Below, piece by piece: positions 1-64,000 of a DNA stretch of 64,000 bases. The position numbers and the translations under genes were made by a program. This stretch comes from Phyllobacterium chamaecytisi. Its GTDB lineage: Bacteria; Pseudomonadota; Alphaproteobacteria; Rhizobiales; Rhizobiaceae. The notes beneath the pieces are model-generated. The model worked only from the letters and a program-made list of their open reading frames with translations, was not told the DNA's origin and did no database searches. Each line of letters opens with the position of its first letter. Within the stretch, counting starts at the first letter, position 1. Location: the NCBI RefSeq assembly GCF_020164455.1, contig NZ_JAIQWW010000008.1:124001-188000 (forward strand), read 5' to 3'.

Positions 1-2
1 AA

Positions 3-164
3 GATTTTAAACACCAAGAGCCTTCAATTGGCCCGGAATGGGCCGGTCCTATCGCGCCTGCCTATTTTAACGGCCGAAAGGTGCCAATTTATAGCGGTTC
101 TGACGAGATTCAAAAGAACATCATCGCCAAGGTGGTCCTGGGACTTTCATCAAAGAGTGCATGA
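3..164 (+). CDS. Acyl-CoA dehydrogenase large subunit, C-terminal end (cut by window)
   Basis: Reading the third frame from the window edge gives about 53 codons without a stop, ending in TGA at 162-164. The sequence includes IYSGSDEIQKNIIAKVVLGL, the C-terminal signature of acyl-CoA dehydrogenases, where the GS.EIQ.NIIA helix lies near the FAD site. The preceding WAGPIAP.YFN..K stretch resembles the large subunit of two-subunit pimeloyl-CoA-type dehydrogenases. The next gene, 66 bp downstream on the same strand, matches the small subunit of that type, so the two probably form a heteromeric flavoenzyme. The 5' part lies outside the window. Confidence 0.85.
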   Translation, partial: DFKHQEPSIGPEWAGPIAPAYFNGRKVPIYSGSDEIQKNIIAKVVLGLSSKSA

Positions 165-230
165 TACGGGTCGAGCTAGGTCCACCGGTGAAAGGGTCCG
201 TCGAGGCCCACTTTGAGGAGATGCGTTTAA

Positions 231-1400
231 ATGGATCTTAATCTTTCCGAAGAGCAGCGTCTCTTCAAAGACGGCATCGAGCGACTGCTCGGTGATAACT
301 ATAGCTTCGCTGACCGCCGTAAGTACTTGGGTGACAAGCATGGATTTAGTGAATCAATGTGGCAACGCTATGCAGAAGTTGGGATTCTTGGACTGCCGTT
401 TTCCGAAACTGAGGGTGGTTTCGGCGGCGGTGCGGTAGAGACAATGATTGTCATGGAATCTTTCGGCAAGGCTCTGATCCTCGAGCCCTATTTTGCGACC
501 GTGGTGCTGGCAGGCGGCGTCCTGCGTTATGGCGCGAGCGACGCGCAAAAGGCTAAATTCATTCCAGCTATCACGGAAGGGAACGTCAAGCTTGCATTTG
601 CCTATGCCGAACCGCAGTCGCGCTACGATCTTTTTGACGTCGAAACACTTGCCAGGGAGGACGCCGGCGGGTGGGTGCTGAATGGCACCAAAAGCCTCGT
701 CCTGCACGGTGAGGCGGCTGACAAGATCATAGTGTCGGCACGAACTGCCGGAGATCCGCGGGACAAGGATGGAATAGGCCTCTTCCTGGTGGACGGCAAT
801 GCGCCGGGCCTCAGGCGCCGTGGCTATCCGACACAAGACGCCTTGCGCGCGGCCGACATCACCCTTGAGAATGTCCGCGTAAACGCAGCTGGCGTCATTG
901 GCGATGCGGCAGGGGCATTTCCCATAATTTCGCGCGTCGCGGACGAGGCTAGCGCAGCCTTGTGCGCAGAGGCAGTTGGTTGCTTGGCTGAGATGCTGGC
1001 GACTACACTTGACTATCTGAAAATGCGCAAACAGTTCGGCACGCCCATCGGGACCTTCCAGGTACTGCAGCACCGCGCGGCCGACATGTTCATCGAACTG
1101 GAGCAGTCCCGTTCCATAACCTTGTACGCCACCATGATGGCCGGCGAAGACGATTCACGCATCCGTGAGCGGGCAATTTCGGCAGCCAAGGCCCAGATCG
1201 GTCAATCCGTAAAGACGCTCGGCCGGCAGGCCATCCAGCTACACGGTGGAATTGGCATGACAATGGAATATGCGATAGGGCATTACTTCAAGCACATTAC
1301 CATGATCGATACGTTGTTCGGCGACGTTGACTATCATCTCTCCCGGCTGGCCGCGCTTGGTGGGCTGTTCGGGGAGGAAGCAATCGAACAAGCAAACTGA
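231..1400 (+). CDS. Acyl-CoA dehydrogenase, pimeloyl-CoA dehydrogenase small-subunit type
   Basis: This 389-residue protein has the usual length for the family. Its N-terminus (LSEEQRLFKDGIERLL), the GFGGG.VETMIVME stretch near residues 60-75 and the C-terminal QLHGGIGMT.EY motif near residue 345 all fit the small subunit of pimeloyl-CoA-type dehydrogenases. The motif is the conserved FAD/substrate region. A GAGGAG ribosome site lies about 11 bases before the ATG. It probably introduces an alpha,beta double bond in a CoA ester with FAD as acceptor, passing electrons to ETF. It sits between the partner subunit and an acyl-CoA synthetase, so a shared operon is likely. The real substrate cannot be read from sequence. 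Confidence 0.88.
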   Translation: MDLNLSEEQRLFKDGIERLLGDNYSFADRRKYLGDKHGFSESMWQRYAEVGILGLPFSETEGGFGGGAVETMIVMESFGKALILEPYFATVVLAGGVLRYGASDAQKAKFIPAITEGNVKLAFAYAEPQSRYDLFDVETLAREDAGGWVLNGTKSLVLHGEAADKIIVSARTAGDPRDKDGIGLFLVDGNAPGLRRRGYPTQDALRAADITLENVRVNAAGVIGDAAGAFPIISRVADEASAALCAEAVGCLAEMLATTLDYLKMRKQFGTPIGTFQVLQHRAADMFIELEQSRSITLYATMMAGEDDSRIRERAISAAKAQIGQSVKTLGRQAIQLHGGIGMTMEYAIGHYFKHITMIDTLFGDVDYHLSRLAALGGLFGEEAIEQAN

Positions 1401-1443
1401 AGCGGCTGACGGAATTGGGCGCAAGAATGAAAGGTCCATAAGA

Positions 1444-3675
1444 ATGCTATCTGGGGATTTGCTGCGGGCAACACACAATCCCGCCAGCCAGAACATCATT
1501 GCGCCTGGGGGATCGGAGAGGCTCAACTGGCTTTTCCGTCCTGAATCCATTGCGATCGTGGGAGCATCCCAAAAAGGCGGTTTCGCCACAGAGCTTCTAG
1601 CGAACATCGTCAAATGGGACTTCCAGGGGAAGGTCGTTGCGGTAAACCCGCGTTACGAGGAGATTGGTGGAGTACCTTGCTTCGCGAGTCTGTCCAGCAT
1701 ACCCCATCCGGTTGACCTCGCCATAATTGTCGTTCCTAGCAAAGCCATCCCGCAAGTTCTCGAAGACTGCGAAAAAGCCGGTGTGCGCGCGATCCAGATT
1801 ATCTCAAGTGGTTTCGCCGAGCAGGCCGGAGAAGGCGAAGAGAAGCAGCGTTGGCTTGTCAAATGGGCTCAGCGTACAGGTATCCCGGTCGTCGGCCCGA
1901 ACTGTTTCGGTCTAATGAATGCGGCCAATCGGCTCATGGCGGTACCTTTGGACTTCCACAACATGAAAGCCGGCGGCATCAGCGCGATACTGCAGAGCGG
2001 GACCCTTGTATACAGCTTGATTGTTCCTCTATTGTCCCGCGGGATGGGTATCGGTCGCGTGGCGACCATCGGCAACGAAGCCTGCGTCGATTTGGCGGAT
2101 TTTATCGACTACTTCGTCGACGACGATGAGACGCGAGTCATCACTTGCTACTGCGAGCAGATCAAGCGTCCCTTGGCTTTTATCAGGGCATGCGAACGAG
2201 CGGCCGACAAAGGCAAGCCCATTGTCATGATCAAAGTTGGTCGTTCAGAGGCTGCGCGCAGCGCGGCTCTGGCGCACACTGGAGCGATGGTTGGGTCCGA
2301 TGTCGCTATCGATGCCGCACTTAAGAAACTGGGAGTCATTCGGGTCGATACGATCGATGATCTCATCGAAACCACCGCCGCCTTGTCATCTATGAAGCGA
2401 CCGAGGGGCCGACGCATAGCGGTGGCATCCTTCTCCGGCAGCGCGGTCAGTCTACTGTCTGACTATGCTGCCTCCAATGGCATCAATTTCCCACCGTTGC
2501 CCGCGGACGTGAAGGCAAGGCTGAAGAAAGTCTTTCCCGAATTTGGCAGTTTGAGCAACCCACTCGATCTCACCGCCCAAGGCGATTATGACACGCGTAT
2601 AATCGATGAGTCCCTCGACGCTCTAGCGACATGCGGTGCCTACGATGTCGTTGTGTGGGCGCGCGGATTTCCCTCATCCCTCGACATGCGGTCGGCTGTC
2701 GGCAAGGCACTAACGCGTGCGGGCGCCAGCGCCCCGGATGTTGTTTTTTCCGTGCTCAGTCTTGCGGGCGGTCACTTTCATGCCTCGCTTGACCCAAAAA
2801 GTGTGCTTGTTGAGCCAAGGGCCGACATCGACGGTATGCCCTTTCTGCAAGGGATGGAAACCGGCTTCAAAGGCTTGACTTCACTGATTAACTATTCGGA
2901 ATTCTTACGCAGCCGGAAGCCCGACCGAAAATTGTCCGAACAATACGGGCTTCGCAGCGATCGTTTCCAGGATGCTATGACCATCATCAAGGAGGCGAAG
3001 GGCGAACTCCTGACCGAGCGCGAGGGCAAGCGTTTGCTGGCGCTCTATGATATCCCTGTCACCCGCGAAGCGCTGGCTACGAGCGCCGGTGAGGCGGCGC
3101 GCTTCGCAGAGGCTCTCACCCTTCCAGTGGCGATGAAGATCGAAGCCACAGAAATCGTGCATAAGACGGATGTGGGCGGTGTTGTGCTCAACATCCCCAC
3201 TCCCGACGAAGCTGCGGTGACATTCGAGACGATCGTAGCGTCCGTAAAGTCACATCACCCACGGGCCGAAATTGGCGGTGTTCTGGTGCAACAAATGGTG
3301 GACCCGGGTGTGGAAGTGATAGTCGGCGCTAATTTCGACCCTCAATTTGGCCCGGTTATCGCTTTTGGCCTTGGCGGCATCTGGGTTGAATCGCTCAAGG
3401 ATGTCCGCATCATCCTGCCGCCCTTTGACGCGAATGACGTGCTCGGCGAGATCAAAAAGTTGCGGGCAGCGAGTGTCCTGCAAGGCGCCCGCGGGGGAGG
3501 TGAACTGGATTTGAAGGGCCTTGCGGATTGTATCGTCAACTTTGGCCGCTTGTGCTCCGACCTTGCCGGGGAGGTTGCCGAAATCGACGTAAATCCGATC
3601 ATCCTTTCCGCTTCCGGTACGGGACTGACTGCGGTCGACTGTCTCATCAGGAAAAAGACTTCCAAACCAGTTTAA
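1444..3675 (+). CDS. ADP-forming acyl-CoA synthetase (acetate-CoA ligase family)
   Basis: A 743-residue single-chain NDP-forming acyl-CoA synthetase. Order of parts: a CoA-binding Rossmann domain starting FRPESIAIVGAS near residue 30, succinyl-CoA-synthetase-like domains carrying the phosphohistidine region (LAHTGAMVGSD, His278), and a C-terminal ATP-grasp domain from about residue 510 (DIPVTREALA, then KTDVGGV). The open frame extends upstream to 1327, inside the previous gene, but ATG 1444 gives a start immediately before the conserved domain and avoids that overlap. The enzyme would activate a free acid to its CoA ester with ATP and CoA. Its position right after the acyl-CoA dehydrogenase pair suggests it feeds that enzyme. 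Substrate unknown. Confidence 0.87.
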   Translation: MLSGDLLRATHNPASQNIIAPGGSERLNWLFRPESIAIVGASQKGGFATELLANIVKWDFQGKVVAVNPRYEEIGGVPCFASLSSIPHPVDLAIIVVPSKAIPQVLEDCEKAGVRAIQIISSGFAEQAGEGEEKQRWLVKWAQRTGIPVVGPNCFGLMNAANRLMAVPLDFHNMKAGGISAILQSGTLVYSLIVPLLSRGMGIGRVATIGNEACVDLADFIDYFVDDDETRVITCYCEQIKRPLAFIRACERAADKGKPIVMIKVGRSEAARSAALAHTGAMVGSDVAIDAALKKLGVIRVDTIDDLIETTAALSSMKRPRGRRIAVASFSGSAVSLLSDYAASNGINFPPLPADVKARLKKVFPEFGSLSNPLDLTAQGDYDTRIIDESLDALATCGAYDVVVWARGFPSSLDMRSAVGKALTRAGASAPDVVFSVLSLAGGHFHASLDPKSVLVEPRADIDGMPFLQGMETGFKGLTSLINYSEFLRSRKPDRKLSEQYGLRSDRFQDAMTIIKEAKGELLTEREGKRLLALYDIPVTREALATSAGEAARFAEALTLPVAMKIEATEIVHKTDVGGVVLNIPTPDEAAVTFETIVASVKSHHPRAEIGGVLVQQMVDPGVEVIVGANFDPQFGPVIAFGLGGIWVESLKDVRIILPPFDANDVLGEIKKLRAASVLQGARGGGELDLKGLADCIVNFGRLCSDLAGEVAEIDVNPIILSASGTGLTAVDCLIRKKTSKPV

Positions 3676-3774
3676 TGTTGTCGACAGCGGCCGTCTCTGT
3701 GCGGCTTGTCGAAAAAAGTCCAGCGCTGAGTAACATGCCCCTGCTGTGACCGGCATCAAATATAGGAGAAACGA

Positions 3775-4548
3775 GTGTCAAAAGCACTTTTCGTAAAAGC
3801 TGAGGATATGTTTTTCACTCAGGTGCATTCAGATGCCGGAGGTTACGCGTCGAATTGCGAAGTCGTAGGTCCGGCACTCAGCACCACCATGAATGCTGGG
3901 GTTGCCATATATGACGGCTGTTCGATTGAGCGCAAAACGAATTATGACGAAACCGCAGTGGTGCTCGATGGCACCTTGCGGATACTTACTGGAGAATCTT
4001 ATAACCGGGTGATTGAAGCGAAATTCGGCGACGTTATCTGGCTTACCAAGGGTACCATACTAAAGTACGAAGGAGACAAAGCAAAAGTCTTCTACGCGCG
4101 CAGTCCTGTCGATTGGCAGACGCGGACTGAGTCCGGCGAGGGCTTCACGCCATTGAATGACATATATCATTTTAGAAGCACTGACATGATATATGCGCAG
4201 ATGCAGATATATTCCGGAGGTTACGCCTCCACCTGCAGCCTCGTAACTCCAGAAATCAGCAAGACGCTTGGCGCCACCATGGCGACATTTAATGGAAGCT
4301 CGGTTGATTGGACGACGGAATACGATCAGATCTCGATCGCCATGGGTGGAGTTATGCGCATCCGAACCGGCGAAAAGTATGACTATGCCATCGAGGCGAA
4401 GCTTGGTGACGTCGTCTGGCTGCCAAAAGGGACACCCCTGAAGTATGAGGGCGACAGGGGAATTATGTTTTTTGTGCCCTATCCGGTTGACTGGAGGCTG
4501 CGTGGGCAGCCGGTTCGTCCAAAGCCATGGCCTGCATTCGTTCGATAA
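3775..4548 (+). CDS. Tandem cupin protein, EutQ-like
   Basis: This 257-residue protein consists of two similar halves (roughly residues 5-125 and 130-250). Each half has a GGYAS..C motif near its start, then Y(D)..(A/S).(V/M).G..RI.TGE.Y...IEAK.GDV.WL.KGT.LKYEGD and a closing PVDW. The fold is the small beta-barrel cupin seen in EutQ-like proteins. No catalytic residues can be assigned with confidence. Translation starts at GTG 3775 after GGAGAAACGA. It follows the synthetase and precedes the enoyl-CoA hydratase on the same strand. It may bind a small metabolite or act as an accessory enzyme. An internal duplication of one cupin is the simplest origin. Confidence 0.75.
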   Translation: MSKALFVKAEDMFFTQVHSDAGGYASNCEVVGPALSTTMNAGVAIYDGCSIERKTNYDETAVVLDGTLRILTGESYNRVIEAKFGDVIWLTKGTILKYEGDKAKVFYARSPVDWQTRTESGEGFTPLNDIYHFRSTDMIYAQMQIYSGGYASTCSLVTPEISKTLGATMATFNGSSVDWTTEYDQISIAMGGVMRIRTGEKYDYAIEAKLGDVVWLPKGTPLKYEGDRGIMFFVPYPVDWRLRGQPVRPKPWPAFVR

Positions 4549-4649
4549 AGAGTTGCCGGTTCAGGCTAAAATGCCTTGTAAAATAGTGCCGGGGAGGGTG
4601 TTCGCGCATTCCATGTATGTTCCCCGCAACGATACTGGAGTTATGCAAA

Positions 4650-5474
4650 ATGACGGCGCGGCAAAGAGAGAAGATCGATACTGGGACCGATGAGCTGCTC
4701 GCGGAACGCTGCGACGGCGTTGCAGTGGTCACGCTCAATCGCCCCGCGGCCCGCAATGCCCTTTCTGGGCGCATGAGCAAGGCGCTGGGTGAGTTGATCG
4801 GCCGCGTCAATGAAGATCCGGACATACGCTCCATGCTGCTCACCGGCGCTGGAATTGCTTTCTGCGCTGGCGGCGATGTAAAGGGCATGGACCAGAATGC
4901 AACTGATGCAACTTTCCAACAGCGCGTATCAGATCTTTGCGACAAACAGGGGGCGGTCTGGGGTGCGTTGGTCGGGCTCAGAAAGCCAACGGTAGCCGCC
5001 ATTCCAGGTCCCGCAGCAGGCGCTGGCCTAGCTCTCGCGCTTGCGTGCGACATCCGAATAGCGGCACAATCGGCTTTTCTGACAACGGCATATGCACGCG
5101 TCGCCTTGTCAGGAGATTGCGGCATAGCCTGGCTGCTGACGCGCCTCGTCGGATTCTCGCGAGCGCGGGAATTGATGTTTCTGGCCGAACGCGTTGATGC
5201 CGGTCGGGCAGAGGTGCTGGGGCTCGTCAACCGCGTGGTGCCAGATTCTGAATTGCAAGAAACGGCTTTCTTGCTTGCAGCATCGCTTGCCGCCGGCCCC
5301 ACGTTCGCGTTTGGCTGCATGAAGAATAATCTTGACCAGGCCGTCACATCCGGGTTTTTGGAGTCGATGGACTATGAAGCCGAGAATCTGGTTAGAACGG
5401 AACTCACCAACGACCACAAAGAGGGCGTGCGCGCGTTCTCCGAGAAGCGTAAGCCGGCTTTTCAGGGACATTGA
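4650..5474 (+). CDS. Enoyl-CoA hydratase/isomerase (crotonase family)
   Basis: A crotonase-fold protein of 274 residues from ATG 4650, chosen because GGAG lies 9-10 bases upstream; the frame stays open to 4617. Typical motifs are NRPAARNALS near residue 30, the oxyanion-hole segment G.AFCAGGDVKGM near residue 70 and the second oxyanion segment PGPAAGAGLALALACDIRIA near residue 120. The C-terminus (AFSEKRKPAF.G) is also family-typical. It likely hydrates or isomerises an unsaturated CoA ester made by the upstream acyl-CoA dehydrogenase. Crotonobetainyl-CoA hydratase is one possibility given the carnitine-type genes further on, but nothing in the sequence proves the substrate. Confidence 0.88.
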   Translation: MTARQREKIDTGTDELLAERCDGVAVVTLNRPAARNALSGRMSKALGELIGRVNEDPDIRSMLLTGAGIAFCAGGDVKGMDQNATDATFQQRVSDLCDKQGAVWGALVGLRKPTVAAIPGPAAGAGLALALACDIRIAAQSAFLTTAYARVALSGDCGIAWLLTRLVGFSRARELMFLAERVDAGRAEVLGLVNRVVPDSELQETAFLLAASLAAGPTFAFGCMKNNLDQAVTSGFLESMDYEAENLVRTELTNDHKEGVRAFSEKRKPAFQGH

Positions 5475-5594
5475 CGGTATCTCGAAGCGGTGGCCGGACA
5501 ACGCACAACCTCGTCCACGTTGCTTCCTTCATGGTACGCTGACACCTGCATCGATTTGATTGTGTTGCCGCGAATATCGGAGTCGCTGCGGACA

Positions 5595-6449
5595 TCAGCG
5601 GAGCACCGTCAAGCCGTTCTTGACCACTGTGACGTCGCGGGCCTTCACCTTGGCTTCGAAGGAGATCTCGTTGCCATCCTTCCACATCTCCAGCGTTATG
5701 ACGTCTCCGGGGTACACCGGTGCGGAAAACCGCGCCGCATGCCGCAGGAAGGAACTCGGATCGTAACCGGCGTATGTCTGCAAAATACCTCGGCAGGTAA
5801 TTCCATAAGTGCACATGCCGTGGAGGATCGGCCTCGCAAATCCCAAGCTCTTCGCGTACTCCGGATCTGAATGCAGCGGGTGGCGATCACCACACAGCCG
5901 ATAGATCAGGCCTTGATCGGCGCGCGTGCTGATTTCGAGGACGGTATCGGGCATGCGGGGCGGCATTTGATGTGGCTTGGGCTGGTTATTCGGCCCGCCA
6001 AAACCACCGTCATCTGCAGCAAAGAAAGAAGTAATCAGCGTGGCCAGCGGTTCGCCGCCGCTGTTTTTCAGCTCGCTCTGAAAGCGGATGACTGCGCCCT
6101 TGTCTCGACCTTTGTCGTAGACGCCGACCACCGAAGAGTCAGAAACAATATCAGCGGCGGCAGGAAACGGGTTGTGAAAAGTTATGTCCCGCTCGCCATC
6201 AAAAGCAATCGAGTCGAGATCGAGCTTTCCCGGTTCAGCGAATCCAGCAGCCACGGAGGCAAACGTTGGCACAACTTGGAGAGGCCGCGACTGGGCTGCG
6301 GCCTCATTGACAAAGGCGAGTTCTTTCTCGTTCGTTGGATCGGCGCCCATGCCAATGGCAAGGGCATAGAGGATGACATCGCGATCTCCATAGCTGTGTC
6401 TCTGGCCAACAGTCTTCAGGGCCATGAGCCGATCATAATCAATAGGCAA
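5595..6449 (-). CDS. MaoC-like (hot-dog) 2-enoyl-CoA hydratase
   Basis: A 284-residue two-hot-dog protein of the hydratase-2 family. The N-terminal half is FAS1-type and non-catalytic. The C-terminal half carries the hydratase 2 motif around YRLCGDRHPLHSDPEYAK, with the catalytic Asp/His pair, and ends LHGMCTYGI. I place the start at TTG 6449 because AAGGAG stands 8 bases before it and the protein then starts at the conserved PIDYDRLMALK. The open frame continues to another TTG at 6482. It converges with the crotonase gene, leaving 120 bp between the stops. It would add water to a trans-2-enoyl-CoA with R stereochemistry. Confidence 0.85.
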   Translation of the reverse strand: MPIDYDRLMALKTVGQRHSYGDRDVILYALAIGMGADPTNEKELAFVNEAAAQSRPLQVVPTFASVAAGFAEPGKLDLDSIAFDGERDITFHNPFPAAADIVSDSSVVGVYDKGRDKGAVIRFQSELKNSGGEPLATLITSFFAADDGGFGGPNNQPKPHQMPPRMPDTVLEISTRADQGLIYRLCGDRHPLHSDPEYAKSLGFARPILHGMCTYGITCRGILQTYAGYDPSSFLRHAARFSAPVYPGDVITLEMWKDGNEISFEAKVKARDVTVVKNGLTVLR

Positions 6450-7095
6450 TTGTGGATTCTCCTTGCGCCCATGCCTAGCCAAGTTGGACGATTTGCATTC
6501 GCGACCAAGATTGAGGTGGAAAGGCCGCTATGAAGCTTCTGTCCTAGTTATCAAGCCTGCTGAAATTCTGTCATTTTGCCATACCATGAGTCAGAATACC
6601 CCCGGCTCGAATGTCCAGATAACTGTTTAATTGCCTTTAGCGCCGATTGTCGTCATTCTTCGCTGCAAATCGCGTCGTTTCTCTAAAGTACTGCAGACCG
6701 CCTTATGTTCTCCGCTGCGACAATCAGCAGGTTAATAGAGCAGCCAGGGCCCCGACAGGGCCGCCAGAACACGCGGCCGATATCTTTTGGATTGTCACCT
6801 TTTGTCCTTTACTATGATGCAAGAGGATCAGGGTCTACCATCCTACGATCTTGGGGTTCCCCTCGAGCGAGAATGTCGGGCGAGCTGCGAACTGCTGGCC
6901 GGGGACACTTGACCATGTGAGTCAGCGTGTCGTTCTATGGCGGACGGTGCGGTCCTCGTACTGACGTTTGGCGCCCTGCCGTGTCAGCATCGCGAAGTAC
7001 TGCAGCGGGACTATACTCAGGTTTTACAGCTGTCCATTTTATTGCCGCTGGTAGAAGAGCGAATTAAAGACGCCTCCCTCTTGGCGGACTTCCGT
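6450..7095. other. Intergenic, no recognisable gene
   Basis: About 650 bp between the MaoC-type gene and the broken EamA transporter. It is richer in A and T than the flanking genes. Only short unconvincing frames are present, and I found no transposase motif, RNA gene or clear terminator. The word AAGTACTGCAG occurs twice (near 6687 and 6996), which may be chance or a small scar. Confidence 0.5.
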
Positions 7096-7948
7096 TCACG
7101 ATGAAGCGTATACTGCGCCCGTAGCAATCACAATTCCAGTGCCAAACAACGTGCCTAGATCTGGCGTATCGCCGAATAAAAGGTAACCAAGTGCAATGGC
7201 CCATAGCATAGCCGTATAACGGAAAGGGGCGATAAATGAGATATCGCCATATCGGAAGGCGTCGATGATACAGTGATAAGCAAAGACCAGGAGCACCGCG
7301 GCGACGGCAAGCGATCCTACGCTGCCGACGGTCATCGCAGACCACCCCCCCCAGCAGTCCCACCAAAACGACACCTATGAGAGTGACAGCAAAAGCGGTG
7401 AGCAACGCCACGAGCAGAGACGGTACCTCTTGTTCGATCTGTTTGGTGGCAAGGTCACGGACAGTAGCCAAACAGGCAGCAGCCAATACAAAAAGGGAGG
7501 CGGAACTGAACCCTTCGATGCCCGGTCTAGTAATGATGAGAACACCCAGGAATCCCACGACGACCGCAGTCCACCGACCCAGACCAACGGGCTCGTCGAG
7601 AAAAATCGTGGCCGGAATAGTGGCGATCAATGGCGTTGCCAGCATTATGGCCCAGGCATGGGCAAGCGGCAGATGGATAAGAGCAAACAAATACAAAGTA
7701 GTGGATACTGCTTCAGCCGCCACCCGCAGCATTACGTGAGGACTCAGCACACGACGCAATTGACTCAACGTACCGAGGCGCCACGCGAGAAACATAATCA
7801 AGAGCGTCGCAAAGACGCCGCGGACGATCATTACCTGTCCCAAGTTAATTGGGCCGATAACCAATTTCGTAAAGGCGTCAACTCCAGCAAATGCAGCCGT
7901 GCCGCCGATCATCATTAACGCGCCGCGCAGATTATGTGAGGTTACCAA
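7096..7948 (-). pseudogene. EamA/DMT-family transporter, one frameshift in a poly-G run
   Basis: The first 200 or so residues from ATG 7948 read as a drug/metabolite transporter with repeated membrane helices and the EamA block FLDEPVGLGRW.AVVVGFLGVL. At a run of eight C on the plus strand (7345-7352, G on the coding strand) the frame is lost. The missing last third, with helices and the closing YLLFGDTPDLGTLFGTGIVI, continues in the next frame to the stop at 7096. Removing one G restores a protein of about 283 residues, the normal family length. This could be a true inactivation, a slippage-prone phase-variable tract or a sequencing error. Everything else in the gene looks well preserved. 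Confidence 0.82.
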
Positions 7949-8481
7949 AAAGGCACTCCAGTCTTTTACATCGCACGGCGTTGATGGATGAAATGATCTG
8001 AGCAGGGGCGATAGCGCAGCTTCAACCGTTTGCAGATTGTGGTTTCGAGTTTAGTCACGCCCGGCGATCAATTTTGCCAAAACGCAAGATACTAAGGTTG
8101 GAATCCTGCGCAAACGTCGCCATTTTGCTATAATTTGTGCGCGGTGTCGGGCGAAATGAAAAACTGCCCCCTGTTGACTCGTCAAAGAATGTTACCCAAC
8201 GATTTGGCGGATGTTAGCACCGGGGAGATCGTCATCGATGATCTCAATAGCCGCCTCCTTATGCCAGGCTTTCACGCTATTTGCACCGTCCGCAGGCTTT
8301 TGTTCGTGAACGGTGTCTGGTAGAAGTTCATCAGCCGCTGCAGCAAGAGGGCTGCTGCGTAGCGAGACAAATCGTCCGCTCAGCTGCTGTCAGCGTGCGC
8401 TCTCCCGGTCCTGCCGTAAAAGCGTTCATGATCAGACGGAATCTTTACCCCAGGTTTGTTTCGCTCCCGTTATCTTTCTGG
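7949..8481. other. Intergenic, nothing recognised
   Basis: About 530 bp between the minus-strand transporter and the 3' end of the minus-strand CoA-transferase pseudogene. Only short overlapping frames occur, with no family motif that I recognise. Confidence 0.45.
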
Positions 8482-10965
8482 TCAGCTCGGCAAAAACTCG
8501 GGACTCCAGCTTTCGCTTATTGCACCCGCGACGATCAATGCATCTATGTCGGCCTCGGTGTAACCCAAGCTGCCTAGGACCTCCCGTGTTGACGCGCCGA
8601 ATTTTTCGGAGGGAGGAAGTGTGTAGACGTTTCCGACCGCTGGGCGTACGGCATATTGATCAACGTGGGTCACGCCACTAGGATGGTTGAACACGGTCGA
8701 AAAGGAGTAGCTGCTCTGTTCGATTCCCGGAGCACCATCCGCAAGTCTCGTATTTGCCGATCGTACCGATTCGAGCGTGTCGCAGATTGCGGCACCGATA
8801 TCGGACGCGTGGAGCCTCGACAACCATTCCTCGGCGGAAGCCTTTCGAAAAGTGGTGGCGAGAAAGGAGGTCCGGTCGTCTCTCGGCACATCACCAAGCC
8901 CATCAAGTCCCGCGACTCCGACAAGGCGAGGCAGATCGCGCTCTTCTGCGCTGAGCATCAAGGTCCGGCCGCAGGCCGCCTTATAGAGATGCGTCAGAGC
9001 GCCATAGCCCTTCGCGCTTGGTCCCGCAGGCTCGTCGAACGGACCTCGCCCTTCATAGTCGTACCATAACGGGACCTGCAAGAGGCCGGAGACTGCGGAC
9101 AGCGAAGTCCGGGGTCTTCCCGCACGGCCGGTTCTCGCCTTCTGGTACAACGCAGCGGCGATGCCCAGCGCTGCCGCGCACCCGCCAAGCAGGTCAATGG
9201 TGCCGACATGCGCATGCTCCTCGGGTGTTTCCATGGAACCGCCGAACCGTAACATGATGCCGCTCGTAACCTGGACGAGGTCATCGTAGCCTAGCTGATC
9301 GGTGAGGGGGCCGCGACGGATACCCCCGAAGCAATCGAGCTTGCAGAAGATCGCATGGGGGTTCAGCACTTTCAGGCCATTCGGATCAAGCCCCATGTTG
9401 TGAACTTGCCGATCGGTCCCATTCCAGACCACCACATCAACGGACTTCACGAGCCTGTCTAAAATGTCACGACCATCAGGCGTGGTGATATCCACGAGGG
9501 TCGATTGCTTGCCGCGCGGACAGATCATGCCCGAGGTGACCATCCATGGGCCATAAAGTGGGCTTTACCGGGTCGAGTTTGATGACCTCCGCACCGAAAC
9601 GGGCGAGATATGATGTCGAATGCGGGCCAGCTAGGACATTCGAAAGGTCGAGAATTCGTATTCCGTCGAGCCATCCGCCCGAGGTTTTGGGCGGTAATGA
9701 AACCCACTCCGCGAAAGGTGTGGCTGAGAGCGTGGTGAGCGCATCGTCGAAGGAAACCGATTTCCGCGGGGTGGGCGCAAGCATTGCCTCGCGCTCTCCT
9801 CCAGCCAAGCAAAAGCTCCGGGCTGGATCATCCGCCCATACACCCGATCGTCAACCTCGATTACGAGGCCCGCACTTCTGGTGTGGTCATCCTTGAGCCA
9901 CTCCTGCAGCCACTGAGCAGCGCCGGCGACTCGCCATTCGCCGAAGATGCGTTCCCACTCCTTGGCAGTGCGGGTCAGGAACACTGCTTGCATCCGCTCG
10001 ACGATCTTTTCGCGCCAACCTTCCGGCCAAGCACCGAGTCGCTGCTTCGAAGGCCATGCGCTCATGGGCAGCCAAGCGTTGCCTTCCAAGAGTCCCTCAG
10101 CCACCAGTTGGTCGTATAGCCCAAGTAATTGCAACACGCGCTTCGTATGAAGCTTGTGGCCCGTGCATACTACAAAGAACCCGCGTCCGTCTTTGCACTC
10201 ATAGTTGCGGTAAAACGGGTCGGTGAGTTTGTGCACGGCCGGTCCATCGGCAAACTCGCTTCGCGCCGGCGGACGATCTCGATGTCGCGCGCCGATTTGT
10301 AGCGGATCGGAAGATCCTCAATCTGGCATGAGTTGTACGCAAGGCCCTCCATCACTGCGCAAGCTAGAGGCACCTCAATCTGATCACCAATGCCGCTCCG
10401 CTCCCGCACCTGGAGCGCCAAGGCGGCGGCCGATGCCGCATACAACGTGCCATAGGCGGACGCCAATGGCAGCGGCGAAAAAAATGGGTTCTTACCCATC
10501 AGAACGCGGTTCACTCCCATATCGGTGAATTGGCCTGAAGCCGCCGCGATAACTGACTCGAATGCGCGCCATTCACGACGCAGGTGATCGTTGGAAGCAA
10601 AGCCTGGAACGGACACGGTGATCAGCTCCGGTCGTTCCTCGCGCAGGGTCGGAAAGTCGATACCTAGACGCGCGAGTACGCCCGGCCGGAAGTTCTCTAC
10701 GACGATGTCTGCTTCAGCGATGAGGGCCAGTGCCTGCGCAAGGCCGGTCTCTGTCTTCAGGTCGATTTGCACGATCAACTTGTTTCGATTGAGGGTCGCA
10801 TTGGCTGGGCTGTCCCAGAATGGGGCCGGACGGCGGGTCGACATGTACGACAGTGGCGCCCAGATCGCCAAGAATCATAGCCACTGCCGGGCCGGCAATG
10901 TACTGACCAAAATCGACGACCTTGACGCCGGAGAGAGGAAGGGTTGACCGTTGCATCGCTAACAT
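8482..10965 (-). pseudogene. Tandem family III CoA-transferase, broken by four frameshifts
   Basis: Five overlapping minus-strand frames together match, end to end, the intact tandem CaiB/BaiF-type protein at 26606-29080. The match runs from LPLSGVKVVDFGQYIAGPAV to YTEADIDALI.AG.ISESWS. The frame changes near 10810, 10225, 9815 and 9535. At the first site the copy reads GGCCCCATTCTGG where the intact gene reads GGACCCCTCTGG, a one-base insertion. Similarity to the intact copy is clear but far from identical, so the duplication is old compared with the 386-bp repeat elsewhere. It lies in opposite orientation to the intact gene and next to a thioesterase, so it may have belonged to a separate acyl-CoA cluster. 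Confidence 0.9.
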
Positions 10966-11356
10966 CGCTCCAATTCAGACAAATCGTCGTGACCTACGGG
11001 ACCCGTTTGTTGCCGACTCGACAAGCTAACTGGGCCGCACGCGTGCCGGACGGAGGTCGATCAACGTGCGAATAGGCGAGAGACTTTATGAGCACTCCCT
11101 GACAGAGATTCTTCGAAATTTACTCTCATAACGCCTGAATACTGCGTCAAACAGAACAGATGCGACACTTTCGGCCCGAAAAAGCGCTCAAGCTATTCCC
11201 GCAACATTTAACAGTCGTCTTTATCGAAGTGATGACTATGACCGGTTTGCGTCGCGCCAAGACTTCCTGTCCAATCTGACGGGGTGCTATGAGACCGCTC
11301 CCTCATGTCCAGCCGCCCTATGTATCACCAAAGGCTAAAGGGTCGAGGTCTCGTAA
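10966..11356. other. Intergenic, nothing recognised
   Basis: About 390 bp between two minus-strand genes, thioesterase upstream and CoA-transferase pseudogene downstream. I see no gene, transposase trace or clear hairpin. A promoter for the CoA-transferase gene would lie here, but I could not identify one. Confidence 0.45.
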
Positions 11357-12214
11357 TTACTCACGCCACCGGATCAGCACCTCCTGAGCCACCGAGGCAA
11401 CGAGGAGGCCGTCGCGGGTGAAGAAGTTGCCGCGGGTGAAACCGCGAGCATGGGAGGCGCTAGGGCTGTCCGTGGCGTAGAGGAGCCATTCGTCTATCCG
11501 GAAATCGCGATGAAACCACATGGCGTGGTCGAGGCTCGACTCCTGCAAGCTCTTCGAATTAGTATTTACTCCATGTGGCTGGAGGCTGGTGTCGACCATC
11601 CCCCAGTCTGAAGCGTAAGCTAGGAGGCACTTGTGGATTGTCGGATCGTCGGGCATTTCCGCGACGGTCTTGATCCAAGTGTGTGTAACTGGTGGCTGTT
11701 TCGGTGGGTTCATGCCGACCAGAGGCTCGACCCGGCGATATTCGATGGGGCGGTCGTAAGGCAAGTTTTCGTGGGATTGCTTTGAGGTCCTGTCTTTCAT
11801 AGAGCGAGTCGTTTCGATCTCGGAGTGCAGGTTTTCTGGTCCAGGGACCCGAGGCATTTGACATTGATGCTCGAACCCCTGTTCACGGACCTGGAACGAC
11901 GCAGCCAGCATGAAGATTGGTTTGTCGAACTGCAATGCCACCACGCGGCGCGTGCTGAAGCTAGTGCCGTCGCGCACGCGCTCAACCCGGTAGTCGATAG
12001 GGGCCTCGGTATCGCCGGCTCTTAGGAAATGAGCATGGAGCGAATGGATGGCGCGGTCAGTGACTGTATTCGTTGCAGCGACTATGGCTTGGCCGAGTAT
12101 TTGCCCACCGTACACCCGGCCCCATCCTAAGTCCTGACTTTGTCCGCGGTACGCGTCTTCGCCAATGGGTTCGAGAGCAAGTTGATTAAGCAGGTTTCTC
12201 AACACTTTCTTCAA
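11357..12214 (-). CDS. tesB: Acyl-CoA thioesterase II
   Basis: A 285-residue double hot-dog thioesterase of normal TesB length. Recognisable parts are the N-terminal GWGRVYGGQILGQAI..A block, HSLHAHFLRAGD, the DGTSFSTRRV strand, YASDWGMVDT with the catalytic Asp, SLDHAMWFHRDFR and the C-terminal VASVAQEVLIR with the catalytic Gln. It hydrolyses acyl-CoA to the free acid and CoA in the cytoplasm. It is transcribed towards the CoA-transferase pseudogene. It could release a CoA-bound catabolic intermediate or recycle CoA. The gene appears intact, with no sign of frameshift. Confidence 0.92.
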   Translation of the reverse strand: MKKVLRNLLNQLALEPIGEDAYRGQSQDLGWGRVYGGQILGQAIVAATNTVTDRAIHSLHAHFLRAGDTEAPIDYRVERVRDGTSFSTRRVVALQFDKPIFMLAASFQVREQGFEHQCQMPRVPGPENLHSEIETTRSMKDRTSKQSHENLPYDRPIEYRRVEPLVGMNPPKQPPVTHTWIKTVAEMPDDPTIHKCLLAYASDWGMVDTSLQPHGVNTNSKSLQESSLDHAMWFHRDFRIDEWLLYATDSPSASHARGFTRGNFFTRDGLLVASVAQEVLIRWRE

Positions 12215-12559
12215 AACTCCGATCCTTCCACAACGACGTAATCAAGGAAGATCATCGGGCGGTGGAGGCGCTTTTTGAATATGGGGCGAGGCGCATAGTC
12301 ATTTTGTGATATGTTCAGCCGCAAGCGGTACATTTTTGTGCCTTCTATCTTCTTCTTGCGCCGTAGGCTTTGCGGTCTATGCCTGAGCGGCCAGCCAAAT
12401 TCCGCGTCCAAAAACTAATATCGTAAGCGGGGGCTAGTTTTCGAGCAATATTCCCGGGTGGACTGCAGAAATGCTGCGCCGGAATCCAAAAAACCAGAGC
12501 ATCCGTATTGATCAAGGGGGTTTTGAGGACCATTTTCGCTGATCTCGCAAGAACGCATC

Positions 12560-13107
12560 GGCCATGATGATGGCATGATGGGCCGTCAGGGCTGGTTTTC
12601 CCGCCGCGAGCAGGGCCTGGTTATTTGGTTTTGAGAACGGTTGAAGTGAGCCGCTACTGGGGCGGGCATGTACAGCGCCTGACGCGGAAGGGCGCGGCCG
12701 CCCCGGATCGTGCGACACCCGCGGAAGGCCCCGCTGTCGCGCGCGACCGGAGCCAGGCCGGCGAGGCTAACCAGTTGGCTCTGATCGAGGCCGCGGCGTT
12801 CAAGCATCTCTAGAGCAGGCTCGCGGCAGTGGCTTGAGCAATGCCGGAATGCTTACGAGGATCGCAAGGCGTGGGACGAGATCCGCATCCCTTGACACCG
12901 GCTCTGAAGCCGGGCGTCTACCGCAGCCAAGTGGTGGGCAATCTGGCGCAGTCGCCGTTCGAGCTCGCGCTGCAACACAGGAGAGTGCACGATCTTCTGC
13001 CGGTTGAGAGCGGAGGAGTGGTCCTTGCAGGGCCTGTTGCAGCGCGACAAGGTGAGACGCGCATTGCCTCGCCTGTACTGCTCCCTGAGAATGAGTTGTT
13101 GCCTCAT
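12560..13107 (-). mobile_element. IS110-family transposase remnant
   Basis: A minus-strand frame ending near 12586 contains LVSLAGLAPVARDSGAFRG, then IRGGRALPRQALYM, the C-terminal signature of IS110/IS116/IS902 transposases. Another minus-strand frame starting at 13107 (ELERRLRQIAHHLAAVDARL) matches the helical middle part of the same family. The two are in different frames, and the N-terminal catalytic domain is absent, so the element is dead. It lies in a 1.3-kb patch of transposase debris between the thioesterase and the carnitine-type operon. Element borders were not found. Confidence 0.78.
13061..13106. repeat. 46-bp direct repeat, copy 1 (other copy 40179-40224)
   Basis: These 46 bases, starting GCATTGCCTCGCCTGTACTG and ending GTTGTTGCCTCA, occur again 27 kb away with no mismatch by eye. 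Copy 1 lies at the 5' edge of the IS110-like minus-strand frame. Copy 2 follows the class II aldolase gene. It is probably the surviving end of a mobile element. Confidence 0.85.
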
Positions 13108-13144
13108 CTAAATTGCTCCCGACGAATGAACCTCGGGAGCTGTG

Positions 13145-13318
13145 ATGAGGAACGTAAGCGAATTGGTGGCGGCGTTCAGTTGGCGCTATGAGTCAGGCGG
13201 GCGGGCGGGCCGAGAAGGCGAGGAGTTTGAAGAGTTCGTGGCGCTCACGGGCTTTCATCGCAAGCATGCGATGCGACTGTTCCGAGGAGACCGCGAGACA
13301 AACTTTGAGCTGATCTAG
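13145..13318 (+). mobile_element. N-terminal stub of an integrase-type (ISNCY-like) transposase
   Basis: ATG 13145 opens a 57-codon frame reading MRNVSELVAAFSWRYE, then FVALTGFHRKHAMRLFRG. This is the characteristic N-terminus of a transposase group with an integrase-type catalytic core. It then runs into TAG at 13316. The catalytic core is missing here. A fragment of what looks like the same family's core occurs at 53990-54460. This stub is a remnant with no function expected. Confidence 0.72.
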
Positions 13319-13559
13319 CAACGTCGATACCGGCGATTTGTTGTAGAGAATGATGCATCTTTTCCGCGTCCTTGGCTTGTCATCCGGGCCATAAGGCCCG
13401 CGTACCCGTTCAGGCCACGAGGAAAAGAGAGGCGGCGGACTGACTCTAGCTTGACGCGCATCGGTCTCCATAGGTACGACCCGTCCCGCTATCAGCGAGC
13501 TCGCGATGCGGTGGCGGTATCGTCATCTTGCTCGATCAATACGGGAAAACCATAAGACA

Positions 13560-13780
13560 AGCATCGGAGGTTAAGCCGCCTCCGTCACCTTCAGGCTGCC
13601 ATAGCACAACGCCAACGGTAGTAGATCTGCTCTGGTATCCCAAACGCTCGGCAGATTGCCGCGGCCTTGTTGCCGTGCGAAAGCCGAATCTCCGCCTCCC
13701 GCAACACCCCAAGATCTGCCTTCCGTATAACCCTTCCGCGCGATTCGGTACTCCTTTCAAGCCCAACGCAACAGAAATGC
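13560..13780 (-). mobile_element. IS3-family OrfA remnant
   Basis: Reading the minus strand gives VLREAEIRLSHGNKAAAICR, then FGIPEQIYYRWR, the helix-turn-helix of IS3-family OrfA proteins of the IS407 type. The expected following residues (G.LKVTEA) appear only after a frame change. No OrfB catalytic domain is adjacent. From about 13790 to the BKACE gene at 14136 I see no further recognisable feature. Confidence 0.75.
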
Positions 13781-14135
13781 TAACGCTTAAACCGTACCAC
13801 TTTCAGCGAGCCTCTCTCCCAGAGAGATTAACTTCTCTTGAAGTTCAATCAACTTGAGCACCGCCTTGGCGGACGCAAACGCCACATGACTTGGTTTCCG
13901 TCAATGCGGCAACGGGAACGGCTTACGTTGGGTCACGTGACAAAAGCCAGGCGAGTCGCGGTTGTCTTAACAGGATAACTGGAAAGCTTCGCTTCCTGCT
14001 GCTTAGCCGCAGAATTACTGCTCTACGACTGGCGAGATCGCTTAAATACAGCCGAGTGAGCCCATTACATTTACTTGAAAAGATACTTATGGCCCGGATT
14101 GAACCGGGTCAGATTTTGAGCAAGGAGCAGTTGGG

Positions 14136-15026
14136 ATGATTTCTGAAGTGTTCATCACCTGTGCGGTGACAGGAGGCGGCGGCGCGCCGAAGCAAAAGAA
14201 TGTGCCAGTCACCCCACGGGAGATCGCTGACTCGGCGATCGAGGCGGCGCGGGCCGGGGCGGCGGTGGTGCACCTTCACGTGCGTGATCTCAAGACCGGC
14301 CAGGGCGTACTGGATCTTGGGCTGTACAGGGAGACTGTGCAGCGCATACGGGAATCCGATGCGAATCCGGTGATCAACCTCACTACGGGAGAGGGTTGCT
14401 ACATTGTTTTGGGCAGCTCGAACTCTCCGCTGCCGCTTTCAGCGGAGACGGACATGCTTGGCGCCCTCGAGCGGCTTGTGCACATTGAAGAGTTGCGTCC
14501 GGAGATCTGCACGCTGGATTGCGGCTCGATGAGCGCTAGGGGCACGAGTGAGGGTGCCATGATCAACACCATTGGGACCCTACGCGCGATGGCGGCACGT
14601 TTGCAAGAGCTCGGAGTGAAGCCTGAGCTTGAAGTATTCGATACCGGCCATCTGAAGATGGTGAAAGATCTCGTCAAAGAGGGACTAATTGACGATGTGC
14701 CGTTGATCCAGTTGTGCATGGGCGTCGGCTATGGTGCACCGGCGGATTTGACCACGCTGACGACGCTGGTGCATCAGCTCCCGCCGGATGCTGTTTATTC
14801 CACCTTCTCGGTTGGGTCGATGCAGCTTCCGTACGCGGCGTTGGCGCCAATGATCGGCGCAAACGTGCGGGTCGGACTGGAGGACAACCTTTACCTCTCC
14901 CGCGGGCGGCTGGCAACCAATGCCGAACTCGTACAGCGGGCAGTCGAGATCCTCGATCGGCTCGGGGTCCGTGTGCTTGGGCCGAATGAGGTGCGCGAGA
15001 CGCTCAAATTAAAAGTTCATGCCTGA
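14136..15026 (+). CDS. Beta-keto acid cleavage enzyme (BKACE, DUF849), probable 3-dehydrocarnitine type
   Basis: This 296-residue TIM-barrel protein has the BKACE hallmarks: ITCAVTGGGG at the start, PVTPREIADSAIEAA.AGA, the zinc-binding HLHVRD with His46 and His48, and the C-terminal VRVGLEDNLYL segment with the catalytic Arg/Glu/Asp cluster. BKACE enzymes condense a beta-keto acid with acetyl-CoA, giving acetoacetate and a new CoA ester. Members next to carnitine dehydrogenase act on 3-dehydrocarnitine, yielding betainyl-CoA. The downstream gene, 14 bp away, is exactly that dehydrogenase with a fused thioesterase, which supports this assignment. The start overlaps a GGAGCAGTTGGG ribosome site. 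First gene of a four-gene operon ending at 18500. Confidence 0.88.
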   Translation: MISEVFITCAVTGGGGAPKQKNVPVTPREIADSAIEAARAGAAVVHLHVRDLKTGQGVLDLGLYRETVQRIRESDANPVINLTTGEGCYIVLGSSNSPLPLSAETDMLGALERLVHIEELRPEICTLDCGSMSARGTSEGAMINTIGTLRAMAARLQELGVKPELEVFDTGHLKMVKDLVKEGLIDDVPLIQLCMGVGYGAPADLTTLTTLVHQLPPDAVYSTFSVGSMQLPYAALAPMIGANVRVGLEDNLYLSRGRLATNAELVQRAVEILDRLGVRVLGPNEVRETLKLKVHA

Positions 15027-15040
15027 GGAGTTGAAAGGCG

Positions 15041-16534
15041 ATGCTTGATAAATCGAAGTTTACCGAGAAGCGGCCACGCGAAGTCGGGCTTCTCGGGGGC
15101 GGTGTGATCGGCGGCGGGTGGGCGGCGCGTTTCATTCTAAATGGAATCGACGTGCGACTATACGATCCGGCCCCGAACGCGGTCGAGCATGTGCAAAACG
15201 TGCTGACGAACGCCCGACGGGCATATGGCCAACTAACACTGGTCCCCCTTCCTCCGGAAGGGTCGTTAACGATAGCAGATTCAGTGGCGGATGCCGTCCA
15301 AAGCGTGGATCTGGTGCAGGAGTCCGCGCCAGAACGCCTGGAGCTAAAGCAGTCCTTGCTCGCGGACGCCAGTCGCGCGGCAGCGCCCGGGACCCTGATA
15401 TGTTCCTCAACCTCCGGTTTTCGACCGTCATTGCTGCAGGCAAAGATGGAACGACCAGAATGTCTGCTCGTCGCGCACCCCTTTCAACCTGTGTATCTGC
15501 TTCCGCTTGTTGAATTGTGCGCTGGGGAACAAACGGTGCCAGAGGCGTTGGAGCGAGCGGCGGCGATTTACCGGGCAATCGGGATGCATCCTCTTGTGGT
15601 GCGTAAAGAGGTGGACGGGTTTATAGCGAACCGGTTGCAGGACGCGGTGTCGCGCGAGGCGTTGTGGCTGGTGCACGACGATTTGGCAACGCTGGAAGAG
15701 ATCGATGATGCCGTTCGCTACTCCTGGGCATTGCGCCGAGCGGCCATCGGATCCTATCGCATGGCCAATGGTGGAGCCGGCATGCGCCAGAGCATCGAGC
15801 AATGGGCATTCAAGTGGCCGTGGTCGAGGCTCACCGATAAGCCCGAAATTGACTCAACCTTCCTGGACAAAGTGGCTACGCAGGCAGACGCGCTGGCGAC
15901 GGCCGACCCCTTGCCCGTATCCACCGAACATAAACGAGATGACCTTCTCGTGGCATTGCTGCACGGGCTGCGCTCCCAGGGCTACGGACCGGGCGAGACG
16001 CTCGCGCGATGGGAGCAGGGGCTCCGCGCTCGCGCTCACCTGCCCGCTCAGGATTCTGGCCCGTTGCGGACGTTGCGAGAAATCCCGTCTAATTGGATAG
16101 ACGGTAACGGACACGCCGCTGAGAGCACTTATCTTCAGCTCTGCAGTGACGCCACCAGCACCGTAGGGCGCTACATCCGCGAGAGTGGCACGGACCCGGA
16201 AAACAGGGGGACTTATTACACGGTCGAGACGCACCTATCGCATATGGATGAACTTCACGCCGGCGACCGCGTCGAGATATTTACGCAGGTTCTCGGCGCC
16301 GACGACAAGAGATTGCACCTCTTCCACGTAATCAAGCGCGAGGGTTGCGACAAGCCAGCTGCGATGGGCGAGCAGATGCTGATTCACGTGGACGCTAAAA
16401 GCAGACGCAGTGCACCGGTGCAGGGGCCTCTGCGCGAGCGAATGCTAGAACTTGCGCGGCTGCATGCGAAGCTACCCCGTCCGGAGCAGGCGGGCGCAAG
16501 CATCCGCATGTCGCGCACACGGGCGTGCGAATAA
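15041..16534 (+). CDS. cdhA: L-carnitine 3-dehydrogenase fused to betainyl-CoA thioesterase domain
   Basis: A 497-residue fusion. Residues about 15-330 form a 3-hydroxyacyl-CoA-dehydrogenase-like enzyme with the NAD site GLLGGGVIGGGWA, the LVAHPFQPVYLLPLVEL block with the catalytic His, and DGFIANRLQ. Residues about 345-480 form a hot-dog thioesterase (YTVETHLSHMDELHAGD, then FTQVLGADDKRLHLFH). Rhizobial carnitine dehydrogenases are known in this fused form. The dehydrogenase oxidises L-carnitine to 3-dehydrocarnitine with NAD. The thioesterase would release glycine betaine from betainyl-CoA made by the BKACE partner. An SDR gene follows 58 bp later. Assignment rests on domain order and neighbours; another beta-hydroxy acid is possible. 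Confidence 0.87.
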   Translation: MLDKSKFTEKRPREVGLLGGGVIGGGWAARFILNGIDVRLYDPAPNAVEHVQNVLTNARRAYGQLTLVPLPPEGSLTIADSVADAVQSVDLVQESAPERLELKQSLLADASRAAAPGTLICSSTSGFRPSLLQAKMERPECLLVAHPFQPVYLLPLVELCAGEQTVPEALERAAAIYRAIGMHPLVVRKEVDGFIANRLQDAVSREALWLVHDDLATLEEIDDAVRYSWALRRAAIGSYRMANGGAGMRQSIEQWAFKWPWSRLTDKPEIDSTFLDKVATQADALATADPLPVSTEHKRDDLLVALLHGLRSQGYGPGETLARWEQGLRARAHLPAQDSGPLRTLREIPSNWIDGNGHAAESTYLQLCSDATSTVGRYIRESGTDPENRGTYYTVETHLSHMDELHAGDRVEIFTQVLGADDKRLHLFHVIKREGCDKPAAMGEQMLIHVDAKSRRSAPVQGPLRERMLELARLHAKLPRPEQAGASIRMSRTRACE

Positions 16535-16592
16535 GTGCTCATGCTTCGTCATCGCTAAATGGTCCTCATCGCAGAAAGGGAATGGAACGATC

Positions 16593-17390
16593 ATGACTAA
16601 AACGTCGGGCCCCGAATTTCGGAAAAGTGCCGAGCGCCACGAGCAGCAGCCCCACGTAGGTGGCTGGTCGCTTGAGGGGCGAGTTGCGCTGGTGACTGGC
16701 GCCACCGGGGGGCTTGGAAAGGCTATCGTGACCGAGCTGCGTGAACGTGGGGCGGACGTGTATGGTGTGGATATTGCCGGGGATGCCATCTTTCACGCGG
16801 ACCTCTCCACTGCGGAAGGGAATCGACGCATGGTGTCCCAAGTCATTGAGACGGCCGGACGCCTTGATATACTGGTGTTGAATGCTGGATGCCAATTCGT
16901 CGCCCCGCTCCATGAGTTTCCGGACGCCGAATGGGAACGTGTTCGATCTGTGGCCCTGGACGGCCCCTTCTTTGCTCTTAAGGCGGCATGGCGGGAACTG
17001 ACGAAATCGCCCGGCGGCCGCGTCGTGGTCACGGCATCCGTCTCGAGCTTCACGGCCGCAGTCCAAAAAGCTGCGTACACAGCTGCGAAGCACGGTGTTC
17101 TGGGGCTGGTGCGTGTTGCAGCGCGTGAGGGCGCTGCGCATGGTCTGACTGTCAACGCCGTCGCTCCGGGCTGGATGGACACCGGAATGTTGCGCGGTCA
17201 ACTGGAAGGTGCGGCAGCAAGAAAAGGCATCAGCACCGACGAAGTCATCGCGCAAATGCGCGCGTGGCAGCCAGGTGATCGTTTCGTCGACGTTCGCGAG
17301 GTTGCAGCAACCATCGGTTTTCTTGCGAGCCCTGGCGCTTCCGCGATCAATGGTGTGTGCCTACCCATCGATCTCGGGGCAACTGCTTAG
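16593..17390 (+). CDS. Short-chain dehydrogenase/reductase
   Basis: A 265-residue classical SDR from ATG 16593, chosen because AAAGGGAATGGA precedes it; the frame stays open to 16452 inside the previous gene. It has TGATGGLG (cofactor site) near residue 35, NAG near residue 98, catalytic Ser in TASVSSF and YTAAK around residue 165. It probably oxidises or reduces a hydroxy or keto intermediate with NAD(P). In this operon it could handle D-carnitine, 3-hydroxybutyrate from acetoacetate, or an unrelated alcohol. The binding-protein gene follows after 45 bp. A stretch of 83 bp from its 3' part (17185-17267) is found again inside the mosaic at 31825-31907. Confidence 0.86.
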   Translation: MTKTSGPEFRKSAERHEQQPHVGGWSLEGRVALVTGATGGLGKAIVTELRERGADVYGVDIAGDAIFHADLSTAEGNRRMVSQVIETAGRLDILVLNAGCQFVAPLHEFPDAEWERVRSVALDGPFFALKAAWRELTKSPGGRVVVTASVSSFTAAVQKAAYTAAKHGVLGLVRVAAREGAAHGLTVNAVAPGWMDTGMLRGQLEGAAARKGISTDEVIAQMRAWQPGDRFVDVREVAATIGFLASPGASAINGVCLPIDLGATA

Positions 17391-17435
17391 CTACCGTTCC
17401 CCATCCTAGGCGCATAACTAAGAAAGGAGCATTCT

Positions 17436-18500
17436 ATGAATAGAATACTGATAAAAGCTGGTGCTTTGGCCATAATCGGCTTGGCAGTGGCGAACCTTCC
17501 GGCAACGAAACACGCTTTGGCAAGCGACCAGCTGACGATCGTTTCTTGGGGCGGCGCCTATCAAACGGCCTTGCGCAAGGCCTTCTTCGAGCCCTTTACG
17601 GAGGCGACCGGCGTCAAAATCACCGAAGACGAATACAATGGGGAGGTAGCAAAGCTCCGTGCTATGGTCGATTCCAATACTGTGAGCTGGGATGTGCTTG
17701 ATGCTCCCGGATCGATTGGCTGGATAATGTGTACACAGGGCCTCCTCGAGACCATCGATTGGACGAGGCTTGGGCTTGACCGCGCCAAGTTCGGCAATGC
17801 CGGCAAATTTGACTGTGGGGTGCCAATCCAAACTAACTCCACGATCGTCGCTTATGACAAGGACAAGTTGCCGAACGGGCCGAAGACCATCGCTGACCTT
17901 TTCGACTTAAAGAAGTTTCCAGGCAAGCGCGGACTGTGGAAGAGTCCCTACCCCACTCTAGAATGGTCGCTGATCGCTGACGGCGTGCCGATTGCCGATG
18001 TCTATAAAGTCCTGAACACGCCTGAAGGTGTCGATCGCGCCTTCAAGAAACTCGACACGATCAAAAAGGACATCATCTGGTGGACAGCCGGGGCCCAGGC
18101 GCCACAGCTGTTGGCCGACGGACAGGTCGTCATGACCGCGGCCTATCATGGGCGGATCTATAGTGCCGCGAAAGAGTCCGGTCGACATTTCGAGATAATG
18201 TGGGATGCCGCGCAGGCGGGCACAGGTTGGTTTACCATTCCCAAAGGTAGTGCGCATCTGGAGGAGGCTTACAAGTTTCTCACCTTCGCCGGCTCACCAG
18301 CGAATCAGGCGAGCCTAACGCGCCATATCCCTTACGGCCCCCTCAACCAAGATGCGATGGCGCTTGTTGATCCGGCACTGTTGCCAGATCTTCCAAATAC
18401 GGCGGAGCGTACCGCAATTGCGCTGCATACCGATTATTCGTTCTGGGTTGACAAGGACGATGAGCTGCGCCAACGCTTCACAGCTTGGCTCGCGAAGTAG
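17436..18500 (+). CDS. ABC transporter periplasmic binding protein, PotD/spermidine-putrescine type
   Basis: A 354-residue exported solute-binding protein. The N-terminus has a basic start, a hydrophobic core (LAIIGLAVANL) and a likely cleavage after ALA near residue 30. The mature part starts DQLTIVSWGGAYQ, typical of the polyamine/iron type 2 binding-protein class, and contains YDKDKLPNGPK, GKRGLWKSP and WWTAGAQAPQLLADG. AAGGAG stands 7-8 bases before ATG. It is the last gene of the BKACE-dehydrogenase-SDR operon, so its ligand is probably the substrate of that pathway. No permease follows directly; the PotABC-like set starts 1.2 kb later and may be shared. A strong hairpin follows the stop. 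Confidence 0.9.
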   Translation: MNRILIKAGALAIIGLAVANLPATKHALASDQLTIVSWGGAYQTALRKAFFEPFTEATGVKITEDEYNGEVAKLRAMVDSNTVSWDVLDAPGSIGWIMCTQGLLETIDWTRLGLDRAKFGNAGKFDCGVPIQTNSTIVAYDKDKLPNGPKTIADLFDLKKFPGKRGLWKSPYPTLEWSLIADGVPIADVYKVLNTPEGVDRAFKKLDTIKKDIIWWTAGAQAPQLLADGQVVMTAAYHGRIYSAAKESGRHFEIMWDAAQAGTGWFTIPKGSAHLEEAYKFLTFAGSPANQASLTRHIPYGPLNQDAMALVDPALLPDLPNTAERTAIALHTDYSFWVDKDDELRQRFTAWLAK

Positions 18501-18509
18501 GTACAACAA

Positions 18510-18537
18510 CGGCGAGAAGGGTTCGTTCTTCTCGCCG
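18510..18537 (+). terminator. Stem-loop after the binding-protein gene
   Basis: CGGCGAGAAG and CTTCTCGCCG form a perfect 10-bp stem with an 8-base loop, 9 bases after the stop codon. No T run follows, so it may stabilise the 3' end of the abundant binding-protein mRNA or partly terminate. Related hairpins follow the two paralogous binding-protein genes at 21787 and 36028. Confidence 0.75.
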
Positions 18538-18644
18538 CGTGGAACGGAGAGTCTGAGGGATTCGATCGATAATAGTTAACAAAGGTTTTAGATCCTTAGC
18601 AGCCGATGAAGCGAACGTATCGATAGGCGGCCGGACAGAGGGCG

Positions 18645-18735
18645 ACTTCTGCAGAGCTTTGAATATACCGAAACGAGGATAAACGCGCTGATCGCCGCGG
18701 CAACATAAGCGAGAGCTGGAGTTGTAAGTATTTTT
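18645..18735 (+). pseudogene. 3' stub of a tandem CoA-transferase gene
   Basis: Bases from GCGACTTCTGC to GAGAGCTGGAG correspond to 28977-29066, the last 30 codons of the intact tandem CoA-transferase, with scattered substitutions and lost bases. It is directly joined to an internal piece of the amidohydrolase gene. The order CoA-transferase then amidohydrolase is therefore kept, with the region between them deleted. Confidence 0.8.
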
Positions 18736-18736
18736 C

Positions 18737-19165
18737 GACTTCTGTTTCGCCACATATGGTCCCAGAGCCGTAGCGGTGAAATGCCAGATCGCCTATTCGC
18801 GCCCGCTTGATTTTGCGCCGGTCGCAAAGACGCACGCGTTGCGGCAACGCGTCGGAAGGGTCCGGTATGACCTGGGTACCAAGGACCTCCAGGCACTGCA
18901 GGATTATTTGTTTCATTACTGTGTCGGAAATGCGGGTGAGTCCGGGCTGCCAGTCAAGCTGCGCACCGGCTATCTCGGAAGTACCGGCTTGATACCACTT
19001 GCTGGGTTCGCGACAACGCTTCCTATCACTGCCTTCTCCTGCAGGGTTCTCCCGAGACGAGATTCGTGCTGATGCATACGGGCAGGAATTTATCACCCTG
19101 GTCACACACTACGCGAACGCGTGGATCGACATGTGCTGGGCATGGATCATATCCCCACGGTGAGA
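18737..19165 (+). pseudogene. Internal fragment of the amidohydrolase gene
   Basis: This stretch matches 29862-30297 of the intact amidohydrolase. It contains VKCQIAYSRPLDFAPVAK, then FHYCVGNAGES.LPVKL.TG, and ends at the ACGCGTGGATCGACATGTGC block. Several indels break the frame, and both ends of the gene are missing. Together with the preceding CoA-transferase stub it is a deletion relic of a second CoA-transferase/amidohydrolase locus. Confidence 0.85.
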
Positions 19166-19225
19166 GCCGCCTTGCGGAGGCAGGCTGAAGACGGCAAGTC
19201 CTATGGTAGCACTAGAGATAGCCCC

Positions 19226-19400
19226 ATGACGAAGCAGCAGATTGAGGTGATCACGTCGGTCCAACGCCGTCGGCGCTGGTCTCGGCAGGACAACTAACGG
19301 CTAGTCGCGGCCTGCCTTGAGCCGAATGCGAGCGTATCAGAGATTGCTCGATTGGCAGGCATCATTCCGGTATCTCACTGCAACCAGCGACGGAATACTG
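19226..19400 (+). mobile_element. IS66-family TnpA remnant
   Basis: From ATG 19226 the frame reads MTKQQIEVITSVQRRRRWSR, then a stop, then RLVAACLEPNASVSEIARLAGI. This is the helix-turn-helix of the small IS66/IS3-type TnpA protein. The in-frame TAA sits where the family has Lys-Leu. Similarity fades near 19400. TnpB and TnpC are not present. From 19401 to 19725 no gene is visible, and the PotA-like promoter probably lies there. Confidence 0.75.
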
Positions 19401-19725
19401 TATCGTGCCGGGTTATGCCGGCCGCCACCAACGTGCTTGTAAGCGCGTAATTTTCGCATTCTGCTAATTTAGTGCAGGATTGTTGCGCTTAAGATCGCCA
19501 TATCGGTGAAATTCTTCTCCAGAACTCGGTACTTTCTTCGGCAACAATAAAGATCTTCGACGATTTTATTTCGCGGAGTCAACGCGGGGAAGTTGGCCGC
19601 TGGCTGACCTCAGACACTCATGCAGGTCTGTCCTGCAATCTAAAGCGAAGTTCGAAAAAGTGAGATCCCATAAAGGCTGCAATCGAGTGCGGTGGGACAG
19701 CTCAAAATCGGACGGAAAGGGGCCG

Positions 19726-20820
19726 ATGCCAGACAGTAACAACACCGTTGTGAAGTTCGCCAATATCCAGAAGACCTACGACGGCAATGCGCTGGTTGTT
19801 AAGAATCTCAACTTGGACATCGCTCGGGGTGAGTTCTTGACCATGCTGGGCCCCTCTGGCTCCGGCAAGACGACCACTCTCATGATGCTCGCCGGCTTTG
19901 AGGCGCCGACACAAGGTTCCATCCTTCTGGAGGGGCGCTCAATTGACAACATGCCTCCGCACAAACGCGACATTGGCATGGTGTTCCAGAACTACGCGCT
20001 GTTTCCGCATATGACGGTGGAGGAGAACCTCGCCTTTCCGCTGAAGGTCCGGAAGCTCGGCAAGGCCGAGATCGAGGCCAGGGTCAAGCGGGCGCTCGAC
20101 ATGGTCCGGCTCGGCGCTCATGGCAAGCGCCGCCCCGCCCAGCTTTCCGGCGGTCAGCAGCAACGCGTCGCGGTTGCCCGTGCCCTTGTCTTCGATCCTA
20201 AGCTCGTGCTCATGGATGAGCCGCTCGGCGCGCTGGACAAGCAGCTGCGCGAGCAGATGCAGCTTGAGATCAAGCATATCCATCAGGAACTTGGTGTCAC
20301 CGTGGTCTATGTGACGCACGATCAGAGCGAAGCGCTGACCATGTCGGATCGCATTGCGGTGTTCAACGACGGGGCCATTCAGCAACTCGCCGCGCCCGCC
20401 GAGCTATACGAGCGACCGCAGAACGCTTTCGTTGCTCAGTTCATCGGCGAGAACAATAGGCTGCAGGGCACCGTCCTGGCCAGGAATGGCACGACCTGCA
20501 AGGTGGAAGTACCCAACGCGGGCAACGTGCAGGCGCTTGCTGTCAATGTCGAGGTGGTCGGACGACCGACCGTGCTGTCGTTGCGGCCGGAGCGGGTGAA
20601 ACTGAACCCCCCACCGGGCTCTCTGCCCAATATCTTCAAGGCGCAGGTTGCGGAGGTCATCTATCTGGGCGACCACGTGCGCATTCGGGTGTCGGTCTGC
20701 GGCCATGACGACTTTGTGATCAAGCTGCCGAATTCGGAAGGCGTGGTGCAGCTCGATCCGGGCACCGCGATCACCATCGGCTGGAAGACTGAGGATTGTC
20801 GGGCGCTCGATGCGTCATGA
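19726..20820 (+). CDS. ABC transporter ATP-binding protein, PotA-like
   Basis: A 364-residue polyamine-type ATPase from ATG 19726, chosen for the GGAAAGGGG ribosome site 4-12 bases before it; the open frame reaches back to 19660. Walker A is GPSGSGKTT (42-50), the Q loop MVFQNYALFP follows, the signature is LSGGQQQR (140-147) and Walker B is LVLMDEP (160-166). A C-terminal TOBE-type domain covers about residues 240-355. It powers import by the permeases at 21850 and 23108. Two fragments of a second copy lie at 32212-32590 and 34700-34862. This copy appears complete and starts the only full transporter set in the window. Confidence 0.93.
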   Translation: MPDSNNTVVKFANIQKTYDGNALVVKNLNLDIARGEFLTMLGPSGSGKTTTLMMLAGFEAPTQGSILLEGRSIDNMPPHKRDIGMVFQNYALFPHMTVEENLAFPLKVRKLGKAEIEARVKRALDMVRLGAHGKRRPAQLSGGQQQRVAVARALVFDPKLVLMDEPLGALDKQLREQMQLEIKHIHQELGVTVVYVTHDQSEALTMSDRIAVFNDGAIQQLAAPAELYERPQNAFVAQFIGENNRLQGTVLARNGTTCKVEVPNAGNVQALAVNVEVVGRPTVLSLRPERVKLNPPPGSLPNIFKAQVAEVIYLGDHVRIRVSVCGHDDFVIKLPNSEGVVQLDPGTAITIGWKTEDCRALDAS

Positions 20821-20909
20821 CGATGGCCCGGTGCGCTGCTGCGGTAGTTGGGCTTTTTGGCCATGCCGTCCCTATCCTGGGGGTCGCATAACAAGGGAGG
20901 AAGCAGTGG

Positions 20910-21776
20910 ATGAGGATGACTTCAATGAACGCTGGAGCATTAGCGGTGATCGGTCTGGCCGGTATGCTGGCGACAGCGGAAACCGCCTTTGCGGGCGACC
21001 AACTGACGGTCGTCTCCTGGGGTGGAGCCTATGAGAAGGCCCTGGGCAAGGTCTTTTTTGAGCCCTTCACAAAGGCGACCGGGATCAAACTCACCGAGGA
21101 TGAGTGGAGCGGTGAGATCGCCAAGATCCGTGCCATGGTCGAATCAAAGTCCGTCAGCTGGGACGTGGTCGACGCCAGCGGGTCGGGTGCATGGATGATG
21201 TGTGCCGAGGGCCTTCTCGAGGTGATCGACTGGAAGAGGTTGGGCCTCGACCGAGCCAAGTTCGGTGAAGCCGGCAAATTCGACTGCGGGGTACCGTTTC
21301 AAACCAACCCTACAATTGTATACTATGACAAGGACAAGCTGCCGAACGGCCCGAAGGCCATCGCCGATCTGTTCGACACGAAGAAATTCCTCGGCAAGCG
21401 CGGCCTGTGGAAGAGTTACTCTCCCAACCTCGAATGGGCACTGATCGCTGACGGCGTGCCGACCAAGGAGGTATATAAGGTTCTGGGCACGCCGGAGGGC
21501 GTCGATCGCGCCTTCACGAAACTCGACACGATCAAGAAGGACGCCTACAAGTTCCTAGCCTTCGGCGGCTCACCCGAACCGCAGGCCGACCTTACGCGCT
21601 ACTTCCCCTTTGGGCCGGGCAACCAGGATGCGATGCCGCTTCTTGATCCGGCGGTGCTGACTGATCTTCCAAACACGCCGGAGCGAGACGCCATTGCGCT
21701 TCAACCCGACTACCTTTTCAAAATTGAGAAGGGCGATGAATTGGCTCAGCGCTTCACCGCCTGGCTCGCGCAGTAA
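20910..21776 (+). CDS. PotD-type binding protein with a 65-residue internal deletion
   Basis: A paralogue of the binding proteins at 17436 and 34953, with an open frame of 288 residues where they have about 354. The signal peptide (AVIGLAGMLATAETAFA) and both ends are normal. At KLDTIKKD the sequence jumps directly to AYKFLAFGGSP, skipping the stretch that holds WW.AGAQ, the ADGQV strand and the following helix in the relatives. The deletion is 195 bp and in frame. Those residues line the ligand cleft in this fold, so binding is probably lost or changed. It sits between the ATPase and permease genes, the usual place for the cognate binding protein, and has GGGAGGAAG before ATG. Confidence 0.85.
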   Translation: MRMTSMNAGALAVIGLAGMLATAETAFAGDQLTVVSWGGAYEKALGKVFFEPFTKATGIKLTEDEWSGEIAKIRAMVESKSVSWDVVDASGSGAWMMCAEGLLEVIDWKRLGLDRAKFGEAGKFDCGVPFQTNPTIVYYDKDKLPNGPKAIADLFDTKKFLGKRGLWKSYSPNLEWALIADGVPTKEVYKVLGTPEGVDRAFTKLDTIKKDAYKFLAFGGSPEPQADLTRYFPFGPGNQDAMPLLDPAVLTDLPNTPERDAIALQPDYLFKIEKGDELAQRFTAWLAQ

Positions 21777-21786
21777 GAACAAACAA

Positions 21787-21816
21787 CGGCGAGGGGACTT
21801 TCCGTTCTCCCCGCCG
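21787..21816 (+). terminator. Stem-loop between binding protein and permease genes
   Basis: CGGCGAGGGGA can pair with TTCTCCCCGCCG, with one mismatch and one G-U pair, 10 bases after the stop of the deleted binding-protein gene. Position and loop sequence resemble the hairpin at 18510-18537. Such elements commonly lower expression of permeases relative to binding protein. Confidence 0.65.
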
Positions 21817-21849
21817 CTTTGAACGGAGATCAGAGAGAGTGAGAGAGGT

Positions 21850-23103
21850 ATGATGGCGATTATAGCGGTCCAAAGCGCGCGCAGTTCAAACGGGATGTCT
21901 TTACGTATGAAGCTGCAGCGGGTCGAGCGCCGGCATAAGTTCAAGGCTTTCGTCCTCGTTCTGCCGCTTGTGCTGTTCGTCCTGATCACCTTTGTCTTTC
22001 CAATCGGCCGCATGATGTTCAGCGCGATCCATGACGATACGCTGTTGACGCTCATGCCGCGAACCACCGCAGCCTTAAGCGCTTGGGACGGCAAGGATCT
22101 GCCCGACGAGCGCGCCTATGCCGCTCTCGCCGAGGATCTCAAGCAGGCCTGGGCCCACAAGACCACGGGCGTGATCGCCAAGCGGGTTAATTATGAACTG
22201 GCCGGCGCCGGCAGCCAGGTCACGTCGAGCGCGCGCAAGTTGAGCACGCTTTCCGCCGGCCCCTACAAGGCGGCGCTGATAGAAATCAATCCCCTCTGGG
22301 GTCAGCACGACGTCTGGAGCCTGCTCAACCGCGGCCGCTCAGCTTATACAGCCTATTACCTGCTGCGTTCGGTCGATTACCAGTATGGTCCCGACAGCCA
22401 GATCGTTGCCTCGCCACCACAGTACTCGGTCTTTCGCGACGTATTTCTGCGCACGCTGGGGATCAGCATCGGCGTGACCGCCGCGACCTTGCTGCTGGGC
22501 TTCCCGGTTGCCTATCTCCTGGCGACCTTGCCGCCCCAGACCAGCAATCTCTTGATGATCATGGTCGTGGTGCCGTTCTGGATCTCGGCGTTGGCACGCA
22601 CCACAGCCTGGGTCGTGCTTCTGCAAGAACACGGAGTTGTCAACGACGTTTTGATGGCACTGCATGTGATATCGCAGCCCGCTGAACTCGTCTACAACCG
22701 GGTCGGCACCGTGCTGGCCATGACGCATATTCAGCTGCCCTTCACGCTGCTGCCGATCTATAGCGTGATGAAGACGATCTCGCCCAACTATGTCCGCGCT
22801 GCCCGCTCGCTCGGCGCCGGCCCATTCTACGCCTTCTGGAAGGTCTACTTCCCGCAAACCCTGCCGGGGGTCGCCGCCGGCTGTCTTCTGAGCTTCATTC
22901 TTTGCCTGGGCTACTACTTGACCCCCGCGCTCGTCGGAGGGGCGAACGACCAGATGGTCAGCTACTTCGTCGCCCACTACACGAACGAGGATCTCAATTG
23001 GGGCATGGCCTCGGCCCTAGGCGCCATTCTGCTCACGGCTACGCTGCTCCTATACTATATCTATAATAGACTGGTCGGCGTCGACCAGCTCAAGATGGGG
23101 TGA
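21850..23103 (+). CDS. ABC transporter permease, PotB-like
   Basis: A 417-residue membrane protein. A first helix (FKAFVLVLPLVLFVLITFVF) is followed by a large periplasmic insert of about 150 residues. The transport core then has about five helices (ISIGVTAATLLLGFPVAYLL, then LLMIMVVVPFWISALARTTAW). The EAA-type loop is AARSLGAGPFYAFWKVYFPQ. It has a GAGAGAGG ribosome site and follows the hairpin. The next permease starts 4 bases after the stop, indicating translational coupling. Bases 22251-22636 are repeated at 30627-31012 with no difference by eye. The long insert is typical of this family branch. Confidence 0.92.
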   Translation: MMAIIAVQSARSSNGMSLRMKLQRVERRHKFKAFVLVLPLVLFVLITFVFPIGRMMFSAIHDDTLLTLMPRTTAALSAWDGKDLPDERAYAALAEDLKQAWAHKTTGVIAKRVNYELAGAGSQVTSSARKLSTLSAGPYKAALIEINPLWGQHDVWSLLNRGRSAYTAYYLLRSVDYQYGPDSQIVASPPQYSVFRDVFLRTLGISIGVTAATLLLGFPVAYLLATLPPQTSNLLMIMVVVPFWISALARTTAWVVLLQEHGVVNDVLMALHVISQPAELVYNRVGTVLAMTHIQLPFTLLPIYSVMKTISPNYVRAARSLGAGPFYAFWKVYFPQTLPGVAAGCLLSFILCLGYYLTPALVGGANDQMVSYFVAHYTNEDLNWGMASALGAILLTATLLLYYIYNRLVGVDQLKMG

Positions 23104-23107
23104 AACA

Positions 23108-23938
23108 ATGGCCCGTCACATGTATGCCTCTCCAGTTGAAAAGGGCTGGTACTATCTGCACCGGCTGTTCTGTGGGGTGGTGTTGCTATATCTGATTGCA
23201 CCAATCCTTGCGATCATCCCGCTATCCTTCAATTCTGTACCCTTCTTCACCTATCCTATGTCAGGGTGGTCGCTGCGCTGGTATGAAGAGTTCTTCCTAA
23301 CAGACCGTTGGCAGGGCGCGCTGTACAACTCGATCCTCGTCGCAGTGTCTGCAACGCTACTGTCAACCGCGCTCGGCACGTTAGCCGCGCTCGGGCTCAG
23401 TCGCCCCACTTTCCCATGGCGCACGGCGGTGATGGGCCTGCTGATATCGCCCATGATCGTCCCGGGCATCATCACCGCAGTGGCAGTATATTTCTTCTAT
23501 GCCGATATCGGGCTGCTCAACAGCTATACCGGACTGATCGTGGCGCATACTACACTGGCCACCCCTTTTGTCGTCATCGCCGTGACCGCGACCCTCGCGG
23601 GTTTCGACCACTCGCTCACCCGCGCCGCCGCCGGCCTCGGCGCGCCGCCGATCACAGTCTTCTTCAAGGTCATCCTACCGCTTATTTTACCGGGTATGAT
23701 TGCGGGTTCGCTCTTCGCCTTCCTCACCTCCTTCGATGAGGTGATCGTAGCCCTTTTCATCGCCAGCGCCGAGCAGCGCACTTTGCCAAGGGTCATGTTT
23801 TCCGGCATCCGCGAACAGATCAATCCGACTATTATCGCCGGCGCCACAGTACTGACTCTGTTCTCCGTCGTGGTGCTGGCGGTGGTCGAACTACTGCGCC
23901 GACGCTCGGAACGTTTACGCGGGATCCGCGATACCTGA
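23108..23938 (+). CDS. ABC transporter permease, PotC-like
   Basis: A 276-residue inner-membrane permease with about six helices (VVLLYLIAPILAIIPLSF near residues 22-40). The EAA loop AAAGLGAPPITVFFKVILPL lies near residue 170, where it docks on the ATPase. It pairs with the previous permease and the PotA-like ATPase to form the import channel. The C-terminus VELLRRRSERLRGIRDT is encoded by a stretch that recurs, slightly diverged, at 26357-26447 inside the 3' end of the metallo-beta-lactamase gene. It closes the transporter operon 19726-23938. Confidence 0.92.
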   Translation: MARHMYASPVEKGWYYLHRLFCGVVLLYLIAPILAIIPLSFNSVPFFTYPMSGWSLRWYEEFFLTDRWQGALYNSILVAVSATLLSTALGTLAALGLSRPTFPWRTAVMGLLISPMIVPGIITAVAVYFFYADIGLLNSYTGLIVAHTTLATPFVVIAVTATLAGFDHSLTRAAAGLGAPPITVFFKVILPLILPGMIAGSLFAFLTSFDEVIVALFIASAEQRTLPRVMFSGIREQINPTIIAGATVLTLFSVVVLAVVELLRRRSERLRGIRDT

Positions 23939-23984
23939 CCTTGCCCTCGCACATGTTGCGAGACGTCCTACGCCCTCTCGGAGC

Positions 23985-24190
23985 TCCTTTGTTCAATGTC
24001 GTCAACCCTTTTGTCCAATTCGTCGCCAGCGACCAGTCTAAGGCGAAGTGCTATGCCTTCTCCGCCGAGCGCGTTGCGAACAATGTCGAAGGCGTCTCCG
24101 ACGGCAAAGCCACACCAAGTCGAGCGTCCGGCGCTCATCGGGGCCGGCACTATGGGAGGCGGTATAGGGACGCCCTTCTCCAAGGGGCGG
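23985..24190 (+). pseudogene. FadB-like linker/3-hydroxyacyl-CoA dehydrogenase fragment
   Basis: One frame reads FVQFVASDQSKAKCYAFSAE, then RVANNVEGVSDGKA. A shifted frame continues with ERPALIGAGTMGGGIG. This is the junction between the hydratase and dehydrogenase domains of FadB-type multifunctional enzymes, where the dehydrogenase NAD site is VIGAGTMGGGIA. Nothing else of the gene remains. A diverged copy of the same fragment lies at 31013-31105. From 24190 to 24473 a further stretch (KILRAATRGEMT, then IGHERFSE) is shared with 31265-31370 but I cannot name it. Confidence 0.7.
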
Positions 24191-24473
24191 AAAAGACAAT
24201 GACTCTGCCAAACCCATCTCAATTCAGCGAAGCGGCACAGGAGCAAGATATGGCCACCCGCTTCTATTGCCCCGCATGGGTTGCTATGCCGCGCCAAGAG
24301 TGTTTGACATACGGGACGGGCGCCCACACGCAGGTCGCCTGAAGATTCTGAGAGCCGCGACCCGAGGTGAGATGACGCCTGACGGCCTCAAACAGATCGG
24401 CCACGAAAGGTTTTCCGAAGCACGGACCACACGGGTGGGGACAAGATCGTCTTGTCATTGAGAAGGAAATGAA

Positions 24474-26525
24474 ATGTCTTTGATCCAGCGCTCCGAAAAT
24501 CTTTGGGAATTTCAGGATGCTTGTAACGTTTACGTTCTGAAGAGTGGCACGGAGTGCCTACTAATCGACGCAGGATCCGGCGCTGTTATACAGCATCTTG
24601 CTACGATCGGTGTCGAGCGAGTCGACTGGGTTCTACATACCCATCATCACAGGGATCAGTGCTGGGGAACACCCAATGTGCAAAAGGTCGGGGCAAAAAT
24701 TGCCGTGCCGGAATACGAACGCCACCTCTTCGACAATGTCGAGGCCTATTGGCAGGCTCGGCGTATCTATGACAACTATAACGACAGCAATACATTTTTC
24801 TCATTAGCGGAAAATCTTCCGGTCGATGCCGTTCTCGAGGACTACGGCACCTTTGTATGGAAGGAGTACGAGTTCCGCGTCCTGCCGGCAAAGGGTCATA
24901 CATACGGCATGGTCAGCCTAATCGTAGAGGTGGATGGCAAGAAGATCGCGTTTACAGGCGATCTGATGACAGCGGGTGGAAAGCTCTATCAACTTCATGC
25001 ACTGGAGTATAACTACGGCGACCTTCTTGGCATTGAATTTACAATGCAATCAATCCTCGCCTTAAAAAAGGAGGACGTCGAGACCGCCTATCCATCGCAT
25101 GGACTGCCGATCTGGGAGGTTAAGGCGGATATAGGAAAGCTTGAAACAAGGCTCGAGACACTCGCGAGTATAGGCAGGCTTTATACGTCGGGCCGGGGCA
25201 GCGATTTCAACGACGTGCAGACTATCCGCGAAAGCAGGCTGCAGTCAATTTCGGAACATCTACTGTGGGCCGGACCTTATACCTGCTCCAATTTCTACAT
25301 TGTGCTTAGTGGAAGCGGCCACGCGATGCTAATTGACTACGGTATGGCCTCCGTGGGCCATCTCCATGCAGGGTCCAATCACGATAGTGTGCACGCAGTG
25401 CGCTTCGTTCAGCATCATATCGATCAACTTCGCGACGATTATGGAGTGCGGCACATCGAACTCGTCCTTCCAACGCACATTCATGACGACCATGTCTGTG
25501 GGATACCGTTCCTGCAACGACATTACGGCACGCAGTGCTGGGCTCTCGATTGCGTTGCTGATGTCATTGCCGATCCCGCTGCGTGGGCAAGCACGCCGTG
25601 CTGCTTCCACAAACCCATTCAGGTGCAGCGGATTCTGTGTGATGGGGAGGCGTTTCACTGGAGAGGCTTTGACTTCGAGATTCATCACGCACCAGGCCAA
25701 ACCGAATACCATGCGATTGTCTTAGGTCATATCGACGGCAAGCGGATCGTCTTCGGGGGAGACAACTTGTTTCTCTTCAATCCTGAAGCCAGAGGGATTG
25801 AGCGCGAGATCGCCGTCCAGTCTACGGTCATGCGCAACAGTTTCCAGTTGGAGATGCATCGCGCCTGCGCGGATGTGATACGCGCGACGAAGCCTGATCT
25901 CGTATGCCCCGGACACGGAGAGCTGATCACTATGGATTACTCGAGGATCGCCGAGTACACAGACTACATCGAACGGAAGGAAGCAGCCTTCCGTGATATC
26001 GTAGGCGAGCCCGCAAACTATTTCATCGATCTATTCTGGGCGCGAATGCTGCCATATCTTTCAGAAGCCCGCCCGAACTGCGAGGTCACATACACGGTTA
26101 GGATTCGCAATAACTTGGAGCGCACCGCTGTCTACAGCGCTCGCCTCCTACCGGCATTCGGTTGGGCGTCCCATGGTGAGGCGGGAACCATCACGCTTCA
26201 GCCGGGGGAGCAAGGCGATATCATGCTTGAGGCGACTGCGCCGTCTCAAGTCGATCCGCGGCGAAGGCTCATGACCGCCGAGATTTTAATCGACGGTGTA
26301 TCGCAGGGACCTGTTTGTGAAGCCCTCGTCTCAGTTCCCGGAGATCGACGAACTCCACGTCGCCATGCTGGCGCTGGTCGAACTGCTGCGCCGACGCTCG
26401 CAGCGGTTACGCGGGATCCGCGATACCTGACGGTTCCTTCGCATGTTGTTCATGCAGCACAATCGACGGAGAACGTCCGGCCCGTCCCGGCAGCTTCCCA
26501 CCAATCAAGAGGCAGGGGAAAATGA
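24474..26525 (+). CDS. Tandem metallo-beta-lactamase-fold hydrolase
   Basis: A 683-residue protein with two metallo-beta-lactamase domains. Domain 1 (about 1-265) has T-H-H-H-R-D-Q at 56-62, where the last metal-binding His of the usual HxHxDH is Gln, but keeps KGHTYG and FTGDLM. Domain 2 (about 266-520) has an intact HIHDDH at 335-340 but reads APGQTEYH, with Gln409 where the next His is expected, and keeps FGGDNL. A C-terminal region of about 110 residues shows a beta-sandwich-like pattern. The last 55 or so residues are low-complexity and are encoded by a misframed piece of PotC 3' DNA. AGAAGGAAATGAA precedes ATG. Substrate unknown; a thioester, lactone or phosphodiester is possible. Confidence 0.82.
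   Translation: MSLIQRSENLWEFQDACNVYVLKSGTECLLIDAGSGAVIQHLATIGVERVDWVLHTHHHRDQCWGTPNVQKVGAKIAVPEYERHLFDNVEAYWQARRIYDNYNDSNTFFSLAENLPVDAVLEDYGTFVWKEYEFRVLPAKGHTYGMVSLIVEVDGKKIAFTGDLMTAGGKLYQLHALEYNYGDLLGIEFTMQSILALKKEDVETAYPSHGLPIWEVKADIGKLETRLETLASIGRLYTSGRGSDFNDVQTIRESRLQSISEHLLWAGPYTCSNFYIVLSGSGHAMLIDYGMASVGHLHAGSNHDSVHAVRFVQHHIDQLRDDYGVRHIELVLPTHIHDDHVCGIPFLQRHYGTQCWALDCVADVIADPAAWASTPCCFHKPIQVQRILCDGEAFHWRGFDFEIHHAPGQTEYHAIVLGHIDGKRIVFGGDNLFLFNPEARGIEREIAVQSTVMRNSFQLEMHRACADVIRATKPDLVCPGHGELITMDYSRIAEYTDYIERKEAAFRDIVGEPANYFIDLFWARMLPYLSEARPNCEVTYTVRIRNNLERTAVYSARLLPAFGWASHGEAGTITLQPGEQGDIMLEATAPSQVDPRRRLMTAEILIDGVSQGPVCEALVSVPGDRRTPRRHAGAGRTAAPTLAAVTRDPRYLTVPSHVVHAAQSTENVRPVPAASHQSRGRGK
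26357..26447 (+). repeat. PotC 3'-end repeat inside the metallo-beta-lactamase gene
   Basis: These bases match 23865-23957, the end of the PotC-like gene and its first downstream bases, at roughly 85-90 percent by eye. The shared core is GCGGGATCCGCGATACCTGAC. In the PotC frame this copy still reads VELLRRRSQRLRGIRDT and stop. The metallo-beta-lactamase frame crosses it in another phase, which adds an unrelated tail to that protein. Confidence 0.82.
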
Positions 26526-26605
26526 CGAAATCCGACCCGCAGATAAATCAAGTACATTACCGGCTCGACAGCAACGCTCTCGGCCAAAGCGACCAGGAGA
26601 CAGGC

Positions 26606-29080
26606 ATGAAACGTCCTTCCCTTCCTCTTTCAGGCGTCAAAGTTGTCGATTTTGGTCAGTATATCGCTGGTCCGGCGGTGGCGATGGTCCTCGCCGATCT
26701 TGGCGCCATAGTCGTGCATATCGACCCACCCTCCGGACCCCTCTGGGACAGCCCGGCCAATGCAACGCTCAATCGGAACAAATTGATTGTCGAGATCGAC
26801 TTGAAGACTGAGGAGGGCCTTTCGCAAGCGCAAGCCCTAGTCGCGGAAGCGGACATCGTGGTGGAAAATTTCCGACCGGGTGTGCTTAGCCGCCTCGGAA
26901 TCGACTTCACGGCGCTGCGCAAGGTCCGGCCGGAGCTCATCACAGTATCTATTCCAGGCTTTGCCTCGAACGATCAACTTCGTCGCGAGTGGCGCGCCTT
27001 CGAGGCGGTCATCGCGGCATCCTCAGGTGTGTTCACCGACATGGGGCTTGACCGCGTCTTGATGGGTGTCATTCCCTACTTCTCGCCGCTGCCTCTGGCA
27101 TCTGCCTATGGCACGATGCTTGCTGCATCGGCAGCGGTACTGGCGCTTCAAGCACGGGAGCGCAGCGGGATCGGCGACCACATTGAGGCGCCTCTTGTAT
27201 GCGCGGTCATGGAGGCCCTCGCATACAACGCGTGCTTAGTTGAGAACTTTCCGCCTCGCTACACTGGTCATCGTAGTCGCGAGATCGCCCAAAGGCGCGA
27301 GGCAAACTTGCCGCTGAATCTCTCTTACCAGTCTGTACAAGACCTTCACGACCCTTTTTATCGGAATTCGGGTTATATGTGTAAAGATGGACGCATGTTC
27401 TCCATCGCATGCGCCGGCCACAAAGTTCATATCAAGCGCTGCTTGCAGGCTCTCGGACTATACGATGAGCTCGTGTCCGAAGGGCTTGTAGAGCAAATGG
27501 ATCACTATCTTGCTCTCCCCTTGCCAAAGTATTGGCATGATGAGATTACCACGCGAATGAAAGCTGTTTTCTTGACCCGAACCTCAGAGGAGTGGGAGCG
27601 CATCTTCAGAGAAAGCCGGATCGCGGGTTCGCCGCAGCGCTCCTTGAAGGAATGGATGAGCAACGAACATGCTACCGCTGCGGGCGTCGTGGTGGAGGTC
27701 GACGACCCGGTGTTTGGACGAATGACTCAGCCGGGACCTATGGCTTGGTTGGAGGAAACTGGTGAAATGATGTTGAACCCGGCGCCTCGTAAATGGGTCG
27801 CCTTCGATGAGGCGATCGCGGCACTTTCGGCGATTCCTGTTAGGCGGCCGCCGGCGCGTCCTGCACGGGCGTCGTCTGGATGGCTCGATGGCGTACGGGT
27901 TCTCGACCTGTCCAATGTGATCGCTGGTCCGCATACGGCATATTATCTCGCCCGTTTCGGTGCGGAGGTAATCAAGATCGACCCGGCCCTCCCCCTATAC
28001 AACTGCTCCTGGACAGTGTCCATGGGAATGGTCAATATGTGCGGCAAGCACTCGGCGTTAGTGGATATTGCCTCGCCAGGCGGCCGGAAGGTCTTCGAAC
28101 GGTTGGTGAAGTCAGTTGATGTTATCGTCTGGAATGCGACTGACCAGGAGGTCAAGCGTAAGGGGCTCCATCTGGAGGGTCTGAAAGCGCTCAATCCGGA
28201 CGTGATCTTCTGCCAAGTCGATTGCTTCAGCGGTGTGCGCGGTGGCCCACGTAGCGATGATCCCGGCTATGACGACATTGCTCAAGCGGCGACTGGCATT
28301 ATGCTCAGATTTGGCGGTTCCCCGGAGTCACCCGAGGAGCATGCACACTACGGTACAATCGACGCTTTAGGCGCGTACAGCGCGGCTCTTGGTATTGCCG
28401 CCGCGTTGTACCAGAAAGGAAGAACCGGTCACGTGGGGCGGCCGCGGACGTCGCTGTCGGCGCTTTCCGGTCTTCTGCAAGTTCCCTTCTGCTACGACTA
28501 TGCAGGACGCGACCCCTTCGATGAACCCGCCGGGCCAGATGCCAAGGGCTACAACGCCTTGGCCCGCCTTTACAGAACGGCTTCCGGCCGCACCCTCATG
28601 CTCAACGCCGTTGAGAGCGACTTGCCTCGCCTTGCGCAAGTCGAGGGGCTTGAAGGACTTGGTGACGTGCCAGCCGAGGACCGAGCCACCTTCCTTTCTA
28701 CGGCTATGGAGAAGGCAAGCGCTGAGGATTGGTTGTCGAGATTGACTGCAGCCGATATCGGCGCAGCAATCTGCGAGAACATAGATGCGATACGTTCCGC
28801 AAATTCCAGGCCTGCGGACGGTACGCCAGGGACCGACCGGGGCAGCTATTCCTTCTCAATATATCGTGATCATCCGAGTGGACATACCGTAACTCAGCTC
28901 GATCCCTACGCCATTCGCTCGGAGGCCGGGAAGGTCTATGCATTATCCCCCGCCGAGAAATACGGCGCGTCAACCCGGCGACTTCTGCGGTCCTTTCAAT
29001 ATACCGAAGCGGACATAGACGCGCTAATCGCCGCGGGCAACATAAGCGAGAGTTGGAGTCACGAGTATTTGCCTACTTGA
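26606..29080 (+). CDS. Tandem family III CoA-transferase (two CaiB/BaiF domains in one chain)
   Basis: An 824-residue chain with two full family III CoA-transferase domains. Domain 1 starts LPLSGVKVVDFGQYIAGPA and domain 2 starts near residue 430 with LDGVRVLDLSNVIAGPH. In this family a conserved Asp forms the acyl-anhydride. Domain 2 has it in GTIDALGAYSAALGI (Asp586). The equivalent place in domain 1 reads LASAYGTM, with Ser166. I use ATG 26606 because CAGGAGACAGG precedes it. The longer frame from 26522 starts with codons copied from the amidohydrolase leader. It would move CoA between a donor CoA ester and an organic acid, CaiB-like. A frameshifted full copy is at 8482-10965. Confidence 0.9.
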   Translation: MKRPSLPLSGVKVVDFGQYIAGPAVAMVLADLGAIVVHIDPPSGPLWDSPANATLNRNKLIVEIDLKTEEGLSQAQALVAEADIVVENFRPGVLSRLGIDFTALRKVRPELITVSIPGFASNDQLRREWRAFEAVIAASSGVFTDMGLDRVLMGVIPYFSPLPLASAYGTMLAASAAVLALQARERSGIGDHIEAPLVCAVMEALAYNACLVENFPPRYTGHRSREIAQRREANLPLNLSYQSVQDLHDPFYRNSGYMCKDGRMFSIACAGHKVHIKRCLQALGLYDELVSEGLVEQMDHYLALPLPKYWHDEITTRMKAVFLTRTSEEWERIFRESRIAGSPQRSLKEWMSNEHATAAGVVVEVDDPVFGRMTQPGPMAWLEETGEMMLNPAPRKWVAFDEAIAALSAIPVRRPPARPARASSGWLDGVRVLDLSNVIAGPHTAYYLARFGAEVIKIDPALPLYNCSWTVSMGMVNMCGKHSALVDIASPGGRKVFERLVKSVDVIVWNATDQEVKRKGLHLEGLKALNPDVIFCQVDCFSGVRGGPRSDDPGYDDIAQAATGIMLRFGGSPESPEEHAHYGTIDALGAYSAALGIAAALYQKGRTGHVGRPRTSLSALSGLLQVPFCYDYAGRDPFDEPAGPDAKGYNALARLYRTASGRTLMLNAVESDLPRLAQVEGLEGLGDVPAEDRATFLSTAMEKASAEDWLSRLTAADIGAAICENIDAIRSANSRPADGTPGTDRGSYSFSIYRDHPSGHTVTQLDPYAIRSEAGKVYALSPAEKYGASTRRLLRSFQYTEADIDALIAAGNISESWSHEYLPT

Positions 29081-29260
29081 AACGGCCATCGAGCAAGAAG
29101 AGAGCCTCTGGGGATCCTGGGGGCGACTTTCGAGACAAGAGCGCCGATCGTAGACTGGCTTTATTTGTCGTATGTTGTTCATTTGCCAAATCGGAGCCGA
29201 CTGACCACGTCTCGGCCGTTCCACCCATTTCGCAGTGACGACCGAGGTAAAAAGGGGAAA

Positions 29261-30553
29261 ATGATGAAGTCCGACCCACAGATCACACAATGGGTTCAGC
29301 AGACGCCGTTCGTGGACACCCACGAGCATCTGATCGAGGAAAGCCAGCGCGTGTCCGGCGTAATCGGTCGGTGGCTGCCTTGCGACGACTGGACCTATGC
29401 AGTCAGGGACTACGTTGCCAACGATTTGGCGGTTGCGGGAATGCCGAAAACCGAGCTGCAAAGCTTCCTTGGGCCGGATCTTTCGAGCGTGGTTAAATAC
29501 CAGCTGGTCGCACCTTACTGGGATCGCATCCGCCACACCGGCTATGCTCAGGCCGTGCGCCATACGCTTCGCGGCCTCTATGGTGAGGACGACCTGACTG
29601 CCGAGAGTGTGCCTCGCATCGCCGAAAAATACCGCGAGACCATTCAGCCCGGCTTTTACGCTGCCATTTTGCGTCGTGCGAACATCGAGAACTGCCAAGT
29701 CAATTCTCTGCAGCGCATCTTCATGGAGACCGAGCAGCCAGCGCTACTGGCGCAGGATTTAAGCATCCTCGAATTTTCCCGGTGCAGCGCTGCGGACATC
29801 GCCCGCGTGCATGCTGAAACAGGCAAACAACCGACAACGCTGGATGATTGGCTGGAGATCATCGACTTCTATTTCGCTACGTACGGTCCGAAGGCCGTGG
29901 CGGTGAAATGTCAAATTGCCTATTCGCGTTCGCTTGATTTCGCACCGGTCGCCAAGGCACACGCGGCGAGGCTATTTCTGCACCACATCGGCAAGATGCG
30001 CCACGACCTAGGTTCCGAGGATCTCAAGTCGATGCAGGATTTTCTTTTCCGCTACTGTGTCGGCAAAGCTACCGAGTGCGATCTGCCTGTTAAACTGCAC
30101 ACTGGTATTGTGGGCGGTCATGGAATGTTGCAACTCGCCCACACTCGCAACAACGCCGCCGATCTGTGTCGCCTATTGTTGGATTTTCCTGATACCCGTT
30201 TCGTCCTGATGCACATCGGGTATCCTTACGAGCAGGAATTTATCGCGCTGGCCAAACACTATCCGAACGCGTGGATCGATATGTGCTGGGCATGGGTTCT
30301 CAACCCCGCGGCGAGCATCCGTTTTCTGAAGGATTTTTTGCTGGCGGTTCCCGCCGACAAGATCTTCACCTTCGGCGGCGACTACGTCGCGGTGGAGCCG
30401 ATCTATGGCCACGCCTGCGTTGCTCGCCGTGGCATCGCACAGGCGCTCTCGGAACTGGTCGGTCAAGGCTGGATCGCCCACGAGGAAATCCCCGCCCTCA
30501 TCGAGCGGATCATGCGCGGTAACGCACTTCGCTTCTTCCAAAAGGGCCAATGA
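29261..30553 (+). CDS. Amidohydrolase-family protein
   Basis: A 430-residue metal-dependent hydrolase-like protein. The N-terminal DTHEHL supplies His21 and His23. Further metal or catalytic sites are probably KLHTGIVGGHGM, VLMHIGYPYEQE and the closing FGGDY near residue 370. The pattern fits the amidohydrolase-2/uronate-isomerase-like branch. Start at ATG 29261 follows AAAAGGGGAAA; the frame is open to 29165. It lies 180 bp behind the tandem CoA-transferase, and this gene order recurs in the relic at 18645-19165, so the two probably act together. The substrate is not evident: a cyclic amide, lactone or carboxylated ring are all conceivable. Confidence 0.82.
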   Translation: MMKSDPQITQWVQQTPFVDTHEHLIEESQRVSGVIGRWLPCDDWTYAVRDYVANDLAVAGMPKTELQSFLGPDLSSVVKYQLVAPYWDRIRHTGYAQAVRHTLRGLYGEDDLTAESVPRIAEKYRETIQPGFYAAILRRANIENCQVNSLQRIFMETEQPALLAQDLSILEFSRCSAADIARVHAETGKQPTTLDDWLEIIDFYFATYGPKAVAVKCQIAYSRSLDFAPVAKAHAARLFLHHIGKMRHDLGSEDLKSMQDFLFRYCVGKATECDLPVKLHTGIVGGHGMLQLAHTRNNAADLCRLLLDFPDTRFVLMHIGYPYEQEFIALAKHYPNAWIDMCWAWVLNPAASIRFLKDFLLAVPADKIFTFGGDYVAVEPIYGHACVARRGIAQALSELVGQGWIAHEEIPALIERIMRGNALRFFQKGQ

Positions 30554-30626
30554 CAACATGATGGTTGATAGCCGACCGGGTGATGGTGTCATGGTCGCTT
30601 AAGTGGTGCATCCAAGACGAGCACGC

Positions 30627-31012
30627 TTCCGCCGGCCCCTACAAGGCGGCGCTGATAGAAATCAATCCCCTCTGGGGTCAGCACGACGTCTGGAGCCTGC
30701 TCAACCGCGGCCGCTCAGCTTATACAGCCTATTACCTGCTGCGTTCGGTCGATTACCAGTATGGTCCCGACAGCCAGATCGTTGCCTCGCCACCACAGTA
30801 CTCGGTCTTTCGCGACGTATTTCTGCGCACGCTGGGGATCAGCATCGGCGTGACCGCCGCGACCTTGCTGCTGGGCTTCCCGGTTGCCTATCTCCTGGCG
30901 ACCTTGCCGCCCCAGACCAGCAATCTCTTGATGATCATGGTCGTGGTGCCGTTCTGGATCTCGGCGTTGGCACGCACCACAGCCTGGGTCGTGCTTCTGC
31001 AAGAACACGGAG
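30627..31012 (+). repeat. 386-bp repeat of PotB-like permease internal DNA
   Basis: Base for base by eye this equals 22251-22636, an internal part of the PotB-like gene covering the periplasmic insert and the first core helices. It is bounded on the left by 70 bp of unrelated DNA after the amidohydrolase stop and on the right by a FadB-like fragment. An open frame (30565-31200, 211 residues) crosses it, but starts and ends in foreign sequence and is unlikely to be functional. The absence of differences points to recent duplication or gene conversion. Confidence 0.93.
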
Positions 31013-31397
31013 CGAACAACGTCGAGGACGTCTTCGACGGGCAAAAGACACACCAAATCGAGCGTCTTGCGCGCCGCGAGGCCAGCACCATGCGAGGCAA
31101 TATCGCAATGCCCATCGTCAAGGGAGAAAATGACTCCGCCAACCTATCTCATTTCAGCAAAACGGCCCAGGAGCGGGATATGGCCAGCCGTTTCTGTTGA
31201 CCGCATGTATAGGTATTTCGAGCCAAGAGCGTTTGACATACGGGACCGGAGCCGCGCGCAAGTCGCCTAAAGATTCTGACCGCGACCCGGTGTGAGATGA
31301 CGGACAACGGCCTCACACAGATCGGCCACGAAAGGTTCTCTGAAACACGGACCGAGTGGACGGGAAAACATGATTTTGTCCTTAAGAAGAAAATGAA
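31013..31397 (+). pseudogene. Diverged copy of the leader region 24077-24473
   Basis: After the permease repeat the DNA follows 24077 onwards: GCGAACAACGTCGAGGACGT (FadB-type linker), then a stretch around TTTCAGCAAAACGGCCCAGG, then ATCGGCCACGAAAGGTTCTC. Identity by eye is around 75 percent with several indels. It leads into the start of the second metallo-beta-lactamase copy, so the original order is preserved. No open gene remains. Confidence 0.78.
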
Positions 31398-31826
31398 ATG
31401 TCTTTGATTCAGCGATCCGAAAATCTTTGGGCTGAAAGTGGACGGAATGCCTACCAATCGACACAGGGACCGCCGCTGTTACACAGCATCTTGCCACGAT
31501 CGGTGTCGAGCGAGTGGACTGGGCTATACATACCCATCATCACAGGGATCAGTGCTGGGGAAACGCCCAATGTGCAGAAGGTCGGGGCAAAAATTGCCGT
31601 TCCAACGCACATATAGACGACCAATCGGCGGAGTACCGTTCCTGCAACGACACTTCGGCACGAAGTGCTGGGCTCTCGATTGCGTCGCCGATGTCATTGC
31701 CGATCCCGCTGCGTGGGCAAGCACGCCGTGCCTCTTCCACAAACCGATTCAGCTGCAGTGGATTTCTGTGTGGTGGGAGGCATTTCACTGGAGAGGGTTT
31801 GACTTTGAGGTTCATCACACACCAGG
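31398..31826 (+). pseudogene. Deleted second copy of the metallo-beta-lactamase gene
   Basis: ATG 31398 begins MSLIQRSENLWAES, matching the intact gene at 24474, and runs with indels through the first metal motif (HTHHHRDQ in a shifted frame). Near 31610 it jumps to the equivalent of 25470, the start of the domain 2 metal motif. It then follows it (RH.GTKCWALDCVADVIADPA) up to the equivalent of about 25695. About 760 bp of the middle and the whole end are missing. Confidence 0.87.
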
Positions 31827-31907
31827 ATGTCGCGCGGTCAACTGGAACGTGCGGCAGCAAGAAAGGGCATCAGCACCGACGAAGTGATCGCGCAAATGCG
31901 CGCATGC
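31825..31907 (+). repeat. 83-bp piece of the SDR gene
   Basis: Matches 17185-17267 with seven or so mismatches and no gaps. The shared core includes CGCGCGGTCAACTGGAA, then GGCATCAGCACCGACGAAGT. In the SDR gene this encodes the region around RGQLEGAAARKGISTDEVIA. Here it is joined at the base to the truncated metallo-beta-lactamase fragment. Confidence 0.9.
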
Positions 31908-32211
31908 CAAACTCCCGGCACGCTCATTAGTCGTCGACAGACCTAGTCACCTCGCGCCATGTCAGCAGGGCGGGATGCAACCTGGCAAACTCCGTTTGCA
32001 GCGCGTCTCTGGCGCGCAGCATAGCCTCGCCGATCTTCAGCCTGACGCCAAGCAACGGCCCACGAAGGCTGACAACCCGCATCATGGCCTGCAGCTGCTT
32101 GCAGGCCATGAGCAGCTGGGGGATGCTGCGCGCATCCAGCAGAACGACCGCGAACTCGGCCCACACAAGGCCGGCATGCAGCCACTGTGACAGAGCACCG
32201 GCCTCAAGGCC
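31908..32211. other. Unidentified segment inside the mosaic
   Basis: About 300 bp between the SDR fragment and the PotA fragment. A minus-strand frame of 79 codons (31927-32166) with many Leu, Arg and Ala might be a transposase piece, but I see no family motif. It contains the palindrome-rich word CTGCAGCTGCTTGCAG near 32090. Confidence 0.45.
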
Positions 32212-32590
32212 GTCAGCAGCAACGCGTCGCGCTTGCCCGCGCCCTTGTCTTCGATCCTAAGCTCGTGCTCATGGATGAGCCGCTCGGCGCGCTGGACAAG
32301 CAGATGCAGCTTGAGATCAAGCATATCCATCAGGAACTTGGTGTCACCGTGGTCTATGTGACGCACGATCAGAGCGAAGGGCTGACCATGTCGGATCGCA
32401 TTGCGGTGTTCAACGACGGGGCCATTCAGCAACTCGCCGCGCCCGCCGAGCTATACGAGCGACCGCAGAACGCTTTCGTTGCTCAGTTCATCGGCGAGAA
32501 CAATAGGCTGCAGGGCACCGTCCTGGCCAGGAATGGCACGATCTGCAAGGTGGAAGTACCCGACGCGGGCAACGTGCAGGCGCTTGCTGT
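32212..32590 (+). pseudogene. Middle part of a second PotA-like gene
   Basis: Matches 20153-20543, from the end of the ABC signature (GQQQRVA.ARAL) through Walker B to the first TOBE strand. A 12-bp in-frame deletion removes the residues LREQ after DKQ. Walker A and the N-terminus are absent. After 32590 the match stops abruptly. The missing 3' end resumes 2.1 kb later at 34700, less about 113 bp, so the gene has been split by inserted DNA. Confidence 0.92.
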
Positions 32591-32612
32591 TGATACTTGC
32601 GTAAGGACCCCA

Positions 32613-32712
32613 ACAGCATCCCGGCTTCGAAAAGATCACAAACTCCGAGCATGTGCGAGAAAGCGCGCTCGCCGTCGTTGTAAAGCGCAAGCCAAACTGG
32701 AAGGAACCTGAA
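32613..32712 (+). pseudogene. C-terminal tail of a crotonase-type gene
   Basis: The frame leading into the next gene reads [20 protein letters not shown], then KRKPNWKE, which resembles the C-terminal helix and terminal KRKP.W of enoyl-CoA hydratases. It joins directly to the PotA fragment on its left. Short, so identification is tentative, but a hydratase next to a carnitine-type dehydrogenase would be a natural pair. Confidence 0.5.
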
Positions 32713-33638
32713 GTGTCTGGTTACATCCCTGTTCACGATCCACGCTCAATTGAGTCCGTCGCCTGCATCGGCACCGGCACGATCGGAGGTGGCTGGACGG
32801 CCTATTTCCTGTCGCAAGGGCTCAACGTGCGAGCATTCGACCCGGCGCCGCAACAGAGAGTGCGGCTTCGAGCAAATATCGAAGCAATCTGGCCCCGCCT
32901 GGCACAGCTCGATCTCGCCCAGAGCGCTAGCATCGATAGGCTCGTGATCTGCGAGACAATCGAAGAGGCGCTCGACGGTGTGAGCTATGTCCAGGAGAGC
33001 ATCATCGAGGATAAAGCACTCAAGTCTGCCCTATTCGCCGAGCTTGATGCAAAGACATCGGCGGATGTTGTCCTGGCGACATCTTCGTCTCAGTTTATTC
33101 CATCCGACCTAGCGTCCAACTGCCAATTTCCGGAGCGGGTAATCGTAGCACATCCGTTCGCTCCCACTTACCTCATTCCGCTGGTCGAGCTTCTCGCTAT
33201 TCCCGGCAAGTCGGACGGAGCGGTACAGTGGGCAAGGGAGTTCCTCATCGCTGTTGGGAAAAAGCCAGTTATGCTGAAAAAAGAAATTAACGGTTACATC
33301 GGAAACCGCCTTCAGAAAGCCTACGTCGACGAAGCACGCCGCCTAGTCGAGGAGGGTTACTGCACTTACCAAGACGTCGATGAAGTCATCGTTAACGGCT
33401 TCGGCGTTCGAATGGCTTTCATGGGCCTAAGCCAATACTACAATCTTGGTGGCGGCCTGGGTGGTATCGAACACTGCTTCAAGCTGTTCGGTTGGAAGGG
33501 CACGCGCGAGGCGCAGGAAGACCTGCGCGCGACCGTGCAGAAATTCGCGCAAGCGTCTCGATGGAAAAACTTGAAGAATGGCGAGACGAGAACATCCTTC
33601 GTATCCTTAAGGCACGCCGCATTAAACCTGAAGCGTAA
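32713..33638 (+). pseudogene. Carnitine-dehydrogenase-like 3-hydroxyacyl dehydrogenase, frameshifted near the end
   Basis: From GTG 32713, with AAGGAA before it, the frame gives a 3-hydroxyacyl-CoA-dehydrogenase fold. It has the NAD motif CIGTGTIGGGW, then SSSSQF, VAHPFAPTYLIPLVEL with the catalytic His and INGYIGNRLQ. Near residue 280 the original frame is lost. The expected C-terminal helix (MEKLEEWRDENILRILKARR) is in the next frame and ends at TAA 33636-33638. The actual open frame instead runs on to 33888 through unrelated codons, giving 391 residues. It lacks the thioesterase domain of the paralogue at 15041. The catalytic core is whole, so partial function cannot be excluded. Confidence 0.82.
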
Positions 33639-33713
33639 GCACGGAAGACCAGCTCTCGACAATTGCCTACGCCGGCACACAAACAACGGGATCACTATAC
33701 AATGGAACAAGAT

Positions 33714-33930
33714 GAGCATTGATGTTTCTATCACATGTGCGGTGCGGGTGACGTATCCAAGACGAATCACCCGTCTATTCCGGCGCTCCCGAAGGCAATT
33801 GCCTAAGCAGGTATCGAGGCGGCCAAGCATGGTCCGCGATCCCAACACCGGCGTCGGTACACACAATGTCGATCTCTACGGCGAGTGAATGAGCGCATTC
33901 GTGACAGTAACGCCGGCGTCATCCTGACCT
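33714..33930 (+). pseudogene. N-terminal remnant of a second BKACE gene
   Basis: ATG 33714 starts MSIDVSITCAV, matching ISEVFITCAV of the BKACE at 14136. The next frame continues with pieces equivalent to TPKEIA..GIEAAK, and then RDPNTGVGTHNVDLY and ERIRDSNAGVIL, all at family-typical spacing. Frameshifts and a stop break it, and nothing is left beyond the first quarter. Its place right behind a carnitine-type dehydrogenase mirrors, in reverse order, the intact pair at 14136-16534. Confidence 0.8.
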
Positions 33931-33959
33931 GACGGGCAGCGGTTTAGGCATGATTGTTG

Positions 33960-34560
33960 TCGATGACGCGAAGCCGTACGTTCCTGCTTAGCACGGACGT
34001 TCGCCCCGCTCACATGCGCTGTCACACGTCGAGGCTCTGCGCCCTGAGATAATGACGCTTGTGCTGTTGCTGTTGACTGGCATGCGTCACGAACACGAGC
34101 TCGATATCCGCTGGTGCTGGCCACCAGCCTTGCGAGTGAGCACGTCCCTTTTTGCCTATTGCGTAGAAAACTTGCAAAATCCAGCGACGCCTGAGCACCG
34201 TAAAGCCTTTGGCACCGTCGGGAGGCTTGATGATCTCGATGGTCCGATGCCAAAGTGCCGCGAGGGTGTCGCGCAGCTTGTCTCCCGCATAGCCGTCATC
34301 GGCAAAGAGGGCAGCCGCGGATAGAACGCCCGGATTGAGGTCAGCACCTCCACCTCACCACCGCGGTCCTGAATGTCGGCGGTGTAAACGCGCAGTCCGA
34401 CGAGATGCCCTATGTAGCGATGACGATGTGGCGCTGGCGCCCTTGATCGACTTGCCGCATCAAAGCCGCCGCTTTCGGTCGTCTTGACGACTGGCTGTCG
34501 ATCACGTCAGCCGACGGGCGCGCCTCGCGTATTAGTCGTCGCCGTCTGCCGCGTTGATGC
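33960..34560 (-). mobile_element. IS5-family transposase remnant
   Basis: The minus strand yields, in changing frames, DRQ.VKTTESGGFDA, RHRYIGHLVGLRVYTADIQD, then FADDGYAGDKLRDTLAALWH (in part) and TIEIIKPPDGAKGF, a recognisable order for IS5-type DDE transposases. Several frameshifts make it inactive. It lies inside the DNA that splits the second PotA-like gene and may have helped bring that segment in. Confidence 0.78.
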
Positions 34561-34699
34561 AGGAATCTGGCAACCGGTCAATCGAAATCGGTGAAATTCG
34601 TCTCCAGAACCCGGTATTTTTTGACAACGATAACAAGTCTCTGACGACAAAGTCGCGGAGTCCGACATGGGAAATTTTCATTAGTCAATCTCATACCCC

Positions 34700-34862
34700 T
34701 CATCTATCTGGGCGACCACGTGCGCATTCGGGTGTCGGTCTGCGGCCATGACGACTTTGTGATCAAGCTGCCGAATTCGGAAGGCGTGGTGCAGCTCGAT
34801 CCGGGCACCGCGATCACCATCGGCTGGAAGACTGAGGATTGTCGGGCGCTCGATGTGTCATG
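34700..34862 (+). pseudogene. 3' end of the second PotA-like gene
   Basis: Matches 20657-20819 with a single difference in the coding part by eye, and ends at the equivalent TGA. The match continues without gaps through the intergenic DNA and the start of the following binding-protein gene to about 35057, roughly 98 percent overall. This is the second half of the PotA copy whose middle is at 32212-32590. Confidence 0.93.
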
Positions 34863-34952
34863 ACGATGGCCCGGTGCGCCGCTGCGGTAGTTGGGCTTTT
34901 TGGCCATGCCGTCCCTATCCTGGGGATCGCATAACAAGGGAGGAAGCAGTCG

Positions 34953-36014
34953 ATGAGGATGACTTCAATGAACGCTGGAGCCTTAGCGGTGATCGGTCTG
35001 GCCGGTATGCTGGCGACAGCGGAAACCGCCTTTGCGGGCGATCAGCTGACGGTCACCAGTTCTGGTGGGGCCTATCAGGAGGCGCAGCGCAAGGCGATTT
35101 TCGAGCCGTTTGTCAAGGCGACCGGGATCAAACTCACCGAGGATGAGTGGAGCTTCGAGATGGCAAAGATTCGTGCCATGGTCGAAACGAGGACGGTGAA
35201 CTGGGACGTGGTCGAACCTTACGGGTCGATGGTCTTTCAAATGTGCGAGGAGGGCCTCATCGAGACAATCGACTGGAAGAAGTTGGGCCTCGATCGGGCG
35301 AAGTTCATGGGTACCGACGGGCAGGAATGCGGGGTGCCGACGCAAACCAATGCAACGATCCTCGCCTATGACAAGGATAAGCTGCCGAATGGCCCGAAGG
35401 CCATCGCCGATCTGTTCGACACGAAGAAATTCGCCGGCAAACGGGGATTGTGGAAGAGCCCCGTAGGCAATATCGAATGGGCACTGATCGCCGACGGCGT
35501 GCCGATCAAGGACGTTTATAAGGTCCTCAGCGAGCCGGGGGGCGTCGATCGAGCCTTCAAGAAGCTTGACACGATCAAGAAGGACATCGTCTGGTGGTCC
35601 GCTGGCGCCCAACCAGCGCAGTTGCTGGCTGACGGCCAGGTCATCATGACCGCAGCCTTCAACGGGCGTATCTACGATGCTGTCAAGAACTCCGGTAAGC
35701 ATTTCGAAATCGTGTGGGACGCCGCAGTGGCGGGCTGGAGCTACTGGGTGATTCCTAAAGGCTCCCCACGGCGGGGCGATGCCTACAAGTTTATCGCGTT
35801 CGCAGCTTCGCCTGCGGCTCAGGCCAACTTAACACACTATTTCCCCTATGGGCCGGCCAACAAAGATGCCATGCAGCTTGTCGATCCAGCGATCCTGCCC
35901 CACTTTGCGAACTCGCATGATCATCTGGCGCTTGCTCTGGAGGTCGACATACCCTTCTGGGCAGAGAAGGGCGATGAGCTGAGACAGCGCTTCAACGCCT
36001 GGCTGGCGCAGTAA
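34953..36014 (+). CDS. PotD-type periplasmic binding protein, full length
   Basis: A 353-residue exported binding protein, identical in signal peptide (AVIGLAGMLATAETAFA) to the deleted one at 20910. The mature part diverges from DQLTVTSSGGAYQEAQ onwards. It has the full set of family blocks: YDKDKLPNGPKAIADLFD, GKRGLWKSP, KKLDTIKKDIVWWSAGAQP and the LADGQVIMTAAF strand missing in the 20910 paralogue. GGGAGGAAG precedes ATG. No intact ATPase or permease gene is next to it. The upstream ATPase is broken, and downstream only the first codons of a permease-like start (near 36096) survive. It may serve the 19726-23938 transporter in trans. Confidence 0.9.
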   Translation: MRMTSMNAGALAVIGLAGMLATAETAFAGDQLTVTSSGGAYQEAQRKAIFEPFVKATGIKLTEDEWSFEMAKIRAMVETRTVNWDVVEPYGSMVFQMCEEGLIETIDWKKLGLDRAKFMGTDGQECGVPTQTNATILAYDKDKLPNGPKAIADLFDTKKFAGKRGLWKSPVGNIEWALIADGVPIKDVYKVLSEPGGVDRAFKKLDTIKKDIVWWSAGAQPAQLLADGQVIMTAAFNGRIYDAVKNSGKHFEIVWDAAVAGWSYWVIPKGSPRRGDAYKFIAFAASPAAQANLTHYFPYGPANKDAMQLVDPAILPHFANSHDHLALALEVDIPFWAEKGDELRQRFNAWLAQ

Positions 36015-36027
36015 CAAGGAACGGGGG

Positions 36028-36048
36028 CGAGGGCATCCGTCCTCCTCG
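36028..36048 (+). terminator. Weak stem-loop after binding-protein gene
   Basis: CGAGG pairs with CCTCG across an 11-base loop, 13 bases after the stop. It is shorter than the hairpins at 18510 and 21787 but in the same place and with similar flanks, so probably the eroded equivalent. Confidence 0.5.
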
Positions 36049-36112
36049 TTCTCCTCGAATGACGATTTGAGAAAGAGAGAAAGGGAAGAGAGTCGATGGC
36101 GACGATGGCTGT

Positions 36113-36360
36113 TCACGTCCGAATGGATTGCATCGTTCTCGCCGCCTCTTGCATTGCGCCTTCGGGCAGCCGAGCTGAACTGAAAGCTTCCGAATGAAGA
36201 CTCGGTCCCCGCCGCGCTTTACACACGTGGACCTGCGGTACCACTTTGCGTGTCCGGTCGAGGCGGAAGATGCCTAGGTCGGTGATTACTACGTCTACCA
36301 CCGCCTGCTCAGTGAGCGGCAGCGAGCGGGCGGCCGCCAGCTTGGGCGCGCCGGACTTGT
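36113..36360 (-). pseudogene. C-terminal remnant of a 3-oxoacid CoA-transferase beta subunit
   Basis: The minus strand reads GAPKLAAARSLPLTEQAVVD, then VVITDLGIFRLDR, the closing part of ScoB/AtoA-type subunits (EPKI...LPLTG..VVD.I.TDLAVF). A tail of about 40 more residues leads towards 36113. The glutamate-bearing catalytic part is missing. It faces the binding-protein gene and abuts the residual start of a permease gene (ATGGCGACGATGGCTGTTCA near 36096). From 36361 to 36488 nothing further is recognised. Confidence 0.65.
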
Positions 36361-36488
36361 CCGGGCACCATCCAGTTGGCCAGGTCGCGGTTCGCTGCCT
36401 CCGCCCCTCTAGTTAGCTGAGCGGGTCGTCTCGCACTTCCGATAAGCTGGCGGAGACCACCGTGACCGGAACGTTGGGACCGAGATTG

Positions 36489-36790
36489 TCAGTCAGATCT
36501 GTCAAGCGAAGCGAGCAAATGACCCCTTGGGCGAAACGGAGATTTGACCCCCTCGAAAGGCAGATTGCCCAACTCGTCGATGATGAGCAAGTTCGGCCGG
36601 GACAAGATCGTCAACTGTTTGTCGAGCGAGCCATCGTTGTGGGCCAGCATCGCCGCCAGCGTGGCCGCCGCGACGAACTGCTCGTTGTAGTTCTGTCGGA
36701 TCGCCTCGCGGCCCAGACTCACAGCAAGATGCGTCATGCCCGCACCGGGGGCCCGAGGAATAGCGCCGTGTCGCCGTGAGCAATCCAGCG
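36489..36790 (-). mobile_element. istB: IS21 IstB ATPase fragment
   Basis: Minus-strand frames give ALFLGPP in one phase, then THLAVSLGREAIRQ, FVAAATL and PNLLIIDELGNLPFE in another. These are Walker A, sensor and Walker B regions of the IS21 helper ATPase. The P-loop Lys is replaced (GMTHLA instead of GKTHLA) and the frame is broken there. The C-terminal half and IstA are missing. Inactive remnant. Confidence 0.85.
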
Positions 36791-36804
36791 GCAGGTCGCC
36801 AGCT

Positions 36805-36889
36805 GATGCGACCTTTGAGCGGCTACTGTTTGTTTGGCGGCGTGAACTACGGACCAGACGCAGATTTCCTTACGCTGGGGGTGCACAAC
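36805..36889. repeat. 85-bp repeat, copy 1 (other copy 39904-39985)
   Basis: Shares with 39904-39985 the order TTTGAGCGGCT, GTTTGGC, GAACTACG, ACCAGACGCAGATTTCCT and GTGCACAAC, around 85 percent by eye with small gaps. In the second copy it leads into an IS5-like transposase C-terminus. Here it stands alone behind the IstB fragment. It is probably part of the same dead insertion sequence. Confidence 0.75.
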
Positions 36890-36979
36890 GCAGTAACTCG
36901 GTGACCTTTCCATCCTAACGTAGCCATCGTAAATGCGCGTATACATCGCGAACGCTACGACAAACGAGGGAGGGAATGG

Positions 36980-38625
36980 AATGACGCGAATTCTCGGTGC
37001 CTACAAGCCACTTGCATTTGGCGAGGGGGAAGTTCTACCCGCTCATCGCTCGACCTATGCAGAAATCCCAGTGTTCTACCGGGGGATTTAATCGCAGAAA
37101 GTTGAAATCACAGTAGACCCAGCTGTAGCGCAGACCCATCTTCCGGAACCACTGGTGGCCGATCCGGATGGCGGTGCCCCTGATTGCCTCCTTTAAAGTC
37201 AGCCTCTCGTCATATGGACCTTTCAACGAAGCGGGAATCTTGCTTCGTTGCACCCACAATAATGAGCCGGTCCTCTACAATTCGCATTTGTATCTTGACA
37301 ATGTTGCAGCCATTTGCGGCGGGCGCGAGCGGCGGGGCTGCGCAAAAGAGTTCGCGACGATCAACTTTCAAGACTATGAAAACGTGCGCGTGTGTGAAGT
37401 GGTCAAGGAAGGGGCGCTTCTCATGCGCATCTCTACGACATTCGATCGGATTGCTGGGGAGACGGATCTGCTCTCCGCACTACCCCTTTACAATCTCAAG
37501 GTTATTCCACGTGCGGATGGGCCGGGCGCGGCTATCAAGCAACTAGTGAGCTATGAGGGTGACGCGGTAGGTAAGTGGCAGAAATTCGTTGGAAGCGGGA
37601 TGGTCGAGCTTCGCAGCACGGCAAAGACGGACCTTGCTCCACTTAGTCCGAAGTCGGTTGGACGTGGCTTTTACACAATCGGGGACTATAAGGAACTGCA
37701 CACTATCGGACTGGTCCCCAACGCGGGAGTTCTGCCCGCATCGGGAAATCGCGACGTCGTCGGTCCCCTCGCGCGATGTGTGCGTGACGCGGCCATCTGC
37801 CTGGATGTCCTTGCTGGCTACACTTCAGAGGATCCGAAGACCCTCGCAGGTGTCGGCAAGAAGCCAAAGGGAGACTACTCGTCAAAGCTGAGCGCGAATG
37901 CGCTTAAGGGCAAACGGCTTGCTCTTTACGGGAGCGGATGGCGCAATCAGTCTCTTTCGATGGAGGCGCGGCGACTCTACGACAGAGCATTAGGCGAGAT
38001 TGAAGGGCTCGGAGCGGTTCTGGTCGAAGATCCCTTCGCTGCCTCGGGTTTTGCTGACCTCCGAAGGCCGACTCCTCCGTTTACAGATTGGGACGGGCGT
38101 GGCTTGGAATCCGCTCCTTATGACCTTCACAAATATCTCGAGCGGCTGGGGCCTGGGGCCACACTAACCACATTCGCAGAGTTTGCGAAGGCGATTGACA
38201 GCGAAAACCTATTCGGTCGGGCGGGCTTACTGAACTACCTACCCAATTTGCCACAGTTCGCGGCGATTCTGGCAAACCCGTCACAACCGCCGAACATCAG
38301 CGAGTTCATTGCTGTCAAGGAGCAGTACCTCATGATATTCGATGAGGTATTCGCGCGCTATGACCTCGATGCCTGTGTTTTTCCCCAGATGTTTCAGGAG
38401 CTGCCGCCGCTGCACGGGAAGGAGCCCATTCGTGCGACAACGGTCGATGAAATCAATATCGCCGGCCTACCGGCGGTTACCGTTCCTGCGGGTTGTTACG
38501 CTTCGGGCTCACCGTTCGGCTTGATTTTCGTGGGTCGCATGTGGAGTGAGGCTGAACTGCTAGCGTACGCGTACGCCTATGAGTCCGCAACTCGACATCG
38601 CAAGATACCTATTCTCGATAGATAG
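36980..38625 (+). pseudogene. Acetoacetate-decarboxylase-like gene fused to the C-terminal half of an amidase
   Basis: ATG 36980 starts an acetoacetate-decarboxylase-type N-terminus (GAYKPLAFGEGE, then HRSTYAEIPVFYR). It frameshifts near 37080 (KVEITVDPAVAQTHLPEPLV) and again near 37165. From 37168 one frame of 485 codons stays open. Its residues 5-175 finish the decarboxylase domain, including NLKVIPRADGP with the expected Schiff-base Lys111. Residues 176-485 are the back half of an amidase-signature enzyme (GLVPNAGVLPASGNRDVVGP, then ITVPAG-like AVTVPAGCYASG near the end). The amidase Lys-Ser-Ser catalytic part is absent. Neither half is complete, so a functional enzyme is unlikely, although the long open frame is striking. 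Confidence 0.78.
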
Positions 38626-38659
38626 AAGGGTGTGATTGGGTATCCATAGAGGAAATTGC

Positions 38660-39271
38660 ATGAAGCTCTACTACGCCAAGGGAACCTGCTCGCTCGCGAC
38701 ACACATCGCCCTGCGGGAATTCGATTTGCCTTTCAGTTTGGTGCGTTTCGACATGCGGACCCGTAAGCTCGACGGCGGCGCCGACCTGGAGAGCGTCAAC
38801 AAAAAGGGCCTGGTGCCGGTGCTTGAACTCGAAGACGGCCAGCGCCTCACGGAGGTGGCCGCCATCTTGCAGTACATTGCTCACCGCGGCCGCGCTGGCG
38901 AGTCCTTGAACAGCGATCCGCTGGCCAGGTTCAGGATGGTCGAGATGCTGAACTTCATCGCGACCGAGATTCACAAGGCCTATTGGCCGATCTTCCATGG
39001 CGGCGGCGACGAAGAGAACGCCAAGGCCAGAACCAGGGTTGGCCAGAGCTTCTTGTGGACCGCCAATCGCCTCGAGCAGCACGACTTTATCCTCGGCGAT
39101 CACTTCACGATCGCCGACGCCTATCTCTTCACGACCCTGAACTGGGCGCGACCGGGCGGGATCGATCTCTCGCCCTGGCCCGTGCTCGGCAATTACATGC
39201 AGCGCCTGCGCGCTCGGCCGGCTGTCGACCAGGCGCTACGCGCCGAAGGGCTGCTGCAATATCCGCTGTAA
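38660..39271 (+). CDS. gst: Glutathione S-transferase, beta-class-like
   Basis: A 203-residue two-domain GST. The thioredoxin-like N-terminal domain starts MKLYYAKGTCSLATHIALRE, with the beta-class Cys10, followed by the NKKGLVPVLELEDG cis-proline segment and LTEVAAILQYIA. The C-terminal helical domain holds FILGDHFTIADAYLF. AGAGGAAAT precedes ATG 38660, which I prefer to the upstream in-frame ATG 38636. It conjugates or exchanges glutathione on small electrophiles in the cytoplasm. The gene looks intact and is the only whole gene between two fields of transposase debris. Confidence 0.92.
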   Translation: MKLYYAKGTCSLATHIALREFDLPFSLVRFDMRTRKLDGGADLESVNKKGLVPVLELEDGQRLTEVAAILQYIAHRGRAGESLNSDPLARFRMVEMLNFIATEIHKAYWPIFHGGGDEENAKARTRVGQSFLWTANRLEQHDFILGDHFTIADAYLFTTLNWARPGGIDLSPWPVLGNYMQRLRARPAVDQALRAEGLLQYPL

Positions 39272-39903
39272 GCGAGCGCTTGTAGCCGAGGCACGGGTTC
39301 CGCTCGTCGTAGGGGCAGACCGGCGCACCGGCAATCCACCGCCATCGATTTAAATTTTTCGTCGACCACTGCGACGCAGCGGCCAGGGGAAATCGCGGAG
39401 GCCCGACTGGGATGTCAGTCCCGTCGGCGACACTGGTCGATGTGCGCCATCTGACTGGCGACGGCGATGGCGGTGCTGGACGTCGCCATCAAATCCTGTG
39501 CTCGCTATACTTTGGCTCGAGGGATGTGTGATCTTGCCGTCCCGGCGGAGGATCAGATCCCGCTGCTACGGGCGCGAATTTGCCCTTTGGAAGGTGCTTC
39601 GGCGTTGCCGATGCCGTCGGCTGTCGCCGTGATAGAAGGCGCGACGAGCGGGCGCATCAATCGGCGAAGCTGTGCGAACTGAGCGCGACCGGTGCGGTGG
39701 GTCTTACCTCACACGGTGATTTCACCGCGATCCACTGGATCTATGCAACGGATCCTAAAGTCCGCGGAGAATACAGTTGCACAGGGCCCGCGTCAGCAGT
39801 CGAACCTCGGCCCATGAGGCCGAACCCATGATTCACGCTTGCGGCTGGCATGCTGGTGTTGAGAACCGGACTGCGGGGGGCACGGGAGGTCGATGGCCGC
39901 GAC
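39272..39903. other. Region without a recognisable gene
   Basis: About 630 bp between the GST gene and the IS5-like remnant. Only short frames in several phases are seen. The stretch GTTGCACAGGGCCCGCGTCA to 39850 may be part of the same dead element, but no motif supports this. Confidence 0.45.
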
Positions 39904-40128
39904 GACGCGATGTTTGAGCGGCTGATGATTGTTTGGCCGGGCGAACTACGAACCAGACGCAGATTTCCTAACGCGGGTGCACAACAGAAGGCAGACCATC
40001 GCAAGGCAAACATTCGAGCCAGGGTGGAGCGCCCGTTTCGGGTGATCACGCGCCATCTTGGCCAGCTGCAAAGGCACACCGCCCATCTGCTGTTTGCGCT
40101 GTTGACCTGGGCCGAGAACAATACCTGA
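39904..40128 (+). mobile_element. IS5-like transposase C-terminal remnant with 85-bp repeat
   Basis: The plus frame ends QQKADHRKANIRARVERPFR, then VITRHLG..QRHTAHLLFAL.TWAE and stop. KA.IRARVEHPFRV followed by a leucine-rich stretch is the C-terminus of IS5/IS1182-type transposases. Only about the last 55 codons are convincing. The first 82 bases are the repeat also found at 36805-36889. Confidence 0.7.
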
Positions 40129-40178
40129 CAACCACTCTCAAGCGATTTGCGCTCCTTGGTCTATAGGGCGACGATCAG

Positions 40179-40224
40179 GCATTGCCTCGCCTGTACTGCT
40201 CCCTGAGAATGAGTTGTTGCCTCA
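40179..40224. repeat. 46-bp direct repeat, copy 2 (other copy 13061-13106)
   Basis: Identical by eye to 13061-13106. It stands 24 bases after the stop of the minus-strand aldolase gene and 50 bases behind the IS5-like fragment. This fits a shared insertion-sequence end. Confidence 0.85.
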
Positions 40225-40248
40225 GCCGCTGGGCGGACTGGCAAACTA

Positions 40249-40989
40249 TCACGTCGCGTAGTCCGGGCTAATGCGATCGAGGCGGCGTTTGAGCGCTTCC
40301 CATGGGAGCGGACTTCTGTTGTACCCATGATAGTTGAACTGCGCCGCCGTATGAGCGGCGACACCGCGCGACGGTAGGCTGATCTTTTGCCCGCCTTGCG
40401 TAGCCGCGAGCTGAATGCGACAGGATTGCTCCAAGAGGTACATATTGAGGAACGCTTCAGCGACGGTGCGCCCCACCGTGAGCAAGCCGTGGTGCTTCAA
40501 AATCATCACATCCTTATCGCCGAGATCCCCCACTATCCGTTCGCGCTCGTCGAGATCGAGCGCGATGCCTTCATAGCCGTGATAGGCGACGCCACCGTAG
40601 AAGCACATCGACTTTTGATTCAACGGCAGCAGCCCCTGTTCCTGCGCAGCCACTGCCATTCCAGCCAGAGTGTGCGTGTGCATTACGCATTGGGCGTCTT
40701 CACGACTCATGTGCACGGCGGAATGGATCGTGAAGCCTGCGTTATTTATCTTAGACTTTTCTCCGTCCACAATGGTATGCCCCTCGATGTCGACAACGAC
40801 GAGGCTGGAGGCCGTGATCTCGTCGAACATCATGCCGTACGGATTGAGGAGGAAACGATGCTCCTTTCCAGGCAGGCGCGCCGATAGATGAGTGGAGATC
40901 AGATCGTCCATACCGAAATTGGCGATCAGGCGATAGGCCGCAGCCAGATCGCAGCGAATGCCCCATTCCTGGGAAACGTTGTTACACAT
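40249..40989 (-). CDS. Class II aldolase/adducin-family protein
   Basis: A 246-residue class II aldolase-type protein from ATG 40989, preceded by GAGGCGAGGA; the frame is open to 41121. The zinc-binding HTHT motif is in CVMHTHTLAGMAV near residue 108 and the third ligand in MILKHHGLLTVG near residue 175, with ISTHLSARLPG near residue 37. The family contains sugar-phosphate aldolases, decarboxylases and several enzymes annotated only by fold. The neighbouring D-2-hydroxyacid dehydrogenase is on the same strand, so a sugar acid or hydroxy acid route is plausible. About 380 bp without a recognisable gene separate the two. Confidence 0.85.
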   Translation of the reverse strand: MCNNVSQEWGIRCDLAAAYRLIANFGMDDLISTHLSARLPGKEHRFLLNPYGMMFDEITASSLVVVDIEGHTIVDGEKSKINNAGFTIHSAVHMSREDAQCVMHTHTLAGMAVAAQEQGLLPLNQKSMCFYGGVAYHGYEGIALDLDERERIVGDLGDKDVMILKHHGLLTVGRTVAEAFLNMYLLEQSCRIQLAATQGGQKISLPSRGVAAHTAAQFNYHGYNRSPLPWEALKRRLDRISPDYAT

Positions 40990-41372
40990 TGGTATCCTCG
41001 CCTCGAGCGTGTAATGGAAAAAGTCGACCTTGGGCTGAATTGTCGAACCGCTGCATGATATTATCAGCGCCCAGAGCTGAATGTCGCTAAAAGAGGCCGT
41101 CATATCGCCGAGATTCTGCATCTGAATAGGGAAGTGCGAGGCTGCGATATCTGTTCAGCGTCTTACAGGCCATCGGTAAAATAAAGGCCCTGTGTTCCGG
41201 GACATGACACGCCGAAAGCGCCTTAGCGGATGACACGGCTACTTCGGCTTGTGTCAGATCCCGCGAGTGCTTACGCATTTGGAAGCGCGGATCCGCGGAA
41301 GACAACGTTTGTATCTTTGGCGGCGAAGAGGCTGAATACCCGATGCACGAGGTATTTCGTGCGTTGCCGCGG

Positions 41373-42335
41373 TCAATAGCCGCGTCGCAGATCCACCAGA
41401 TTCTTGAGCGCCTGCCCATTCAGGAATCGCTCGATATTCTCGACGAAGAGTGAGAATAGCCACTGCCTATAGTTTGTGGCATTTCCCGCCGCGTGCGGCG
41501 TCAAAATCACGTTTGACATGCCCCACAATGGGCTGTCTTGCGGCAGCGGTTCTCGCTCAAACACATCCAGCAATGCACCGGCAATTGCGCCTGCCTGCAA
41601 GGCTTTGATCAGATCGGCCTCCACGACGACGTTGCCCCGGGCAATGTTGATCAGAAAGGCATCGCGCCGCATGCGCGCGATCTCGGTTGCCCCTATGAGC
41701 CCTACAGTCTCTGCCGTCGCCGGCAGCGCGAGCACTACGAAATCGCAGAGAGGCAGCAGATCGTCAAGCGCATCGAAGGCGAACAGCCTGTCGACGCCGT
41801 CGACCGGAACGGATATGTCGCGCTTCGAGCCGATGACCGTCATCCCCGCGCTCTTCGCGCGCCGGGCGATGGTTGTGCCAATGGAGCCCAGCCCGACAAT
41901 GCCAAGCGTTCTGTCAGCCAATGGAGCCACATCGCGCGCATTCCATTTCCGCTCCGCCTGATCGCGCAGAAACTGGGGAAAATCCCAGTGCAGCATCGTC
42001 ACGCCCGCCATGACGAAGTCGGTGATGATATCGCCATGGAGGCCGCGTGCGTTGGTCACCGTGATGTGATCCGCCCTGTCGCGGATCGGGAGTAAGGCAT
42101 CCACGCCGGCACCGCTGCATTGGAACCAACGCAGCTTCTTCGCCTGGTCGAACACGTCGACAGGGAAGCGAAACCCAAGCAGCACGTCCGCGTCGGCGAT
42201 GTGCCGCTCCAACCTCTCGGGATCCGGTGCGGCAATGGCGCGAACCTGCGGGAAACGCTCTCCTAACAGTCGGGCATAGTCTTCGGCGGCAGGGTCGTTG
42301 ATGACGATGGTAAGCACTGCGCTTTCGACAGCCAT
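41373..42335 (-). CDS. D-isomer 2-hydroxyacid dehydrogenase
   Basis: A 320-residue NAD(P)-dependent 2-hydroxyacid dehydrogenase of normal length. It has the cofactor motif GIVGLGSIGTTIARRAKSAG near residue 145, the catalytic Arg in NIARGNVV, Glu in DVFEREPLP and His in LTPHAAG. The N-terminal substrate domain has the VLLGFRFPVDVF-type strand. GAGGAACTGG precedes ATG. It likely reduces or oxidises a 2-oxo or 2-hydroxy acid such as glyoxylate, hydroxypyruvate or a related compound. A class V aminotransferase of the serine-glyoxylate group lies 4 kb away and could share intermediates, but they are on opposite strands. Confidence 0.9.
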   Translation of the reverse strand: MAVESAVLTIVINDPAAEDYARLLGERFPQVRAIAAPDPERLERHIADADVLLGFRFPVDVFDQAKKLRWFQCSGAGVDALLPIRDRADHITVTNARGLHGDIITDFVMAGVTMLHWDFPQFLRDQAERKWNARDVAPLADRTLGIVGLGSIGTTIARRAKSAGMTVIGSKRDISVPVDGVDRLFAFDALDDLLPLCDFVVLALPATAETVGLIGATEIARMRRDAFLINIARGNVVVEADLIKALQAGAIAGALLDVFEREPLPQDSPLWGMSNVILTPHAAGNATNYRQWLFSLFVENIERFLNGQALKNLVDLRRGY

Positions 42336-42809
42336 GGTTTTCCAGTTCCTCAGAATGGTTGCGTCGCTCGCGGCCCACGAGGTGACACAGGCAACGAGGA
42401 TCGCAGGCGGGATGTTTCTTACGGCCAGTATCGCGGTATGCCGGCGCAGAAAGTCCGTGAAAATGACCTTTTATTGCAGAATGTCTGCAATAAGATGTCG
42501 CTTCCTACCTCCCCGCCGGCCGGCGGCGGCCAGATGGAACGACAAAACTCCAAGCTTTGGCGCGAGGCAACATGCCGAGACCGCGATGCAAGAGGAGTTT
42601 GATTAGGTTGCCGGGCGCCCCTCAAGCGGCGGTTTCAACGTTGGAGGCACGGGAACACCTATAGTCTGTCGTGGATGGGGCCATCATCTTAGTGGACCCG
42701 TGTTGTTGCCGACAACATACCCACCATACGGAATTCGATGCAGGAATCCGAGTTAAAGACGGCCTAGTTTCTTGGATAGGCCCCCGCATGGGTCTACAAA
42801 CTCAGACGT
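42336..42809. other. Intergenic, no recognisable gene
   Basis: About 470 bp upstream of the hydroxyacid dehydrogenase and downstream of the MFS gene. Near 42470 there is TTATTGCAGAATGTCTGCAATAAG, a 10-base imperfect inverted repeat around ATGT (CTTATTGCAG-type arms) that could be an operator for the dehydrogenase gene. Confidence 0.45.
42469..42493. promoter_or_regulatory. Imperfect palindrome, possible operator
   Basis: TTATTGCAGA and TCTGCAATAA are perfect reverse complements separated by ATG. They lie about 135 bp upstream of the D-2-hydroxyacid dehydrogenase start. Perfect 10-base arms with a short spacer are typical of dimeric repressor sites of GntR or similar families. No regulator gene is adjacent, so the partner is unknown. 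Confidence 0.6.
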
Positions 42810-44093
42810 CTATTCGGAAGTATCGTTGTGATCTCGGACGGCACTGCCGGCATGGCGCAGGGATGGATTTAGAAAGGTATAAGCGAGCAAGCCGACAAGC
42901 ACGACCGACGCCAAGAGAAACGGACCGGGAGCGAAGATCCCGTAGAAACTCACCGCGAAGGGCGCGAGGAGGACGTTTGCGCCATTGATCGCGCCGATAG
43001 CGCCTGCGGCGCTGGCCTGCTGTTTCATCGAAACCGAGACGGAGGCACCGGCAACGAAACCAGGCTTGGCGAAGGAGAACCCTAGACACGAAAGCGCGTA
43101 TCCGGCGGTTGCCGTGAGATAGTCTGGCGAGAAGGCAACCAAGACGTTGCCAAGCGCTGCTAGCCCCGCGCCCCATCGCAAAAGGCACTTGGGCGTCATG
43201 CGAAATAGTGGGATGAAGACCCAGAGTGCAAGCAGGCTGGCAATCGCGCCGCTGACCATAGCGATGCCAATATGGCTTTGGGCGATGCGCAGGAGGGCAG
43301 GAGGGTCGAGCATAGGCAGGGCCTTGTGTGCCTTGTCAATGATCAGGAAACCCAAGGTTTGTGCCTGTGCATTTTGGCAAACTGAGAGCAGGAAGCCATA
43401 AGCTATGAAAGGCGCGAGATTGGTGCTGCGCCACAGTGGCGTATGCGCCTCCTTTTCAATCAGGAACAGTGGCTTCAGCGACGAGGTCGGCGCCTCCTCT
43501 AAAAAGCGCGCGACGATGAACAGCATCGCCGCCGCGATCAGGGCAAAAGCGTAGAGCGGTCCTGCGAACCCAAAAATGCCGATGATGAAGAACGGCGCGA
43601 TCACCGGACCGATTATTGTGCCGAGGCTGGATGCCCCAGCGACGTTCGATATCCAACGTGTACGTTCAGCGGCAGAAGTGCGCTCGGCGATATAAGCTTG
43701 GATAGCTGGGCCACTGGCAGCGCCAAAGAGGCCAAAGATCGCACGGCAGACTAAGAAAAGTCCGAAGATGACGACAGGCGTCTCCAGTTGGGCGAGACCG
43801 GCGCTTACGACAAGTCCACACAGCACCATCGAAACGGCAAATCCTGCGAGGCCCACAATCATGAGCGGCTTACGACCCAGCCGATCCGATTGACGAGCCC
43901 AGAACGGCGAAGACACAGCCCACAGGAGGGAAGAGAGTGAGAAGATGGCAGCAACCATCGCGTCAGCGATGCCAATGGAGCGGCCAATTGAGGGAAGCAC
44001 TGACTGTAACCCAGTGTTTCCTATCGCTGTGGCCATAGAGACGCAGAAGATGATGGCGATGGCGCGGCGTGAAAGCCCGGGCACTGCAGGCAT
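42810..44093 (-). CDS. Major facilitator superfamily transporter
   Basis: A 427-residue protein with about twelve membrane helices. After the second helix stands FWARQSDRLGRKPLMIVG, matching the family loop motif G.(L/F)(S/A)DR.GRR. The other half has the weaker version RMTPKCLLRWG. The N-terminal half also shows GAASGPAIQAYIAERTSAAERTR and the drug-efflux-type GxxxGPxxGP-like segment LGTIIGPVIAPFF. This favours a proton-driven exporter of the TetA-like type. It stands alone between two regions without genes. The substrate cannot be deduced. Confidence 0.9.
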   Translation of the reverse strand: MPAVPGLSRRAIAIIFCVSMATAIGNTGLQSVLPSIGRSIGIADAMVAAIFSLSSLLWAVSSPFWARQSDRLGRKPLMIVGLAGFAVSMVLCGLVVSAGLAQLETPVVIFGLFLVCRAIFGLFGAASGPAIQAYIAERTSAAERTRWISNVAGASSLGTIIGPVIAPFFIIGIFGFAGPLYAFALIAAAMLFIVARFLEEAPTSSLKPLFLIEKEAHTPLWRSTNLAPFIAYGFLLSVCQNAQAQTLGFLIIDKAHKALPMLDPPALLRIAQSHIGIAMVSGAIASLLALWVFIPLFRMTPKCLLRWGAGLAALGNVLVAFSPDYLTATAGYALSCLGFSFAKPGFVAGASVSVSMKQQASAAGAIGAINGANVLLAPFAVSFYGIFAPGPFLLASVVLVGLLAYTFLNPSLRHAGSAVRDHNDTSE

Positions 44094-44923
44094 ATTATGT
44101 TCGCTAACGGAATCAGCGACTGAAATCCAACCGCCCTCCGCCTCCCTTCAAAAACATTCGGCTACCCCGTGCGGACCACACCGCACTGCAACAGAAAATC
44201 ATTTATCCAAAACTTATCCCAGCTTACGGCGGGTATTTTCGCCATCGACCAATGGTCCGTGCAGAAATTCGGCTTTCTCGTCGGGGATTCAGATTTAAAT
44301 CACGCGCACGGCCGTTTGACGCGATTCTGAGCCGAAACTACCATTGAGACGTTACAGCATGGTGTGAGCAACTGTTATGATGATATTGGTGCCATCTGAT
44401 CTCCGCCGGGATGATGCTAAGTGCGGGTAGGCCGGTGTATTCGGCGAGCAGCGAGCTCGCGTTTACAGCTGGCCGCCCCTGGTGCGCATTAGTAATCATC
44501 CGATTACCAACAGCAGTTAGCGCGAGCAGCCGTCACGATGGCCAGGTCCATGGCAATGGGAAACTGTCTAATTGTAAGCGGGCTCAAATCATTGTGTTAC
44601 GACTCGCATAGATTTTGAAACTAGAGAACTTGACAGCTTCTTTGCCGTGAAGCCAAGGCGGATCAGTCCTGGCATCAGAATTCTCGACAGCGAGCGCATC
44701 ATTTCCCGGCTCCCAGGCTGGTCGAAGGTTGTAAAGGCCTTAGGGCGTCTTGCAACAACCGACATTAGGGCCTGCCAATCTTTCGAGCCCAAACCGTCTG
44801 AATCTTGCAGTAATTCTAACTTAATTAGGGTGCGCCTGCGGTTTTTGTGCACGGCTTGGGGACTATATTCCTGGCGGGAGTTTTAGTCTGAGAACAAACT
44901 AACTTTGCGGGAGGAGTAATGTC
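44094..44923. other. Region without a clear gene, possible LysR trace
   Basis: About 830 bp between the divergent MFS and binding-protein genes. Near 44600 the plus strand reads TRIDFETRELDSFFAV, which loosely recalls the start of LysR regulators, but the rest of the helix-turn-helix is not found. Promoters for both flanking genes should lie here. Confidence 0.4.
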
Positions 44924-46063
44924 ATGAACAAGCGGGATTTCCCAAACCATTCGTCCTTGAGGGTCAGTCGCCGATCGTTATTGCAATTAGCAGCAGCGGC
45001 ATTGACCGTTCCCATGGTCACTAAAGCCACTTATGCGTGGGCGCAGGAGAGGCTTGCGGGCACTGGCGAGGTCGTAGCTTTCAGTTGGGGCGGTGCTTTT
45101 ACCGACGGAGTTAGGCGATTTGTCTACGAGCCTTTTACCAACGCAACGGGAATAAACGTCGTTGATGTGACAGCCGATTTCGCTGAACCTCAGGTTAAGG
45201 CGATGCGTCGGGCTGGCCGCATCGATTGGGACATCGCCTATGTGGCGCCAATGCACTATCCAGAAATGCACGAAACCGGAATGTTCGTGCCGATCGATTA
45301 CAGCCTCTGGGAGCAAGAGTCCCTCGACGGGACACCCCCGCACTCGCGTCTCAAAGACGCGGTCGTAGTGGAACTGGACGCCCAAGTCCTCGCTTACGAC
45401 CAGCGAGCTTTTCCTGAAGGCGGCCCGAAGAACTGGGTGGATTTCTGGGACATCAAGAAATATCCAGGTCCGCGGGGGCTCTCCGCATCCCCTGGCAAGT
45501 TTAACATCCTGTTTGCGCTCATCGCTGACGGTGTAGCACCTAAGGATATTTGGCCGCTCACCGATGAAAAACTCGATCGTGCGTTCAACAAGCTCGATGA
45601 AATCAAGCCGCACATTGTCAAATGGTGGACGGCCGGAGGAGAAGCTCTTCAACTTCTGCTCAACCAAGAATGTGTAGTGACCAGCATTTTTGACGGACGT
45701 GCGGTCGCTGCGGTCCGCAGAGACATGCCGATTAAATTTACTTGGGACGGTGCCTACCTGAGCCCCACCTACGCAGCGATTTTGAACGGTGGCCCCAATA
45801 CAGCGAACGCGCAGAAGCTGATCGCCTTCTTGAATCGAGCGCAGATTGCCGCCGGGTGGACGCAGGGTACCGGCTATCCTGGACCGAACATAAATCAGCT
45901 CAAACGCCTGCCGGCCGATTTAGGGTCGCTGCTCAGTGTAAATCCCGAGAACGCTTCCAAGACCATCATCGAGGACTATACCTCACTCGTGGCAAAACGC
46001 CGAGACGGCAAGACCAACGCCGATTACATCCAGGAGCGTTGGCTTGCTTGGCGGGCGGGATAA
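44924..46063 (+). CDS. Tat-exported PotD-like periplasmic binding protein
   Basis: A 379-residue solute-binding protein. The N-terminus carries a twin-arginine signal (SRRSLLQLAAAALTVPM, cleavage probably after AWA near residue 40), unlike the Sec-type signals of the other three binding proteins here. Mature blocks are VVAFSWGGAFTDG, WDIAYVAPMHYPEM, VLAYDQRAFPEGGP and IVKWWTAGGEALQLLLNQ. Sequence similarity to the paralogues at 17436, 20910 and 34953 is clear but distant. GGGAGGAGTAATGTC precedes ATG. No ATPase or permease is adjacent, so it is an orphan within this window. A class V aminotransferase follows 270 bp later on the same strand. Confidence 0.9.
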   Translation: MNKRDFPNHSSLRVSRRSLLQLAAAALTVPMVTKATYAWAQERLAGTGEVVAFSWGGAFTDGVRRFVYEPFTNATGINVVDVTADFAEPQVKAMRRAGRIDWDIAYVAPMHYPEMHETGMFVPIDYSLWEQESLDGTPPHSRLKDAVVVELDAQVLAYDQRAFPEGGPKNWVDFWDIKKYPGPRGLSASPGKFNILFALIADGVAPKDIWPLTDEKLDRAFNKLDEIKPHIVKWWTAGGEALQLLLNQECVVTSIFDGRAVAAVRRDMPIKFTWDGAYLSPTYAAILNGGPNTANAQKLIAFLNRAQIAAGWTQGTGYPGPNINQLKRLPADLGSLLSVNPENASKTIIEDYTSLVAKRRDGKTNADYIQERWLAWRAG

Positions 46064-46334
46064 AGAACGTAGTTATCCCGAGATTAATGGGCCAGAACCC
46101 CAGCGTTCCGCGACGAAGGACCTACTCAAGATATTTCTTTCTAGCGACGTTAGCGGAAACGTAGGACGATACCGGGCAACGCATTAGCTTGGATCGGTGC
46201 TCAGAACGCCCCGGCGCATATAAATCCACAAAACAAGGGGGAAACGCACAATTTCTGCACGTTCCGCCTCTTATGCGGGTTTGATGAGTTTTTCAATTAA
46301 AAGAAGACATTCAGCTAAGGAGATCGTACTTACC

Positions 46335-47522
46335 ATGACCGTTCGCTCTGGCCGGGAGTTTCTAGCCATCCCAGGACCTACAACGATACCCGACGAGGTG
46401 CTAAGGGCTATGCATCGGCCGGCCCTCGATATTTATTCAAAGGAAATGATTGACCTTACTGATGGACTTTTGCGCGATCTATCGATGTTGTTCGCGACCA
46501 CGGGCAGATCCTACATCTACATCGCCAACGGTCATGGCGCCTGGGAAGCGGTACTGTCGAACGTGCTGTCGCGCGGCGATAAAGTACTTGTTTTAGAGAG
46601 TGGCAGCTTTGCGCTCGGGTGGGGCAATGCCGCACGCGCCATGGGCGCCGAGGTTGAAGTACTGAAAGGGGATTGGTCCCGCGCCGTTCGCGCCAGCGAA
46701 GTTGAGGCCCACTTGCGCGCTGACAAGAACCACGCGATCAAGGCTGTTCTCGTCGTACAAGTTGATACCGCATCGGGTGTGGTGAACGACATCAAGGCGA
46801 TTGGCCAAGCGATCCGCGCCGCTCAACATCCCTCGCTGTTCCTAGTTGATGCCGTGGCTTCGCTTGGCTGCATGCCATTCGAGATGGATAAATGGGGCGT
46901 TGATGTAGCGCTGTCGGGTTCTCAAAAAGGTCTGATGACGCCACCAGGGCTTGCCTTCGTTGCTGTCGGCGAAGGCGCGCGTGCCGTACATAAGACGTCC
47001 AACATGCGAGCCCCTTACTGGGACTGGACCGAGCGAGACGGTGTTGAACATTACTGCAGATATGCTGGGACACCGCCAATACACCTTCTCTTTGCATTGA
47101 GGCAAGCATTCGATCTCCTCCTTGCGGAGGGGTTGTTAAACGTTTTCCGTCGGCATCAGCTTCTCGCCGAGGCCGTAAGGCGCGCGGTGACGGTATGGAG
47201 CGAGGGTAAGGCGCTCGGCTTCAACATTGATGATGCCTGTGAGCGATCCAATGTGGTTACGACCGTGTTAGTTGGCGATGAATATGACCCGACGAAATTG
47301 CAGCGTTACAGTAGCGAGAAGTGCGGCGTGATACTCGGCATCGGCATTAATAAACTTCAGGGCAAAGCATTCCGGATCGCTCATATGGGCCACGTTAATG
47401 CGCCGATGATTCTTGGCACACTGGGCGTGGTTGAGACTGCTCTCAAAGCTCTGCAAATCCCCCATGGCAAAGGGGGGACGGAAGCCGCTATTACTTATCT
47501 CAGCGAAAATGTCAGTTCCTAG
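46335..47522 (+). CDS. Class V aminotransferase, serine/alanine-glyoxylate type
   Basis: A 395-residue PLP enzyme. The start at ATG 46335 puts AAGGAG about 12 bases upstream and opens right at the conserved FLAIPGPT.IP.EVL..M.RP. The PLP Lys is in ALSGSQKGLMTPPG near residue 196, preceded by LFLVDAVASLGCMPFEMDKWGVD. Family members use serine, alanine, phosphonate or sulfonate amines with glyoxylate or pyruvate. The frame extends to ATG 46281. The neighbouring ThDP enzyme could decarboxylate an oxo acid produced here, as in some C-P or C-S compound pathways, but that link is an inference. Confidence 0.9.
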   Translation: MTVRSGREFLAIPGPTTIPDEVLRAMHRPALDIYSKEMIDLTDGLLRDLSMLFATTGRSYIYIANGHGAWEAVLSNVLSRGDKVLVLESGSFALGWGNAARAMGAEVEVLKGDWSRAVRASEVEAHLRADKNHAIKAVLVVQVDTASGVVNDIKAIGQAIRAAQHPSLFLVDAVASLGCMPFEMDKWGVDVALSGSQKGLMTPPGLAFVAVGEGARAVHKTSNMRAPYWDWTERDGVEHYCRYAGTPPIHLLFALRQAFDLLLAEGLLNVFRRHQLLAEAVRRAVTVWSEGKALGFNIDDACERSNVVTTVLVGDEYDPTKLQRYSSEKCGVILGIGINKLQGKAFRIAHMGHVNAPMILGTLGVVETALKALQIPHGKGGTEAAITYLSENVSS

Positions 47523-48086
47523 AAGCAATCGCCAATCTCCTGGGAGTTCTTGTTAGAATCTCGATCCGGGCCGGGAGAGTGTTGGCTTGCACGAGAACGT
47601 ACCGTACGTGTCAATCGGGTTGCCGCGCGCCTCTTCCTTAAGTATGGAAGTAAAGAAATTTTTGCCCTCAGCCAACCACAACGATCATAAGGCAACTATG
47701 CGCCTAGATCTTAAGATGATGACCTCACTAGACTAGGCGTCTAAAGATGTTGATTATCGAGTCCGAGGGGCTCAATGCGTGCCGGTACTGCGCACCGGTT
47801 CGAGATGACTGCAAGAGCAGCCACACGTGATCGCAGGAAAACTTCGCCATCCCGGCTCTTGCGCAGACTTGCCGCTTTCAATGCACGAACGTTGGAAGAA
47901 TGCGGCGTAGAAGGTTGGTAGCATCGTCATGAGAGTCTAGCGCAGCTGAGCTAGACTATCATGACTGACTCAATAACTTTTCCATAGCCGTCGGCCACAA
48001 GTGCGCGCAGGATCCCGGATAACTAAAGCCCTGGCGACTTGCTGATGTACTTCAACGGTGGTGAGCAATAACAAGGGGTCTAATCA
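47523..48086. other. Intergenic with a long inverted repeat
   Basis: About 560 bp between the aminotransferase and the ThDP enzyme on the same strand. There is no convincing gene. It holds the strong inverted repeat at 47926-47965 described separately. The promoter for the ThDP enzyme is probably downstream of that repeat. Confidence 0.5.
47926..47965. promoter_or_regulatory. 16-bp inverted repeat, operator or terminator candidate
   Basis: GTCATGAGAGTCTAGC and GCTAGACTATCATGAC are reverse complements at 15 of 16 positions, separated by 8 bases. It lies about 120 bp before the ThDP enzyme start. No T run follows. It could be a regulator site, an RNA hairpin or the paired ends of a miniature element. 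Confidence 0.75.
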
Positions 48087-49631
48087 ATGAACGGCGCGGA
48101 AAGCCTAGTTCGAACACTGGTCGCTGGCGGAGTGGACACGTGCTTTGCAAATCCTGGGACGTCCGAGATGCACTTCGTCGCGGCACTAGACCACACGGAA
48201 GGCATGCGCTGTGTGTTGGTTCTTTTCGAAGGAATAGCGACTGGCGCTGCCGACGGTTATGCCCGCATGGCCGACAAGCCGGCCGCCACTCTCTTGCATC
48301 TCGGGCCCGGTTTGGCCAACGGTCTCGCCAACATGCACAATGCCGGCAAGGCGTTTTCACCAATGATTAACATTGTCGGAGATCACGCAACCTATCATCG
48401 CAACTTTGATGCACCGCTTACTTCCGATATTGCAGGCGCGGCGAAGCCATTCTCTGCCTGGGTCCGCACTTCGGGGAATGCAAAAAGCGTTGCGGCCGAT
48501 GGTGTGGCGGCAATCGCGGCAGCAGGAACTCCGCCGGGGCAGGTGGCAACTCTAATTCTTCCGGCCGACACAGCTTGGAGTGAGGCCGAAGGTCCAGCTT
48601 TGATTTCGGAGCCACTAGAACGAAAGCAAGTCTCTCAAAAGTGCGTCAGCGACGCTGTTCGGGCGCTAAGTTCTGGAAAGCCGACAATGCTGCTGCTTGG
48701 GGGGCTGGCGTTGCGAGAGCGCGGTCTAGAGTTGGCGGGGCGCATCGGTGCCAAGACCGGAGCGAAAATCATGGCACAGACTTTTGTAGGCCGGCTTGAT
48801 CGCGGTGCCGGCCGTGTGCCTATCGAGCGCCTTCCCTATGCGATCGACCAGGCCCGCGCCACTCTTGCGGGTCTGGAGCACATTATTCTCGTAGGTACCC
48901 GCGTGCCAGTAGCCTTCTTCGCCTATCCCAACAAGCCGAGCCTTCTGGCATCAGAGGGCACTGAACTGCTGACGCTTGCGCGCACTGAAGACGACATATT
49001 GGATGCGCTCGAGAGGCTCGCGGACGAGTTAGGAGCTCTCTCTGTACCGACTCAAGCAGCTCAACTAGCGCCGCCGTCCTTGGCCGGGGGAGCTATCTGT
49101 GATGCGGCGCTATCGCAGTCACTGGGTGCGCTGATTCCGGAAAACGCGATTGTCGTCGAGGAAGCGCTCTCGACAGGGGCCGGCTTCTTCGCGGCAACGT
49201 GGAACTCCCAACCTCACACTTGGCTCCAGAATATGGGCGGGTCGATCGGGCTTGGAATGCCAATGGCGACGGGGGCCGCCATCGCGTGTCCCACCCGACC
49301 GGTACTCAACCTTCAGGCAGATGGTAGCGCGATGTACTCGATCCAGTCACTATGGACTCAGGCTCGCGAAGGACTCAATATCACGACGGTGCTCTTCAAT
49401 AACAAGGCCTACGCCTGCCTGCGACAAGAACTGGCCAACGTTGGTGCGCAAAACGTCGGGCGCAAGGCTCTGGATATGCTCGATCTCAGTCGTCCTGACA
49501 TAGATTTCGTAGGATTGGCAAGGGCTATGGGCGTGCCGGGCGCAAAGGTGACAACCATGGAACAGTTCAATGTCGAGGTGGCACGGGGGCTTAGAACATC
49601 GGGACCATATTTGGTTGAAGTGATGATATAG
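48087..49631 (+). CDS. Thiamine-diphosphate-dependent enzyme, acetolactate-synthase-like
   Basis: A 514-residue ThDP enzyme, somewhat shorter than acetolactate synthase (about 560-590). The N-terminal domain has FANPGTSEMHFVAALD and the cofactor-activating Glu in LFEGIATGAADGYARM near residue 52. The middle domain has TLILPAD and the central strand KPTMLLLGGLAL. The C-terminal domain has the cofactor motif ADGSAMYSIQ, ending FNN about 28 residues on, near 410-440. It probably decarboxylates or ligates a 2-oxo acid. The benzoylformate- or phosphonopyruvate-decarboxylase branch fits the size. Ribosome site is weak (AAGGGGTC). Confidence 0.87.
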   Translation: MNGAESLVRTLVAGGVDTCFANPGTSEMHFVAALDHTEGMRCVLVLFEGIATGAADGYARMADKPAATLLHLGPGLANGLANMHNAGKAFSPMINIVGDHATYHRNFDAPLTSDIAGAAKPFSAWVRTSGNAKSVAADGVAAIAAAGTPPGQVATLILPADTAWSEAEGPALISEPLERKQVSQKCVSDAVRALSSGKPTMLLLGGLALRERGLELAGRIGAKTGAKIMAQTFVGRLDRGAGRVPIERLPYAIDQARATLAGLEHIILVGTRVPVAFFAYPNKPSLLASEGTELLTLARTEDDILDALERLADELGALSVPTQAAQLAPPSLAGGAICDAALSQSLGALIPENAIVVEEALSTGAGFFAATWNSQPHTWLQNMGGSIGLGMPMATGAAIACPTRPVLNLQADGSAMYSIQSLWTQAREGLNITTVLFNNKAYACLRQELANVGAQNVGRKALDMLDLSRPDIDFVGLARAMGVPGAKVTTMEQFNVEVARGLRTSGPYLVEVMI

Positions 49632-50749
49632 TGCTGTCATGAAGCTTTCTAAGCTGAAGGATAGATTGCTGAATAGCATCAGGGACCTCCGTTGCCCAAG
49701 CACTGACGAGCAGCAAACTGATACCTGACTGGCTGGATGCGAAACCTCCCTGGCGGCAGTGACGACCTTGAGGGCTCGAGGCAAAGCGTCTGGAGTCGGG
49801 CGGCTTGAAGCGGGTGTTGCTGCGCATGGGCTTGGCGGCCAGGCGGCCCCCCATTGTACTGTTGAGGGAACCCTTCAAGAGTCTTGGACCGAGACTTTCC
49901 ACACGCCGACCTAGACGGATTACCTTCGCCTGAACGACCGATTCACTCTAGCCGACAAGGACCTGCACGATTGCCTTCGAGCTCTGCATGCGGGAAGGAG
50001 CCTCCCAGTTAAAACTTTCACTTGAGCGACAGACCGGTTCGCAAAGCGGTCTATATTGTGCCCTTTGTCGCTCGCATTTAACGTGGGCTACTCATGGCGG
50101 GACAGGAAAATTGGAGCACATCGGCACTTTTGAGGCGGAGCAGCTTTCCACGCGGTCGCCCAACTGCGTCTTCCGTGCCGCAGCGTCGAAATCCGGATAG
50201 ATGTGCATTATCGTGCAGTGTTCCTGCGGGTTCGGGCCCGTCTTTGCAGACCTCGTGCGTCGAACGCCGGTTATATCTGCAGTTGCTTCTACTGGGGTGT
50301 AGGTTTGAAGAAAAGGAATCTGAGATGACCCGAAGGAACACGCCCGTGGCCTAACTTGAGGCAACGGCAACGAGGCTATGGCGCTAGGTCGTACAGATGA
50401 ACGGTGAGCGGCGCCACCGATCGCTCTGGCTGGGGTTTCTACATGGGACGGGATGGTCGGCATTCAAGACGTGTTCGTCGAGGAGGTGGTGGCTTTCCTG
50501 CTGAAGAAATACAGGATATCGGCTGCGCATACGGCAGAAAAGGGTGGGGCGCTGCTGGGGTGAAGCCGAGAGACAAGCCATGCCCATCAGCTCCGCCTGT
50601 AGATTATCGAATGTGCCTCTGCGGGAGGCGCATGTGCACAGACCTAACGACAAGACGCAGCGACGAGATTGCCGCGCGGTCCCTCAAAGGGCCGTTCAGC
50701 GGTCGGAGTGCGGTGCCGGTGGGCAGGAATCAAGGCGAGGAGGATATCC
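49632..50749. other. 1.1-kb region without a recognisable gene
   Basis: Between the ThDP enzyme and the aldehyde dehydrogenase. Frames of 60-120 codons exist on both strands (for example 50404-50757 plus and 49591-49902 minus), but their composition is irregular, none has a ribosome site, and I recognise no domain. Decayed coding or mobile-element DNA is likely. The aldehyde dehydrogenase promoter should be near the right end. Confidence 0.5.
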
Positions 50750-52183
50750 ATGCGTGAGTACTTGAAATTCTATATCGACGGTCAATGGGTCGACCCAGTC
50801 GAGGTAAAGACGCTCGATGTCATCAACCCGGCGACTGAAGAAGTTTGCGGCCACATTTCACTTGGCTCCGCCGCCGACGTTGACAAGGCGGTTGAGGCTG
50901 CGAAGAAGGCGTTCGAGAGTTGGTCGCTGACCAGCCGTGAGGACCGCATCGACGTCCTGCAGCGGATCGTCGCCGAATACGAGAAGCGGTTCGGCGACCT
51001 CGCCACTGCTGTGACCGAAGAGATGGGCGCGCCTGCGTCTTTCGCCTTGAGCGCCCAGGTGCCGTCTGGCTTGGCACTTCTCGCAAGTGCTGCCGAGATC
51101 CTTAAGGACTTCAAGTTTGAGGAAGACCGTGGGCAGACGATTGTCATGAAGGAGCCGATCGGTGTTTGCGGCTTCATTACCCCCTGGAATTGGCCGCTCA
51201 ACCAGATCGCCTGCAAGGTGGCGCCGGCTATCGCAACCGGATGCACAATGGTGCTGAAACCGTCGGAAGTGTCGCCATTTTCAGGGCACATCTTTGCGGA
51301 GATCATGCATGCTGCTGGGGTGCCGGCAGGTGTGTTCAACTTGGTGCACGGCGATGGTCCCAACGTGGGCGTGGCGCTCTCAGTCCATCCGGATATAGAC
51401 ATGATTTCCTTCACTGGCTCAACTCGCGCTGGCATTGAGGTGGCGAAGAACTCCGCCCCCAGCGTCAAGCGGGTCCACCAAGAACTCGGGGGCAAGAGCC
51501 CCAACATCATCCTTGACGACGATAAATTCGTCGAAAGCGTGGCGCGCGGCGTTCGGTATGTGATGAGCAACTCAGGACAGACCTGCAGCGCACCCACCCG
51601 TATGCTCGTCCCGCACAAGAGGATGGCCGAGGCGATAGCTGTCGCAAGGGAGGCCGCCGAGCAGATCACGGTGGGTGACCCCAATGGCAACACCATGCTC
51701 GGGCCGGTTGTCTCAGGGCTCCAGTGGAACAAGATTCAAAGCCTAATTCAAAAGGGGATCTATGAGGGTGCGACGCTGGTCTGCGGCGGTACAGGCCGCC
51801 CCCAAGGCTTGGAGAAGGGCTACTACGTCAAGCCGACCGTTTTTGGAAACGTCGCAAACGATATGACTATTGCTCGTGAGGAAATCTTCGGTCCAGTGCT
51901 CTCGATCTTGGGTTACGAGAGTCTCGACCAAGCGATCAAGATCGGCAATGACACGGAGTACGGGCTCGCCGGTTTCGTGAACGGCGCAGATCTCGAGATG
52001 GCGCGCAAGATTGCCCGCCAGATCCGGGCGGGCTATGTTTCGATCAACGGCGGCTATGACGCGAATGCCCCATTTGGCGGCTACAAAAAGAGCGGCAACG
52101 GCCGTGAATGCGGCGACTACGCCTTCCATGAGTACTTGGAGATAAAGGCGATCCATGATTACGGGCCGGGCGACATGACCTGA
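50750..52183 (+). CDS. Aldehyde dehydrogenase (NAD-dependent)
   Basis: A 477-residue aldehyde dehydrogenase from ATG 50750, with AGGAGG 7 bases upstream; the frame is open to 50669. Landmarks are ITPWNWPLNQIACKVAPAI, LKPSEVSPFSG, the FTGSTRAG cofactor turn, catalytic Glu in HQELGGKSPN and catalytic Cys279 in NSGQTCSAPTRM. EEIFGPVL and PFGGYKKSGNGRE complete the family pattern. It oxidises an aldehyde to the acid with NAD. Neighbours suggest an aldehyde from a transaminated amine, such as an aminoaldehyde or semialdehyde. It is followed by a 580-bp gap before the M24 gene. Confidence 0.93.
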   Translation: MREYLKFYIDGQWVDPVEVKTLDVINPATEEVCGHISLGSAADVDKAVEAAKKAFESWSLTSREDRIDVLQRIVAEYEKRFGDLATAVTEEMGAPASFALSAQVPSGLALLASAAEILKDFKFEEDRGQTIVMKEPIGVCGFITPWNWPLNQIACKVAPAIATGCTMVLKPSEVSPFSGHIFAEIMHAAGVPAGVFNLVHGDGPNVGVALSVHPDIDMISFTGSTRAGIEVAKNSAPSVKRVHQELGGKSPNIILDDDKFVESVARGVRYVMSNSGQTCSAPTRMLVPHKRMAEAIAVAREAAEQITVGDPNGNTMLGPVVSGLQWNKIQSLIQKGIYEGATLVCGGTGRPQGLEKGYYVKPTVFGNVANDMTIAREEIFGPVLSILGYESLDQAIKIGNDTEYGLAGFVNGADLEMARKIARQIRAGYVSINGGYDANAPFGGYKKSGNGRECGDYAFHEYLEIKAIHDYGPGDMT

Positions 52184-52708
52184 TCTAATCTTTGCGGTAG
52201 GGCGCCGAAGGCGACTTCATTGCGCAGGCGAAGGCATTTGGCGACGAAATGGTGACAGGCAGAATCGACGGTGCATGGGTCGAGAGCATACGCAACGGGT
52301 GGGGATGGCTGCCCGCCTTACGGCTAGATTCCTACCGCCTTAGAGCTGAAACAGAAATCTGCCAAGGAGTTGGGCTCAGATGAACGACCTCAGTCGCTCC
52401 GCTTGCGATCCATCTCTACTTTCTGCAGCCGTTCTTGGGCAAGACATCGCTGCCGAGAGACTGTCGCGCGCGGTGCGCTGCCGGCCGATCCGATGCCGAC
52501 GCTCAGGCGGGGCGTGCGGTCTTCGTCTGGGCCGCAAGCCGGCAGCTGAGCGCGGTGGTGTGGCCGACCATGTATTGGAGGTCTACGCCTGCTCGCTCGA
52601 TGCCTTGGCTGGACTCGGCGCCGATATCATAGAAATCGTTCCTTTTCATGGACTGCTCAAATTTAAGTGCGGTCTTACTGGAGAGCCTGCCCGAGACCTT
52701 AAGCAGTC
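52184..52708. other. Intergenic, decayed coding DNA suspected
   Basis: About 525 bp after the aldehyde dehydrogenase. A plus frame 52380-52772 of 130 codons crosses it and ends inside the next gene's start. It has no ribosome site and no recognisable domain. Short stretches in other phases look protein-like, which suggests an eroded gene. Confidence 0.45.
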
Positions 52709-52734
52709 GAGCCTACCAGGAGGCTCGGTTTTTT
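52709..52734 (+). terminator. Rho-independent terminator just upstream of the M24 gene
   Basis: GAGCCT and AGGCTC form a 6-bp stem with loop ACCAGG, followed by GG and six T. It ends 35 bases before the ATG of the M24 gene, so it either isolates that gene from upstream transcription or works as an attenuator in its leader. Confidence 0.75.
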
Positions 52735-52768
52735 ACTTCGCTAATATAGCAGCAATGGAGCTAAGACG

Positions 52769-53938
52769 ATGACTATTCCTAAGGGCCCACAGGTATTTCC
52801 GCGGACAGAGTACCTGCGCAGACTTGACGCGGTGAAATCAGAAATGCGGCAGCGGAACGTCGAAGCGCTTGTGGTGACCTTCGACCGCAACATCAACTAT
52901 CTTACTGGCTACACCGCGAGGTCGGCCTATGTTCCACAGGGACTCGTTGTATCGATAAAGAACGAGGAGCCGACGCTTATCCTGCGGCGCCAGGATGCGC
53001 CGGCAGGTTTTCACCTAACCTTTCTGGAGCGGAGTAGCATTATTGGATATCCGGAAGCGCTGATCGGCAACACAGAGAAGGACGGATACGACGCTGTCAT
53101 CGATTTTCTACTTGAAGCCGACCTCGTCAATGACGGCATAGGACTCGAGTTGGGTCAATTGCCTGCGCGATCAGCAGAGAAGTTCCGAACGCGGATACCG
53201 CAGGCAAGCATCGTTGATTGCACCCATGTCGTGACCTGGATTCGAACCGTCAAGTCCGACTATGAAGTCGCCCTCATGCGGGAGGCGGCCGCTATTGCCG
53301 ACGCAGGTATAGTCCGTGCGTCGGAGGTCATCCGTCCGGGCGTGCACGAGTCGGACGCGATTGCTGAGATCATTAAAACCCTTGCGCAAGGCGCGAATGG
53401 CAAGCACGGCACCGGGATTGCTAATATCTATATGTGCTCGTCACCACGTACGGGTACGTGTCACATTAATTGGAGCGATGATACGTTCAGGCAAGGTTCG
53501 CAAATCAACCTGGAACTGGGCGGGGTGCGTCATACCTACACGGCTGGGCTCATGCGCACCTTTACAATTGGGAAGCCCTCTGACCGGCTGAGTCGACTAC
53601 ATGAAGCCGAGGTGGCTGGTCTGGAGGCTGCCTTGGAGAAGGTTCGGCCAGGAGCAACTTGTAGCGACGTGGCCGAGGCGTTCAATCGTACGCTTGAGAG
53701 GCATGGTTTCCAGAAAGACTCCAGGTGCGGCTATGGCATCGGCATTGACTGGAACGAAGCGGTGACTAGCCTCAAGGAAGGGGACGTGACGGTGCTCAGG
53801 CCCAACATGACCTTCCATCTGATGCTGGGAAACTGGATCGACGAGGATTTCGGCTACGTGCTCAGTGAGACTTTTCGGGTGGCCGAGTCAGGCGTCGAGG
53901 TACTGACGAAGGTACCCCGTAAGATTTTCGAGCTCTAA
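52769..53938 (+). CDS. M24-fold hydrolase lacking most metal ligands, ectoine-hydrolase or creatinase-like
   Basis: A 389-residue pita-bread-fold protein. The creatinase N-terminal domain covers about residues 15-150 (NINYLTGYTARSAYV) and the M24 domain about 160-380. Where M24 peptidases carry two Asp, a His and two Glu, this protein reads NLELGG, TAGLMRT, GYGIG, HLMLGNW and LSETFRV. Only the last Glu is kept. Glu249 in NLELGG sits where ectoine hydrolase (EutD/DoeA), as I recall it, uses a catalytic Glu without metal. Opening of a cyclic compound such as ectoine, or creatinase-type chemistry, fits better than peptide cleavage. Downstream aminotransferase and aldehyde dehydrogenase genes fit such a route. 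No deacetylase partner is seen. Confidence 0.78.
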   Translation: MTIPKGPQVFPRTEYLRRLDAVKSEMRQRNVEALVVTFDRNINYLTGYTARSAYVPQGLVVSIKNEEPTLILRRQDAPAGFHLTFLERSSIIGYPEALIGNTEKDGYDAVIDFLLEADLVNDGIGLELGQLPARSAEKFRTRIPQASIVDCTHVVTWIRTVKSDYEVALMREAAAIADAGIVRASEVIRPGVHESDAIAEIIKTLAQGANGKHGTGIANIYMCSSPRTGTCHINWSDDTFRQGSQINLELGGVRHTYTAGLMRTFTIGKPSDRLSRLHEAEVAGLEAALEKVRPGATCSDVAEAFNRTLERHGFQKDSRCGYGIGIDWNEAVTSLKEGDVTVLRPNMTFHLMLGNWIDEDFGYVLSETFRVAESGVEVLTKVPRKIFEL

Positions 53939-53989
53939 TGATCTTCACGAAACTGGCCTGCGTGCCGAAAAAGCTGACGATTATCTTGG

Positions 53990-54460
53990 GTCGGCGCTGC
54001 AGGCGCCGACCTCGCGGCGCGCCAGAGGCGGAGATCGGCGACGGATACGGGCAGCGCATTCTCCATGGCGTATTTGACGAACGCATTGCACTGCTTCTCC
54101 GGGCGTAGGTCGCCGCATAATCCTGGACGGTATCCGACGATCTCGCCCCGTTCTTCTGTTCAACGAAGGCCTGATGATTCTTGCGATATGGCCGACAACG
54201 GATAAATTCAATCTTATTGTCCAAACAATATTCTTGAACGCTATGAAGTCGTTGTCCGTGTCAAACCCGAGGAGCGGAAATGGCAGCAACTTGCGCAGCT
54301 CAGTCAGCGCCGCAATCAACACCGTTTGCTCGCGGACCAGGAGCGGCCGCGCATTCCGTCTAACCCCTGGCAATATCGGTCACCACCAAGGTTTGCGAGA
54401 AGGCGCCTTTCGCGTATGGGCCGGAATGAGAAACCAGATTAGCCTCGACAAAACCGCGTG
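53990..54460 (-). mobile_element. Integrase-type (ISNCY-like) transposase core remnant
   Basis: Minus-strand frames give, in order, HSGPYAKGAFSQTLVVTDIA, PLLVREQTVLIAALTELRKL, LPFPLLGFDTDND and, after a frame change, IEFIRCRPYRKNHQAFVEQK. This is the rve-type catalytic core of the transposase family whose N-terminal stub is at 13145-13318. At least two frameshifts and an in-frame stop inactivate it. From 54461 to 54992 no gene is recognisable. Confidence 0.82.
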
Positions 54461-54992
54461 TGGGGTCAAGAGCGCGCCCGCAAGCCAGTTCACAGGTCAG
54501 CCAAACCGTGTCCAACTCTGCCGCGTTACGCGCAGACTGGCCTTTTGTGAAATTATCTTGGTGCCTTCAAACCAGAGCTATCCAATTCAGCTTGAAATGG
54601 CTTTTGCACGGGAATTTGATCTGAAAATCTACAAAATCGTCTTTGAGGAAGTCCTGCGCAAAACGCGAATGATTGAAGGATAAAAGCCTATCGGGTGCGT
54701 ATTCAGCTCAAAACGGATCGCTCGTCGGTCCTAGTCTATCCCTTGACTAAGGAGACGCGAGCCGCACATGAAGGTGGTGCCCCATCCGCACTTAAAGAGA
54801 CCAAGCCGCCGAGTTGCGCAGTGTCGCGAGTGGCCGGATAACCCTTTGGTCGGGCGCGTCATGAGCCCACTTGGTACCGATTTCCTTCGACGGGTGGAAG
54901 CCATCCTGGCGAAGGGGGCAAGCAACTTTGTCCGAATATTATGGAGCCTAAACATGTCCGTTTAGGAATATGCCGCTTAAGAGGTGACGTTG

Positions 54993-56396
54993 ATGACTAT
55001 CAAGATTGAAGAGATTAGCGAAAAGGACAGAGCATCTGTCCTGCATCCGTTCACGCAACTGAAGGATTTCGCAAGCGGCAAACTTGGTGAGCCGACGATC
55101 GTTGAGACAGGGAAGGGGATCCGCATTCAGGATGCCCACGGCAATCAGCTGATCGACGGCTTCGCCGGCCTTTATTGCGTGAATGTTGGTTATGGCCGCA
55201 CTGAAGTCGCCGATGCGATCTCGCGCCAGGCTCACCGTCTGGCCTACTACCACTCGTACGCCGCTCATACGACGGATGAGCTCGCCATCCTTTCTGATCG
55301 CCTCGTGAAAATGGCGCCAGGCAAGATGAGCAAGGTCTTCTACGGCATGTCCGGTTCGGACGCCAATGAGACCCAGGCCAAGCTCGTCTGGTACTACAAC
55401 AATTTGCGAGGCAAGCCGAACAAGAAGAAGATCATCTCGCGCGAGCGTGGCTACCACGGCTGCAGCGTCGTCTCAGGCTCCATGACGGGGATGAGCTTCT
55501 ATCACGACCATATGGACCTGCCGTTATCGCAGATTGTTCATACCGGCGTTCCCCATCATTACTGGGGCGCTAATCCAGGTGAAACTGAACATGAATTTTC
55601 ATCACGCCGCGCGACTGAACTTGAGCAGTTGATCGAGCGCCTTGGTCCGGACAATGTCGGCGCTTTCATTGCCGAGCCGGTTCTTGGCACGGGCGGCATC
55701 ACCCCTCCGCCGGAAGGCTATTGGGAAGCGATCCAGGCGGTGCTCAGGAAGCATGACGTTCTGCTGATCGCCGACGAAGTGATCACCGGCTTCGGCCGCA
55801 CAGGCTCGATGTTCGGATCTGAGCGTTACGGTATCGAACCGGATCTGATCACGGTCGCGAAAGGCCTTACCTCGGCATACTTCCCGCTGTCGGCCGCCAT
55901 CATCGGCCAGAAGGTCTTTGAGGTTATGGCGGAAGGTGCTGACCGGGTCGGAGCATTTTCCCACGGCTACACCTATTCCGGCCATCCGATTGGCGCCGCC
56001 GCGGCAAATGCCGTCCTCGATATCGTCGAGAAGGAGAACTTGCCGGGAAATGCCCGCGAGGTCGGTGCCTATTTCCAGACGCAACTTAAGGAGAAGTTCG
56101 CGCAACTGCCAATCGTTGGCGAGGTGCGCGGCGTCGGGCTGATGGGTGCAATCGAGTTCGTTGGTGACCGCGATAGCAAGAAGCGTTTCGATCCGTCGCT
56201 CAAGGTAGGAGCCCGTGTCTCGAAGGCTGCGCGCGATCGTGGACTGATTGCCCGGGCAATGCCGCATGGCGACATTCTCGGCTTTGCTCCCCCGCTTGTC
56301 ACGACGAAGGCCGAAGTTGATGAAATTGTATCCATCGCCGAAAGTGCGGTTCGCTCCGTCATCGATGAACTTGTGCGCGATGGCCATAAAGCCTGA
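54993..56396 (+). CDS. Class III aminotransferase, omega-amino acid/putrescine-pyruvate type
   Basis: A 467-residue PLP enzyme. ATG 54993 is preceded by AAGAGGTGA at proper spacing, better than the upstream GTG 54984. Landmarks are GLYCVNVGYGRTEVA, the GSDANETQAKL segment binding the PLP phosphate, RGYHGCSVVSGSMTG, the Asp motif LLIADEVITGFGRTG and the PLP Lys in TVAKGLTSAYFPL near residue 289. It resembles SpuC-like putrescine or omega-amino-acid pyruvate aminotransferases. The product aldehyde would be taken by the aldehyde dehydrogenase gene 175 bp downstream. Diaminobutyrate is a further possible amino donor if the M24 protein is an ectoine hydrolase. Confidence 0.92.
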   Translation: MTIKIEEISEKDRASVLHPFTQLKDFASGKLGEPTIVETGKGIRIQDAHGNQLIDGFAGLYCVNVGYGRTEVADAISRQAHRLAYYHSYAAHTTDELAILSDRLVKMAPGKMSKVFYGMSGSDANETQAKLVWYYNNLRGKPNKKKIISRERGYHGCSVVSGSMTGMSFYHDHMDLPLSQIVHTGVPHHYWGANPGETEHEFSSRRATELEQLIERLGPDNVGAFIAEPVLGTGGITPPPEGYWEAIQAVLRKHDVLLIADEVITGFGRTGSMFGSERYGIEPDLITVAKGLTSAYFPLSAAIIGQKVFEVMAEGADRVGAFSHGYTYSGHPIGAAAANAVLDIVEKENLPGNAREVGAYFQTQLKEKFAQLPIVGEVRGVGLMGAIEFVGDRDSKKRFDPSLKVGARVSKAARDRGLIARAMPHGDILGFAPPLVTTKAEVDEIVSIAESAVRSVIDELVRDGHKA

Positions 56397-56571
56397 GTGC
56401 TCAGCGGTCAACTGGACCCCGGCCGCACCCAAATGTTCTCTTTGCTTTCCATAACGACAAGCGGGGCCGAACCGAAGGAAGGAGGCGCGCCTAAGAGGGG
56501 CGCCTTTCTTGAACAACACGTAGCCGCTGCACACCTGACGGCGCAGAAACGAACTAAGAGGAAGCTTCTGA

Positions 56572-57981
56572 ATGACCGCTGCCAAACTCCACGTCGACAA
56601 GGGGCCGGACGCCATGTCCGTGTTTAGTCCATATGACGGGTCTCTCGTTGGCTCAGTCGATGTGACCGACGCAGCCCAGATCAACGAACTTATCGCACGC
56701 GGCCGTCGCGGCGCCGTGCTATCGCGCAATCTTCCAAGACACCGTCGTTCAAGTATACTCGAAACGGCAGCTCAGATTATCGAAAGCCGCCACGATGCAT
56801 TTGCAAGGATGATCGTGTTCGAAGCGGGGAAGACAATAGTGCAGGCCCGAAAGGAGGTGCTTCGCTGCATCAACACGCTGAAGCTGTCGGCAGAGGAATC
56901 AAAGCGCAACGCTGGTGAGGTCGTGCCCTTCGATTCCTTTGCGGGATCGGAAATGCGTCAGGGTTGGTTCACGCGCGAACCGCTTGGCATTATCACCGCA
57001 ATCACACCTTACAACGATCCCCTGAACCTTGTGGCCCACAAGCTCGGCCCCGCGATTGCTGGTGGCAATGCTGTGTTGCTGAAGCCTTCGAAGCTGACAC
57101 CCTTTTCGGCGATCAATCTTGTGGATGTATTTCTGGAGGCCGGCCTACCTCCGGAGATTATTACGATCGTGCATGGTGGAAGGGAGCTAGTCACGGCTCT
57201 GGTGTCTGCAAGCGACGTTCGGATGGTGTCTTTCACCGGCGGATTTGCGACGGGAGAGGCAATCAGCCGGTCAGCCGGGCTCAAGAAGCTCGCAATGGAG
57301 CTCGGCGGCAACGCTCCAGTCATCGTAATGAACGACTGCGATTTTGACAAAGCGGTAGATGGTTGCGTTTCTGGCGCCTATTGGGCTGCTGGCCAGAATT
57401 GCATAGGCGCCCAGCGCATCCTAGTGCAAGCCGAGCTCTACGATCGTTTTCGCGATGCCTTTGTCGACGCGACCAAGAAGCTGAAGGCCGGGGATCCGTC
57501 TCGCGAAGATACCCACGTCGGTCCAATGATCTCGAAACAGGCGGCGGAGGGAACCGAAGCGGCGGTCAATGAAGCCATCGTGGCTGGTGCAAGGATATTG
57601 TGCGGACATCGTCGTGAAGGATCTCTGTATCATCCGACGGTGCTCGAGGGAACGCCACCCACCTGCCGTCTCTGGCACGAGGAGGCGTTTGCACCTGTGG
57701 TCATGCTCGCCCCGTTCGATACGCTCGACGAGGCGATCGTGATGGCCAATGATCCCGAATACAGCCTACATGCGGGCATTTTTACTAACAATCTGGCTTA
57801 TGCGCTTGAGGCGGCAGGCAAGATCGATGCCGGCGGCGTGATGATCAACGATTCCTCTGATTACCGGTTTGATGCCATGCCCTTCGGAGGCTTCAAATAC
57901 GGCAGCATGGGAAGGGAAGGGGTCCGTTTCGCCTATGAGGAGATGACTCAACCCAAGGTGGTTTGCATTAATCGCGGGTAA
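56572..57981 (+). CDS. Aldehyde dehydrogenase, second copy (divergent subfamily)
   Basis: A 469-residue enzyme, only distantly related to that at 50750. ATG 56572 follows AAGAGGAAGC. It has [20 protein letters not shown] instead of the classical PWN box, then [20 protein letters not shown], Glu in [10 protein letters not shown] and Cys in [11 protein letters not shown]. The closing [15 protein letters not shown] is standard. The NDPLN variant is seen in enzymes for phosphorylated, sulfonated or short hydroxylated aldehydes and semialdehydes. It follows the aminotransferase on the same strand and probably oxidises its aldehyde product. An ETF-ubiquinone oxidoreductase starts 76 bp later. Confidence 0.92.
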
Positions 57982-58057
57982 AAATCATGACTGCACCTGG
58001 CGCTACTTTACGCGACTCTGCAGGAACCGCACGCCACGCTAGAAGAAGAGACACCAA

Positions 58058-59737
58058 GTGTATCAAAAAGAGAGCGAGACACCAGAACTTCCAGAGCGCG
58101 AGAGCATGGAGTTTGATGTCGTCATAGTTGGAGGAGGGCCGGCTGGTCTATCTGCTGCGATCAAGCTCAAGCAGATCAATCCGGAATGTTCGGTTGTGGT
58201 CCTGGAAAAGGGCGGCGAAGTCGGTGCGCACATCCTTTCGGGCGCCGTGGTCGACCCGATCGGCGTCGACAAGCTCCTGCCCGGCTGGCGCGACGAGGAA
58301 GGACATCCCTTCAAGACGCCAGTTACGGCCGATCATTTTCTGGTTCTCGGACATTCCGGCTCGGTGCGTCTCCCGAATTTCGCCATGCCGCCCTTGATGA
58401 ACAATCATGGCAATTTCATCGTCTCGCTCGGCAATGTCTGCCGCTGGCTCGGCACCAAGGCAGAAGAGCTGGGCGTAGAAATCTACCCGGGCTTTGCCGG
58501 CTCCGAAGTGCTTTACGACGACAACGGCGCTGTTATCGGCGTTGCCACCGGTGACATGGGTATCGAGAAGGATGGCAGTCCCGGATCAGCCTACACGCGG
58601 GGCATGGCGCTGCTTGGAAAGTATATCCTGATCGCGGAAGGCGCGCGTGGTTCGCTCGCCAAGCAATTGATCGACAAATTCAAGCTCGATGAAGGTAAGG
58701 AGCCGGCGAAATTCGGTATCGGATTGAAGGAATTGTGGCAGATCGATCCGGCAAAGCACAAGCTGGGCCTCGTGCAGCATTCGTTCGGCTGGCCGCTGGA
58801 CATGAAGACGGGCGGAGGGTCATTCCTCTACCACCTCGAGGACAACACGGTCGCTGTCGGCTTCGTCATGCACCTCAACTACAAGAATCCTTACCTTGCG
58901 CCATTCGAGGAGTTCCAGCGCTTCAAGACCCATCCGTCCATTCGTGGCGCCTTCGAGGGCGGCAAGCGCCTCGGCTATGGTGCGCGCGCGATCACTGAAG
59001 GCGGTTGGCAGTCGGTACCGAAGCTGTCCTTCCCCGGAGGCGCGCTGCTCGGCTGCTCGGCCGGCTTCGTCAATGTGCCGCGTATCAAGGGTTCGCACAA
59101 TGCCATGCTCTCCGGCATGCTGGCCGCCGAACATGTGGCGGAAGCGATCGCCGCCGGGCGTGCCAATGACGAGCTCATTGCCTACGAGAATGCCTGGCGC
59201 TCAAGTGAGATCGGCAAGGATTTGAAGCGTGTGCGTAACGTCAAGCCTATGTGGTCGAAGCTAGGCACAATCGGTGGGGTCATGCTTGGCGGCCTCGATA
59301 TGTGGCTCAACACGGTCTTTGGCGGCTGGTCGCCCTTCGGCACGTGGAAACATGGCAAGTCCGATGCGGCCTCACTCGAACCTGCGAGCAAATACGCTCC
59401 AATCGCCTATCCAAAGCCCGATGGTGTCCTGACCTTCGACCGCCTGTCCTCGGTATTTCTGTCGAACACCAATCATGAGGAAAACGAGCCGGTTCACCTG
59501 ATTGTCAAAGATATGGACCTGCAGAAAAGCTCTGAACTCGAAATCTACGCGGGACCGTCGGCACGTTACTGCCCGGCCGGTGTCTATGAGTGGGTCGAGG
59601 AGGCAACCGGGCCGAAGTTCGTGATCAACGCGCAGAACTGCGTCCACTGCAAGACATGCGATATCAAGGACCCCAATCAGAACATTAACTGGGTGCCACC
59701 ACAGGGCGGCGAAGGACCGGTCTATCAGAATATGTGA
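58058..59737 (+). CDS. Electron transfer flavoprotein-ubiquinone oxidoreductase
   Basis: A 559-residue inner-membrane-associated protein of usual length. The start is GTG 58058 after AGAAGAAGAG. FAD binding is at DVVIVGGGPAGLSAAIKL near residue 19, followed by LEKGGEVGAHILSGAV. The membrane-anchoring and quinone region lies mid-chain (GYGARAITEGGWQSVPKL). The C-terminal [4Fe-4S] domain has YCPAGVYEW and NCVHCKTCDIKDP with the cluster cysteines. It takes electrons from ETF, reduced by acyl-CoA or dimethylglycine-type dehydrogenases, into the quinone pool. No ETF alpha/beta genes are in the window. The acyl-CoA dehydrogenases at the left end would be possible clients. Confidence 0.95.
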   Translation: MYQKESETPELPERESMEFDVVIVGGGPAGLSAAIKLKQINPECSVVVLEKGGEVGAHILSGAVVDPIGVDKLLPGWRDEEGHPFKTPVTADHFLVLGHSGSVRLPNFAMPPLMNNHGNFIVSLGNVCRWLGTKAEELGVEIYPGFAGSEVLYDDNGAVIGVATGDMGIEKDGSPGSAYTRGMALLGKYILIAEGARGSLAKQLIDKFKLDEGKEPAKFGIGLKELWQIDPAKHKLGLVQHSFGWPLDMKTGGGSFLYHLEDNTVAVGFVMHLNYKNPYLAPFEEFQRFKTHPSIRGAFEGGKRLGYGARAITEGGWQSVPKLSFPGGALLGCSAGFVNVPRIKGSHNAMLSGMLAAEHVAEAIAAGRANDELIAYENAWRSSEIGKDLKRVRNVKPMWSKLGTIGGVMLGGLDMWLNTVFGGWSPFGTWKHGKSDAASLEPASKYAPIAYPKPDGVLTFDRLSSVFLSNTNHEENEPVHLIVKDMDLQKSSELEIYAGPSARYCPAGVYEWVEEATGPKFVINAQNCVHCKTCDIKDPNQNINWVPPQGGEGPVYQNM

Positions 59738-60139
59738 GTGGATCGGGCAAGCAAACCGTTCAAATGCGGATAATACGCTGAGGCGATCATAGCTGGCACG
59801 AGCTAAACCTTCGAATTCTGATGGTGGCATCAATGTTGATGACGAAGAAGAAGAATTATCTCGATGTGGCGGTGGCAGTAGCTTGAGACGCGATCTTCCG
59901 ACAGCGTCGGGAGCCTTGAACGGACCAGGCCGATTTGGACCTGATCCACGCATCTCCCTAAAGGTCCGCGGCGTGCAAAAGCCCACAACTTATGACACAC
60001 GATTTCACTTGATCGCACGGTTGAACTTCGTTGCCGAAACCTCTTGCATTCCCGTCGACGGACAGTTGCCGACGTCATCGGGAATCACCTGAGGGTTTCA
60101 CCGAATAGTCCGGTTACTCATGAGGCATTGCAGGAATAA
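59738..60139. other. Intergenic, no recognisable gene
   Basis: About 400 bp after the ETF oxidoreductase. GATGACGAAGAAGAAGAATTATC near 59835 is a purine-rich stretch without evident function. No terminator hairpin with T run was found directly after the stop. Confidence 0.45.
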
Positions 60140-60331
60140 ATGGCCGAACTCGACGATCACTCTGCGATCTATGACCGGCGGACACGCGAGATCCGCCTCA
60201 CCAGCGAGCAGTGCCTGCGGCTTAGAATGATCGAGGGTAAGGGTCCCGTGACTCCAACCGCCTTGATCGCCGCCGTCGGCTATAAAATCTGCTTCAAAAA
60301 CGACCGTCAGCTAGCGGGCTGGCTCGCCTAA
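60140..60331 (+). mobile_element. IS110/IS1111-type transposase fragment
   Basis: A 63-codon frame includes LRLRMIEGKGPVTPTALIAA, then VGYKICFKNDRQLAGWLA. The helix-hairpin-helix part of IS1111-type transposases reads L.TIPGIGP.TA.ALVAAVGD...F.NGRQLAAWLG, so this is the same region. The catalytic N-terminus and the rest of the C-terminus are missing. Dead fragment. Confidence 0.8.
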
Positions 60332-60339
60332 ACCGAAAC

Positions 60340-60700
60340 AACGATCGAGTGAAGGGCGGGCCCGCCCTGACTCAAGGGCGAACAGGTTTTTAGACCACAG
60401 ATCCTCGCGCCGCAGGAATTGCCACAGGTATTGCGTGTTCCTTGCCCCCGTGCGGGGAACTCCCTTTAATCTGTGCAATGATAGATGTGGTTTCTCGTCG
60501 ATCGTTCCACGATGAGCACCCGGCACGGCGCCCGGACACGCTTGCGATGGCCGCCCATCGTGCCCGGCGCGAAACGATACGATGCGACCACTTAACTGCC
60601 GACGGCACGGCAATACCTAACCGTACCGCCACAGCCGCCAGCTCGCGCCAGCTTCGATCAACGACGCAGGCGGCACAATCGACCCCGCCACGCCTGCGAC
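60340..60700 (-). mobile_element. IS630-type transposase remnant
   Basis: Minus-strand frames give VRLGIAVPSAVKWSHR and then, after a shift, APGTMGGHRKRVRAPCRVLI. These resemble the N-terminal helix-turn-helix and linker of IS630-family transposases (A..STAVKWV.R, then ARPMGGHRPR). No DDE core was found nearby. From 60700 to 61018 I see nothing else. Confidence 0.68.
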
Positions 60701-61018
60701 ATTTTCATTTGGCATCGCGGCGCGTACAGGACTTGCGAAATGAATAATTGTGGCTACATGGCAGGAGACCGCAGCGTTGTTTGCATGCCTCTTCGCGCGA
60801 AAAACGGCGGCAGTTTGCGAACTCCGATACGCGAGCGTTGCAGGCATCTTGCAGCGCACTTTAGACCTGCGAAGCTTCGCCAAGGCTTACACTTCGCGCC
60901 CTCTCTTTTTCGGGGCAACGCAACATCAATTTCGGTGGCGCTGATCCTCGGGGAAAAAGCCAATTTCAGCGAATGTATGTCCGCTCTCAGCGGAAGAAAA
61001 CCGCACAGCTCCTGCGCC

Positions 61019-62704
61019 CTACTTCTGCGAAACATACGGCACCGGTGTAGAAGACCTGCGGGCAGTTCCAGCCGGGCGCTCGACCAAGATCAACTTTCGC
61101 GGGGGCGTTCTTTGATTGCTCAGTTTCTCGAGCTCCTGGTCCAGCTGCTTATCAGCTGCAGTCAGGCGATGATGAAGGCGTTGGTAGTCCGTCCATGTCG
61201 GGGTGCGGTAGATTTCCAGCCACCGTGACGGCGCCTGAACATCGCGTGTGAGTGTCCATTGCCGGGCGCCAACCCGCGTTTGAATGAGGCGGCGGTCTCG
61301 CATAATGTCGAGAAAGACATCGGCATTTTCCTCCGGTATCGAATATTCTGTCGTAACGAGGATAGGTCCGCTTCTCGGCTTCAGATCGAGGGAAACATCG
61401 GGTGCGCTAAAGCTGCCTGAGGGCTCAAGTTCCGAGTCAGACCGATTGCTGATCGGTAGTTTCAGGCCCAGCGCGGCAACCAGAAGCGTCGCTCCCGCGG
61501 AGCCCGCCAATGCTACCGTCAGCGAATAGTTTTCCGCTACCACGCCCCATAGCCAGCTGCCGCCAGCGATACCGCCATACGTAAAGGCGTTATAGACAGA
61601 GATGGTCCGACCAACCACCCACCGCGGGCTTGCAAGCTGCACATTGACGCCCAGTCCCGACCAAGCGGTGACCCAGCCGGCGCCACCAATAGAGAGTGAG
61701 AGTGCCGCGACGGCAAGGGAAGAGGCAAGGGCAAGTGAGAACGCACATGCAGCACATCCAACGCTTGCAATGACGAGCATGCGTTCCTGGCTGAAGGTTC
61801 GCCGGAGGTGCGGATTGGCGAGCCCCGCCAAAAGTGCGCCGGCGCCGAAGCCCGCCATCAAGATGCCGTAGCCGACCGGACCGACCTTCAACTCGTCACG
61901 CGCAACGAGGGGGAGAAGCGCCAAAATGGAGGCGCTCGCGAGCCCGAACAAAGTCCCGCGCATGATCGTCGATTTGATCTCCGAGGATATGGCCGTGAAG
62001 CGTAGGCCGTCATAGATGGCTGTCATCAGCGCTTCGCGGGGAAGGGTTGATTGTTGCACCTTCCAATTATTTCGCCATAAAGCAGTGAGAGGGGCCACAA
62101 ATCCAAAGGTCGTGAGCGCGAATGTAACCAGAGGCCCGAAAGCGGCGACGATAATACCACCAAGGGCTGGGCCGATACTGCGGACCGTGTTGAATCCGAC
62201 ATTGAGAAGTGTGACCGCGGCCGGGAGATGGCGACGCTCCAGCATATCGCCAAGGGACGCACGCCAGGATGGGTCGCTGAGGGCGATACCGCAACCATCC
62301 AAAAAGCTGAAAGCGAGGATTAACCACGGATTAGTGATGCCAAGCGCCATGAGGATCGTCAGTATCGCGGAGGCCGCCATCATGAGGCTTCGACCAATAA
62401 TCATGACCATGCGCCGGTTGTAGTTATCGGCAATTGCCCCAACGAAGATCGCCAGAAAGAACGCGGGCAAGGTCGACGCTGCCTGAACCAGGGCAACCAT
62501 CGTGTCCGACGTGGAGATCGTGACCATCAGCCAGCTGAGCGCCACGGTCTGCATTAACCACCCTAGGCTCGATAGCTGCGACGCGAAGAAAATGGAACGG
62601 AAGGTAGGATTCTTCAGGGGGGCAAAAAGCGCCATATCTTCTGTGGCCGCGTTGGGCATCTGGTTTACTCGTTTCTTCGTTTCGTCAGCCCGCGGTGCTG
62701 CCAT
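61019..62704 (-). CDS. MFS exporter with a C-terminal soluble domain
   Basis: A 561-residue protein. Residues about 25-420 form a twelve-helix MFS transporter of the secretion-effector/enterobactin-exporter branch (FRSIFFASQLSSLGWLMQTV, then FVGAIADNYNRRMVMI). After a short linker, about 120 C-terminal residues (PILVTTEYSIPEENADVFLD, WTLTRDVQAPSRWLEIYRTP) look like a ferredoxin-fold monooxygenase-like dimer domain. The first in-frame ATG is 62704, overlapping the upstream regulator by 20 bases; ATG 62659 is the alternative, and neither has a strong ribosome site. The overlap implies co-transcription with the LuxR-type regulator. It may export a signal or toxic compound. Confidence 0.87.
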   Translation of the reverse strand: MAAPRADETKKRVNQMPNAATEDMALFAPLKNPTFRSIFFASQLSSLGWLMQTVALSWLMVTISTSDTMVALVQAASTLPAFFLAIFVGAIADNYNRRMVMIIGRSLMMAASAILTILMALGITNPWLILAFSFLDGCGIALSDPSWRASLGDMLERRHLPAAVTLLNVGFNTVRSIGPALGGIIVAAFGPLVTFALTTFGFVAPLTALWRNNWKVQQSTLPREALMTAIYDGLRFTAISSEIKSTIMRGTLFGLASASILALLPLVARDELKVGPVGYGILMAGFGAGALLAGLANPHLRRTFSQERMLVIASVGCAACAFSLALASSLAVAALSLSIGGAGWVTAWSGLGVNVQLASPRWVVGRTISVYNAFTYGGIAGGSWLWGVVAENYSLTVALAGSAGATLLVAALGLKLPISNRSDSELEPSGSFSAPDVSLDLKPRSGPILVTTEYSIPEENADVFLDIMRDRRLIQTRVGARQWTLTRDVQAPSRWLEIYRTPTWTDYQRLHHRLTAADKQLDQELEKLSNQRTPPRKLILVERPAGTARRSSTPVPYVSQK

Positions 62705-63356
62705 AGGGAATAAGTCGCAGATGCGCCGCTTGCGCTATTGCGGCTGAGCTTGAACCGGCCGACTTCAGATACGAGCGGACCGTATGATCTGAAAGTTCAA
62801 GAACAATACCGATATCCTTAATGGCTTTGCCAAGGACGCTCCAAGGAGGGCACTCGACTTCGCGGCCGCCGAGAAGCTGTATTGCGCCGCGACCGCCGTG
62901 AAGCTCGAACGTCGCCTTTTCATGAATGAAAAAGGCAAGCTCGGTCCACTCGCTTCTCAGGCTGGACACGATCGTGCTCCATTCGCGGTCCCGTTTGCTT
63001 GAATTGAGCGAAAGGAGCGCGCGTCGAGATTTTGCGTTAATCGGGAGGGAGTAGAAGTTATCGCCCAGACCATGTCGGTTCACGTCGGCGCAAAACTCAT
63101 ATGCCGCCTCGGACACTTCAACTTCTCGCCAATGAAAAGGCAACATTCGGTTAAGGCCTTCCTGAAGTCTATCGGGGTAGGTGGTTCTGACGAATGGTGT
63201 GTCTACAGCATCGCCAGGCGTCTGACAGAGAGGGTAAATTATGAAGTCAATGCCATAATTGGTTCGAAAGACCTCAATTGCCTCGACGACTGTGGAGGCC
63301 GCCTGGATTGCTGCAAATGTCGATTTGAAAATTGCCGACTTATCATTGTGATGCAT
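62685..63356 (-). CDS. LuxR-type transcriptional regulator with N-terminal sensor domain
   Basis: A 223-residue protein. Residues about 15-150 have the length and pattern of an autoinducer-binding domain (YGIDFIIYPL, FHWREVEVSEAAYEFC). The C-terminal helix-turn-helix reads LGGREVECPPWSVLGKAIKD, then IGIVLELSDHTVRSYLKSA, corresponding to L(T/S).RE.ECL.W...GK...(I)..IL..S..TV..HL..A. The invariant Leu after EC is Pro here, which is unusual. The stop overlaps the MFS exporter start by 20 bases. It may be a solo LuxR, since no luxI-type synthase is in the window. An AraC regulator gene lies upstream on the same strand. Confidence 0.83.
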   Translation of the reverse strand: MHHNDKSAIFKSTFAAIQAASTVVEAIEVFRTNYGIDFIIYPLCQTPGDAVDTPFVRTTYPDRLQEGLNRMLPFHWREVEVSEAAYEFCADVNRHGLGDNFYSLPINAKSRRALLSLNSSKRDREWSTIVSSLRSEWTELAFFIHEKATFELHGGRGAIQLLGGREVECPPWSVLGKAIKDIGIVLELSDHTVRSYLKSAGSSSAAIAQAAHLRLIPYGSTAG

Positions 63357-63405
63357 GGAATTATCCGTAACTTAACGCATGGGCACTTTCTTGAGCCGCC
63401 GCCCC

Positions 63406-63702
63406 TCAGATCGGACGTTCTTTAGAGAGGCGACCTTCAACGCGAGCCGATAGTTTAAGATTGGAACACCGAAAAGACGGTCCGATGTCGTGATCCCAAG
63501 GACACGTCGCAGCATCGAATCGATGATCTGCGCGAACTGGGTGGAGGGAATTAGATGGACCAGGGTTGTAGGTCACTTTTCTCGCCGCAATATTGGGGAG
63601 GCTTAGTGATCTTACATATTTCGTTACCTTCATTTCCTCTTCCGATCCCTTAACCTGCAGTGGGGTTGTTCTCGACGACGATTCCGCCCAGTCAACTTTC
63701 AT
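63406..63702 (-). CDS. Hypothetical 98-residue protein, doubtful
   Basis: An open frame between the AraC-type and LuxR-type genes, overlapping the AraC stop by 11 bases. No domain is recognised and the composition is unremarkable. A neighbouring minus-strand phase (STQFAQIIDSMLRRVLG, then VPILNYRLALK) looks at least as protein-like, so this may be a decayed gene and not a real small gene. Confidence 0.3.
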   Translation of the reverse strand: MKVDWAESSSRTTPLQVKGSEEEMKVTKYVRSLSLPNIAARKVTYNPGPSNSLHPVRADHRFDAATCPWDHDIGPSFRCSNLKLSARVEGRLSKERPI

Positions 63703-64000
63703 TCAGTGGCATTCTGCGCACATCAGACGGTGTGGCGCCGTAGCGCCGGCGAAAGGCGTGATTGAAGTATGACAGGTCCCCGAACCCGGATTCAAAGGCG
63801 ATACTGCTGATATTCCGATGGAGAAAACGCGCGTCCGCCACAAGGCGGTGAGCGTAAGCCAGGCGCTGCTCGAGGACAAAACTAGTGAAGGTTATACCGG
63901 CACTTGCGAACAAAGCACCAATGTAACGAGGCGTAATTCCGTGGCGGGCCGCCAAGCCTTCGATGCTAAGGCCGCGATTGGTGATGTTGATGACAATGTC
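63692..64000 (-). CDS. AraC-family transcriptional regulator, C-terminal part (cut by window)
   Basis: About 102 codons enter from the right edge and end at TGA just after RRMPLNES. The double helix-turn-helix is complete: GLSIEGLAARHGITPRYIGA for the first, and ISSIAFESGFGDLSYFNHAF, then RRRYGATPSDVRR for the second, which is the family signature. The N-terminal ligand domain lies outside the window. Its last residues overlap the doubtful small frame, and the LuxR-type gene lies 335 bp further on the same strand. Confidence 0.92.
   Translation of the reverse strand, partial: DIVINITNRGLSIEGLAARHGITPRYIGALFASAGITFTSFVLEQRLAYAHRLVADARFLHRNISSIAFESGFGDLSYFNHAFRRRYGATPSDVRRMPLNES

Follow-up and report, generated by a model that had tools for sequence, protein, structure and literature searches.

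The locus raises the question of what a single protein chain with two CoA-transferase family III domains, and a catalytic Asp in only one of them, does in Phyllobacterium chamaecytisi. The gene lies in a 64,000-nucleotide stretch of contig NZ_JAIQWW010000008.1, referred to here as the window, whose own numbering is used throughout (Table 1). Its reading frame is open throughout, with an AGGAG motif directly 5' of the ATG at 26606; a start at the upstream ATG at 26522 is possible and would give a protein of 852 aa. A sequence-only reading of the window had described two complete family III domains in the chain, which was borne out by PF02515 (CoA-transferase family III; Pfam), matched in two stretches of the protein (E 2.3e-118). 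Each half alone matches solved members of the family, namely formyl-CoA transferases, SUGCT and alpha-methylacyl-CoA racemases, and the second half also gives a whole-length match to CaiB. The identity between the two halves is 21%.

Table 1. Features of the window around the fused CoA-transferase gene (positions in the window).
Feature	Position	Strand	Remark
Broken second copy of the CoA-transferase gene	8485..10956	-	in-frame stops and frame changes
BKACE (beta-keto acid cleavage enzyme)	14136..15026	+	79% to the copy in the L151 gene run
3HCDH and thioesterase protein	15041..16534	+	75% to the copy in the L151 gene run
SDR, 3-hydroxybutyrate dehydrogenase type	16452..17390	+	
Solute-binding protein, same family as the 20910..21776 protein	17436..18500	+	
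ABC transporter ATPase	19660..20820	+	82% to one near the B. australiense clade member
Solute-binding protein	20910..21776	+	288 aa; internal stretch absent in comparison with the 353-aa copy at 34953
Two ABC permeases (21850-23103 and 23108-23938)	21850..23938	+	78-82% to those near the B. australiense clade member
Tandem metallo-beta-lactamase-fold (MBL) protein	24474..26525	+	residues after ~620 not covered by the best relatives
Remnant of an ABC permease gene tail, just 5' of the CoA-transferase gene	26358..26448	+	85% to 23866-23958
Fused two-domain CoA-transferase family III protein, DddD family, branch in which no dddA was found	26606..29080	+	824 aa
Domain 1, residues ~8-405, family III, no catalytic Asp, invariant Ser166	26627..27820	+	
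Domain 2, residues ~422-824, carries catalytic Asp586	27869..29077	+	
Residues 577-596 round Asp586	28334..28393	+	6 of 17 conserved sites changed, shared with L120
Amidohydrolase (PF04909)	29261..30553	+	start in the ORF list 29165 (TTG)
3-hydroxyacyl-CoA/carnitine dehydrogenase-like protein	32653..33888	+	only residues ~33-286 match families

In family III CoA-transferases the conserved Asp has been proposed to form anhydride and thioester intermediates (PMC6006322). The residue named as catalytic by the sequence-only reading, Asp586 in the GTIDALGAY motif of domain 2 (codon 28361-28363), proved to share an alignment column with Asp169 of both E. coli CaiB and Frc, and aligns also with an Asp of solved family III enzymes, e.g., PDB 10uh and 4hl6. 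An Asp is absent from this column in domain 1. Conservation was assessed first in an alignment of 89 rows, comprising the window protein, the best 80 of 516 relatives and eight plasmid-borne rows (out of 174 plasmid records in which a single place covered 80% or more), and then in 120 rows, made up of these 89 and 31 more, of which 111 were different. Cut or partial sequences (L108, L110, L125, L131, L134 and L150) and one with ten stops (L127) were excluded from the larger alignment; L121, L123 and L124 are the same genes as L022, L023 and L029. Neither Asp nor Glu occurs at domain 1 residues 157-176 in any of the 120 rows, and the absence of a catalytic Asp from domain 1 is therefore robust. 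A lesion in domain 1 peculiar to the window gene is ruled out by the same count. Which residue stands opposite the Asp depends on the alignment, being Pro163 with CaiB and Frc, Ser160 with 4ed9, Ser166 with 10uh and Ala167 with 2g04; Ser166 in the place of the catalytic Asp, as it had been described, is thus one among several alignments. Asp586 and Ser166 are both kept in all 120 rows, down to relatives of about 32% identity, and because Ser166 is invariant it is doubtful that domain 1 is "dead". The one-Asp asymmetry is the normal state of a known fused class, a family trait that is not special to the window gene. The built-in pseudo-heterodimer that had been proposed is the natural inference from the layout, but the layout itself is normal for the class.

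The known class is DddD. According to an excerpt of PMC8163506, DddD converts DMSP to DMS and 3-HP-CoA with acetyl-CoA as CoA donor, and excerpted text of PMC7174347 gives it two CaiB domains. A fused chain with the Asp in the second domain only was found in 120/120 rows. Full-length relatives of 65-66% identity are present on plasmids of Sinorhizobium fredii NGR234 and Rhizobium leguminosarum WSM2304, two strains that, in the portion of PMC3338564 available, are included among the carriers of dddD; the same portion credits strain HTCC2083, the source of our locus L058, with a DddD homologue. We infer that the matches in NGR234 (the 65% gene, on pNGR234b), WSM2304 and HTCC2083 are the dddD genes of that study. 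At family level, DddD thus supplies what the sequence-only reading had named as a refutation of itself, namely a homologue of like layout that has been characterised and whose substrate is known. Since the fused one-Asp layout is a trait of the DddD class and has already been published, the central point of the sequence-only reading is known biology.

What may be new is the branch of DddD formed by the window gene and the Bradyrhizobium group. In a tree of 47 rows (44 different, midpoint root), the window gene, L120, L022, L122, L132, L023, L133 and L029 form one clade (100/100), which is nested in DddD and grouped with L024/L025 at 99/95; the window gene and L120 are sisters (100/100). In all of 200 bootstrap trees, the clade of eight corresponds to a single change. 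Three of its members (L022, L023 and L029) are from named Bradyrhizobium, and four (L120, L122, L132 and L133) from a search of Bradyrhizobium. Besides the eight tree genes, the ten clade loci discussed below include L155 and L156, which are pieces of a single genome, cut by contig ends, and were assigned by 75% identity rather than by the tree. One genome (G641) carries two near-identical clade CoA-transferase genes whose starts are 9.8 kb apart (L152/L153). On a plasmid of Dinoroseobacter shibae (L015), a fused relative of 41-42% identity, which belongs to another branch, is followed directly by a gene with the annotation N,N-dimethylformamidase beta subunit family.

In the window protein and its sister, the sequence beside the catalytic Asp has changed. 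Compared with 95 other DddD-like rows, each at least 57% identical to the window protein and together defining 408 columns of at least 90% conservation, the window protein and its sister L120 have 24 changes at conserved sites in common. Six of them are V587A, M588L, C589G, G590A, F591Y and G592S. The enrichment of residues 577-596 (P 1.7e-4) refers to a stretch picked after the changes were seen; in a scan independent of this choice, the densest 20-residue cluster of shared changes was unmatched in 2000 shuffles. Positions 587-591, i.e., +1 to +5 from Asp586, read V, M, C, G and F, each in 95/95 other rows, and A, L, G, A and Y in the window protein and L120. Of the six remaining clade members, L122 and L132 retain VMCGF and four depart from it at one to three sites; C589G is found in four of the six. 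The full set of changes beside Asp586 hence belongs to the window protein and its sister only and not to the whole clade. Further from the Asp, W468 (95/95 other DddD-like rows) and N469 (94/95, with one X) are both lost in 8/8 clade rows. When VMCGF and W468/N469 are taken together as a residue test for DddD, a criterion that is our own and unpublished, the window protein and its sister differ at every site. Among 17 more distant relatives L588 occurs in 10, Y591 in seven and A590 in none. An AlphaFold2 model from 25 rows (pLDDT 72.7, pTM 0.79) matches family III chains in Foldseek over about half of the chain at 5-10 A rmsd; it cannot place the changed residues beside Asp586, because residues 119-162 and 549-583 are below pLDDT 50.

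The gene surroundings of the clade also depart from those of other DddD genes. A DddA-type GMC dehydrogenase gene stands 46-69 bases from dddD in 22/22 non-clade Hyphomicrobiales loci and is present at 71 of all 85 non-clade loci examined; no such gene was found at the ten clade loci in the flanks examined, several of which are short or cut. When eight genomes were searched whole, the best DddA match had 71-74% identity in all four non-clade genomes and 57-60% in all four clade genomes. The DddC, DddT and DddB types were likewise found at 0/10 clade loci, and elsewhere at only 18, 26 and 8 of 85, respectively. Carnitine-type genes, by which we mean BKACE, 3HCDH/thioesterase, SDR or 3HCDH at thresholds set by ourselves after a first look, are near four of the nine clade loci besides the window versus 1/85 others (Fisher P 2.0e-4), counts that are not independent because the clade loci are related. 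Without the two loci unplaced by the tree, the clade count is 3/7 (P 1.1e-3). With the window included it is 5/10, the window hits being self-matches; the window counts by construction, because the queries came from it. It entered the neighbourhood counts as 16606-39077, so that its BKACE and 3HCDH/thioesterase genes fell outside. The single positive among the 85 is L070 (BKACE 33%, 3HCDH 36%), and weak SDR matches (28-32%) at L033, L054, L058, L062 and L069 were below threshold and uncounted. The clearest case is the locus of the sister gene, L151, where genes for a solute-binding protein, SDR, BKACE, 3HCDH/thioesterase, a second 3HCDH and the CoA-transferase follow on one strand. Half of the clade loci have no carnitine gene in the flanks examined, several short or cut, and the carnitine-type queries had no match at L157-L162, six loci of relatives of 41-46% identity; L163, with a relative of 40%, has BKACE and amidohydrolase pieces. 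Among the open-licence papers listed on the subject, none is, judged by title and start of abstract, a study linking DddD with carnitine in rhizobia.

In the window, genes of the same carnitine types as at L151 are spread over 14136-33888. The 3HCDH and thioesterase product is taken, by its layout, to be of the carnitine 3-dehydrogenase type, and an acyl-CoA dehydrogenase (231-1400), a CoA ligase (1327-3675) and an enoyl-CoA hydratase (4617-5474) at the left edge could plausibly make up a route from gamma-butyrobetaine to carnitine. The region is also much rearranged. Between 20149 and 36013, ABC transporter, solute-binding and MBL genes are present in many decayed duplicates (for instance 22236-22636 against 30613-31012, 99%), and the neighbours of the CoA-transferase gene may for this reason be partly accidental. 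The broken second copy of the gene has 69% DNA identity to the intact one, and both the Ser and the Asp motif can still be read in it. Further downstream, a single ORF at 37168-38625 joins an acetoacetate decarboxylase domain to amidase pieces and is probably a chimera from rearrangement. The tandem MBL and amidohydrolase genes that the sequence-only reading had seen beside the CoA-transferase gene are real; the best relatives of the MBL protein leave ~60 residues at the end of its ORF uncovered, and the end of the ORF runs through the permease tail remnant. At our thresholds, the two proteins had matches at 0/9 other clade loci and 0/85 other loci, and on this ground a conserved three-gene unit is rejected. 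As evidence the other way, amidohydrolase pieces occur at L163, about 2.3 kb from the CoA-transferase relative, in a genome from the Bradyrhizobium search; there (4285-5736), an ABC permease is followed directly by these pieces with neither MBL nor CoA-transferase between. Relatives of the tandem MBL-fold protein were seen among carnitine-type genes on a Sinorhizobium terangae plasmid (L017) and adjoining a 3HCDH gene on a plasmid of the archaeon Haladaptatus (L021).

We lean towards the view that the window gene encodes a CoA-transferase, perhaps also a lyase, which would work as a pseudo-dimer with Asp586 and act on a carnitine- or betaine-type acid rather than on DMSP. The two halves would pair as an internal pseudo-dimer, in whose C-terminal half Asp586 would help to move CoA from an acyl-CoA donor to a carboxylate acceptor, while the N-terminal half, with its invariant Ser and without the Asp, would complete the dimer and probably shape the acceptor site. 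The changes beside Asp586 might then have a role in the pocket, and the enzyme of this branch might activate, and perhaps then cleave, a carnitine- or betaine-type acid instead of DMSP. What suggests a betaine-like acid other than DMSP is that no DddA was found, that carnitine-type genes are neighbours and that residues at the Asp have changed. A further-reaching version is put forward tentatively: the rhizobial branch of DddD might have abandoned DMSP in favour of a carnitine-pathway or other betaine acid encountered in plant hosts, on which it would act as CoA-transferase and perhaps also as lyase, the Asp-less half having been kept because the invariant Ser aids acceptor binding or cleavage. 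If so, nature would have recorded, in the window gene and its sister, how a DMSP lyase changes its substrate. The carnitine reading is weakened by the half of the clade loci, and the six loci of the 41-46% relatives, that lack carnitine-type genes; it also counts against it that authentic DddD is described as unlikely to be a carnitine CoA-transferase in the excerpted part of PMC7174347. The substrate matters beyond this locus, since similarity-only genome surveys can count genes this close to dddD as DMSP lyases; if the branch acts on another compound, some DMSP lyase counts from soil and plant bacteria are wrong.

Rather unlikely in our judgement is that the protein is still a DMSP CoA-transferase/lyase whose altered residues beside Asp586 reflect drift or fine tuning, with 3-HP-CoA oxidised by a 3-hydroxyacyl-CoA dehydrogenase and not by DddA. 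The nesting of the clade inside DddD speaks for this, as do the 3HCDH-type genes near the window gene and at L029, L151 and L156, the retention of most VMCGF residues in six of the eight clade members, and a related ABC transporter beside a DddD locus that does bear DddA (L045); at L013, too, an ABC transporter is annotated, together with a GMC gene. It is opposed by the loss of W468 and N469 across the clade, by the six changes flanking Asp586 in the window gene and its sister, and by the BKACE-type genes, for which we know of no role in the DMSP route. That the gene is a decaying relic without present role in a degenerate, rearranged region is improbable. The broken copy and the many decayed duplicates nearby would fit, and so would the absence of 12 residues near position 305 and the 41 positions at which the protein deviates from a residue shared by at least 95% of the other 88 rows; against it stand the intact frame, the ribosome-site-like motif, the retained Asp and Ser, and the 24 changes held in common with a gene of another genome. 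Moreover, dN/dS is 0.09-0.17 against four relatives (at a dS of 1-2, partly saturated), which argues that the window gene evolves under purifying selection. Least credible, and very improbable, is the reading of the chain as a singular pseudo-heterodimer whose domain 1 is dead and which works in an unrecognised three-gene pathway with MBL and amidohydrolase. Its two-domain, one-Asp layout is real, but the asymmetry is family-wide and already published (PMC6006322), the two partner genes were, at our thresholds, not matched at any of the nine other clade loci or the 85 further loci, and the nearest MBL relative lies among carnitine-type genes in a stretch without an annotated CoA-transferase of the fused kind.

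Of the known systems, the DddD homologues of NGR234 and WSM2304 are closest to the window protein, with two fused family III domains, the Asp in the second only, similarity extending over the whole length and a place in the same tree. The window gene differs from DddD in that no adjoining dddA was found, the residues beside Asp586 are changed and W468/N469 are lost, and some members of its branch have carnitine-type neighbours. PtmU4 also has two domains with the catalytic Asp in the C-terminal one (PMC6006322); set against the window protein by description, it differs in its role in thiocarboxylic acid formation, and it groups apart from DddD (PMC6006322). The E. coli gamma-butyrobetainyl-CoA:carnitine CoA-transferase CaiB, annotated in carnitine metabolism, shares the domain family and the Asp column with the window protein. 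However, it has one domain per chain, forms a homodimer according to the available text of PMC7174347, and is 21-22% identical to either half of the window protein, whose fused chain is not of this single-domain, homodimeric type. Finally, the succinyl-CoA:(R)-benzylsuccinate CoA-transferase BbsEF combines two different family III chains in one enzyme, and both match the model of the window protein, but in BbsEF they are separate subunits and act on another substrate.
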